DNA of 32,183 nt. Origin: Rhodoferax sp. (lineage in GTDB: Bacteria > Pseudomonadota > Gammaproteobacteria > Burkholderiales > Burkholderiaceae_C). This document shows positions 1-32,183 of the stretch, piece after piece. A program made the translations under genes and the position numbers. The DNA is taken from positions 1 through 32,183 of the forward strand of contig JARXAU010000008.1 of NCBI GenBank assembly GCA_029865675.1, given 5' to 3'. Position 1 is the first letter of the stretch. Every line of letters starts with the position of its first letter. The notes below the pieces were generated by a model. The model worked only from the letters and a program-made list of their open reading frames with translations, made no database searches and had not been told where the DNA came from.

Positions 1-1403
1 TCCGCGCCAGTGCCGGCCTGGCCGCTGCGGCCGCCGCCCCAGGCCTGCGCCTGCACCTGCCTCTGGCCATGGGCCTGGCCGGCCTCGGGGCACTGGCCAG
101 CCAACGCGCCCAGGGCGCCGGCATCCAGGACGGCTACAAGGCCCTGGTGTGCCTGTACCTGGCTGGCGGCAACGACAGCCACAACTGGCTGCTGCCCACC
201 GACCCCGGCAACCGCGCCACTTACGCCACCGCCCGGGGTGAACTGGCCTGGCCCACCGCCCGCGTGCAAGACATCGGCCAGGGCGGCCAGGCCAGCGGCC
301 GCAGCTTTGGCATGCCGGTGGAACTGGCGCCGCTGCGGCGGTGGTACAGCCAGGGCAAGCTGGCCTGGCTGGCCAATGTGGGCACGCTGGTACGGCCCGT
401 CACCAAGGCCGATTTCCAGGCCGGCGTGGGCCTACCGGCCAAGCTGTTCAGCCACAACGACCAGGCCGCCACCTGGCAGAGCCTGCAGCCCGAAGGCGCG
501 CGCAGCGGCTGGGGCGGGCGCATGGGCGACATCCTGATGGCGGCCAACCAGCAACCGGTGTTCACCGCCGTGTCGGCCAGCGGCAATGCGGTGTTTCTCA
601 GTGGCAGCCAGGTCACGCAATACCAGGTGGGCACCAACGGCCCGGTGGCCATCAATGGCGCGCAAGACGGCTGGCGTGCCGGCAGCAGCACCGTACCGGG
701 TGAACTGCGCAAGCTGCTGGCCGGCAGCGGCGCCAACGCCTTCGAGGCTGAATACCTGCGGGTGGTGCAGCGCAGCCTGGCCACCAGCGGCGCGCTGCAG
801 GCCGCCCTGGCCGCCGGCCCGGCGCTGGATCTGCCCACCGCCCCCATCACCTTGCCCGCCGGCACGGCACTGGCGCTGAACAACGACACCCTGGCCCGGC
901 AGCTGCGCATCGTGGCGCGCATGATCGCCGCCGGCCCGGCCATGGGCATGAAGCGGCAGGTGTTCATGGTCAGCGTGGGCGGCTTCGACACCCACAGCTT
1001 CCAGATGCGCGACCAGCCGCTGCTGATGGGCCGCCTGGCCCATGCGGTCGATTGGTTCCTGCAGACCATGCAGGCCCAAGGCCAGTTCAACAACGTGGTG
1101 CTGTTCTCGGCCAGCGACTTCGGCCGCGCCTTGGCCAGCAACGGCGACGGCTGCGACCACGGCTGGGGCGGGCACCATTTCATGGCTGGCGGTGCGGTGC
1201 GGGGCGGGCGCATCCACGGCACCATGCCCATCAATGCCCTGGGCACCACCAACGACCTGGGCGCCGGCCGCCTGCTGCCCAGCACCGCGGTGACGCAGTA
1301 CGCCGCCAGCCTGGGCAGCTGGATGGGCCTGGGGCCGGCTGATCTGGCCACGGCGCTGCCGGGGTTGGGCAACTTTGGGGGTGGGTTGGCGCTGGTGGCT
1401 TGA
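1..1403 (+). CDS. DUF1501 family exported protein, 5' end cut by window edge
   Basis: The reading frame is open from base 3 and stops with TGA at 1401-1403. The first visible residues (RASAGLAAAAAAP) match the region just after the twin-arginine motif of the paralogue at 12371 (RRQFLRAAT), so only about ten N-terminal residues are missing. The ATG at 69 is internal. DUF1501 proteins belong to the sulfatase/alkaline-phosphatase-like superfamily and are exported; their substrate is not established. The family motifs are present: a GGNDSHNW motif near the start of the mature protein, SHNDQAATWQS, GGFDTHSFQMRDQP, and the C-terminal SDFGRA and CDHGWGGHHF metal-site-like motifs. In this family the gene usually follows a DUF1800 gene, so a DUF1800 partner probably lies just left of the window. 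It is a close paralogue of 12371-13783. The family call is firm; the function is unknown. Confidence 0.9.
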   Translation, partial: RASAGLAAAAAAPGLRLHLPLAMGLAGLGALASQRAQGAGIQDGYKALVCLYLAGGNDSHNWLLPTDPGNRATYATARGELAWPTARVQDIGQGGQASGRSFGMPVELAPLRRWYSQGKLAWLANVGTLVRPVTKADFQAGVGLPAKLFSHNDQAATWQSLQPEGARSGWGGRMGDILMAANQQPVFTAVSASGNAVFLSGSQVTQYQVGTNGPVAINGAQDGWRAGSSTVPGELRKLLAGSGANAFEAEYLRVVQRSLATSGALQAALAAGPALDLPTAPITLPAGTALALNNDTLARQLRIVARMIAAGPAMGMKRQVFMVSVGGFDTHSFQMRDQPLLMGRLAHAVDWFLQTMQAQGQFNNVVLFSASDFGRALASNGDGCDHGWGGHHFMAGGAVRGGRIHGTMPINALGTTNDLGAGRLLPSTAVTQYAASLGSWMGLGPADLATALPGLGNFGGGLALVA

Positions 1404-1434
1404 CGCGTTGCAGTGAGCGGCAGTTGGCGGCCAG

Positions 1435-1545
1435 CTACAGCGCTGCAATGAAATCGTCGATGGACACGTCAGCTTGCCTCAGCAGGCCAGCGAGTGTGCC
1501 GACCTTCAACTCGTCATGCATGGGGATCACACGAGGCCCAACACT
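1435..1545 (-). pseudogene. hicA toxin remnant (C-terminal part)
   Basis: Directly downstream of hicB on the minus strand, one frame reads PRVIPMHDELKVGTLAGLL followed by RQADVSIDDFIAAL and a TAG at 1435-1437. This resembles the C-terminal half of HicA mRNA interferases (VPMH..LK.GTL..LLRQA). The N-terminal half, including the GSHH catalytic region expected of HicA, is missing. The frame is closed by a stop at 1609-1611 and has no usable start. I read it as a decayed partner of the hicB gene at 1545-1751. The similarity is judged by eye. Confidence 0.6.
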
Positions 1546-1751
1546 TAGGCAAGTGCAGGAACTGAAAATGTGGTGATGAACGTGTGGCCATGCGTGACCA
1601 GAGGAAACTCAGCCAGGTACAAGACCGTGGCTTCCTTGAGGTTCGCAACCGCCTCTTCGACTGTTTCACCTTGCGTCGTCGTACCAGTCTCGGGGTTCAA
1701 CGCCGCATAACCGCCCTCTTCGGCAGGTGTCAACACAGCGGTCAGTTCCAT
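1545..1751 (-). CDS. hicB: HicB-family antitoxin
   Basis: This 68-residue protein begins MELTAVLTPAEEGGYAALNP and continues with TTTQGETVEEAVANLKEA, the usual short HicB partial-RNase-H-like fold. It ends with the LAEFPL...TTFSVPALA tail typical of HicB proteins encoded before hicA. The ATG at 1751 is preferred over an upstream in-frame ATG at 1787, because homology starts there and a GAGA stretch sits a few bases upstream. HicB proteins neutralise HicA and often repress their own operon. Here the toxin downstream is only a fragment, so this may be an orphan antitoxin. It converges on the DUF1501 gene. Confidence 0.8.
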   Translation of the reverse strand: MELTAVLTPAEEGGYAALNPETGTTTQGETVEEAVANLKEATVLYLAEFPLVTHGHTFITTFSVPALA

Positions 1752-1831
1752 GGATGTTCTCTGTTGATGGGAAGAGGCAAATCGCATGCTATTGCAAGTT
1801 CACAACGCAATGGTCATGCAACGCAAGGGTT

Positions 1832-1963
1832 TCAAGGCGAAAGGCCAGAAGGCGATGGGCGCAGCCTGGCCACCAGATGCGCGACCAGCCGCTGCAGCGG
1901 CAACAGCGGGACCACGATGCACGTGTTGAGGTGGTTCAGCAAATCTGCCGGCAGGCAAGCGCC
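1832..1963 (-). pseudogene. possible ccdB-type toxin fragment
   Basis: The minus-strand frame reads ACLPADLLNHLNTCIVVPLL, then PLQRLVAHLVARLRP, and stops at 1832-1834. The DLL..LNT.(V/I)VVPLLP pattern is what CcdB-type gyrase toxins show in their central strand region. The N-terminal and C-terminal parts are absent, and part of the stretch (1859-1895) also shares short exact matches with the neighbouring DUF1501 gene. The call rests on about twenty residues, so it is weak. It could be a chance reading of a rearranged segment. Confidence 0.3.
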
Positions 1964-1977
1964 ATTTGCATCGGCTG

Positions 1978-2091
1978 ACTCGCCAGTGGATCGTCACGTT
2001 CAACATCCGCGACTTTCAAGCTGCGACCGGTCTGGGCATCGGGGCCATCACGCCAGCCAAGTTTCTCAACCTTCTGGAGAACCCACGATGA
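1978..2091 (+). pseudogene. PIN-domain toxin, C-terminal remnant
   Basis: The frame reads TRQWIVTFNIRDF, then QAATGLGIGAITPAKFLNLL, and stops with TGA at 2089-2091. This is the C-terminal signature of the COG1569-type PIN toxins ((V/I)VTFN.RDF...fGi.(a/v)itP..FL). The N-terminal part with the first catalytic Asp is gone; an in-frame stop lies at 1927-1929. The stop overlaps the ATG of the antitoxin gene at 2088 (ATGA), the arrangement seen in intact pairs of this type. This suggests the toxin half was lost while the antitoxin half stayed. Confidence 0.6.
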
Positions 2092-2345
2092 GTGCCATGA
2101 GCATCCGCCTGTCTGAATCCCTGCACTGCAATGCACGCGCATATGCAGAGCGTGAGGGCGTGTCGGTGAACCAGCTGATCGCGACCGCCCTGGCCGAAAA
2201 GCTGGCGGCGCTGGGCGCTGAGGATTTTTTGCAACAGCGTGCAGCGCGCAGCAACCGGCAGCAGTTTGAAGCGGCACTGGCCCAAGTGCCGGCCGATACG
2301 CCGATGACCGGCGACGAACTCAACTCTGGCACCTGCAAACCCTAA
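2088..2345 (+). CDS. Ribbon-helix-helix antitoxin of a PIN-type TA pair
   Basis: This 85-residue protein starts MSAMSIRLSESLHCNARAYA and continues EREGVSVNQLIATALAEKLA. That is a ribbon-helix-helix DNA-binding pattern: a short beta strand, then two helices separated by a G-V-S-V-N turn. Its acidic C-terminal tail would wrap the toxin. The start at 2088 is supported by a CTGGAG ribosome binding site and by the ATGA overlap with the PIN toxin remnant. Proteins like this usually pair with COG1569 PIN toxins. With the toxin truncated it is probably an orphan antitoxin. It might still act as a small DNA-binding repressor. Confidence 0.7.
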   Translation: MSAMSIRLSESLHCNARAYAEREGVSVNQLIATALAEKLAALGAEDFLQQRAARSNRQQFEAALAQVPADTPMTGDELNSGTCKP

Positions 2346-2434
2346 AACGGGTACCTTGCCACCCATCACCGCCGGATGAAACCAATCGGCGAGAGGTCTG
2401 GTTTCACCTGTCACCCGTCGAGCACTCGGCATCG

Positions 2435-2797
2435 GTGAGAGATCTGACGACGGAGACAAAGGCTTCCGGCAGTAAGCATGCAGCCGACCGGCCATCCTTG
2501 AAGCAACTGCTGCTGTCGGATGAGCCCCGCCCGCACGGCGGCGTGCTGGCCTGGCTTGACCAGGCCAACGAAGCAGACCTGCAGCTGTCGGTGGTGACGA
2601 TTGGGGAGATCCAGGCCGGCATCGAACTGACCAGAGACCAGGACGCAGCCAAGGCGGCCAGCATCGAGCGCAACGAAGACGCCATGATCGCGGCGACAGC
2701 CGCTGTCCACAAACTGACGGTTGTGACACGCAACGTGGCCGACTTTGCGGTCTTCGGGGCGCCGGTGATCAATCCGTTCCAACCGCCAAAGGCCTGA
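2435..2797 (+). pseudogene. VapC/FitB-like PIN toxin with internal deletion
   Basis: The frame contains two recognisable PIN pieces. One is PHGGVLAWLDQANEADLQLS followed by VVTIGEIQAGIE, which carries the second catalytic acid (GEI). The other is EDAMIAATAAVHKLTVVTRN followed by VADFAVFGAPVINPF, the C-terminal acid cluster. The N-terminal LLDTNV..S motif is replaced by QLLLSDE. Some 35-40 residues expected between the two pieces are missing at the SIE/RNEDAM junction, with the frame kept. The only upstream start is a GTG at 2435 with poor context. The protein lacks the first catalytic Asp, so it is very likely inactive. It is one of several broken TA genes here. Confidence 0.65.
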
Positions 2798-2900
2798 GCT
2801 CGGCGGGGCATGGCGCTGCTGCCCAATGCGCACACGCGGCCAGGTCACCTTGCAGGTGTTGATGTGGTGCTTCGGGCACACACGGCGTCGCGGGTTCACC

Positions 2901-2916
2901 CTTAACACCAGTTAAG
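2901..2916. promoter_or_regulatory. Inverted repeat upstream of gmd
   Basis: CTTAAC-ACCA-GTTAAG is a perfect 6-bp inverted repeat with a 4-base spacer, ending 41 bases before the gmd start. It could be an operator or a small hairpin in the leader. No convincing -35/-10 pair was found in the 160 bases upstream of gmd. Confidence 0.25.
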
Positions 2917-2957
2917 CTTGGGCACCCTTCAACGCCCCAAACCACCAGCCTTCAACG

Positions 2958-4070
2958 ATGAAAACTGCCCTGATCACCGGCGTGACCGGCCAAGACGGCG
3001 CTTACCTGAGCGAACTGTTGCTGAAAAAAGGCTACATGGTGCACGGCATCAAGCGGCGGTCGAGCCTGTTCAACACCGACCGGGTGGACCACCTGTACCA
3101 GGACCCGCATGTCGACAACCAGCGCTTCAAACTGCATTTTGGTGACCTGACCGACAGCACCAACCTGATCCGCATCGTGCAGGAAACCCAGCCCGACGAG
3201 ATCTACAACCTGGGCGCCATGAGCCATGTGGCCGTGAGCTTCGAGCAGCCTGAATATGCAGCCGACGCCGACGGCATCGGAACGCTGCGCTTGCTGGAAG
3301 CCATCCGCATCCTGGGGCTGACCAAGAAAACCCGCTTCTACCAGGCCAGCACCAGCGAGCTGTATGGCCTGGTGCAAGAAATCCCGCAGAAGGAAACCAC
3401 GCCCTTCTACCCCCGCAGCCCCTATGCGGTGGCCAAGATGTATGCCTACTGGATCACGGTGAACTACCGCGAGGCCTATGGCATGTATGCCTGCAACGGC
3501 GTGCTGTTCAACCATGAAAGCCCGTTGCGCGGCGAAACCTTCGTCACCCGCAAGATCACCCGGGCCATTGCCCGCATTGCGCTGGGCCTGCAAGACTGCC
3601 TGTACCTGGGCAACATGAGCGCCCTGCGCGACTGGGGCCACGCGCGTGACTACGTGCTGATGCAGTGGATGATGCTGCAGCAAGAGCAACCCGACGACTT
3701 TGTGATTGCCACCGGCGTGCAGTACAGCGTGCGCCAGTTCGTTGAAAAATCAGCCGCCGAGCTGGGCGTCACGCTCAGCTTCCAGGGTGAAGGCGAAGCC
3801 GAGATCGGCGTGGTGGCCAAGGTGACGGGCGACAAAGCCAAGTGCAAGGTGGGTGACGTGATCGTGCGGGTTGACCCGCGCTACTTCCGCCCCACCGAGG
3901 TGGAAACCCTGCTGGGCGACCCGAGCAAGGCCAAGGCCAAACTGGGCTGGGAGCCCACCACCACCCTGGACGAGCTGGTGAAGGAAATGGTGCTGGCCGA
4001 CTACACCGCCGCCCGCCGCGATAGCCTGGTGAAAATGGCCGGCTTCCAGGCCTACGACTACAACGAGTGA
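2958..4070 (+). CDS. gmd: GDP-mannose 4,6-dehydratase
   Basis: Converts GDP-D-mannose to GDP-4-keto-6-deoxy-D-mannose, the first step to GDP-L-fucose and GDP-D-rhamnose, in the cytoplasm. The 370-residue length is normal for the family. The NADP-binding G-x-x-G-x-x-G lies at residues 8-14 (TGVTGQDG). The short-chain dehydrogenase catalytic set is seen as T132/E134 in STSELYG and Y156-x3-K160 in SPYAVAK. The [16 protein letters not shown] substrate-loop motif is intact. The ATG at 2958 gives the canonical N-terminus [14 protein letters not shown]; the ribosome binding site is weak. A complete vapBC pair follows, and then fcl, which uses the product of this enzyme. Identity is very secure. Confidence 0.97.
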
Positions 4071-4098
4071 CACAACAAGCCAGCAAGGGGCATAGACC

Positions 4099-4338
4099 GT
4101 GGATGCAATACGAGAGCTGTTGACGGTGGAAGGCCGCACAGTGACGATCACCTTGCCAGACCACTTTCACGCCAAGCGCGTGGAAGTCATCGTGCTGAAT
4201 GCCGATGAGCAGCTTGCGCCCACGCCAAAACTTGCATTCAGCGGCCGGCGCCCGTCACCCTTGCTGGCAGGCACACGCATCGTCGGAGACATCATGGCGC
4301 CGGTGGTTGCCGACGCCGACTGGGACACCCTGAAGTGA
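4099..4338 (+). CDS. vapB: VapB-type antitoxin (DUF2281-like)
   Basis: This 79-residue protein opens with a GTG at 4099, placed by an AAGGGG ribosome binding site nine bases upstream. It has a short N-terminal strand region (VTITLPDHFHAKRVEVIVL) and the C-terminal motif LAGTRIVGDIMAPVVADADW. The tail resembles DUF2281-type antitoxins, where it inserts into the PIN toxin active site. The stop (TGA, 4336-4338) overlaps the vapC start at 4338. It lies 28 bases after gmd, so the three genes probably share a transcript. VapB normally binds its own promoter together with VapC; no promoter was identified here. Confidence 0.75.
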   Translation: MDAIRELLTVEGRTVTITLPDHFHAKRVEVIVLNADEQLAPTPKLAFSGRRPSPLLAGTRIVGDIMAPVVADADWDTLK

Positions 4339-4724
4339 TGCTTCTCGACACCCATGTGTGGCTGCGATGGCTTTCGCCCGTTGACATGCCATTGCCCACG
4401 CAGGTGATCGATGTGCTGGAGGCAAACACCGACCTTGCGGTGTCTGCGGTTTCTTGCTGGGAAGTGGCCTATCTGGCGAAGCGCGGCCGTTTGCAGTTGC
4501 CCTTGCCGCTGGCCGATTGGATGTCGGAGGCCCTGGCTGGATCTGGCATTTCCTGCATACCGCTCGACGCGCAGATTGCAACAACCGCAGCTGAGTTGTC
4601 AGACATCCACCGAGACCCGGCAGACCGCTTCATCATCGCCACCGCGCTGGCAACACGCAGGCGTTTGTTGACGCTGGACAGCGTGATTCCGCATTACCCC
4701 GAACTGCAGGGCCATTTGGCATGA
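4338..4724 (+). CDS. vapC: VapC-type PIN-domain ribonuclease toxin
   Basis: This is a 128-residue PIN-domain protein beginning [12 protein letters not shown]. The acidic catalytic residues are present: D4 in LLDTH, E42 in SCWEVAYL, D93/D96 in [14 protein letters not shown], and D114 in LTLDS. VapC toxins cut specific RNAs, often tRNA, when freed from VapB. The ATG at 4338 overlaps the vapB stop; an in-frame GTG three bases earlier is less likely. The stop TGA (4722-4724) overlaps the fcl start as ATGA. Translation of vapB, vapC and fcl is therefore likely coupled. Unlike the other TA pieces nearby, this pair looks complete and functional. Confidence 0.85.
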
Positions 4725-5701
4725 CCCCCCAATCCCGCATCTATATCGCCGGCCACCGCGGCCTGGTGGGCAGCGCCATCGTGCGCCGGCTGCAGGCCGC
4801 TGGCCACAGCAACCTGCTGCTGCGCACCCATGCCGAGCTGGACCTGACCGACGCCCGCGCCACCGAAGCCTTCTTCAAGGCTGAGCGGCCCGAGTACGTC
4901 TTCTTGGCCGCCGCCAAGGTGGGCGGCATCGTGGCCAACAACACCTACCCGGCTGAGTTCATCCGCGACAACCTGGCCATCCAGACCAACGTGATCCATG
5001 CGGCCTGGCAGGCCGGCGTGCAACGCCTGCTGTTCTTGGGCAGCAGCTGCATCTACCCCAAGCTGGCACCCCAGCCCATGCCCGAGAGCTGCCTGCTGAC
5101 CGGCCCGCTGGAGCCCACCAACCGCCCCTATGCCCTGGCCAAGATTGCCGGCATTGAAATGTGCTGGAGCTACAACCGCCAGTACGGCACCCGCTACCTG
5201 GCGGCCATGCCCACAAACCTGTACGGCCCGGGCGACAACTACCACCCGACCAACAGCCATGTCATCCCGGCGCTGATCCGCCGGTTTCATGAAGCCAAGC
5301 TGCGCGGCGACAGCGTGGTGACGGTGTGGGGCACCGGCACCCCCAAGCGCGAGTTCTTGTACAGCGACGACATGGCCGACGCCTGCGTGTTCTTGATGCA
5401 CCTGCCCGACGACCGCTACACCAGCCTGCTGGGCAGCGACGAAAGCGTGACAGGCCGATTTGAGCCGCCGCTGGTGAACATCGGCGTGGGCCATGACGTG
5501 ACCATTGCCGAACTGGCCGCCGTGGTGCAACAGGCCGTGGGCTACACGGGGCAGATCAATTTCGACCCCAGCAAGCCCGACGGAACGCCACGCAAGCTGA
5601 TGGATGTGGGCCGCATCAATGCCCATGGCTGGATCGCCAGCACGCCCTTGCAGGCCGGGCTGGCCGTGGCTTACCAAGAGTTTCTGGCCTCGGGCGCCTG
5701 A
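4721..5701 (+). CDS. fcl: GDP-L-fucose synthase
   Basis: This epimerase/reductase turns GDP-4-keto-6-deoxy-D-mannose into GDP-L-fucose with NADPH. The 326-residue protein has the nucleotide-binding motif [11 protein letters not shown] (G11, G14, G17), the SSCIYP motif with S109/C110, and the catalytic Y137-x3-K141 in RPYALAK. The downstream [20 protein letters not shown] segment is also characteristic. The ATG at 4721 overlaps the vapC stop (ATGA), so its expression may depend on ribosomes finishing vapC. It is separated from gmd, its usual direct neighbour, only by vapBC. Identity is secure. Confidence 0.96.
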
Positions 5702-5859
5702 GCGCTGGCCACGCTAGCCACCAAGTGCGGTGGCTGCAGCGAACACACGCTGCCCTGTGCCGTGGACTGCAACATCGCCAGCGCGCTGCCGACATGGCCT
5801 TGGCGCGGCGCCCAGCTGCCAGCCACGAGCCACTTGACCGCCACACCGGCATCGGCCAT
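5671..5859 (-). pseudogene. PIN-domain toxin, N-terminal remnant antisense to the fcl end
   Basis: The minus-strand frame reads MADAGVAVKWLVAGSW, then ALAMLQSTAQGSVCSLQPPH and LVASVASAQ. This fits the first half of VapC proteins of the DASVAVKWLV...AL.LL...G.V.L.PPH...EV type, including the first catalytic Asp (residue 3). The second acid (EV of the PPH...EV motif) reads SV. The frame then runs into the antisense of the fcl 3' end and stops at 5671, so the C-terminal half is lost. It appears to be another dead TA fragment. The match is by eye and moderate. Confidence 0.45.
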
Positions 5860-6386
5860 GCAGATCACAGGCAAAGCGTGCCGCATGCTGCGATGCACTG
5901 CGCTTCAGTGACCTGAGGGGCCTGCGGATGGCCAGCCAGGGTGCGGGCGACTGCAGCGTCTGCAAGGTGGCAGCCCGCATCACCAGGCGCAGGGCGCCCA
6001 TGCGCTTGACCTGACGAACCCGCCCCAGCGTTGGCAACTGGTTCGGCACGGTCAGGCCTTGCTTGCCCTGGAAAGTGAGCGCGCGGCGATAGCGCGTCAG
6101 ACATGCAGCAAAGTGCCGTGCAAAGCGGTGCGCCAAGCGGTGCCTCAGCACCAAGTTGTGGCGGTTGTTGGCGCCTGCACCCGCCTTGAGCACATCCAAC
6201 TACTTGCCCACGCCGTGCCCTGCGCGGACGCGGCAATTTCGCCATGCCGAAGCCGAGCACGGACTTTGCAAGTGATAAAAACGAGCAATAAGCTGTTACA
6301 AGATACAGCTCAAGCCTATTGAGAAATATGCCGATACCCGAACAACAGCGCTCTGTGGCCTAACCAAGGCAGTCGGGCGACGAGGG
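5860..6386. other. Non-coding or decayed stretch between fcl and the DUF1800 gene
   Basis: Several overlapping open frames exist on the minus strand (for example across 5714-6199 and 5865-6260), but none shows a recognisable domain, start context or plausible composition. Together with the PIN remnant just before it, this looks like decayed sequence. From about 6265 the composition becomes AT-richer and probably holds the promoter of the downstream gene. TTGCAA at 6266-6271 and TAAGCT at 6289-6294 are 17 bases apart, but the match to a sigma-70 promoter is weak. Confidence 0.4.
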
Positions 6387-6417
6387 GTGCCCTGCGCACA
6401 CTTTGTCACAACAGCCG

Positions 6418-6433
6418 AAACAGACGTCTGTTT
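6418..6433. promoter_or_regulatory. 16-bp perfect palindrome, candidate operator
   Basis: AAACAGACGTCTGTTT is a perfect 16-base palindrome centred at ACGT. It lies 32 bases before the favoured start (6465) of the large DUF1800 gene. Its size and symmetry fit a binding site for a dimeric repressor or activator. The regulator is unknown and none is encoded nearby. Confidence 0.4.
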
Positions 6434-6464
6434 AGACGCATACCTGCAACCTAGGGATTGCAAG

Positions 6465-9400
6465 ATGCAGATATCGGGTAGTCAGCCGTCCACGCGTCCT
6501 ATTTCTGAATGTCCTTCGACCATGCTGCCCCCATTGAACTTGTTCCACAAGGCACGTTTTGCCTGCATGGTCTTGATTGTTTGTTTGACAACAGCTTGCG
6601 GAGGGGGGAGCCCGGCCGATACGGGGCCTGGCGCACAAGCTGAGCGTGCACCGGCGCCCGAGGCAGACAGCCAAGCTGGGCCCACAAAGCAACGGCAATC
6701 AGTAACGATAAACGCAGAAGGCCTGGCAACAGCGCTGGTTGTGCGCGCCCACGGTGTGTCGGCAGGTGGCGTCGGCCCGATCATGCAGGTGTGGGCAAAC
6801 GGCGTTCTGATTGGGACAGTTGAAGTCCGGGCGACGCTGCCCACTGACTACGGGTTCACAGTTCCGGGTCTGCTGGTTGGAACGCGTCTGGATATCGTGT
6901 TCACCAACGACGCTACCGTTGGTACATCCAACCGCGACTTGATCGTCACCCATGCTGTTGCCGGCAAGACGCTAGTACTGCCCACGGCACCCAACGTGAC
7001 CTATGACCGCGGTATCGGCACCGCCGCATTCGACGGCGCTGATGTGATCAGTGGTCGGTCAGACATGGGCTGGAGTGGAGCCTTGCGCATGACCTGGCCC
7101 GAACCCAACCTGACCAGCACTGTCACCGTGCGCGCCAGCGGCACGCTGGCCGACGGCGTGGGCCCTGTGATGGCCCTGCGCGTGGACGGCGTGGTGATGG
7201 GCAGCACCGAGGTGCGGTCCACCGAGCCCGCCGACCATGTGTTTGCCGTGTCCCCGCTGGCCGTGGGCAGCAGGATCGACGTTGTCTACACCAACGACGC
7301 CACCATCAACGGGCAAGACCGCAATCTCAACGTGCACTACCTGATGGCGGGCACCACCGTGCTGTTGCCTAACGCGCCAGGTGTCACGCTTGACCTGGGC
7401 AGCGGCCTGGCGGCATTTGATGGTGTGGGCGTGCAACCCGGCCAGTCCAGCATCACCAGCAACGGCGCGCTGCGCGGCCGATGGCCCGCCGCCAACATGA
7501 CCGACACGCTCACCGTGCGGGCCAGTGGCACGCTGGCAGGCAATGTCGGGCCCATGATGCTGGTGCTGGTCAACGGCGTGGTGCTGGGCACCACCGAAGT
7601 GCGCAGCACCACGCCCACTGATCTGCGCTTTGCCACCCTGCCCCTGCAACCCGGCGCCCAGGTGCAGGTGCGCAACACCAACGCCGGCAACCTGAACCTG
7701 GCCTACACCATGGCGGGCAAAACGGTGTTGCGCCCTACCGATGCAAGGATGCAAGCCAGTGCCGCGACGGCGCTGGACGGCCCTTGGCCGCAACCTAATC
7801 TCACCGACACCATCACCGTGCGCGCACGGGGCACGCTGGCCGGTGGTGTGGGCCCCGTGATGCAGGTGCTGATCGACGGCGTGTTGGTGGGCACCGCTGA
7901 AGTGCGCAGCACAGACTTTGCCGACTACAGCTTCCCCGCCTTCGCCATGCAACCAGGGCGCAAGGTCGATGTCGCCTTCACCAACGACGCATTGATCAAC
8001 GGGGCAGACCGCAATCTCTTCGTCGCCTACCTGCTCTCTGGCAACACCTTCCAGTTGCCCAACGCCAGCGGCAACACATTCGACCGTGGCGCTGGGGCAG
8101 CAGCCTTCGATAGCACCGACGTCATAGCAGGCACTGGCAACCTGCCCGACAACGGCGCGCTGCGCACCACCTGGCCGCTGCCCAACATCACCAGCAGCGT
8201 CACCGTGCGCGCCAGCGGCGCCCTGGCAGGCAACGTCGGGCCCATCATGCGGCTGTGGGTTGATGGCGTGGCCGTCAGCAGCGTCGAAGTGCGCGCAACC
8301 AGCCCTACCGACTACAGCCTGCCCACCCCACCGCTGCAGCCCGGCAGCAGGGTCAACGTCACATTCGACAACCCCGCCACCGTGGATGGCGCACAGCGCC
8401 GGCTAGACCTGGCCTACCTGATGGCCGGCACCACCGTGCTGAAGCCCAGCACCAGCGGCGCGGTGTATGCCGCCGGCAACCTGCAGGCCAGCTGGCCGAC
8501 GGCCAACCTCACCGACACCCTGACTGTGCGCGCCTACGGCGTGCTGGCAGGCAACATCGGCCCGATCATGCAGGTGCTGGTGGACGGCGTGCTGGTCGGT
8601 ACGCAGGAAGTGCGCGCCACCGACCCAGCCGACTATCGGTTTCTGGTGCCAGCCCTGAAGCCAGGCACCAAGATCGATGTGGCCTACACCAATGACAGCT
8701 CGGTCAACGGTGTGGACCGCAACCTGTTCGTCTTGCAGCTCATGTCGGGCAACACCTTCCAGTTGCCGACCGCCCCTGGCAGCACCTACGACCGCGGCGC
8801 GGGCGCCGCAGCCTTTGACGGGCTGGACCTGATCCCCAGCACGGGCGCCGTGCACAGCAATGGCGCTGTGCGCATGACCTGGCCCGAGCCCAACCTGACC
8901 AGCACTGTCACCGTACGCGCCAGCGGCACATTGGCCGAAGGCGTGGGCCCGGTCATGGCCCTGCGCGTGGATGGCGTGGTGGTGGGCAGCATCGAGGTGC
9001 GGTCCACCGAGCCCGCCGACCATGTGTTTGCCGTGCCCCCGCTGGCCGTGGGCAGCAGGATCGACGTGGTCTACATCAACGATGCCACCATCAACGGGCA
9101 AGACCGCAACCTCAACGTGCACTACCTGATGGCAGGCACCACCGTGCTGCTGCCAACCGCGCCAGGTGTCACGCTTGACCTTGGCAGCGGCCTGGCGGCA
9201 TTTGATGGTGTGGGCGTGCAGCCCGGACAGTCCAGCATCGCCAGCAACGGCGCATTGCGCGGCAGATGGCCCGCCGCCAACATGACCGATACGCTCTCCG
9301 TGCGCGCCAGCGGCACGCTGTCAGGCAATGTCGGGCCCCTGATGCAGGTGCTGGTCAACGGCGTGGTGCTGGGCACCACCGAAATACGCAGCAGCACCCC

Positions 9401-12371
9401 CACTGATTTGCGCTTTGCCACCCTGCCCCTGCAACCGGGCGCCCAAGTGCAGGTGCGCAACACCAACGTCGGCAACCTGAACGTGGCCTATGCCACCGCC
9501 GGCAACACCGTGATGCGCCCCACCGATGCAGGCGTGCAGGTCAGCGCCACCGCCCCGATGCTGGGCGCCTGGCCCCAGCCCAATCTCACCGACACCCTGA
9601 CTGTGCGCGCCAGGGGTGTGATTGCAGGCAATGTTGGCCCCATCATGCAAGTGCTGGTCGATGGCGTGCTGGTCGGGTCAACTGAAGTGCGCAGCACTGA
9701 CTTCAGCGATCACACCTTCTCCACCTTCCCCATGCTGCCTGGGCGCAAGGTGGACGTGGTCTACACCAACGACGCGACCATCAATGGGGTAGACCGCAAC
9801 CTCTTCGTCGCATACCTGATCGCTGGCAACACCTCTGTTCTACCCAACGCCGCCGGCAACACCTATGACCGCGGTGCAGGCGCAGCCGCCTTCGATGGCA
9901 AGGATGTCATCGCAGGCATGGGCACCATGGCCTGGTGGGGTGCATTGCGCACCACCTGGCCGCAACCCAACATCACCAGCACCGTCACCGTGCGCGCCCG
10001 CGGAACACTGGCAGGCAACATCGGGCCCATCATGCGTCTGTGGGTCGATGGCATCGCAGTCAGCAGCACCGAGGTACGTGCATCCACACCCACCGATTAC
10101 GTCATGCCAACACCAGCGTTGCGGCCGGGCAGCAGGATTGATCTGGCATACACGAATGACGCTGTGATCGATGGCGCCGACCGCAACTTGACAGTGCACT
10201 ATTTGCAGGCGGGCAACACCTATGTGCTGCCAACCATGAACATCGTGCAATACGACCTCGGCAACAACAACGCCGCATTTGATGGGGTCGATCAGCTGCC
10301 GGGGCAAGCCACGCTTGGCTTGGCTGGGGCGTTGCGGCTGGCATGGCCCACCGCCAACGTGACAGACACCATCACAGTACGCGCCTATGCCAACCTTGCC
10401 GGCGGCATTGGCGCGTTGATGCAGTTTCGGGTCGATGGTGTCGTGCTGGGGACCCAAGAAGTGCGGTCTACGACGGGCGCAGACTATCTGTTCGCTGCGC
10501 CACGTCTTTCAACTGGGACCCGCATCGATCTGGCGTTTCTGAATGACTTGAATCTCAATGGAGAGGATCGCAATCTCTACGTCCAGTACATCAAAGCGCA
10601 GGGCACAACCCTGGTTTCCACCGGATCAGGGGTTCAACTAGACCCCGGCGCAGGCGAAGCTGCGTTCGACGGCGTCGGGACTGCTGCAAGTAATGGCGCC
10701 CTCACTGGCAATGGCGCGCTGCGGTTCGCTATGCCCGCCCCCAAGCCAGCGCCAACAGACCTGCAAGCCCAATACGGCGTATCACGCTTCCTGCAGCAAG
10801 CAGCGTTCGGCGGGTCTCTGGCAGAGATCGCCCGATTACAAGCAATGTCCCCAAGCGCTTGGCTTGCTGAGCAGATGGCTATGCCGGCCACACCAGACTT
10901 TGTGACAGCGGTGCAGTCACGGTTTGATCTGGGCGACAGCTGGCGGCCCTTGGGGAACCAGTACTCGCCAACCTGGGCCGCACAGCGTTTCTGGCAGGGT
11001 GCTGCGAGCGGCACCGACGTTCTGCGCAAGCGGGTGGCGTTTGCGCTGCACCAGACCTTGATGGTGTCGCAAGCCGACAGCAATCTGTACTACCAGGTGC
11101 GGCCTTATGCGGCCTACCTCGACACGCTCAATCGCTATGCATTCGGCAACTATCGCCAGTTGCTGGAAGAAGTGGCGCTAAGCCCGGCAATGGGCCTGTA
11201 CCTGAGCCACATGCGCAATCGACCAGAAGACCTGGGAACCGGCCGCATGCCTGACGAGAACTTTGGCCGCGAAGTGATGCAGCTGTTCAGCATTGGCCTG
11301 CAAGAGTTGAACATCGACGGTACGCCGCGGCTGAATACCCGGGGCGAGCCGATAGAGACTTATACCAATGACGATGTGATGGCCATGTCCAAGGTTTTCA
11401 CGGGATGGAGTTGGGCGTTTCCTGACAATGAACTGACAACACAAAACTTCCGCTGGGGCAACCCCGGCACGTCCGCAGCGACCGATAGGCGCATTGACAC
11501 GCTGAAGATGAAGGCGTATCCCGGCCAGCACTCACTTGGCGAAAAGCGGCTATTTGCCGGCAAACCCAATGCCCTGGTGATACCAGCCGGTACCGCTGGC
11601 CCTGAAAGTGTGCGGCTGGCGTTGGACGCGCTGTTCCAGCACCCCAACGTCGGCCCGTTCATCGGCCGACAACTGATCCAAAGGCTGGTGACCAGCCACC
11701 CCAGCAATGGCTACGTGGCACGTGTGGCACAGGTGTTCAACAACAACGGCAGCGGCGTGCGGGGCGACCTGGGCGCAGTGGTGCGGGCCATTCTGCTGGA
11801 CCCCGAGGCATCAAACCCACCGGTAGGCAGCATCGGCAAACTGCGCGAGCCAGTGATGCGCGTGGCGCACTGGATGCGCAGCTTTGGCGCCACGTCGGTC
11901 AGCGGGCAATTCATGTTGGCCTATGAACTGGAATCGCAAGGACAACGCGCGCTTTTCGCCCCGTCTGTGTTCAGCTACTTCCGGCCGGGTTTTGTACCCC
12001 CGAACACAGCTTTCTCCGCAAACAGAATCACAGTGCCAGAGTTCCAGACCGTCAATGAATCAAGCACGGCAATGTGGGCCAACACCGCGTTGGCCATGGC
12101 CGGCACCGGACTTGGGTGGACGGGCACGCGCACCGATGTCACCGCCAACCTGCAGCCGCTGGCAGACCTGTCTGCAGTTGGCGATGTGGATGGCCTGATC
12201 GAACGGCTAAACCTTTTGCTGTATGCGGGCAGGATGAGCGCCACACTCAAGCAAGACTTGCTGGAATCAGTCACCAGCGTCTGGGGCAACGACGCTGCCA
12301 GCCACCTCAACCGTGCCAGAGTGGCCGTGTTCCTTGCCCTCGCATCCCCTGAATACTTGGTGCAACGCTGA
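6465..12371 (+). CDS. Large lipoprotein: eleven CBM60-like modules plus C-terminal DUF1800 domain
   Basis: This protein of about 1968 residues is exported. A lipoprotein signal (MLPPLNLFHKARFACMVLIV then CLTTAC) puts the lipidated Cys at 6597-6599. The start is taken at 6465, which has an AGGGA site seven bases upstream; ATG 6522 gives a more typical 25-residue signal, and ATG 6387 is too far upstream. Residues ~80-1426 hold eleven tandem modules of 101-129 residues, separated by WPxPN/WPxAN linkers. The core is VRA.G....GP.M...VDGV..G..EVRST, then Y(T)NDA.ING.DRNL.V.YL.AG. This resembles calcium-dependent xylan-binding CBM36/CBM60 modules. Residues ~1431-1968 are a DUF1800 domain with the hallmark PDENFGREVMQLFSIGL. 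DUF1800 has no established activity. The stop overlaps the DUF1501 start by one base. Role inferred: a polysaccharide-binding outer-surface protein working with the DUF1501 partner. Confidence 0.85.
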   Translation: MQISGSQPSTRPISECPSTMLPPLNLFHKARFACMVLIVCLTTACGGGSPADTGPGAQAERAPAPEADSQAGPTKQRQSVTINAEGLATALVVRAHGVSAGGVGPIMQVWANGVLIGTVEVRATLPTDYGFTVPGLLVGTRLDIVFTNDATVGTSNRDLIVTHAVAGKTLVLPTAPNVTYDRGIGTAAFDGADVISGRSDMGWSGALRMTWPEPNLTSTVTVRASGTLADGVGPVMALRVDGVVMGSTEVRSTEPADHVFAVSPLAVGSRIDVVYTNDATINGQDRNLNVHYLMAGTTVLLPNAPGVTLDLGSGLAAFDGVGVQPGQSSITSNGALRGRWPAANMTDTLTVRASGTLAGNVGPMMLVLVNGVVLGTTEVRSTTPTDLRFATLPLQPGAQVQVRNTNAGNLNLAYTMAGKTVLRPTDARMQASAATALDGPWPQPNLTDTITVRARGTLAGGVGPVMQVLIDGVLVGTAEVRSTDFADYSFPAFAMQPGRKVDVAFTNDALINGADRNLFVAYLLSGNTFQLPNASGNTFDRGAGAAAFDSTDVIAGTGNLPDNGALRTTWPLPNITSSVTVRASGALAGNVGPIMRLWVDGVAVSSVEVRATSPTDYSLPTPPLQPGSRVNVTFDNPATVDGAQRRLDLAYLMAGTTVLKPSTSGAVYAAGNLQASWPTANLTDTLTVRAYGVLAGNIGPIMQVLVDGVLVGTQEVRATDPADYRFLVPALKPGTKIDVAYTNDSSVNGVDRNLFVLQLMSGNTFQLPTAPGSTYDRGAGAAAFDGLDLIPSTGAVHSNGAVRMTWPEPNLTSTVTVRASGTLAEGVGPVMALRVDGVVVGSIEVRSTEPADHVFAVPPLAVGSRIDVVYINDATINGQDRNLNVHYLMAGTTVLLPTAPGVTLDLGSGLAAFDGVGVQPGQSSIASNGALRGRWPAANMTDTLSVRASGTLSGNVGPLMQVLVNGVVLGTTEIRSSTPTDLRFATLPLQPGAQVQVRNTNVGNLNVAYATAGNTVMRPTDAGVQVSATAPMLGAWPQPNLTDTLTVRARGVIAGNVGPIMQVLVDGVLVGSTEVRSTDFSDHTFSTFPMLPGRKVDVVYTNDATINGVDRNLFVAYLIAGNTSVLPNAAGNTYDRGAGAAAFDGKDVIAGMGTMAWWGALRTTWPQPNITSTVTVRARGTLAGNIGPIMRLWVDGIAVSSTEVRASTPTDYVMPTPALRPGSRIDLAYTNDAVIDGADRNLTVHYLQAGNTYVLPTMNIVQYDLGNNNAAFDGVDQLPGQATLGLAGALRLAWPTANVTDTITVRAYANLAGGIGALMQFRVDGVVLGTQEVRSTTGADYLFAAPRLSTGTRIDLAFLNDLNLNGEDRNLYVQYIKAQGTTLVSTGSGVQLDPGAGEAAFDGVGTAASNGALTGNGALRFAMPAPKPAPTDLQAQYGVSRFLQQAAFGGSLAEIARLQAMSPSAWLAEQMAMPATPDFVTAVQSRFDLGDSWRPLGNQYSPTWAAQRFWQGAASGTDVLRKRVAFALHQTLMVSQADSNLYYQVRPYAAYLDTLNRYAFGNYRQLLEEVALSPAMGLYLSHMRNRPEDLGTGRMPDENFGREVMQLFSIGLQELNIDGTPRLNTRGEPIETYTNDDVMAMSKVFTGWSWAFPDNELTTQNFRWGNPGTSAATDRRIDTLKMKAYPGQHSLGEKRLFAGKPNALVIPAGTAGPESVRLALDALFQHPNVGPFIGRQLIQRLVTSHPSNGYVARVAQVFNNNGSGVRGDLGAVVRAILLDPEASNPPVGSIGKLREPVMRVAHWMRSFGATSVSGQFMLAYELESQGQRALFAPSVFSYFRPGFVPPNTAFSANRITVPEFQTVNESSTAMWANTALAMAGTGLGWTGTRTDVTANLQPLADLSAVGDVDGLIERLNLLLYAGRMSATLKQDLLESVTSVWGNDAASHLNRARVAVFLALASPEYLVQR
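7110..8894 (+). repeat. Block 1 of duplicated module array (modules 2-6)
   Basis: Five modules at 7110-7496, 7497-7799, 7800-8186, 8187-8507 and 8508-8894 have lengths of 129, 101, 129, 107 and 129 residues. The block is 1785 bp, and its first modules recur 1785 bp downstream. Module 2 differs from module 7 at about seven of 129 residues. Module 1 (about 6702-7109) lies outside the duplicated blocks. Confidence 0.85.
8895..10742 (+). repeat. Block 2 of duplicated module array (modules 7-11)
   Basis: Modules lie at 8895-9281, 9282-9584, 9585-9971, 9972-10358 and 10359-10742. They pair in order with modules 2-6. The short-module position is conserved (modules 3 and 8, both 101 residues, both lacking the ND...DRN loop). 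Module 10 is 22 residues longer than its counterpart, module 5. Divergence from block 1 increases towards the 3' end. Confidence 0.85.
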
Positions 12372-13783
12372 TGACCACTACCAACGCCCGCCGTCAATTC
12401 TTGCGGGCTGCCACCGCATTGGCAGCCAGCCCTGGCATGCCTGGGCTGAGCATGTCGCTGGCTGCACTGACCGCACTGGCAGCACAGACCAGCCAAGCTG
12501 CTGACGTGAGCGGCCCATACAAGGCCATCGTCTGCCTCTTCATGCACGGTGGTTGCGACACCCACAACTGGGTGGTGCCTACCGACCCAACCGGCTATGC
12601 ACAGTACGCCGCAGCACGAAGTGAATTGGCATGGCCCCTGCAAAAGCTGCAGCCCATCCTGGTCGCCGGCCAAGCCGCTGGTCGCACTTTTGGCATGCCT
12701 GAAGAGCTTGCGCCGTTACGCAAGTGGTATGAATCCGGCCAGGCAGCCGTGGTTGCCAACGTGGGCCCGCTGGTTCGGCCCGTCACGCGGGCTGAGTACC
12801 TGGCCGGCGTCGGCCTGCCGTCAAAGCTGTTTTCGCACAACGACCAGGCGTCCACCTGGCAGAGCCTGCAGCCTGAAGGCGCACCTTCAGGCTGGGGCGG
12901 GCGCATGGGCGACATCTTGATGTCGGCCAATGCTTACCCGGTGTTCACATCGGTGTCGCTCAACGGCAACGCAGTGTTCTTGTCAGGCAGCAGCGTCACC
13001 CAGTACCAGATGGGCGCGGACGGGCCAGTACAGATTGCCGGCCTGACAGGCAGTGCTGTGTATGGCGCCAGCGCCGCACCTGCAGCCTTGCGGCGCCAAC
13101 TGGCCGCTGGCGGCAGCCACCCATTGCAAGCCGAGTACACCCGCGTGCTGCAGCGCAGTATCGGCACCACCAGCGTATTGCAGGCTGCCCTGGCAGGTGT
13201 CTCAGTGCCTGCCATACCGGGCACCGTGCTGTCCAATGCAACAGGCGGCACCGCACTGGACAAGACCAGCCTGGCCCGCCAGTTGCGCATGGTGGCGCAA
13301 CTGGTGGGTGCCGGCCCGGGCCTGGGCATGCGGCGGCAGGTGTTCATGGTCAGCATGGGCGGGTTTGACACACACGCTAACCAGATGCGCGACCAGCCAG
13401 CCCACATGGCCCAAGTCGCCCATTCGATCGACTATTTCATGACGGCCTTGGCCACCATGGGCCTGCTCAATAACGTGACGCTGTTCACGGCATCGGACTT
13501 TGGCCGCACGCTGCTGAGCAACGGCGATGGTAGCGACCACGGCTGGGGCAGCCACCACTTTGTACTGGGAGGCGCAGTGCAGGGCCGCAACATCCACGGC
13601 AGGTTCCCCATCACCAGCCTGGGCACCAGTGACGACGTGGGCAGCGGCCGGCTGCTGCCAGCCTATGCTGTAAGCCAGGTGGCAGCCCCGTTGGGCCGCT
13701 GGCTGGGGCTGAGCGCCGGCGAGGTGGCAACAGTTCTGCCCGGCCTGGCCAACTTTGACGCACAGGCATTGCGGTTCATCTGA
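12371..13783 (+). CDS. DUF1501 family Tat-exported protein
   Basis: This 470-residue protein has a twin-arginine type N-terminus (RRQFLRAAT at residues 7-15) followed by a long Ala-rich hydrophobic stretch. It is therefore probably exported folded, perhaps with bound metal. Motifs of the alkaline-phosphatase/sulfatase-like DUF1501 family are MHGGCDTHNW (58-67), SHNDQ (155-159), GGFDTH (D333, H335), SDFGRT (D376), and SDHGWGSHH (D389, H390, H395, H396). These may form a metal site. The ATG overlaps the DUF1800 stop (TGATG), so the two are translationally coupled, as is usual for this pair. The paralogue at the left window edge shares long stretches. Substrate unknown; the setting suggests exopolysaccharide. 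Confidence 0.92.
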   Translation: MTTTNARRQFLRAATALAASPGMPGLSMSLAALTALAAQTSQAADVSGPYKAIVCLFMHGGCDTHNWVVPTDPTGYAQYAAARSELAWPLQKLQPILVAGQAAGRTFGMPEELAPLRKWYESGQAAVVANVGPLVRPVTRAEYLAGVGLPSKLFSHNDQASTWQSLQPEGAPSGWGGRMGDILMSANAYPVFTSVSLNGNAVFLSGSSVTQYQMGADGPVQIAGLTGSAVYGASAAPAALRRQLAAGGSHPLQAEYTRVLQRSIGTTSVLQAALAGVSVPAIPGTVLSNATGGTALDKTSLARQLRMVAQLVGAGPGLGMRRQVFMVSMGGFDTHANQMRDQPAHMAQVAHSIDYFMTALATMGLLNNVTLFTASDFGRTLLSNGDGSDHGWGSHHFVLGGAVQGRNIHGRFPITSLGTSDDVGSGRLLPAYAVSQVAAPLGRWLGLSAGEVATVLPGLANFDAQALRFI

Positions 13784-13997
13784 AGGCAGTTGCCCTGCAG
13801 CGCGCGGGGCATCGGTAACATTTGCTGCACGGGTAGGCGGTGGACGCAGGCACACAAAATGCTGGTGTGCTTTGTGCGTTAGCATTTCTCTGCTGACGAC
13901 TTGTCACAGCCCTGACGGGTGCGAGGCGGATGATCAGGCCCATACATGATGGGCTGGCTACCACCGCCTGCAAGCCCGCCCCGAATCGCAATTGCTC
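13784..13997. other. Intergenic gap between DUF1501 gene and glycosyltransferase run
   Basis: These 214 bases show no gene. Two small inverted repeats are visible: GCACAC/GTGTGC at 13850-13870 with a nine-base loop, and GCCCAT/ATGGGC at 13938-13954 with a five-base loop. Neither is followed by a clear T tract, so terminator function is doubtful. A promoter for the downstream run could sit here, but no strong match was found. Confidence 0.3.
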
Positions 13998-15194
13998 ATG
14001 CATTTCATCTTGCTGGTGCACCACGACGCAGATCTTTATGGTGCAGACCAGTCGCTGCTAAGAACCGTGCGGGCCATGAAGGCGAGCCCGTTCACCCCCA
14101 TCGTCACCCTGCCTCACCAAGGCCCGCTGGTTGCGTTGCTGCTGGCTGAAGGCGCAGAGGTACACATTGGCCCGGTGGGCAAGCTGACCCGCCAATTGAT
14201 GCGCCCCGCCGCCCTGCACAGGTTGCTGGCCGACCTGTGGCGATCGGTCAGGTTCATGGGCCGCGTGGTTGCGGGCAGGCCAATCAGCTTGGTGTACACC
14301 AACTCTGTGGCTGCGTTGGGTGGCGCACTGTGGGCTGCGCTGCACCGCAAACCCAAGCTATGGCATGTGCGCGAAATCGTGGTGGCGCCCAAGCTGGCCG
14401 CCGTTGGGTTCCCTACAGTGCTGCAACTGCTTGGTGGTTGGTGCGTGTGCAATTCCAACGCCACTCGGCAGTGGATTGTGGGCACCCGGCCCGCGCTGGC
14501 GCAGCGCAGTTCAGTCATCTGGAACGGGCTAGAAGCCACTACGCCGATCAGGCCAGGCGCTGCTGCTGCGTTCCGCGCCAAGATGGGGCTACAGCCAGGC
14601 GACATAGTGGCCACCCTGGTGGGCCGCATCAACCGCTGGAAGGGCCAGGGCGTGCTGATCGAAGCCGCCCGCCTGCTGAAGGCGCAGGGGCATAGGCAGC
14701 TGAAGTTCTTGATCGTGGGTGACGTGGCCGACGGGCAGAACCATTTCAGGCAAGACATGCTTGCGCAGATTGATGGCGCAGGCGTGCAAGACAGCGTGCT
14801 GTGGCACCCCTTCACCCCCGATGTGAACACCGTGTGGGCGGCGTCTGACATTGCCGTGGCCCCGTCCATCGACCCCGAGCCCTTCGGCCGTGTGGCCATT
14901 GAGGCCATGGCCCAACAGCTGCCCGTGGTGGCCGCCGCCCACGGTGGGTTGGCTGAAATAGTGTTGGACGACGTGACCGGCATCCTGGTGCAGCCAGGCA
15001 GCGCGCCTGCCCTGGCCGCAGCCATTGCCCGCCTGGCCGATGCGCCCACCCTGCGCGCGCAGATGGGCCAGGCCGGCAGGCAACGCCAACAGCAATGCTT
15101 CAGCCAGGCCGAACATGATCAGAAGCTGATGGCGCTGCTGACCACCCTGGCCGCCCAGGGCACACCAACGCAAGCGGCTGCGGCCAAGCCATGA
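13998..15194 (+). CDS. GT4-family glycosyltransferase
   Basis: This 398-residue protein has the GT-B fold pattern of family 4 retaining glycosyltransferases. The N-terminal donor-independent half starts MHFILLVHHDADLYGADQSL. The C-terminal half begins around residue 195, with the phosphate-binding LVGRINRWKGQGVLIEAA segment (about 207-224) and the nucleotide-sugar motif DPEPFGRVAIEAMA (about 292-305). It has no signal peptide and should act on the cytoplasmic face, adding a sugar to a lipid-linked oligosaccharide. The sugar cannot be read from the sequence. The ATG at 13998 is preferred over a TTG two codons earlier. The stop overlaps the next gene's start (ATGA). Confidence 0.88.
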   Translation: MHFILLVHHDADLYGADQSLLRTVRAMKASPFTPIVTLPHQGPLVALLLAEGAEVHIGPVGKLTRQLMRPAALHRLLADLWRSVRFMGRVVAGRPISLVYTNSVAALGGALWAALHRKPKLWHVREIVVAPKLAAVGFPTVLQLLGGWCVCNSNATRQWIVGTRPALAQRSSVIWNGLEATTPIRPGAAAAFRAKMGLQPGDIVATLVGRINRWKGQGVLIEAARLLKAQGHRQLKFLIVGDVADGQNHFRQDMLAQIDGAGVQDSVLWHPFTPDVNTVWAASDIAVAPSIDPEPFGRVAIEAMAQQLPVVAAAHGGLAEIVLDDVTGILVQPGSAPALAAAIARLADAPTLRAQMGQAGRQRQQQCFSQAEHDQKLMALLTTLAAQGTPTQAAAAKP

Positions 15195-16321
15195 GTACCG
15201 CAACTTCAGGCAACCGCCCCCACTTGCGCATCTTGGGCATCCGCGGTGTGCCCGCAGCCCACGGCGGCTTTGAAACTTTTGCCGAGTACCTTGCACCGTA
15301 TCTGGTGCAACTCGGCTGGCAGGTGACGGTGTATTGCCAGCAAGACAGCGGCAACGGCATCACCCATGACCAATGGCAGGGTGTGCACCGGGTGCACATC
15401 CCCGTCAATGCGGCCGGTGCGGCCGGCACCATCGTGTTTGACTGGTTGGCCACCCGGCATGCATCGCGCACCCAAGACCTGTGCCTGACCCTGGGCTACA
15501 ACACAGCCGTGTTCTGCGCCCTTCTGCGCTTGAAGGGCGTGCCCAACGTCATCAACATGGACGGCATTGAATGGTCGCGCGCCAAGTGGGGCCCGCTGGC
15601 CAAGGCCTGGTTCTGGCTGAACGAGCGCGCCGGCTGCTGGCTGGGCAACCACCTGGTGGCCGACCACCCTGCCATCAAGCAGCACCTGGCCACCCGCGTG
15701 CGCGCCGACAAGATCACCACCATCCCCTACGGCGCTGACCAATTGCACGGCCTACCCACCAGCCCTGTGCTGGCACTGGGCCTGCAACCTGGCAAGTACC
15801 TGACAGTGATTGCGCGACCTGAGCCCGAAAACTCACTGCTGGAGATCGTGGCGGCCTTCTCGCGCCAGCCGCGCGGTGTGCAACTGGCCGTGCTGGGCAA
15901 CTACAGCGATGCCAACCCATACCACCGCGCCGTGAAGGCCGCAGCCAGTGCCGAGGTGAAGTTTCTGGGCGCCATTTACGACAAGACCGTGGTGCAGGCG
16001 CTGCGCCTGCACTGCATGGCCTACATCCACGGCCACCAGGTGGGCGGCACCAACCCGTCATTGGTGGAAGCGCTGGGCGCCGGCAACCCTGTGATAGCGC
16101 ATGACAATGCCTTCAACAGGTGGGTGGCGGGCGACGGTTCGCAGTTCTTTCGTGATGTTGAGAGCTTGGCAGAAGCTATCGATTTGATGATTGGCGACAG
16201 GAAACTGAGCCAAACCATGAAGCTAGCAAGTTTACGCAGATTCAAAGATGGATTGACTTGGCCGAGTGTTCTTGAGCAGTACAACGACTTGTTGGCCAAA
16301 TCAATGGCCAAAACCAGTTGA
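15191..16321 (+). CDS. DUF1972/GT4 glycosyltransferase (rhamnosyltransferase-like)
   Basis: The 376-residue protein begins with the DUF1972 signature GIRGVPAAHGGFETFAEYL (about residues 16-34). This domain occurs at the N-terminus of GT4 enzymes in polysaccharide clusters, some of them rhamnosyl- or fucosyl-transferases. The middle NMDGIEWSRAKWG motif and the C-terminal GGTNPSLVEALGAGNPVIAHD donor-binding motif (with its E as the usual catalytic glutamate) are intact. The start overlaps the stop of the preceding GT4 gene, so translation is coupled. From about 16140 onward the base composition becomes AT-richer, continuing into the polymerase gene. The acceptor and donor are not predictable. 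It is cytoplasmic and acts on the lipid-linked precursor. Confidence 0.9.
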   Translation: MSTATSGNRPHLRILGIRGVPAAHGGFETFAEYLAPYLVQLGWQVTVYCQQDSGNGITHDQWQGVHRVHIPVNAAGAAGTIVFDWLATRHASRTQDLCLTLGYNTAVFCALLRLKGVPNVINMDGIEWSRAKWGPLAKAWFWLNERAGCWLGNHLVADHPAIKQHLATRVRADKITTIPYGADQLHGLPTSPVLALGLQPGKYLTVIARPEPENSLLEIVAAFSRQPRGVQLAVLGNYSDANPYHRAVKAAASAEVKFLGAIYDKTVVQALRLHCMAYIHGHQVGGTNPSLVEALGAGNPVIAHDNAFNRWVAGDGSQFFRDVESLAEAIDLMIGDRKLSQTMKLASLRRFKDGLTWPSVLEQYNDLLAKSMAKTS

Positions 16322-16335
16322 GGCAGAAAGCACAA

Positions 16336-17874
16336 ATGCAACAGCCTATCAAAGTACTTCCAATCTTCATTTGGATGCTGTTTCTGGTATTGGCACTGCT
16401 AATCGGCCTGGCAATTCCTTTACTGCCAATGAAAGTGTCCACAATCTTCGGGCTGATGATCATTACAGCAATGGGCATAATTGTTGCCTTCTTATTGCCA
16501 GCTAGAGAGTCGGTGCCAGAACGCATGATTGCGGCACTTTTGGTACTTGCAATTGCCAGCAAATTTTTATGGCCGAGCTTTTCTTATATTCCAATTCCAG
16601 GGCTGCCAACCAAGAACCCACAGCGCTTAATTTGGGCTGCCTGTTTGCTATATTGGGTGTACACCCTCATGGTAAACAAAGAACTTCGCGAGAGATTGGC
16701 GAAGAGACTATCACAATCAAGCACATCACTTTTGGTTGGTATATTTTTTACGTGGCGGTTCATTGCCATTTTCAATAGCGATTACCCTGACGTTTCAGTT
16801 CGCATATTTTTGTTAGAGCTTTTTGACTATGTTCCAGCCTATCTTTTTGCGTTAACTTGGCTGAAGCATTCAATTGATGTTCGGCGCATTACTACATCAC
16901 TGGTTGTGGTGTTGATTTGCATCCAGTTTATTACATTGATTGAAGTAATTACCAAAAGCAATCTGTTCTTGGCACTGGTGCCCACGGATACATCGAGCGA
17001 AGAATTTTTAGCTGCCGCGACTGAAACCAAGATGCGCGCTGGCTTTTACCGTGCACAGGCGTCATTCAACCATCCACTTCTATTGGCCCAGTTTGCGGTG
17101 TCCGTCCTGCCACTTGTATTGGCTGGCCTGTTCGCGAAAGGACAGATGCTACGTAGGGGACTGTCTGTTTTTGCCCTTCTGGGTATCCCAATGATTCTTT
17201 GGGCAACCCAGACAAGAACTGCCATGGCAAGCGCTGCAGTGGTGGTTGTTGTTGCGGGGCTGCTTGTTGCCTACAACGCCGCCACGGTAAAGCAACATGG
17301 TTTCAATAAGAATATCGGCGGTACCATTTTCCTTCTATGTGGTTCTCTTCTGGCAGTAGCCGCGCTGTTTTTGGTAATTGGCTTGGCGGAAGGGCGAACG
17401 GCTGAAGAATCTGGCAGTACTTTTGCCAGGGTTCTTATGCTGGAGCTGGCCTTGGATGCAGCAAAAGATTCGTGGCTATTGGGATATGGCCCAGGTGTGG
17501 GCGGCTACAAAGCAGCATTGACCAGCAGCAATGGCAGATCTTCTTTGGACAGCCAAATTCTGAGCCAATTGCTAGAGGCGGGCGTTGTCGCAATGGTCGT
17601 TTACAGTCTCTTCTTCTTCCAGGCTGGCAAGCGATTTTTCGGGTTAGCGAAAGTTGCGGGTACAGAAGCAGGGATTACCTATGCGATGTGGTGCCTGACC
17701 GTGGTCATATTCGGCTTCACGTCGCTCGTGCTATCGACACCGCACAACATGCCGCTACTGTTTTTTGCTCTTGGGGCGATTGTCGTCTTGAAGGAAACTT
17801 CCATCTCAGCGGCTTCGGCAACCCAAGAAAAACGACAGCTTTTCATGCGCCCGAATTTTCTTCGGCACGAATAA
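16336..17874 (+). CDS. O-antigen ligase/polymerase-like membrane protein (Wzy-type)
   Basis: This 512-residue protein consists mostly of hydrophobic segments (about 11-13 predicted by eye). It has a large hydrophilic loop around residues 210-250 (PTDTSSEEFLAAATETKM) and a second around 370-420 containing the GYGPGVGGYK motif. Such a G-x-G-rich loop with a preceding Arg-containing segment is common in Wzy polymerases and WaaL ligases. It probably joins repeat units on the periplasmic face. The ATG at 16336 is chosen over a TTG at 16318 that overlaps the previous stop. The gene is clearly lower in GC than the flanking genes, as is usual for polymerases of exchangeable polysaccharide loci. Polymerase versus ligase cannot be separated by sequence alone. 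Confidence 0.82.
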   Translation: MQQPIKVLPIFIWMLFLVLALLIGLAIPLLPMKVSTIFGLMIITAMGIIVAFLLPARESVPERMIAALLVLAIASKFLWPSFSYIPIPGLPTKNPQRLIWAACLLYWVYTLMVNKELRERLAKRLSQSSTSLLVGIFFTWRFIAIFNSDYPDVSVRIFLLELFDYVPAYLFALTWLKHSIDVRRITTSLVVVLICIQFITLIEVITKSNLFLALVPTDTSSEEFLAAATETKMRAGFYRAQASFNHPLLLAQFAVSVLPLVLAGLFAKGQMLRRGLSVFALLGIPMILWATQTRTAMASAAVVVVVAGLLVAYNAATVKQHGFNKNIGGTIFLLCGSLLAVAALFLVIGLAEGRTAEESGSTFARVLMLELALDAAKDSWLLGYGPGVGGYKAALTSSNGRSSLDSQILSQLLEAGVVAMVVYSLFFFQAGKRFFGLAKVAGTEAGITYAMWCLTVVIFGFTSLVLSTPHNMPLLFFALGAIVVLKETSISAASATQEKRQLFMRPNFLRHE

Positions 17875-17898
17875 AATATCTAGGGTAACTTAGGCAAT

Positions 17899-18915
17899 AT
17901 GTTCGAAAGCCAAGCCCCAAGCGGCAATCAAAATCGCATCTATGTAGTTCTTCTCAATTGGAACGGAGCTGCGGATACGCTAAACTGTTTACAGTCGCTT
18001 CTGCAAATTCAAACCAACCGGGTTGACTATGTGGTTTGTGACAACGCCTCCAGTCAGAAAGACTTCACCTCGCTTCAAACCGGTGTGGCTGATTTTTGCA
18101 CTGCCAACTCAATAAGGTTGCAGTGCTTCGAATCAAAAAACTGGCCAACGACGATTTGCCCAGCCAATGGCCCAAAGAATCTATTCTTGATTCAAACCGG
18201 TTCGAATCTCGGCTTCGCTGGCGGTGTAAATGTTGGACTTCGATTTGCGCAGAGTCGCGGAGACTTGGCTTATGCGTGGATTTTGAACAATGATTGCGAA
18301 ATTTCATCAGGTGCACTGGAAACATTGGTTTCGCGTTCAATGGCTGAGCAAACCATCGGCATCTGCGGGTCCACTTTGGTCTACCACGGCGACAGAAGCC
18401 GCGTGCAAGCCTTGGGCGGCGCACGCTACCTGCCATGGCGCGGGCGCTCACTGTCCATTGGCGCGTTTTCGGCAGCAAACACCATTCCCACCGATCCAAC
18501 CCGAGTGGAGCGCCAGTTGGACTATGTTGTCGGCGCGTCAATGCTGGTCAGCCGCAAGTTTCTGGATGTGGTTGGCTTGATGGACGAGCGCTATTTCCTC
18601 TATTCCGAAGAACATGACTGGGCACACCGTGGCCGGCAAGCTGGCTTCACATTGGGTTGGGCACCAGATTCAGTGGTGTTCCATAAACACGGTGCCAGCA
18701 TCGGCAGCTCGGCCAGTGGCGGTTCGCCGCTTTCGATGTTCTATCTTTTCCGTAGCAAAGTCCTTTTTACTTCACTGCACTTCCGCAGACGCTTGCCGGT
18801 TGTGTTGATGTCGCTCGCAATGGACGCGTTGAAGTTCGCATTGAAAGGCCACCCCAGCAAGACATGGGCAGCTTTGCGCGGCATGCTGTCCTACAACGGC
18901 CCAGCTCGTTTTTGA
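17899..18915 (+). CDS. GT2-family glycosyltransferase (WbbL/rhamnosyltransferase-like)
   Basis: The 338-residue protein has the GT-A fold of family 2. It begins RIYVVLLNWNGAADTLNCL with a VVCDNAS strand (about 45-51). The metal-binding DxD-like NNDCE is at 130-134, and the C-terminal catalytic motif DERYFLYSEEHDW is at 229-241. It lacks a signal peptide and is cytoplasmic or membrane-associated. This subtype often transfers rhamnose or another deoxysugar. The ATG at 17899 has a TAGG element eight bases upstream. It lies 24 bases after the polymerase gene and 18 before the acyltransferase gene, so one transcript is likely. The first half shares the lower GC of the polymerase gene. Confidence 0.88.
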   Translation: MFESQAPSGNQNRIYVVLLNWNGAADTLNCLQSLLQIQTNRVDYVVCDNASSQKDFTSLQTGVADFCTANSIRLQCFESKNWPTTICPANGPKNLFLIQTGSNLGFAGGVNVGLRFAQSRGDLAYAWILNNDCEISSGALETLVSRSMAEQTIGICGSTLVYHGDRSRVQALGGARYLPWRGRSLSIGAFSAANTIPTDPTRVERQLDYVVGASMLVSRKFLDVVGLMDERYFLYSEEHDWAHRGRQAGFTLGWAPDSVVFHKHGASIGSSASGGSPLSMFYLFRSKVLFTSLHFRRRLPVVLMSLAMDALKFALKGHPSKTWAALRGMLSYNGPARF

Positions 18916-18933
18916 CCATTCGGCAGCGCGGCC

Positions 18934-19641
18934 ATGCTCAGGAACCTGCTTAACAAATTTGCAACGCGCGTTAAGGGCAGCGACTACCAACTCGATCCAA
19001 AGCTGCCACTGCTCAGTCTGGTTGGTTTGGCTTCGCGTCGTTTGACATGGCTGATCCGTGGCAGGTTGGCTTTTCCTTTGCGACGATCAGCCATCTATTT
19101 GGGTGACGGTAGCGTGCTGCGCAACCGTGCGCAAATGTCTTTCGAGCCCGGTGTCACCATCGGCCGTGGTTGCGTAGTTGATGCGCTGTCTGCCAATGGC
19201 CTGCGCATTGGCAGAAACGTCAACATCGGCCCCTACACCACCATTCAGGCCAGCGGCGTGTTGTCACGCCTCGGCACGGGCTGTTCGATCGGCGCAAATT
19301 CGGGCATTGGTGGCTATTCATTCATTGGTTGTGGTGGCGGCGTTGCCATCGGCAGCAATGTGATCATGGGCCAATACGTCAGCTTTCATTCCGAGAACCA
19401 TGTCATTGACCGAACTGATGTGCCGATTCGAGTCCAAGGTGTGGTCCGCAAAGGGATCGTGATTGAAGATGACTGCTGGGTTGGCGCCAAAGCCACGTTC
19501 CTGGACGGCTGCCACGTTGGTAAGGGCTGCGTTGTCGCCGCAGGCGCCGTGGTGCGCGGCAACATCCCCCCTTACTCCATCATCGGTGGCGTGCCAGCTA
19601 AGGTCATTCGCAGCCGACTGGCAGTAGACAGTAGTGCATGA
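18934..19641 (+). CDS. Left-handed beta-helix (hexapeptide) acyltransferase
   Basis: The 235-residue protein has imperfect hexapeptide repeats from about residue 60 to 225 (IGRGCVVDALS, IGRNVNIGPYTTI, IGANSGIGGYSFIG, IGSNVIMGQYVSF). It also contains the conserved HSENHVID active-site region (catalytic His) and the C-terminal NIPPYSIIGGVPAKVIR. This is the LbH acetyltransferase fold (WcaF/CatB/Maa type), which uses acetyl-CoA and acts as a trimer in the cytoplasm. It probably O-acetylates a sugar of the repeat unit. Its stop overlaps the start of the next GT4 gene (ATGA). The acyl group and target are not known. Confidence 0.9.
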   Translation: MLRNLLNKFATRVKGSDYQLDPKLPLLSLVGLASRRLTWLIRGRLAFPLRRSAIYLGDGSVLRNRAQMSFEPGVTIGRGCVVDALSANGLRIGRNVNIGPYTTIQASGVLSRLGTGCSIGANSGIGGYSFIGCGGGVAIGSNVIMGQYVSFHSENHVIDRTDVPIRVQGVVRKGIVIEDDCWVGAKATFLDGCHVGKGCVVAAGAVVRGNIPPYSIIGGVPAKVIRSRLAVDSSA

Positions 19642-20894
19642 ACCCAATGCCGATCATGAAGCGCGTCACACTGTTTTCAACGGACATTCCATACCCAGCC
19701 AACCGCGGAGGTAGAGCGGATATCTGGCGCAGAGTGTTGGCGCTTTCGAGATTGGGCGTTGCAGTTCAGCTTGTGTGCTTCTTCGATGACGTTTCTGGCA
19801 AGCGGCCAGAGCAACAGCACCTTGAAGCAGTTCGCGCAGCCACGGCGGGCTTGCTGCTCTATCCGATCAAGCAAGGCAAGCGCGCATTGCTTGAGGCACT
19901 TATCAAGTTGCCGCAGATGCCCTGGCACGTTGCACGCCGGAGCCTGGGCGCGCTGGACCTGCGCGACCTGTGCAGCGTTGTCCAAGAGTTTCAGCCCGAC
20001 TGGCTTTGGTGTGAGGGCCCCTGGTGCGGGCCGCTAGTCCTTGCAGTGCATGACCATATCCAGGTCCCTGTCGCTTACCGTTCCCACAACCTTGAACATG
20101 TGTACATGGCGCGGCAAGCCAGTGCTGCCCGCCGCCCGCGCGATCGACTGGCATGGACCATTGCATGCGTGGGGCTGAGACGGTTTGAGCAGCAAATGCT
20201 GACCACAGCCGACTGGGTGTTCGACATCTCCTTTGACGACATGGCTTTCTGGCAGGCCCAAGGCATCCGAAACATCAGTTGGTTGCCACCAATTGCCGAG
20301 TCTGCGTTGGGCATGGGCACCAGCGCAGATCTGCCGTATACCGAACAAAAGCACGATGTGCTCTTTCTCGGCAACCTGACCACACCCAACAACGTGCGCG
20401 GGGTCGAGTGGCTGGTGAATGAGATTCGGCCCCTTGTGCTGGCGCAACGGCCGGGCACGCAGTTTGTGGTGGCGGGGTCCAACCCTGGCGAGCATGTTCG
20501 CAACCTGTGCAAAGCACCCAACGTCACCTTGCTGCCCAACGTCGCCGACGCTTTGGCTCTATACCGCCAGGCCCGCGTACTGGTAAACCCGGTGCGCACG
20601 GGCAGCGGCACCCATGTCAAGGCGATCGAGATGCTGATGATGCGTACGCCCATCGTCACGTCCACCCAAGGCACGCAGGGCATGCCCGCCGAAGTGAAGC
20701 GCCTGTTCAAGGTAGCCGACACCAGTGAAGCCTTTGCCAGCCATGTGCTGACAGCGTTGGACCAGCCCACTGACTGCTGGCATGAGCGATCAGACGCGCG
20801 GCGCCTGTTTAGTGTGCAGGGTCTGGCAGACGCATTGGCCAAGCTGCCGATGGCGACGGCCTTGCCCGCATTGCAACGCGCTGGTACGGCATGA
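19638..20894 (+). CDS. GT4-family glycosyltransferase
   Basis: This 418-residue GT-B enzyme has an N-terminal segment DIPYPANRGGRADIWRRV (about 15-32) typical of exopolysaccharide GT4 proteins. Its acceptor-domain motif is YRSHNLEHVYMARQA, and the C-terminal domain has LGNLTTPNNVRGVEWLV and PVRTGSGTHVKAIEMLMMRT. The last stands in place of the E-x7-E motif, with E at the expected position. The ATG at 19638 overlaps the acyltransferase stop; Met4 and Met7 are alternative starts. The stop overlaps the lyase start as ATGA. Its position directly before a polysaccharide lyase makes it likely that it serves the same polymer. Substrates are not predictable. Confidence 0.88.
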   Translation: MNPMPIMKRVTLFSTDIPYPANRGGRADIWRRVLALSRLGVAVQLVCFFDDVSGKRPEQQHLEAVRAATAGLLLYPIKQGKRALLEALIKLPQMPWHVARRSLGALDLRDLCSVVQEFQPDWLWCEGPWCGPLVLAVHDHIQVPVAYRSHNLEHVYMARQASAARRPRDRLAWTIACVGLRRFEQQMLTTADWVFDISFDDMAFWQAQGIRNISWLPPIAESALGMGTSADLPYTEQKHDVLFLGNLTTPNNVRGVEWLVNEIRPLVLAQRPGTQFVVAGSNPGEHVRNLCKAPNVTLLPNVADALALYRQARVLVNPVRTGSGTHVKAIEMLMMRTPIVTSTQGTQGMPAEVKRLFKVADTSEAFASHVLTALDQPTDCWHERSDARRLFSVQGLADALAKLPMATALPALQRAGTA

Positions 20895-23026
20895 CAACGC
20901 CGGCGCGCAGCAGCAGGCTGACTGGGCAACGCCGCTGGCTGCTGCAACGGCTGGCCATGTTGGCCACAGCCCCCGCATGGCTGCGCCCAGTGAACGCTGC
21001 CGCAGCAGGGGCAAACACGGAGACATTCTTTGCGATGGTGTTGCGCAGGGTGCGTGACGACTACATGGCAGAAGGCGGGCCGGGCGACGCCACGCGCTTT
21101 GTAGCGACCATCAACACCAACGGCACCTGGGACGACGTGGACTATGCAGACCGCGGCATTGGCGACTGGCGCCCGATGCCGCACTTGGTGCGCCTGCGCC
21201 GCATCGCCCGTTCGCTGGCACAACCGGGGCAGGCGCCCCCAGCCATGCAGACGGGCACTGATGCCCTGAACCGTGGGCTGCGCGCCTGGTTGCAACGCAA
21301 GCCCATGTCTGACAACTGGTGGCACAACACAATTGGCCAGCAAAGGGAAATTGGTCGCGTCATCGTGCTTGGTCGCGCATTGTTGGATGAAGACATCGCG
21401 GTGCAGGCCATAACCCTGCTGCAAGACCCAGGGATGGTGCCACCAGCCCAAGCGACGGGACAAAACCTCACTTGGTACGCCACACAGCAAGTGCTGCGTG
21501 GCGCATTGCGGAACGATGCTGGTGATCTGGTGCGCGCCAGCGCCGCGCTGGCATCCACCTTGCGCATCACGTTGGACGAAGGAATCCAGCCCGACTTCAG
21601 CTTTCACCAGCACGGTGCCCAGTTGTATACCGGCGGCTATGGCCTCGGCTTTTTGCAAGACAACGTGCAGCTTGCCGCATGGCTGGCAGGCACGCCCTGG
21701 GCATTGTCTGGCAGCGGGCTGGACTTGCTTGCCAACTACGCGTTGCGCGGCATGGTGCCGCTGCTGCGGGGCACGCAGTGGCTGGAGTGGGGGGCGCGTG
21801 GGCGCGAATTCACCCGCAAGGAAGACTTGCCACGGCCCGGTCTGGTGGCCAATGCGATGGTGCGGCTGGCGCCGCTGGTGCCAAGGCGCAGCACCGACCT
21901 GTCAGCCGCTGCGGCGCGCACCAAGGTGGGTGGGCCACCACCGGCGACAACCAACCAGTTGTTCTGGCGATCCGACTTCATGGTGCACCAGACGCGCAGT
22001 GTCTACATGTCAGTCAAGATGTGCAGTGCCCGCACGGTGGGCACCGAGTCAGGCAACGGCGAAAACTTGCAGGGGTTCTGGTTGCCCTTTGGCGTGACTT
22101 ACCTGTTGCGCCGGGGTGATGAATACGATGGCTTACCGCCGGTATGGAACTGGTCGGCCCTGCCAGGCTTAACGGCACCCGATGCCGTACCACCGCTAAA
22201 GGGCTACCAGACTCACCAAGCGCAGTTTGTCGGCGGCGTGTCGGACGGTGCAACCGGCGTGGCGACCATGGCGCTGGACAAGTTGCAGACAACCGGCAGA
22301 TTGAGCTGGTTCTTCATGGGCGACACGATGGTGGCCATGGGCGCTGGTATCCGATCCACCCATGACCACCCGATAGCGACCACGCTGAATCAATGCCGCT
22401 GGACTGGCCTGGTACACACCAGCGCCGGCCCATTGCCCGAAAGGGGCGACCGCACATCGACTGCAGGGGCCCGGTGGCTTTGGCACGACGGGCTGATGTA
22501 CCTGCCGCTGGACGGGCCGGATCTACTGGTCCAACGTGAGCACCGCACGCAGAGCAGCAGTGCTATCAACAGTGCCCTTGGTGCGACCAATGCCAACGCC
22601 AAAGTGTTGACGATCGCCATGCAGCATGGCCTGCGGCCTGCTGGGGCGAAGTTTGCCTACGCTGTGTCTACCCCTACAGCAATGCCAGTTAGTGCCACTG
22701 TGGACTTGAAGCTGCAAATTCTTTCGAACAGCGAATCCCTGCAAGCCCTGCGCTGGCTGACGACCAGCCAAATCATGGCGGTGTTTCACGCCAAGGGGAG
22801 CCTTCTGATTCGAGAGGGCCTCACGCTGGACGTTGACTCGCCCTGCATCTGTCTCATCACTGCGCAAGCTGGCGAATTTGCGATCGGCGTTGGCGATCCA
22901 ACACGGCGCCTGGGCCAGATCGGGTTGAACCTGCGCAACAACGCCGGCAAATCACCCAGCATCAAGTTGACACTTGGCAGTACGACGCCCATACCTTACC
23001 AGGACACGTGGGTAGGGCAACTTTGA
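20891..23026 (+). CDS. Family-8 polysaccharide lyase, exported
   Basis: The 711-residue protein has an N-terminal export signal (QRRWLLQRLAMLATAPAWL, ending near PVNAAAAG). The RRW makes Tat export possible. Family PL8 (hyaluronate, chondroitin AC and xanthan lyases) signatures are visible: NWWHNTIGQQREIGR (142-156), N192 in the QNLTWYATQQVLRGAL region, the catalytic H241 in FSFHQHG, Y250 in YTGGYG, and GREFTRK (304-310). The ESGNGEN..GFWLPFG region and the beta-sandwich C-terminus follow. PL8 enzymes cleave uronic-acid glycosidic bonds by beta-elimination. The start overlaps the preceding GT4 stop, so it belongs to the biosynthetic operon. Probable role: trimming or releasing the polymer in the periplasm. 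This implies a uronic acid in the polymer. Confidence 0.88.
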   Translation: MTTPARSSRLTGQRRWLLQRLAMLATAPAWLRPVNAAAAGANTETFFAMVLRRVRDDYMAEGGPGDATRFVATINTNGTWDDVDYADRGIGDWRPMPHLVRLRRIARSLAQPGQAPPAMQTGTDALNRGLRAWLQRKPMSDNWWHNTIGQQREIGRVIVLGRALLDEDIAVQAITLLQDPGMVPPAQATGQNLTWYATQQVLRGALRNDAGDLVRASAALASTLRITLDEGIQPDFSFHQHGAQLYTGGYGLGFLQDNVQLAAWLAGTPWALSGSGLDLLANYALRGMVPLLRGTQWLEWGARGREFTRKEDLPRPGLVANAMVRLAPLVPRRSTDLSAAAARTKVGGPPPATTNQLFWRSDFMVHQTRSVYMSVKMCSARTVGTESGNGENLQGFWLPFGVTYLLRRGDEYDGLPPVWNWSALPGLTAPDAVPPLKGYQTHQAQFVGGVSDGATGVATMALDKLQTTGRLSWFFMGDTMVAMGAGIRSTHDHPIATTLNQCRWTGLVHTSAGPLPERGDRTSTAGARWLWHDGLMYLPLDGPDLLVQREHRTQSSSAINSALGATNANAKVLTIAMQHGLRPAGAKFAYAVSTPTAMPVSATVDLKLQILSNSESLQALRWLTTSQIMAVFHAKGSLLIREGLTLDVDSPCICLITAQAGEFAIGVGDPTRRLGQIGLNLRNNAGKSPSIKLTLGSTTPIPYQDTWVGQL

Positions 23027-23038
23027 ACAGAAGCGATC

Positions 23039-23058
23039 GGCGCTAAACGCACAGCGCC
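23039..23058. terminator. Hairpin between convergent genes
   Basis: GGCGCT at 23039-23044 pairs with AGCGCC at 23053-23058 over an eight-base loop. It sits in the 45-base gap between the plus-strand lyase and the minus-strand acyltransferase. There is no T tract on either side, so it may be only a weak bidirectional terminator. Confidence 0.3.
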
Positions 23059-23071
23059 CAGTATCAAGGCA

Positions 23072-23943
23072 TCAAGTGACCTTTGCGCCTGCCACCGGCG
23101 CAAACCGGCGTATCAATATCACCAGCCCCAAACTGAGCCCGAAAGTCAGTGGCAACGCCAACCAATCACCCGCAAGCCCGAAGCGGCGGGCAATTGGAAT
23201 GAATAGCGGATGAACCAGGTAAACCCCAAAAATGTAGCTGGAGAACTTGGCTATCTGATACTTGATGGCCAGCAGACCTGGGAAAGCCACGGGCACAACC
23301 AGCAGCAAACCAACCAGATAAGCTGCCCCGTAGCCATGCATCACCATGCCCGGTAAAACCGATAACGTCAAGATAAGAAAAGCGCCGAGCCGAGCACTTA
23401 CAGCCGATGCCGACATACCGGCCAGTGCCCAACCCAATCCGACAGCCGGAAGGGCATGGACGTATTGCGCATAGGGATATGGCATTGCTGCATGCTCGGC
23501 CAGCAGCAAGCCAACCGATGAAAAGCCAAGGCTCGCGACGACGAACCCAAACCCAACTGTGAACGACGACTGAGTACTTGACCAAGAATCCCTGAAACAA
23601 CGGCAACCACCAGCGCAAAGGGTAAGTACCACAGGTGTACGCTAGGCCCAATCAAAATGGCTGCAGATGTGGAATCGCCTTTGGGAAATGCTGGGTAGCC
23701 CCGGACAATATTGATCAACCCGAATATGAACACCCAAAATAACCAAGGGATGAGAATTCTGACCGCTCGCTTGACAAAGAACTGACTCGACAACCTGCCG
23801 CTGGTTACGATTGAGAAATAGGCGCCAAGGGCAATGAAGAGTACGAGGCCACCATATCCAATTTCCTGCGCGGATATACCCAAGTGGAACCATACAACTC
23901 CGGCGGCGCCCAAGATTCTCAAAAACTCAATATCTTGGCGCAT
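23072..23943 (-). pseudogene. Acyltransferase-3 family protein, frameshifted
   Basis: The start half (ATG at 23943) reads MRQDIEFLRILGAAGVVWFH, with the acyltransferase-3 catalytic His in VVWFH, then several membrane helices up to LPFALVVAVVSGILGQVL. The continuation is in another frame: VGFGFVVASLGFSSVGLLLA, then YIFGVYLVHPLFIPIARRFG and the C-terminal IRRFAPVAGAKVT. The frames join at about 23545-23575, so a single-base insertion or deletion splits one gene of about 290 codons. This family moves acetyl or other acyl groups onto exopolysaccharides at the inner membrane. The break may be real decay, phase variation or a sequence error. It is the last gene of the minus-strand run. Confidence 0.75.
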
Positions 23944-23970
23944 AATTTGAATGATCGGTTCAAAATTTAT

Positions 23971-24001
23971 ATAGTATTTACATAGCCTTCATGACTGTCA
24001 A
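23971..24001 (-). promoter_or_regulatory. Possible sigma-70 promoter for the frameshifted acyltransferase
   Basis: On the minus strand a perfect TTGACA (23996-24001) is followed by a 19-base spacer and TACTAT (23971-23976). It lies in an AT-rich stretch 28 bases before the start codon. The spacer is longer than the optimal 17 bases. The gene also lacks an obvious ribosome binding site. Confidence 0.35.
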
Positions 24002-24153
24002 AAAATCTTTCGATTAATAATGAGTGGGACCAATTTCCAAGGTGGCGCTCCTGATAAGGACTAAGTGGCAGCGCTCTCATTCAGCTACAGCAAGTCCAAT
24101 TCAAATTCACTCATACAATGAAGCGGCAAAAGAATGCACCGGAACAATGCTTC

Positions 24154-24172
24154 GCGCTGCGATGCGCAGCGC
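24154..24172 (-). terminator. Strong GC hairpin after the OafA-like gene
   Basis: GCGCTGCG at 24154-24161 and CGCAGCGC at 24165-24172 form a perfect 8-bp stem with a 3-base loop. It starts 16 bases beyond the stop of the minus-strand acyltransferase gene. No run of T follows on the minus strand, so it is a candidate rather than a classical intrinsic terminator. Confidence 0.4.
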
Positions 24173-24187
24173 ATTCTTAGGAATCTT

Positions 24188-26260
24188 TCACGATCCGCCC
24201 AAATGCACAGCACGGATAAAGGACAGCAACAAATAATCATTTCCGAATGCACTCAGGTGATCAGTGTCGTAATACAGCGGACGACCGCGCATGCTGCCGG
24301 CGCACAGCGCGTCTCCACAAAGCATATTCGCTGGATTCCAAGTCGTGGCCCGGAACGTCTTTGCGGCCTCCTCAATTTTCTCTCGCGCAAGTGTGCTCGA
24401 AGCTAGGAACTCCGTTTTGGAAACAGCTTGCCCGGCGCAATGTGGACCCCGCTCATTGAACCAATCTGAACATCGGAACTGAGAACTTTGCATTACCGGC
24501 TTGGGCAGTTCCAAAACAGTCATGACGCCAGCCAAGTGCACTGCTTCAAAAAATTTCTCCTCCGCAAAGTTTACTCGTTGTGCAATTTTTATTTGGCGCG
24601 AACTGCCAGCCATGGATTCAGGCACTGGCGAGTCGTCCCATACTTCGCGATATCTCTGCATATAAAAACCTGCGACAAACAAAACGTCTTGGCTTTTCAT
24701 CGACTCAAGAATGCTCCGCCGCGACATTTCGCGGAACTTTTTACAAACCGCTTGACCTTTGCTGTCGAACGCTGTCAGCGCCGCACACCCTCCCAGTGAG
24801 TAGAGTTGGACAGCCCATCCGGTCTGCGCAGAAAAGCGATATAGCATGCGCTCATAGGCCCCCGAATGCGAATCACCAATCACAAACAAGGTTTTTGTGG
24901 CGGTCGGGCATGTTTTCGGCTGAAAAGATATCTTGTTTCCCGCATAAAAGCGCACCCAAGTTCTACCGATATCACATGTCGCGCCCTCGCCTTTATCCAG
25001 GGCTGATGGATCCCAAGTGTGCCGGTCACTCACAACACTCAGGCTAATCTCATTTTTCTTAAGGTAAAAAACTGAACAGCTGGCAGCAACAATAGCGGTG
25101 GATGCCAGAACCATCGCTATCGTCCGCGTTGGCCGTGGATCAGGAGTTCTCAGGTGATTTCGAAACGGCTGCTCAACCCAGTAATAACTTGCGAGCGCGC
25201 CGGCAACCATGCAGCAGAGCGCAATCGCTTTATGCTCGATTTGTTCTAAACCAATCGTCCATCTGAAAGCAACGATGACGCCCCAATGCCACAGATAAAG
25301 AGAATACGATATTTTCCCAATGAACCTGAGCGGCGCGAGTGAAAATATGTGGCCGACAGCGTTTTTCTTGTCAGAACACAAAACATGCAGGACAACAACC
25401 GTAGCAAGACAAACGAATATTGCACCTGGCGCAGGAAATAATTCCTCGATGGAGGTAAATATACTTACTGCCAAACAGGCGACTGCGAGGCATCCGATGG
25501 GCGTGATGTAGCGGTCGCGCATGCGGCTAATAACTGAAAAGGTCCCGTTGGAATGTATTAAGTACAGACCAAATCCGGCAACCAACTCCCAAAGGCGAGT
25601 TGGCAGCATATAAAATGCAAAGCTGGGCGATATTCTTGTCAGCCACAGGGCCGCACAAAATGACGCCAGCCCCGTCAGCCCAACGACTGCGATAGCAATA
25701 ACCCTGGATTTTTCTGCACTTTTTAAGCCCAGTCGAAATATAAAGTAGGCCGCAAATGGAAATAAAAGGTAGTACTGCTCCTCTACCGCCAAAGACCACG
25801 TATGGGTGAATGGATTGAATGCACTGGATGACGCAAAGTAATCGCCAGCCTTCCAGAACAAAATAAAGTTACTCAGCCCGAAAATCGCGGATACCCCTGT
25901 CGGTTCTACCCATTTGGTAACCGGGGTCGGCGGGATGAAAAGAACTGAGAACACCAACATCACCGCCACGAAAAATAATGCGGCCGGGAAAATTCTGAGC
26001 AACCGACGCCGGTAAAACCAGCCAAAGAATGAGGCCAACGACACGGCGCGCGGGGCGTTGCGGATAGAAGCCGCGACCACGTAGCCCGAAATTACAAAGA
26101 AGATGTCGACACCCGCAAATCCGCCAGGTAGCCACGCAGGGTCTAGGTGATAAATCACCACAGCCAACACAGCAATTGCGCGTAGGCCATCAATGCCTGG
26201 GATGTGGCCCACCTTTTCGGCCGAATGTTGACCAGCATCCACGATCTGATTACTCTTCAT
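24188..26260 (-). CDS. OafA-like acyltransferase with C-terminal SGNH domain
   Basis: This 690-residue two-domain protein is of the O-antigen acetyltransferase type. The N-terminal acyltransferase-3 half (about 20-380) has GIDGLRAIAVLAVVIYH with the key His, GVDIFFVISGYV, FYRRRLLRIFP, and about ten membrane segments. A linker helix (ASTAIVAASCSVFYL) leads to a periplasmic SGNH hydrolase-like domain, which has the block I motif VIGDSHSGAYE and the block V motif DTDHLSAFGND. Such proteins carry acyl groups across the membrane and place them on surface polysaccharide. The ATG at 26260 is used; an upstream TTG at 26275 is unlikely. Base composition is lower in GC than in the neighbouring UbiA gene, suggesting acquisition with the exchangeable part of the locus. 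Confidence 0.92.
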   Translation of the reverse strand: MKSNQIVDAGQHSAEKVGHIPGIDGLRAIAVLAVVIYHLDPAWLPGGFAGVDIFFVISGYVVAASIRNAPRAVSLASFFGWFYRRRLLRIFPAALFFVAVMLVFSVLFIPPTPVTKWVEPTGVSAIFGLSNFILFWKAGDYFASSSAFNPFTHTWSLAVEEQYYLLFPFAAYFIFRLGLKSAEKSRVIAIAVVGLTGLASFCAALWLTRISPSFAFYMLPTRLWELVAGFGLYLIHSNGTFSVISRMRDRYITPIGCLAVACLAVSIFTSIEELFPAPGAIFVCLATVVVLHVLCSDKKNAVGHIFSLAPLRFIGKISYSLYLWHWGVIVAFRWTIGLEQIEHKAIALCCMVAGALASYYWVEQPFRNHLRTPDPRPTRTIAMVLASTAIVAASCSVFYLKKNEISLSVVSDRHTWDPSALDKGEGATCDIGRTWVRFYAGNKISFQPKTCPTATKTLFVIGDSHSGAYERMLYRFSAQTGWAVQLYSLGGCAALTAFDSKGQAVCKKFREMSRRSILESMKSQDVLFVAGFYMQRYREVWDDSPVPESMAGSSRQIKIAQRVNFAEEKFFEAVHLAGVMTVLELPKPVMQSSQFRCSDWFNERGPHCAGQAVSKTEFLASSTLAREKIEEAAKTFRATTWNPANMLCGDALCAGSMRGRPLYYDTDHLSAFGNDYLLLSFIRAVHLGGS

Positions 26261-26301
26261 ATCTTGTCGATGCAACTAATAAGTGCACCTGCGCATTTGG
26301 T

Positions 26302-26673
26302 TCAGGCTCGCGCAATAAAAGCCACCCCAATGACGATGAATCCAATTCCAAGCATCTTGTTGATGGACAAGGATTCACCAAAAAAGAAATAGGCGACCAC
26401 GGCGCCGATCACATAACCGATCGACAAGAGTGGGTAGGCCGCGCTCACATCCAGCCGCGCTAGCACGCCGATCCATAAGCCAAAGCTGGCCACATAGCAA
26501 GCCAAGCCTGCCAGCACAGGCAAGCTGGTGATGCCTGCAAACAGCAGGCCCCAGGCAGACGCGCCACCTGCCGCCAAACCCGACAGGGCCGTGGCACCGG
26601 CTTTGAGCAAGAACTGCGCTGCCGTGTTCAGCACCACGGCTGACATGATGAGCGCGAAGGTGGTCAGCGTCAT
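26302..26673 (-). CDS. SMR/EamA-like small four-helix membrane protein
   Basis: The 123-residue protein has four hydrophobic helices, including LNTAAQFLLKAGA, GLACYVASFGLWIGVLARLD, SAAYPLLSIGYVIGAVVAYF and the final LGIGFIVIGVAFIA. It matches the small multidrug resistance/EamA fold used by ArnE/ArnF-type undecaprenyl-phosphate-sugar flippases. The conserved membrane Glu of drug-exporting SMR proteins is not in the usual place in helix 1. The gene sits between the UbiA-type and acyltransferase genes, 12 bases from the former. Inference: it may flip a polyprenyl-phosphate sugar made by the neighbouring enzymes. A small drug efflux role is less likely here. Confidence 0.75.
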   Translation of the reverse strand: MTLTTFALIMSAVVLNTAAQFLLKAGATALSGLAAGGASAWGLLFAGITSLPVLAGLACYVASFGLWIGVLARLDVSAAYPLLSIGYVIGAVVAYFFFGESLSINKMLGIGFIVIGVAFIARA

Positions 26674-26685
26674 GGTGTGTAGGCC

Positions 26686-28134
26686 TCAACCCTTTGCGCT
26701 GGCCAGCATGGCAAACACTGCCAAGGCACACGCAATCACCAAGCTCTGCCAGTCCTTGGCTGCAAACACCACCGGGTCGTCGTGCATTTCACCGCGGTGC
26801 GTCTTCAACCACACCCGGCTGATCCAGTAGGCCAGGGCCGGCACCGCCAGCCACAGCATGTAGGGGCGGGCATACATCTTGGCCACGTCGGCGCTGTTCA
26901 CATACAACGCCAGCACCAGCACGGCGGTGTAGCCGCTGGCGGCACCCAGGGCCAGCAGCACGACCAGGTCGTCTGTGGAATAGCCACGGCCTGCGGCCTT
27001 GCGTGATTTGCTTTGGGCGGTCTTGATCATCTCGGCATAACGTTTCACCAGCGCCAGGCTCAAGAAGATGAACATTGAAAACGCCAGCAACCAGAACGAC
27101 GGCACGATGGCCGTGGCCGCTGCGCCCGCAAGGATGCGCACCGTGTACAGGCCTGACAGCAGCATCACGTCCACCATCACCTGCGCCTTCAGCTTGATGG
27201 AATAGCTGAGCGTGACCACGTAGTACAGCATCAGCACCAGCAAAAACATGCGCGGCAGCTGCCAGGCCAGGCCGAAGGCCACCCCCAGCAGCGCCAGCTT
27301 CATCGCAGCCCCAAGCGGGATAGACAACGACCCGGCAGCAAACGGCCTGTTCTTCTTGCTGCTGTGCTGGCGGTCGGCAGTGATGTCCAGCATGTCGTTC
27401 AGGATGTAGACGCTGGAGGCACACAGGCCAAACGCAAAGAAGGCCATCACCGCCTGCTGCAGCAATTGCAGATCCGTGGCGCGGTGGGCGGCCAGCAGCG
27501 GCACGAACACCAGAATGTTCTTCAGCCATTGGTGCAGGCGCATGGCCTTCAGCGCCGCACGCATGGCATTGAACGGGGTCGGCGCCAAGAATGCCAACGG
27601 CGCCATGGCCTGTGCTGCAGCCAGCACCTTGGGGCTGGCATTGGCCACCGACACCAGGCCTGCGGCCCGCCACACTGGCAGGTCGTCTTTGCTGTTGCCG
27701 ATGTAGTCAAACCCCTTCTCGCCAAACACCTTGGTCAGGTGGTCAGCCTTGCGCTGGCTTGACAGGTTGATGGCTGGCCCCGTGGTGGCCATCACATCGT
27801 CAAAGATGCCCAGGTGGCGTGCAATGTCTTGTGCGTAGCGGTCGGCGCTGGCCGTTACCAGCACGGTGCGGCGCCCCAGGGCACGCTGCGCCGTCACATG
27901 CTGCACCACAGCGCTGCAGTAGGGCAGCGTGGTGACGTCCACCTGCACCAGTTGGGCAATGCGCAATTTGGTTGCCGCCTTGCCGTGCCGCAGCAGCCAG
28001 AAGGGCACGGCCAATGCGGCCAGGAAGTTCTGCTTCAACAACAGGAGAAAGGATTCAAACAGCAGATCGGTGTGGATCAACGTGCCGTCGCAATCCACGC
28101 ACAGGGGCAGGTTGGCGGGGGTGGGTTGGTTCAT
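26686..28134 (-). CDS. HAD phosphatase-UbiA prenyltransferase fusion (DPPR synthase-like)
   Basis: The 482-residue protein has an N-terminal HAD phosphatase-like domain (about 1-185) with nucleophile D14 in DCDGTLI, T94 in LVTAS, and GNSKDD (146-151). It also has a C-terminal UbiA-type membrane domain (about 200-482) with the prenyl-diphosphate motif NDMLDITADRQHSSKKNRP (N246, D247, D250, D254). UbiA proteins of this subgroup include decaprenyl-phosphate 5-phosphoribosyltransferase. The HAD domain could remove the phosphate from the product. Together this gives a polyprenyl-phosphate pentose donor. The ATG at 28134 is chosen because homology starts there. Neighbours fit such a pathway (GT39-type transferase upstream, small flippase-like protein downstream). 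The DprE1/DprE2 epimerase genes that often accompany it are not in this window. Confidence 0.88.
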   Translation of the reverse strand: MNQPTPANLPLCVDCDGTLIHTDLLFESFLLLLKQNFLAALAVPFWLLRHGKAATKLRIAQLVQVDVTTLPYCSAVVQHVTAQRALGRRTVLVTASADRYAQDIARHLGIFDDVMATTGPAINLSSQRKADHLTKVFGEKGFDYIGNSKDDLPVWRAAGLVSVANASPKVLAAAQAMAPLAFLAPTPFNAMRAALKAMRLHQWLKNILVFVPLLAAHRATDLQLLQQAVMAFFAFGLCASSVYILNDMLDITADRQHSSKKNRPFAAGSLSIPLGAAMKLALLGVAFGLAWQLPRMFLLVLMLYYVVTLSYSIKLKAQVMVDVMLLSGLYTVRILAGAAATAIVPSFWLLAFSMFIFLSLALVKRYAEMIKTAQSKSRKAAGRGYSTDDLVVLLALGAASGYTAVLVLALYVNSADVAKMYARPYMLWLAVPALAYWISRVWLKTHRGEMHDDPVVFAAKDWQSLVIACALAVFAMLASAKG

Positions 28135-28159
28135 GCCTGGGTTCCGTGCGCGGGCAGTT

Positions 28160-29668
28160 TCATGGTGAGCTGGGGCGCGTGGTGCTGCCGTTTGGCACAG
28201 CGAGCTGGTAGTGCACAAACGCAGCTGCTTTCGCAACCTGCTTGTACTGACCTGTGTCCAACAGGGGGCGTGCCCGGCGGCCAGGATCAACCCCCTCACG
28301 CGGTGAAAACACGATGTCGTCGGGCAACTGGGCGGGGTTGAGTCCTGGCTTGGGATAGCGGCTGAATGGGATCAACCGTAGCGGCACACTGTCACGGTAA
28401 CCAATGCCAGGCACGGCCAGCCCGTAGTAGGCCAGGGCACGCTCATCGGCCAGCCACACCACGGTGCGGCCGGCAGCCAATGATTGCTGCGCCCATGCAG
28501 CAGCCAGGCGATAGTCGTCCTTGTCATGGCGGGGTGCCAGACGATTTGAAACGGCGCTGGTCAGCAGCCCAAGTGCCAGCGTACCCGCCACAAGGCGGCT
28601 GCCCAGGCTGCGCTGCCCGGCGGCATGCTGCAAGAACACGGCATGCGCCAGCACCACCACCGGCAATACAGCTGACAGATGGCGGCCCATCACGCGCCAG
28701 TGCAGCACCAGGCCCAGGATCACCATCACCACAAACGGCAGGCCGGCGGCAATTGCAAATGCAAGCCGGGTACGGCGTGTCGGCAGCCGCCACCAACTGG
28801 CGGCCACAGCCCAGGCTGACAGTGCGGCCAACAGCGCCATCAACACCAACTGGGCAGGGTTGGACTGCAGCACGCTGATGCGCAAATCGTGCCGAGACGG
28901 CCCCAGCCCTGTAGCCCCCAGCAGCTCGATCAGCCCATAGCCCATGCCTGGCACAGAAAACGCAGCGGTCTGATTGGCACGCGCACCCGATATGTGGCTG
29001 TGCACGGCCACTGCCAGCATGGCGCCGCCCATCAGCAGCGTCAGGGCGACCCACCACCACTGCCGGCACGCGGCGTACAGCACCTGCTTGGCCACTTGGG
29101 GATAAAGCAGCCCCAGCACCAGCAGGCAGCTGGCCACCCAGAACACACCCAGGACACTGCCACCCACCAGCACCACGGCCCCCAGCAGGCATTCACGCAG
29201 GCCCTGGGCCAGGGCAACGTCGGTGCTGTCCGGGCGACACAGGCGCAGCATGCCGGCCATCAGCCAGCAGGCGCCGGCCACATACAGCACGTAGGGCCTG
29301 GCGTCATTCACGTAGTACCAGACAAAGCCATTCAGGGCAAAGCTGGTCAAGAGCCACGGGGTCTGCACCTTGCCCGCGGTTGCCCGCTGCAGCCCGGCCA
29401 GCGCCAAAACAAGCCAGGGCAGGTTTGCCACGCGTAACACCCATTCTTGGGTTCCAAAAACCTCAGTCCACACCCACATGTAGGCGTGGTACAGCGGCAA
29501 CTGGCCGTCGCTGTTGTAGTGAAGCCAGAACCCCGCTGCCCACTTGCTGAAAGTTGGCGGCAGGGCCAGTTCCCATGTGCCGATCTCGTCGGTCCACAGG
29601 GACCGGTTGTCGATCGCCAGCAGGCCCAACACCAGTGCCAGTACAACCGGCAGCAATCGCGCAGTCAT
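28160..29668 (-). CDS. GT39/ArnT-like membrane glycosyltransferase
   Basis: This 502-residue integral membrane protein has about ten hydrophobic segments. It shows the N-terminal periplasmic motif RSLWTDEIGTWELAL, whose D27-E28 is the typical acidic pair of PMT/ArnT (GT-C fold) enzymes using a polyprenyl-phosphate sugar. The SDGQLPLYHAYMWVW segment, the VNDARPYVLYV segment, and a soluble C-terminal part with LADERALAYYGL follow. The ATG at 29668 starts the signal-anchor helix (ARLLPVVLALVLGLLAID). An in-frame extension to 29887 reads poorly and is not used. The natural donor would be a lipid-linked sugar made by the adjacent HAD-UbiA enzyme. Acceptor unknown. Confidence 0.82.
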   Translation of the reverse strand: MTARLLPVVLALVLGLLAIDNRSLWTDEIGTWELALPPTFSKWAAGFWLHYNSDGQLPLYHAYMWVWTEVFGTQEWVLRVANLPWLVLALAGLQRATAGKVQTPWLLTSFALNGFVWYYVNDARPYVLYVAGACWLMAGMLRLCRPDSTDVALAQGLRECLLGAVVLVGGSVLGVFWVASCLLVLGLLYPQVAKQVLYAACRQWWWVALTLLMGGAMLAVAVHSHISGARANQTAAFSVPGMGYGLIELLGATGLGPSRHDLRISVLQSNPAQLVLMALLAALSAWAVAASWWRLPTRRTRLAFAIAAGLPFVVMVILGLVLHWRVMGRHLSAVLPVVVLAHAVFLQHAAGQRSLGSRLVAGTLALGLLTSAVSNRLAPRHDKDDYRLAAAWAQQSLAAGRTVVWLADERALAYYGLAVPGIGYRDSVPLRLIPFSRYPKPGLNPAQLPDDIVFSPREGVDPGRRARPLLDTGQYKQVAKAAAFVHYQLAVPNGSTTRPSSP

Positions 29669-29852
29669 GGCTGGCCTGACCCGCAGACACTGCGGAAGGA
29701 GTGGTTCGCCGGCGTCTGCAACATCTGGCACCAGACTTTCAAGAGTCGCAAGAGACCCGCCTTTCGGTTCAACAAGGAGTACATCAATTTCAGACGCCGG
29801 TGCAGCAGGTTCAAAGGCAACACCAGGGGCATGCGGCTGGCTGGAAGTTTGG
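29669..29852. other. Gap between methyltransferase and GT39-type genes
   Basis: The 184 bases hold no gene I recognise. A minus-strand frame (reading MPLVLPLNLLHRRLKLMYSL at its start) could encode about 55 residues, but it has no family resemblance or ribosome binding site, so it is not called. Confidence 0.4.
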
Positions 29853-30806
29853 CTAAGCGCGCCGAAGCACAAACCCGGCCTGGTCACCCCGTTTGTCTGT
29901 GTTCAATTGCCGCGCACGCGCATCGAATGCGGCGATGTCGGCAGCACTGAAGATCGACGCATCAGGGTTCACCGAATTTGACTTGGGGCCGGATAAGGCA
30001 ATGCCTTTGCGGTTTTGCTCACTGCCCCAAAACTGGAATGCCGTCGAATCAAACCGCACGTGCTCACAGCTGAACCCGGCATCGCGCACAAGGCGCTGCA
30101 TGCTGTCAACGCTGTGCAGATAAAAGTGCCTTGGTGCGTCGAGCTGCACCCAATCCAGCCCGTAATGCGCCCAGGCTTCAGACGACGACAAAGGCACCCG
30201 CACGATGCAATGGCCACCCGGGCGCAAGCACTGGTAGGCCAGCCGCAAGGTGCCCAGTTGATCGGGCATGTGTTCCAGCGAATGGTGGAACATGATCAGA
30301 TCAAACGTGCCATCCATGGCGTCAAGCGTGGACCGACGCACCAGTGGTTGCCCGGCATGCATCAGGTCAGCGTCGGCAAACGGGTCGATGCCCAAGGCAT
30401 TGCGCATGCCGGCTTCTCGCAACAACAGCACCAGCGCACCGCTGCCACAGCCCACGTCAAGCACGGCTGAATCGATGCGCAGGGCAGCCTTGGCGGGCCC
30501 AAGAAAGTCAAACAACTTCGTGGGCTGCAGCTTGTTGAGCAATGCACCCGCAAGACCACCGCCGATGACCGCGTGTCGATTTCTGGCAGCCACCACGCGG
30601 CGATACAAGCCACCAGACTTTCTGGGCTTGAATGAGTAATAGCCAGCACCGTAATAGCGGGCCATATCATCTGGAATGCTGCAGATTTGCAGGCACCCAC
30701 ACTGGTTGCATTGAAAGTATGGGTGCAAATCCCCAATGCCGTACATCTTCTCCGTGGCATTGAAAACTTGGAACTCACCTTCTGACCCACAAATTCTGCA
30801 AAGCAT
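29853..30806 (-). CDS. Class I SAM-dependent methyltransferase with N-terminal zinc-ribbon-like motif
   Basis: The 317-residue protein begins MLCRICGSEG, with C3, C6, C33 and C36 forming a Cys4 zinc-binding pattern. The SAM-binding motif I, VLDVGCGSGALVLLL, is at about 115-129. An LIMFHHSLEHM motif (motif II region) and LRPGGHCIVRVP (post-motif III) follow. A strong AGGAGG (30814-30819) seven bases upstream fixes the ATG at 30806. It probably methylates a sugar or a lipid-linked sugar precursor; C-methylation or O-methylation cannot be told apart. It lies 113 bases after the flippase gene. Confidence 0.88.
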   Translation of the reverse strand: MLCRICGSEGEFQVFNATEKMYGIGDLHPYFQCNQCGCLQICSIPDDMARYYGAGYYSFKPRKSGGLYRRVVAARNRHAVIGGGLAGALLNKLQPTKLFDFLGPAKAALRIDSAVLDVGCGSGALVLLLREAGMRNALGIDPFADADLMHAGQPLVRRSTLDAMDGTFDLIMFHHSLEHMPDQLGTLRLAYQCLRPGGHCIVRVPLSSSEAWAHYGLDWVQLDAPRHFYLHSVDSMQRLVRDAGFSCEHVRFDSTAFQFWGSEQNRKGIALSGPKSNSVNPDASIFSAADIAAFDARARQLNTDKRGDQAGFVLRRA

Positions 30807-30813
30807 TGAAAAA

Positions 30814-30819
30814 CCTCCT
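30814..30819 (-). promoter_or_regulatory. Strong ribosome binding site for the methyltransferase
   Basis: AGGAGG on the minus strand is seven bases before the ATG at 30806. It decides the start over the in-frame upstream Met at 30839. Confidence 0.75.
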
Positions 30820-30952
30820 GGTGCTTGCAATTCAGCCACATTAAATCAAGACAATATGCGACGCCGCCCGAAAAAGCCGCACCTGGGCCGCATGCAAAAA
30901 AAGAAAGTGAAGGTTGTTGACCAAACCAGTCATTCCCATGGGTACTGCGGGC

Positions 30953-32183
30953 TCATGCGCGCCTGTTGAACAGGCCAATCGCTGTTGACAAGATCAGCCG
31001 GCGATCGTCGGCAGTCAGCACGGCGAACGCACCCACAAGTAAGGCCACCACGGTCGCGCCGGCAGCTACATTCGTCGAGCCGCCCGCCAGAACATATTGA
31101 TGTGCTTGCCAGGCACAGACACATGTACCCAGCATGAGCAATACCTTAAAAGCACCCAAGCCATGGCGTATAGGCATCAACCTGCTTTGCACCCAAAGCA
31201 GCAACACAAAGTCGACTGTGGCCCGCACCGCCCAAGCCAGTGCAGCACCTTCGATACCAAACCGCGTCGTTAGCCAAAACAACAGCAACAGAAATATCGG
31301 AAACTCGCAAAGATGCAGCTTGGCGGTTGTGTCCGCACGACCTGCACTTTGGATGGCAGTGAAAGTAACCCGCGCCACGCAATTGATTGCGAAGCCCAGA
31401 GCCAAGATTTGCAACACCCAAAAGCTCTTGTCGGCAAACTCGGTCGTGATCCAGATCGCCAGTAGCGGTTGCGCGAACGCCACCACCAAAGCAGCAACGG
31501 GCAACATCACGGCAACCATCACACGCAGGCTTTGACCGAAGAGTTGGTGCGCGCGCTCGGGGTTTGTCGCCATGGCCGCCCCAAGGGCCGGAAAAAGTAC
31601 GCCCAATATGGCCTCAGGGATGATGGTGAGCCTGCTTATTGCTTCATAGGGCGTGGTGTAGTACGCGACCATGCTGGCCCCGACGACATAAGCGACCACG
31701 AATCGATCCAGATACGACAGCACCGGCGAGATGATGTTGGACACTGTCATCCAGCCGCCCGATACAAGCAACTGGCGCAACTCTGCACGGTTGAACCATC
31801 GTGGGTACTCTGAATTTGCAGGCAGCACACGACCTACTGCATAAGCATGGACTGCCCAAGTCACAGCACGCGCAGCCGCCAGAAATATGACGACTGGAAC
31901 AAGGCCACTGTAAAACTGCAACACCACGAGCGGGCCACCGTAGGTGATGAAACCCATGCTGAGGCGGATTGCACTCGTCACGTCAAAGCGACCGTACGCC
32001 TCAAGTACACCGCGCAATGCAGCTGTGGTGGTGACAAAAGGCAGCGCAGCCGACACAGCAAACAAGGATGCTTGCGCCTGTGCCACAAGGGCTGCGTCGT
32101 CGCCGCCCATCAATCCGGCTAGGTTTGGCGTCACCAGCGCCAATAATCCGCCACCTGCTGCGCCCAGCGCAGCTGTGAGCACC
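30953..32183 (-). CDS. wzx: Polysaccharide flippase, Wzx type, 5' end cut by window edge
   Basis: About 410 residues are visible, with the reading frame open to the window edge, so the N-terminus lies beyond it. The protein has at least nine hydrophobic segments, and motifs common in the MOP/Wzx flippase superfamily are seen: ALRGVLEAYGRFD, GGWMTVSNIISPVLSYLDRF, YTTPYEAISRLTIIPEA, and FTAIQSAGRAD. Wzx proteins move undecaprenyl-linked repeat units to the outer face of the inner membrane, where the Wzy-like protein works. It is the first gene of the minus-strand run, while the polymerase candidate is on the plus strand. A lipid II flippase (MurJ) reading is less likely given the sequence style and gene setting. 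The stop is at 30953-30955. Confidence 0.85.
   Translation of the reverse strand, partial: VLTAALGAAGGGLLALVTPNLAGLMGGDDAALVAQAQASLFAVSAALPFVTTTAALRGVLEAYGRFDVTSAIRLSMGFITYGGPLVVLQFYSGLVPVVIFLAAARAVTWAVHAYAVGRVLPANSEYPRWFNRAELRQLLVSGGWMTVSNIISPVLSYLDRFVVAYVVGASMVAYYTTPYEAISRLTIIPEAILGVLFPALGAAMATNPERAHQLFGQSLRVMVAVMLPVAALVVAFAQPLLAIWITTEFADKSFWVLQILALGFAINCVARVTFTAIQSAGRADTTAKLHLCEFPIFLLLLFWLTTRFGIEGAALAWAVRATVDFVLLLWVQSRLMPIRHGLGAFKVLLMLGTCVCAWQAHQYVLAGGSTNVAAGATVVALLVGAFAVLTADDRRLILSTAIGLFNRRA

Follow-up and report, generated by a model that had tools for sequence, protein, structure and literature searches.

A CBM60-bearing DUF1800/DUF1501 pair in a Wzy-type EPS locus of Rhodoferax sp. and linkage of its subclade to exosortase-B EPS loci

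Introduction

DUF1800 and DUF1501 are widespread exported protein families without known function. Their genes share operons with the chitin synthase genes (chs) of the bacteria Dickeya, Pectobacterium, Brenneria and Agrobacterium vitis, and the DUF1501 protein carries a Tat signal (PMC5122149, published in 2016). The pair has been co-transferred with the chitin synthase genes, and a common function has been suggested in the same report. No activity is described for the DUF1501 family in the literature searched, which leaves most subscription journals outside. The exosortase (EpsH/XrtB) EPS loci are represented by the methanolan type of Methylobacillus 12S (PMC1569441; TIGR03113, TIGR03028, TIGR03017). 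DUF1800 and DUF1501 are not among the methanolan-locus components named in the accessible part of that paper. Beta-1,4-xylan and beta-1,4-glucans are the ligands of those CBM60 modules that have been characterised to date (PMC4725902).

The window analysed here is a stretch of 32,183 nucleotides from Rhodoferax sp. It represents an entire contig (C32) of a source genome that consists of 242 contigs and is ~70% complete. Its central DUF1800/DUF1501 pair is located beside polysaccharide synthesis genes, as is the pair of the chs operons. However, the chs operons contain a chitin synthase gene acquired by transfer, whereas the window contains a Wzy-type EPS locus and a CBM60 array on DUF1800. No match to the chitin synthase family is detected among the scanned window genes. 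The preliminary description of this DNA regarded the pair as part of an undescribed system. This wording is too strong, and the polysaccharide link of the pair is not new, because the chitin synthase operons had been reported. Neither the CBM60-array form of the pair nor its association with exosortase-B EPS loci has an earlier description in the literature covered by the search mentioned above.

Gene organization of the window

The genes of the window that are relevant to this study are as follows.

3..1403, + strand, DUF1501 of the left (first) pair, truncated at its 5' end by the contig edge (Pfam, E 2e-28)
2958..4070, + strand, GDP-mannose 4,6-dehydratase (gmd)
4721..5701, + strand, GDP-L-fucose synthase-like epimerase (fcl-like), NF047922 with 482.6 bits, just below the 500-bit cut-off
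6387..12371, + strand, P0004, lipoprotein-like protein with 11 x CBM60 and DUF1800 (CBM array ~6723-10628, DUF1800 domain ~10785-12359)
12371..13783, + strand, P0005, Tat-type DUF1501 (Pfam; alkaline-phosphatase-superfamily fold in the model)
13992..15194, + strand, GT4 glycosyltransferase, 42% identity to a gene in the G426 XrtB EPS locus
15191..16321, + strand, GT4/DUF1972, rhamnosyltransferase-like, 67% identity to genes in the G326 and G426 XrtB EPS loci
16318..17874, + strand, Wzy_C polymerase/ligase-like membrane protein
17899..18915, + strand, GT2 glycosyltransferase
18934..19641, + strand, hexapeptide-repeat O-acetyltransferase
19638..20894, + strand, GT4 glycosyltransferase, 36% identity to a gene in the G426 XrtB EPS locus
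20891..23026, + strand, PL8 lyase with all three Lyase_8 domains, start overlapping the stop of the last GT4 gene

The genes at 6387-23026 are all located on the + strand, and their ends mostly overlap or nearly touch. A terminator-like site is not detected in the 208-nt gap 3' of the central DUF1501 gene. The right part of the window contains, on the - strand, the genes for an acyltransferase-SGNH protein, a UbiA-HAD protein, a methyltransferase and a Wzx-type flippase. Neither a tRNA nor an Rfam family is detected within the window. The grouping of exported proteins with glycan assembly genes on one strand, on which the preliminary description was built, is confirmed by the open reading frames, the domains and the strand.

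Unlike the methanolan-type EPS loci, the window contains neither exosortase nor export genes. XrtB and Wza (Poly_export) are not detected in its own ~70%-complete genome either, the window included, and the incompleteness of this genome may or may not be the cause. The P0015 gene is absent from the congener that was compared for the binning of contig C32, and the assignment of this contig to the genome is presumptive.

Fold and candidate metal site of DUF1501

The two DUF1501 copies of the window match PF07394 with 101 and 100 bits, as compared with the gathering cut-off of 27. The central copy (P0005; E 8.4e-29) has an RR-x-FL Tat-type start, as read by eye, and the Tat-type arginine pair is retained in 42 of the 43 DUF1501 homologues. 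The DUF1501 model (pLDDT 86.6, pTM 0.85) matches choline sulfatase, alkaline phosphatases, chondroitin and carrageenan sulfatases, and EptC/MCR-1-type transferases. The best 50 PDB fold matches are sulfatases, alkaline phosphatases and phosphoethanolamine-transferase-type proteins, except for entries labelled only as a glycosaminoglycan-metabolism study; the best E value is 1.8e-5 and the TM-scores are low (0.2-0.45). D63, S155, H156, D333, H335, R379, D389 and H390 are invariant among 43 DUF1501 sequences down to ~20% identity, and S155 is located at the start of a helix in the model. DUF1501 has the fold of the alkaline phosphatase superfamily, whose members include sulfatases, alkaline phosphatase and EptC/MCR-1/YejM, and an invariant D / S-H / D-x-H / D-H set of candidate site residues, but it is only ~8-14% identical to these proteins and its last His ligand is variable. 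The fold matches and the invariant candidate metal and nucleophile residues bear out the initial placement of DUF1501 in this superfamily. They fit, but do not prove, a candidate metal site with a Ser nucleophile.

It is alternatively conceivable that DUF1501 has an alkaline-phosphatase fold but is catalytically dead or plays a structural role, and that DUF1800/DUF1501 forms a surface scaffold. Among the 43 sequences, the position expected to supply the C-terminal His ligand (H395/H396) varies, and the lack of a described activity for the family in the literature searched is also in line with such a role. The strict conservation of the remaining set down to ~20% identity argues against it, and a scaffold is therefore regarded as very unlikely.

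CBM60 array and DUF1800 domain of P0004

P0004 is encoded by a 1994-codon open reading frame and contains 11 CBM60 stretches (PF16841, 6.8e-135, 440 bits, above the Pfam cut-off) followed by DUF1800 (PF08811, 1.3e-77, 262 bits against the gathering cut-off of 26.1). A lipobox-like LTTAC is read by eye. The CBM-rich DUF1800 lipoprotein originally described is thus retained except for its start, because position 6465 is an internal ATG of the 6387-12371 frame; the best lipoprotein start, as judged by eye, is ~6522 (MLPP...LIVCLTTACGGG). The modules belong to the same Pfam family as the xylan-binding CBM60 modules, but P0004 differs from the proteins that contain those modules in its array of 11 units and in having no catalytic glycoside hydrolase domain.

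The units of the window array are paired as u2/u7, u3/u8, u4/u9 and u5/u10 (63-93% identical), and several paired units are 98-100% identical in the arrays of two relatives (G326 and G261). The terminal unit, u11, clusters with those at the ends of other arrays, close to the units of proteins that have only one module. The CBM60 units fall into fixed positional classes that are common to different genomes, as would be expected for an array maintained by selection. These groupings suggest that a single DUF1800-proximal unit expanded into a five-unit cassette, and that each lineage subsequently duplicated this cassette as a block or homogenised its units. The DRNL-type loop of CBM60 presumably binds calcium. 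This loop is missing from the class c units in most proteins.

The DUF1800 domain is modelled very confidently (pLDDT 96.5), and an E-N-x-x-R-E motif is invariant among the copies checked. A fold search with the model against the PDB detects no relative, indicating that this fold is apparently without a solved relative. Sequence searches of the PDB with DUF1501, DUF1800 and the CBM60 units likewise detect no relative for any of them.

Linkage of the CBM60-bearing subclade to exosortase-B EPS loci

DUF1800 is present in 117 of 250 genomes of the order. DUF1501 is encoded directly downstream of DUF1800 on the same strand for all 42 copies examined, which come from 40 loci of other genomes of the order and from the window. 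In a Pfam tally of the 273 neighbour genes of these 40 loci, neither glycosyltransferase nor EPS families rank among the 25 most frequent in either half. A general EPS linkage of DUF1800/DUF1501 pairs in this order is ruled out by this tally, and the core function of DUF1800/DUF1501 need not concern EPS, because the ordinary pairs have no glycan neighbours. One of the loci (L042) has fcl-like and GT4-like neighbours, as single glycan genes may occur by chance.

A different result is obtained for the close relatives of the central pair. When 201 genomes of the family were searched with the central DUF1501 of the window, ten matches in eight other genomes showed identities of 58-71% and the left copy of the window showed 59%, while all others showed 50% or less. 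All DUF1800 partners of the DUF1501 proteins above this gap carry 1-11 CBM60 units. Eleven units are present in the window central pair and in the second pair of G261; G326 likewise has 11 when a profile of such units is used, as compared with 9 by Pfam, and G426, where the contig ends, has at least six. A single unit is present in the first pair of G261 and in G414, G302 (two pairs), G307, G427 and G327. CBM60 is otherwise rare, being found in 4 of 250 genomes of the order. No CBM60-DUF1800 fusion is detected outside the family among 369 sampled genomes of the class; CBM60-like proteins are present in three genomes of one genus outside the family, not in the DUF1800 frame.

Of the 7 genomes that have both a subclade pair and XrtB, 6 (7/8 pairs) have the two at a distance of 12-30 kb, as compared with 2 of 44 genomes (3/64 pairs) for other DUF1501 pairs. 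At the genome level the difference is significant (Fisher P = 1.05e-5), its strength being somewhat inflated by relatedness, and contig breaks could conceal linkage in the subclade and in the other pairs alike. The linked genomes come from four genera (g133, g198, g199 and g179). A conserved block beside the pairs is homologous in five genomes, and its genes in G326 are named EpsD, EpsE, EpsF, EpsG-like kinase, XrtB and EpsI type B, the kinase scoring just below its cut-off, so that the pairs lie within loci of the methanolan type. A WcaJ-type initiating transferase is named in G427 and has homologues in three other loci. The pairs of G414 and G302 are not linked to XrtB, and their neighbours are unrelated. 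Thus, the central pair belongs to a CBM60-marked subclade that is tied to exosortase-B EPS loci. The earlier expectation that other genomes also have the pair linked to EPS loci is correct for this subclade but not for the ordinary pairs of the order.

Two other explanations of the locus bear on this linkage. According to the first, all DUF1800/DUF1501 pairs serve the envelope in a general way that does not involve polysaccharide, and the pair was inserted at a variable surface-glycan locus, which is a known hot spot of gene gain. The miscellaneous neighbours of the ordinary pairs are consistent with this explanation, as is the complete congener G370, in which no match to the DUF1501 of the window is detected. 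Nevertheless, it appears unlikely, because the linkage characterises the CBM60-bearing subclade specifically and is seen repeatedly in different genera, and because transfer together with chitin synthase genes is also known for the pair (PMC5122149). According to the second, the CBM60 array binds an environmental plant or algal (xylan-like) polysaccharide, and the pair is an adhesin or foraging module kept by chance in a surface-glycan locus. The ligands of the characterised CBM60 modules (PMC4725902) and the rarity of CBM60 in the order agree with this possibility. It is considered improbable, to about the same degree as the envelope role, because the XrtB EPS linkage extends across genera and neither xylanase nor plant-polysaccharide utilisation genes are present among the scanned window genes.

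PL8 lyase and related lyases

The PL8 gene is apparently intact, and the closest solved relative of its product is chondroitinase AC, which is aligned over most of its length. Like the PL8 lyases chondroitinase AC and xanthan lyase, the protein has three domains and the catalytic motifs. An alignment read by eye contains NWWHN, QHG..GYG, R and ESGN.EN, which presumably provide the catalytic Asn, His, Tyr, Arg and Glu. The score of the protein against the NCBIfam chondroitinase-AC model is 315 bits, while the cut-off is 1000. A scan of the genome collection with PL8 detects only a distant Microbacterium protein.

PL8 is present in 3 of 250 genomes of the order and 3 of 201 genomes of the family, and nowhere among these genomes does it adjoin a DUF1800/DUF1501 pair outside the window. 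A role of PL8 as a conserved partner of the pair is ruled out by this distribution. The proposal that PL8 is a member of the system is therefore not borne out beyond the window, and G261 has a PL5-type lyase instead. The pairs of G261 adjoin a PL5/alginate-lyase-family protein and a UDP-glucose dehydrogenase, suggesting that a uronate-cleaving lyase, not PL8 itself, may be a recurrent element of the loci, as judged from two loci only. No homologue of the G261 PL5 gene is detected in the other subclade loci.

Possible role of the pair

The CBM60 form of the pair is located beside EPS genes in relatives, whereas the ordinary form is not, so that the former is probably an accessory for holding or modifying the cell's own polymer. 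The central pair may be an accessory module of the Wzx/Wzy-type EPS locus, which holds the polymer and edits a charged group while PL8 trims the chain; the chances for and against this role are judged to be about equal. The lipid-anchored DUF1800 protein would present its CBM60 array to the polymer, and the array would retain the polymer close to the cell through numerous weak contacts that depend on calcium. The exported DUF1501 would be a metal-dependent enzyme that takes off or transfers a phospho- or sulfo-type group on the polymer or its carrier. The lyase gene ends the run, and its PL8 product might trim or free uronic acid-containing chains. A broader role, proposed more tentatively and rather doubtful at present, is that of an unrecognised outer component of the exosortase-B EPS systems of the family, in which CBM60-DUF1800 would grip the nascent polymer and DUF1501 would edit a charged group. 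If this is correct, it would provide the first testable substrate for DUF1800 and DUF1501. The tie of the subclade to one defined glycan locus, together with its sugar-binding array, offers a concrete substrate class for testing these families.

Two-pair layout

The window spans an entire contig, so that the DUF1800 partner of the left-edge DUF1501 is cut off. This left DUF1501 shares 89% identity with that of the first pair of G261 and groups with it with a support of 1.00. The central DUF1501 groups with that of the second pair of G261 (71% identity, support 0.78). The two pairs of G261 are ~10 kb apart, and the first has one CBM60 unit and the second eleven. Because the left and central copies each group with a different pair of G261, the layout shared by these loci consists of two different pairs, not of equal copies. 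The suggestion that the locus contains two copies of the system is supported by the confirmed left DUF1501 and by the layout kept in G261. The source genome contains a third DUF1800/DUF1501 pair on another contig (C74), which is only distantly related.

Linkage of DUF1501 to EPS genes in relatives

The region C1:3573902-3601141 of a relative's genome (G403) contains a gene for exosortase B (XrtB) with an ordinary-type DUF1501 gene on either side. Between these two DUF1501 genes lies L068, a homologue (53%) of the UbiA-HAD protein of the window. This region is a second, independent DUF1501-EPS linkage. In another relative (G261), a PL5/alginate-lyase-family gene (L048:13666-14841) lies beside the two DUF1800/DUF1501 pairs.

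Repeat structure of the CBM60 array

The CBM60 units at 6723-10628 of the window form a higher-order repeat of five classes. Their total is 11 in each of three lineages, despite block homogenisation inside each lineage.

Toxin-antitoxin-like ORFs and acyltransferase genes

1584-2797, +, HicB-like antitoxin domain, then an ORF that matches the PIN domain weakly
4335-4724, +, second PIN-domain ORF of the window, clear match (1.4e-16)
23398-23943, -, short acyltransferase-3 fragment
24188-26275, -, full-length acyltransferase-SGNH gene

The HicB-like and weak PIN ORFs, located between the left DUF1501 gene and gmd, are probably a toxin-antitoxin pair, as judged from their domain matches. The clear PIN ORF separates gmd from fcl, suggesting that toxin-antitoxin cassettes have been inserted among these sugar-nucleotide genes. 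The acyltransferase-3 fragment, which adjoins the acyltransferase-SGNH gene, is possibly a decayed copy.

Follow-up and report, generated by a model that had tools for sequence, protein, structure and literature searches.

The window analysed here, the whole 32,183-nucleotide stretch of a Rhodoferax sp. contig, carries a tight run of seven forward-strand genes in the order GT4-GT4-Wzy-GT2-acetyltransferase-GT4-PL8. The first gene encodes a GT4 glycosyltransferase (GT4a, 13992-15194; PF00534, 128.5 bits), and it is followed by a GT4 with a DUF1972 domain (GT4b, 15191-16321; PF09314), a Wzy-type polymerase of the O-antigen ligase superfamily (16318-17874; PF04932, 39.3 bits), a rhamnosyltransferase-like GT2 (17899-18915; PF00535, with TIGR01556 below its cut-off), a hexapeptide-repeat acetyltransferase (18934-19641; PF00132), and a third GT4 (GT4c, 19638-20894; Glyco_trans_1_4, PF13692, 75.5 bits). 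The frame of the Wzy gene opens at 16318 on a TTG that overlaps the end of the preceding GT4 gene as TTGA, and a later start is possible. The seventh and last gene of the run (20891-23026) encodes a member of polysaccharide lyase family 8 (PL8); it begins with ATG, specifies 711 amino acids, and contains no internal stop.

The first-pass annotation had proposed that this lyase gene starts on the ATGA of the preceding GT4 gene and closes the biosynthetic run, and the open reading frame coordinates agree on both points: the ATG of the PL8 gene shares four bases with the TGA stop of GT4c (ggtacggcATGAcaacg), and no gene of the run follows it. Overlaps of this size are found at four of the six junctions (GT4a/GT4b, GT4b/Wzy, acetyltransferase/GT4c and GT4c/PL8, each at -4 bases), while the Wzy/GT2 and GT2/acetyltransferase junctions have gaps of 24 and 18 bases, respectively. 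We found no obvious Shine-Dalgarno sequence upstream of the PL8 ATG. Judged from the sequence, the overlap between GT4c and PL8 is consistent with translational coupling.

Several further genes of the window flank the run. Upstream of the run on the same strand are a GDP-mannose 4,6-dehydratase gene (gmd, 2958-4070; TIGR01472, 584 bits against a cut-off of 415), a GDP-L-fucose synthase-like gene (fcl, 4721-5701; NF047922, 482.6 bits, just below the cut-off of 500), and a gene for a 1994-residue protein in which Pfam recognizes eleven CBM60 domains and a C-terminal DUF1800 (6387-12371). The last of these overlaps the gene for its DUF1501 partner (12371-13783; PF07394, 101 bits), so that the pair spans 6387-13783. 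The same CBM60-DUF1800 architecture is found in the clusters of two other genomes described below (G1150 and G012), and DUF1501/DUF1800 pairs recur in the exopolysaccharide (EPS) clusters of G1150, G012 and G083. Such pairs are also reported beside bacterial chitin synthases (PMC5122149), and the pair hints at a function in handling or anchoring surface polysaccharide. A second DUF1501 gene lies at 69-1403; in G1150, the gene that it matches best is paired with a further CBM60-DUF1800 gene located just upstream, and the start of the window therefore probably cuts a second DUF1800/DUF1501 pair. Downstream of PL8, on the reverse strand, an acyltransferase-3 gene (23072-23943) is split between two reading frames (ORFs of 181 and 186 amino acids), which reflects either a frameshift or a sequencing error. 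The reverse strand also encodes, at 26686-29887, a UbiA-HAD protein (PRK08238, 618 bits; related to decaprenyl-phosphate phosphoribosyltransferase) and a multi-spanning membrane protein of unknown family, which possibly provide the polyprenyl-phosphate pentose donor, and the transferase that uses it, for decoration of the polymer. Converging on the run from the end of the contig, which truncates it, is a gene for a Wzx-type flippase (30953-32182, reverse strand; PF13440).

The assignment of the lyase to PL8 is supported by all three Pfam domains of the family, each above its gathering score (Lyase_8, 203.8 bits; Lyase_8_N, 103.4 bits; Lyase_8_C, 38.5 bits), and these domains account for the family architecture of an N-terminal alpha/alpha toroid, a super-sandwich, and C-terminal beta domains. 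In a comparison with the PDB, the nearest solved protein is chondroitinase AC (275 bits, aligned over residues 67-693), followed by xanthan lyase (97 bits) and a second chondroitin AC lyase, 1rwa (94 bits). We take the catalytic residues of chondroitinase AC to be Asn175, His225, Tyr234, Arg288, Arg292, Glu371 and Asn374. These align with N192, H241, Y250, R305, R309, E386 and N389 of the window protein, so that all seven are kept, as they are in the PL8 of G1150, and in an alignment of 11 sequences H241, Y250 and R305 are invariant. A PL8 protein with the catalytic Asn-His-Tyr and its supporting Arg and Glu residues should be active as an enzyme. Its substrate is less constrained. PL8 enzymes differ across the family in the polymer that they cleave, with chondroitin, hyaluronan, xanthan and mannuronan among their substrates, and similarity at the 30% level fixes no single substrate for the window enzyme. 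The enzyme also stays far below the cut-off of the NCBIfam chondroitinase AC equivalog model (NF043001), with 315 of the 1000 bits required. An AlphaFold2 prediction made with a single second sequence had a mean pLDDT of 30.5 and was set aside.

By eye, the N-terminus of the lyase (MTTPARSSRLTGQRRWLLQRLAMLATAPAWLRPVNAAAAGA) resembles a Tat signal. The probable Tat-type signal peptide (20930-21001, residues about 14-37) consists of R14-R15-W-L-L, a hydrophobic stretch, and a region of small residues, AAAA. The G1150 protein shares R14, R15, L17, L18 and A36-A38 and has RRHLL at the motif. The enzyme probably leaves the cytoplasm in folded form through the Tat pathway.

Evidence that the lyase is a stable part of the cluster comes from G1150, a 99% complete genome of another genus that we found in a family-wide search with the window Wzy. 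It reproduces the order GT4, GT4, Wzy, GT2, acetyltransferase, GT4, PL8, with identities of 66%, 74%, 44%, 57%, 72%, 65% and 51%, respectively (44-74% overall). Both clusters contain DUF1800/DUF1501 pairs with CBM60 repeats (69% identity for the DUF1501 protein encoded at 12371-13783), and in both, the opposite strand encodes an acyltransferase-SGNH protein, the UbiA-HAD protein (74%), the membrane protein (56%), and Wzx (59%). The G1150 PL8 gene again lies directly after the same GT4, here with a 14-base gap and, as read from the sequence, a probable GTG start; it is thus the adjacency of GT4 and PL8 that is conserved, and not the exact ATGA. Since PL8 is about as diverged as its neighbors, it behaves as expected of a long-standing member, and the synteny makes it a conserved component of the cluster. 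Past Wzx in G1150 come EpsI-B, exosortase B (XrtB), EpsG, EpsF, EpsE and EpsD, genes that identify the export type of its cluster as exosortase-B. The window contig ends at Wzx, just short of the region that holds these genes in G1150. No Poly_export domain was found in the window genome, whose completeness of 70% may explain the missing export genes.

A phylogenetic tree groups the PL8s of the window and of G1150 in one clade (support 100/100), apart from the PL8s of the same family that are encoded in catabolic loci. The cluster is patchily distributed, occurring in one of the 21 genomes of the G1150 genus, and because only two genomes have the PL8-containing form, its conservation amounts to one independent comparison. 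PL8 is also rare in the genus of the window, where the window genome is the only one of 103 to encode it. This rarity is what one might expect if an unrelated lyase gene had been inserted after GT4 recently, or if faulty binning had put PL8 there. We consider such an origin highly improbable: the genes lie on a single contig in overlapping reading frames, and the identical arrangement in G1150 refutes it, unless G1150 is misassembled as well. Together, the -4 overlap and the synteny with a second genus place the gene inside a conserved biosynthetic operon.

Wider searches placed the window PL8 in contrast with other members of its family. Counting the window genome, PL8 was found in three of 399 genomes from the order and in three of 399 from the phylum. 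A scan of 151 genomes of the family matched the window genome, G014 and G035; a further match in G103 (E 4.7e-4) was rejected as spurious, as it is surrounded by in-frame stops and runs antisense to a long ORF. No relative turned up in the viral collection, and the only sizeable "phage" match was an unannotated 4.3-kb fecal scaffold with an adjoining ORF that we judged by eye to be polygalacturonase-like; a phage origin was therefore dropped. The four other PL8 loci examined from the same order (G014, G035, G466 and G514) adjoin TonB receptors, MFS or ABC transporters, GH35, fucosidase or galactokinase (galK) genes, and this company of receptors, sugar transporters and glycosidases gives them a catabolic appearance.

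These loci raise the possibility that the window PL8, too, serves the catabolism of foreign chondroitin-, hyaluronan- or xanthan-like polymers and stands at the end of the operon by chance. Its closest characterized relatives are catabolic enzymes, and a Salmonella PL8, like those of the four loci above, is found near genes of this kind, namely a PTS and GH88. Against this, a Pfam search of the window proteins revealed no transporter, TonB receptor or GH88 beside the window PL8, its position is kept in another genus at about the divergence of the biosynthetic genes, and it falls outside the clade of catabolic PL8s. No GH88 unsaturated-uronyl hydrolase was found in the window genome as a whole, although at 70% completeness this absence carries less weight. 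On balance, a catabolic function seems improbable to us. The earlier proposal that the lyase belongs to EPS biosynthesis gains support instead from the syntenic, PL8-inclusive cluster of G1150 and from the catabolic surroundings of the other PL8s in the order, and these sequence comparisons put its biosynthetic membership on much firmer ground than the ATGA alone.

PL8 enzymes usually break down uronic-acid polymers. If the lyase acts on the product of its own operon, that polymer should contain a uronic acid. The first-pass annotation saw no UDP-glucose dehydrogenase in the window, and our scan of the window proteins likewise found none. The window genome does encode one on another contig (C108), where the gene is cut by the contig end; the part present scores 224.5 bits against a UDP-glucose 6-dehydrogenase model, below the full-length cut-off. 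The same contig bears gmd, fcl, mannose-1-phosphate guanylyltransferase and galE genes. The G1150 cluster itself includes a full UDP-glucose dehydrogenase gene (L065:14112-15443; 662 bits to 2y0e, a solved UDP-glucose dehydrogenase), which stands between the DUF1501 gene and the first GT4 gene. With one dehydrogenase inside the G1150 cluster and another in the window genome, a uronic acid in the window polymer becomes more likely. The remaining sugars are less certain, as gmd and fcl had no match in the G1150 region that we retrieved.

Taken together, we think it probable that the PL8 is a catalytically competent, exported enzyme that is built into its own operon for maintenance and cuts the uronic-acid EPS that the operon makes. 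The exported lyase, probably folded and delivered by Tat, would meet the EPS made by its own Wzx/Wzy system, probably of the exosortase-B type, and would cleave it by beta-elimination beside a uronic acid residue that is probably glucuronic acid. Its targets may be polymer misplaced in the periplasm or chains that are too long at the surface, which the enzyme would clear or trim much as AlgL does with alginate. Here we infer the export route, the substrate, the compartment, and the choice among clearing, trimming and release.

The same operon and the same G1150 synteny would equally fit a PL8 that is secreted to the outside, where it would remodel or release the cell's own matrix, for dispersal or for control of chain length at the surface, and would take no part in periplasmic clearing. 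The signal peptide speaks for exit from the cytoplasm only, and type II secretion accepts folded Tat proteins. The known operon lyase AlgL, on the other hand, works in the periplasm, from which it clears alginate (PMC8829089), and we regard action exclusively outside the cell as unlikely, although it is the chief alternative.

The maintenance role that we favor has precedents in unrelated systems. AlgL, encoded in the Pseudomonas alginate operon, is likewise an exported lyase whose gene sits among the biosynthesis genes for its polymer. It is, however, a PL5 enzyme of a synthase-dependent system, whereas the window lyase is an unrelated PL8 in a Wzx/Wzy cluster that is probably of the exosortase-B type. 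A second glycan-cleaving enzyme, PslG, has its gene co-transcribed with the EPS genes of the psl operon (PMC9075953), but it is a glycoside hydrolase of a different family that acts on a different polymer, whereas the window enzyme is a lyase. Within PL8, chondroitinase AC of Flavobacterium (Pedobacter) heparinum (PDB 1cb8/1hm2) shares a full-length match and the kept catalytic residues; it is distant, at about 30% identity or less, and the window enzyme differs in having a Tat-like signal and a place in an EPS operon. As for the cluster type, the full exosortase-B set (EpsD/E/F/G, XrtB and EpsI) is present in the G1150 homolog.

Related clusters encode other cutting enzymes. A homologous cluster in G012 (Wzy identity 28-29%) contains the CBM60-DUF1800/DUF1501 genes followed by a GDP-mannose 6-dehydrogenase gene and an alginate-lyase-like gene, with a heparinase II/III-type gene further along. 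NCBIfam had left the type of this dehydrogenase undecided; the PDB comparison gives 571 bits to AlgD, which assigns it to the GDP-mannose type. This exosortase-B cluster (L069, L074) could possibly make a mannuronate-containing EPS through Wzx/Wzy. The gene adjoining Wzy encodes a GH5 protein in G1235 and a WbsX-domain protein in G083. Pfam names WbsX a glycosyltransferase; domains related to it are glycosidase-like. No obvious lyase or other cutting gene was seen in the parts that we looked at in G1163 and G1226, which share only a distantly related Wzy. This distribution points to polymer-matched cutting enzymes as a recurrent, though variable, feature of these clusters.

A broader and more tentative reading, which we put forward as possible rather than probable, is that exosortase-B EPS clusters of this family include an interchangeable gene for a cutting enzyme, and that the type of enzyme tracks the uronic acid of the polymer, with PL8 as a dedicated EPS maintenance enzyme. 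The pairings behind it are PL8 with UDP-glucose dehydrogenase (in G1150, and in the window genome with the dehydrogenase elsewhere), an alginate-lyase-like protein with GDP-mannose dehydrogenase (in G012), and GH5 or WbsX proteins in others. With two dehydrogenase-lyase pairs, the sample is too small to prove that the lyase follows the uronic acid.

A lyase in an EPS operon is already known; a PL8 in an exosortase-B Wzx/Wzy cluster, shared by two genera, appears to be a new form of this arrangement. The open papers that we searched did not describe a PL8 in an EPS or exosortase-B cluster, a result that supports novelty only weakly. The best-known polymer operon with a lyase of its own is that of alginate, where the enzyme belongs to PL5. 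If the maintenance role proposed here is correct, the same principle would apply to a further lyase family and to a different route of polymer assembly. If, in addition, the family of the lyase follows the uronic acid, the cutting gene would help to predict, from the genome, the structure of polysaccharides that have yet to be studied, and each cluster would supply a matched enzyme with which to analyze or degrade its polymer.
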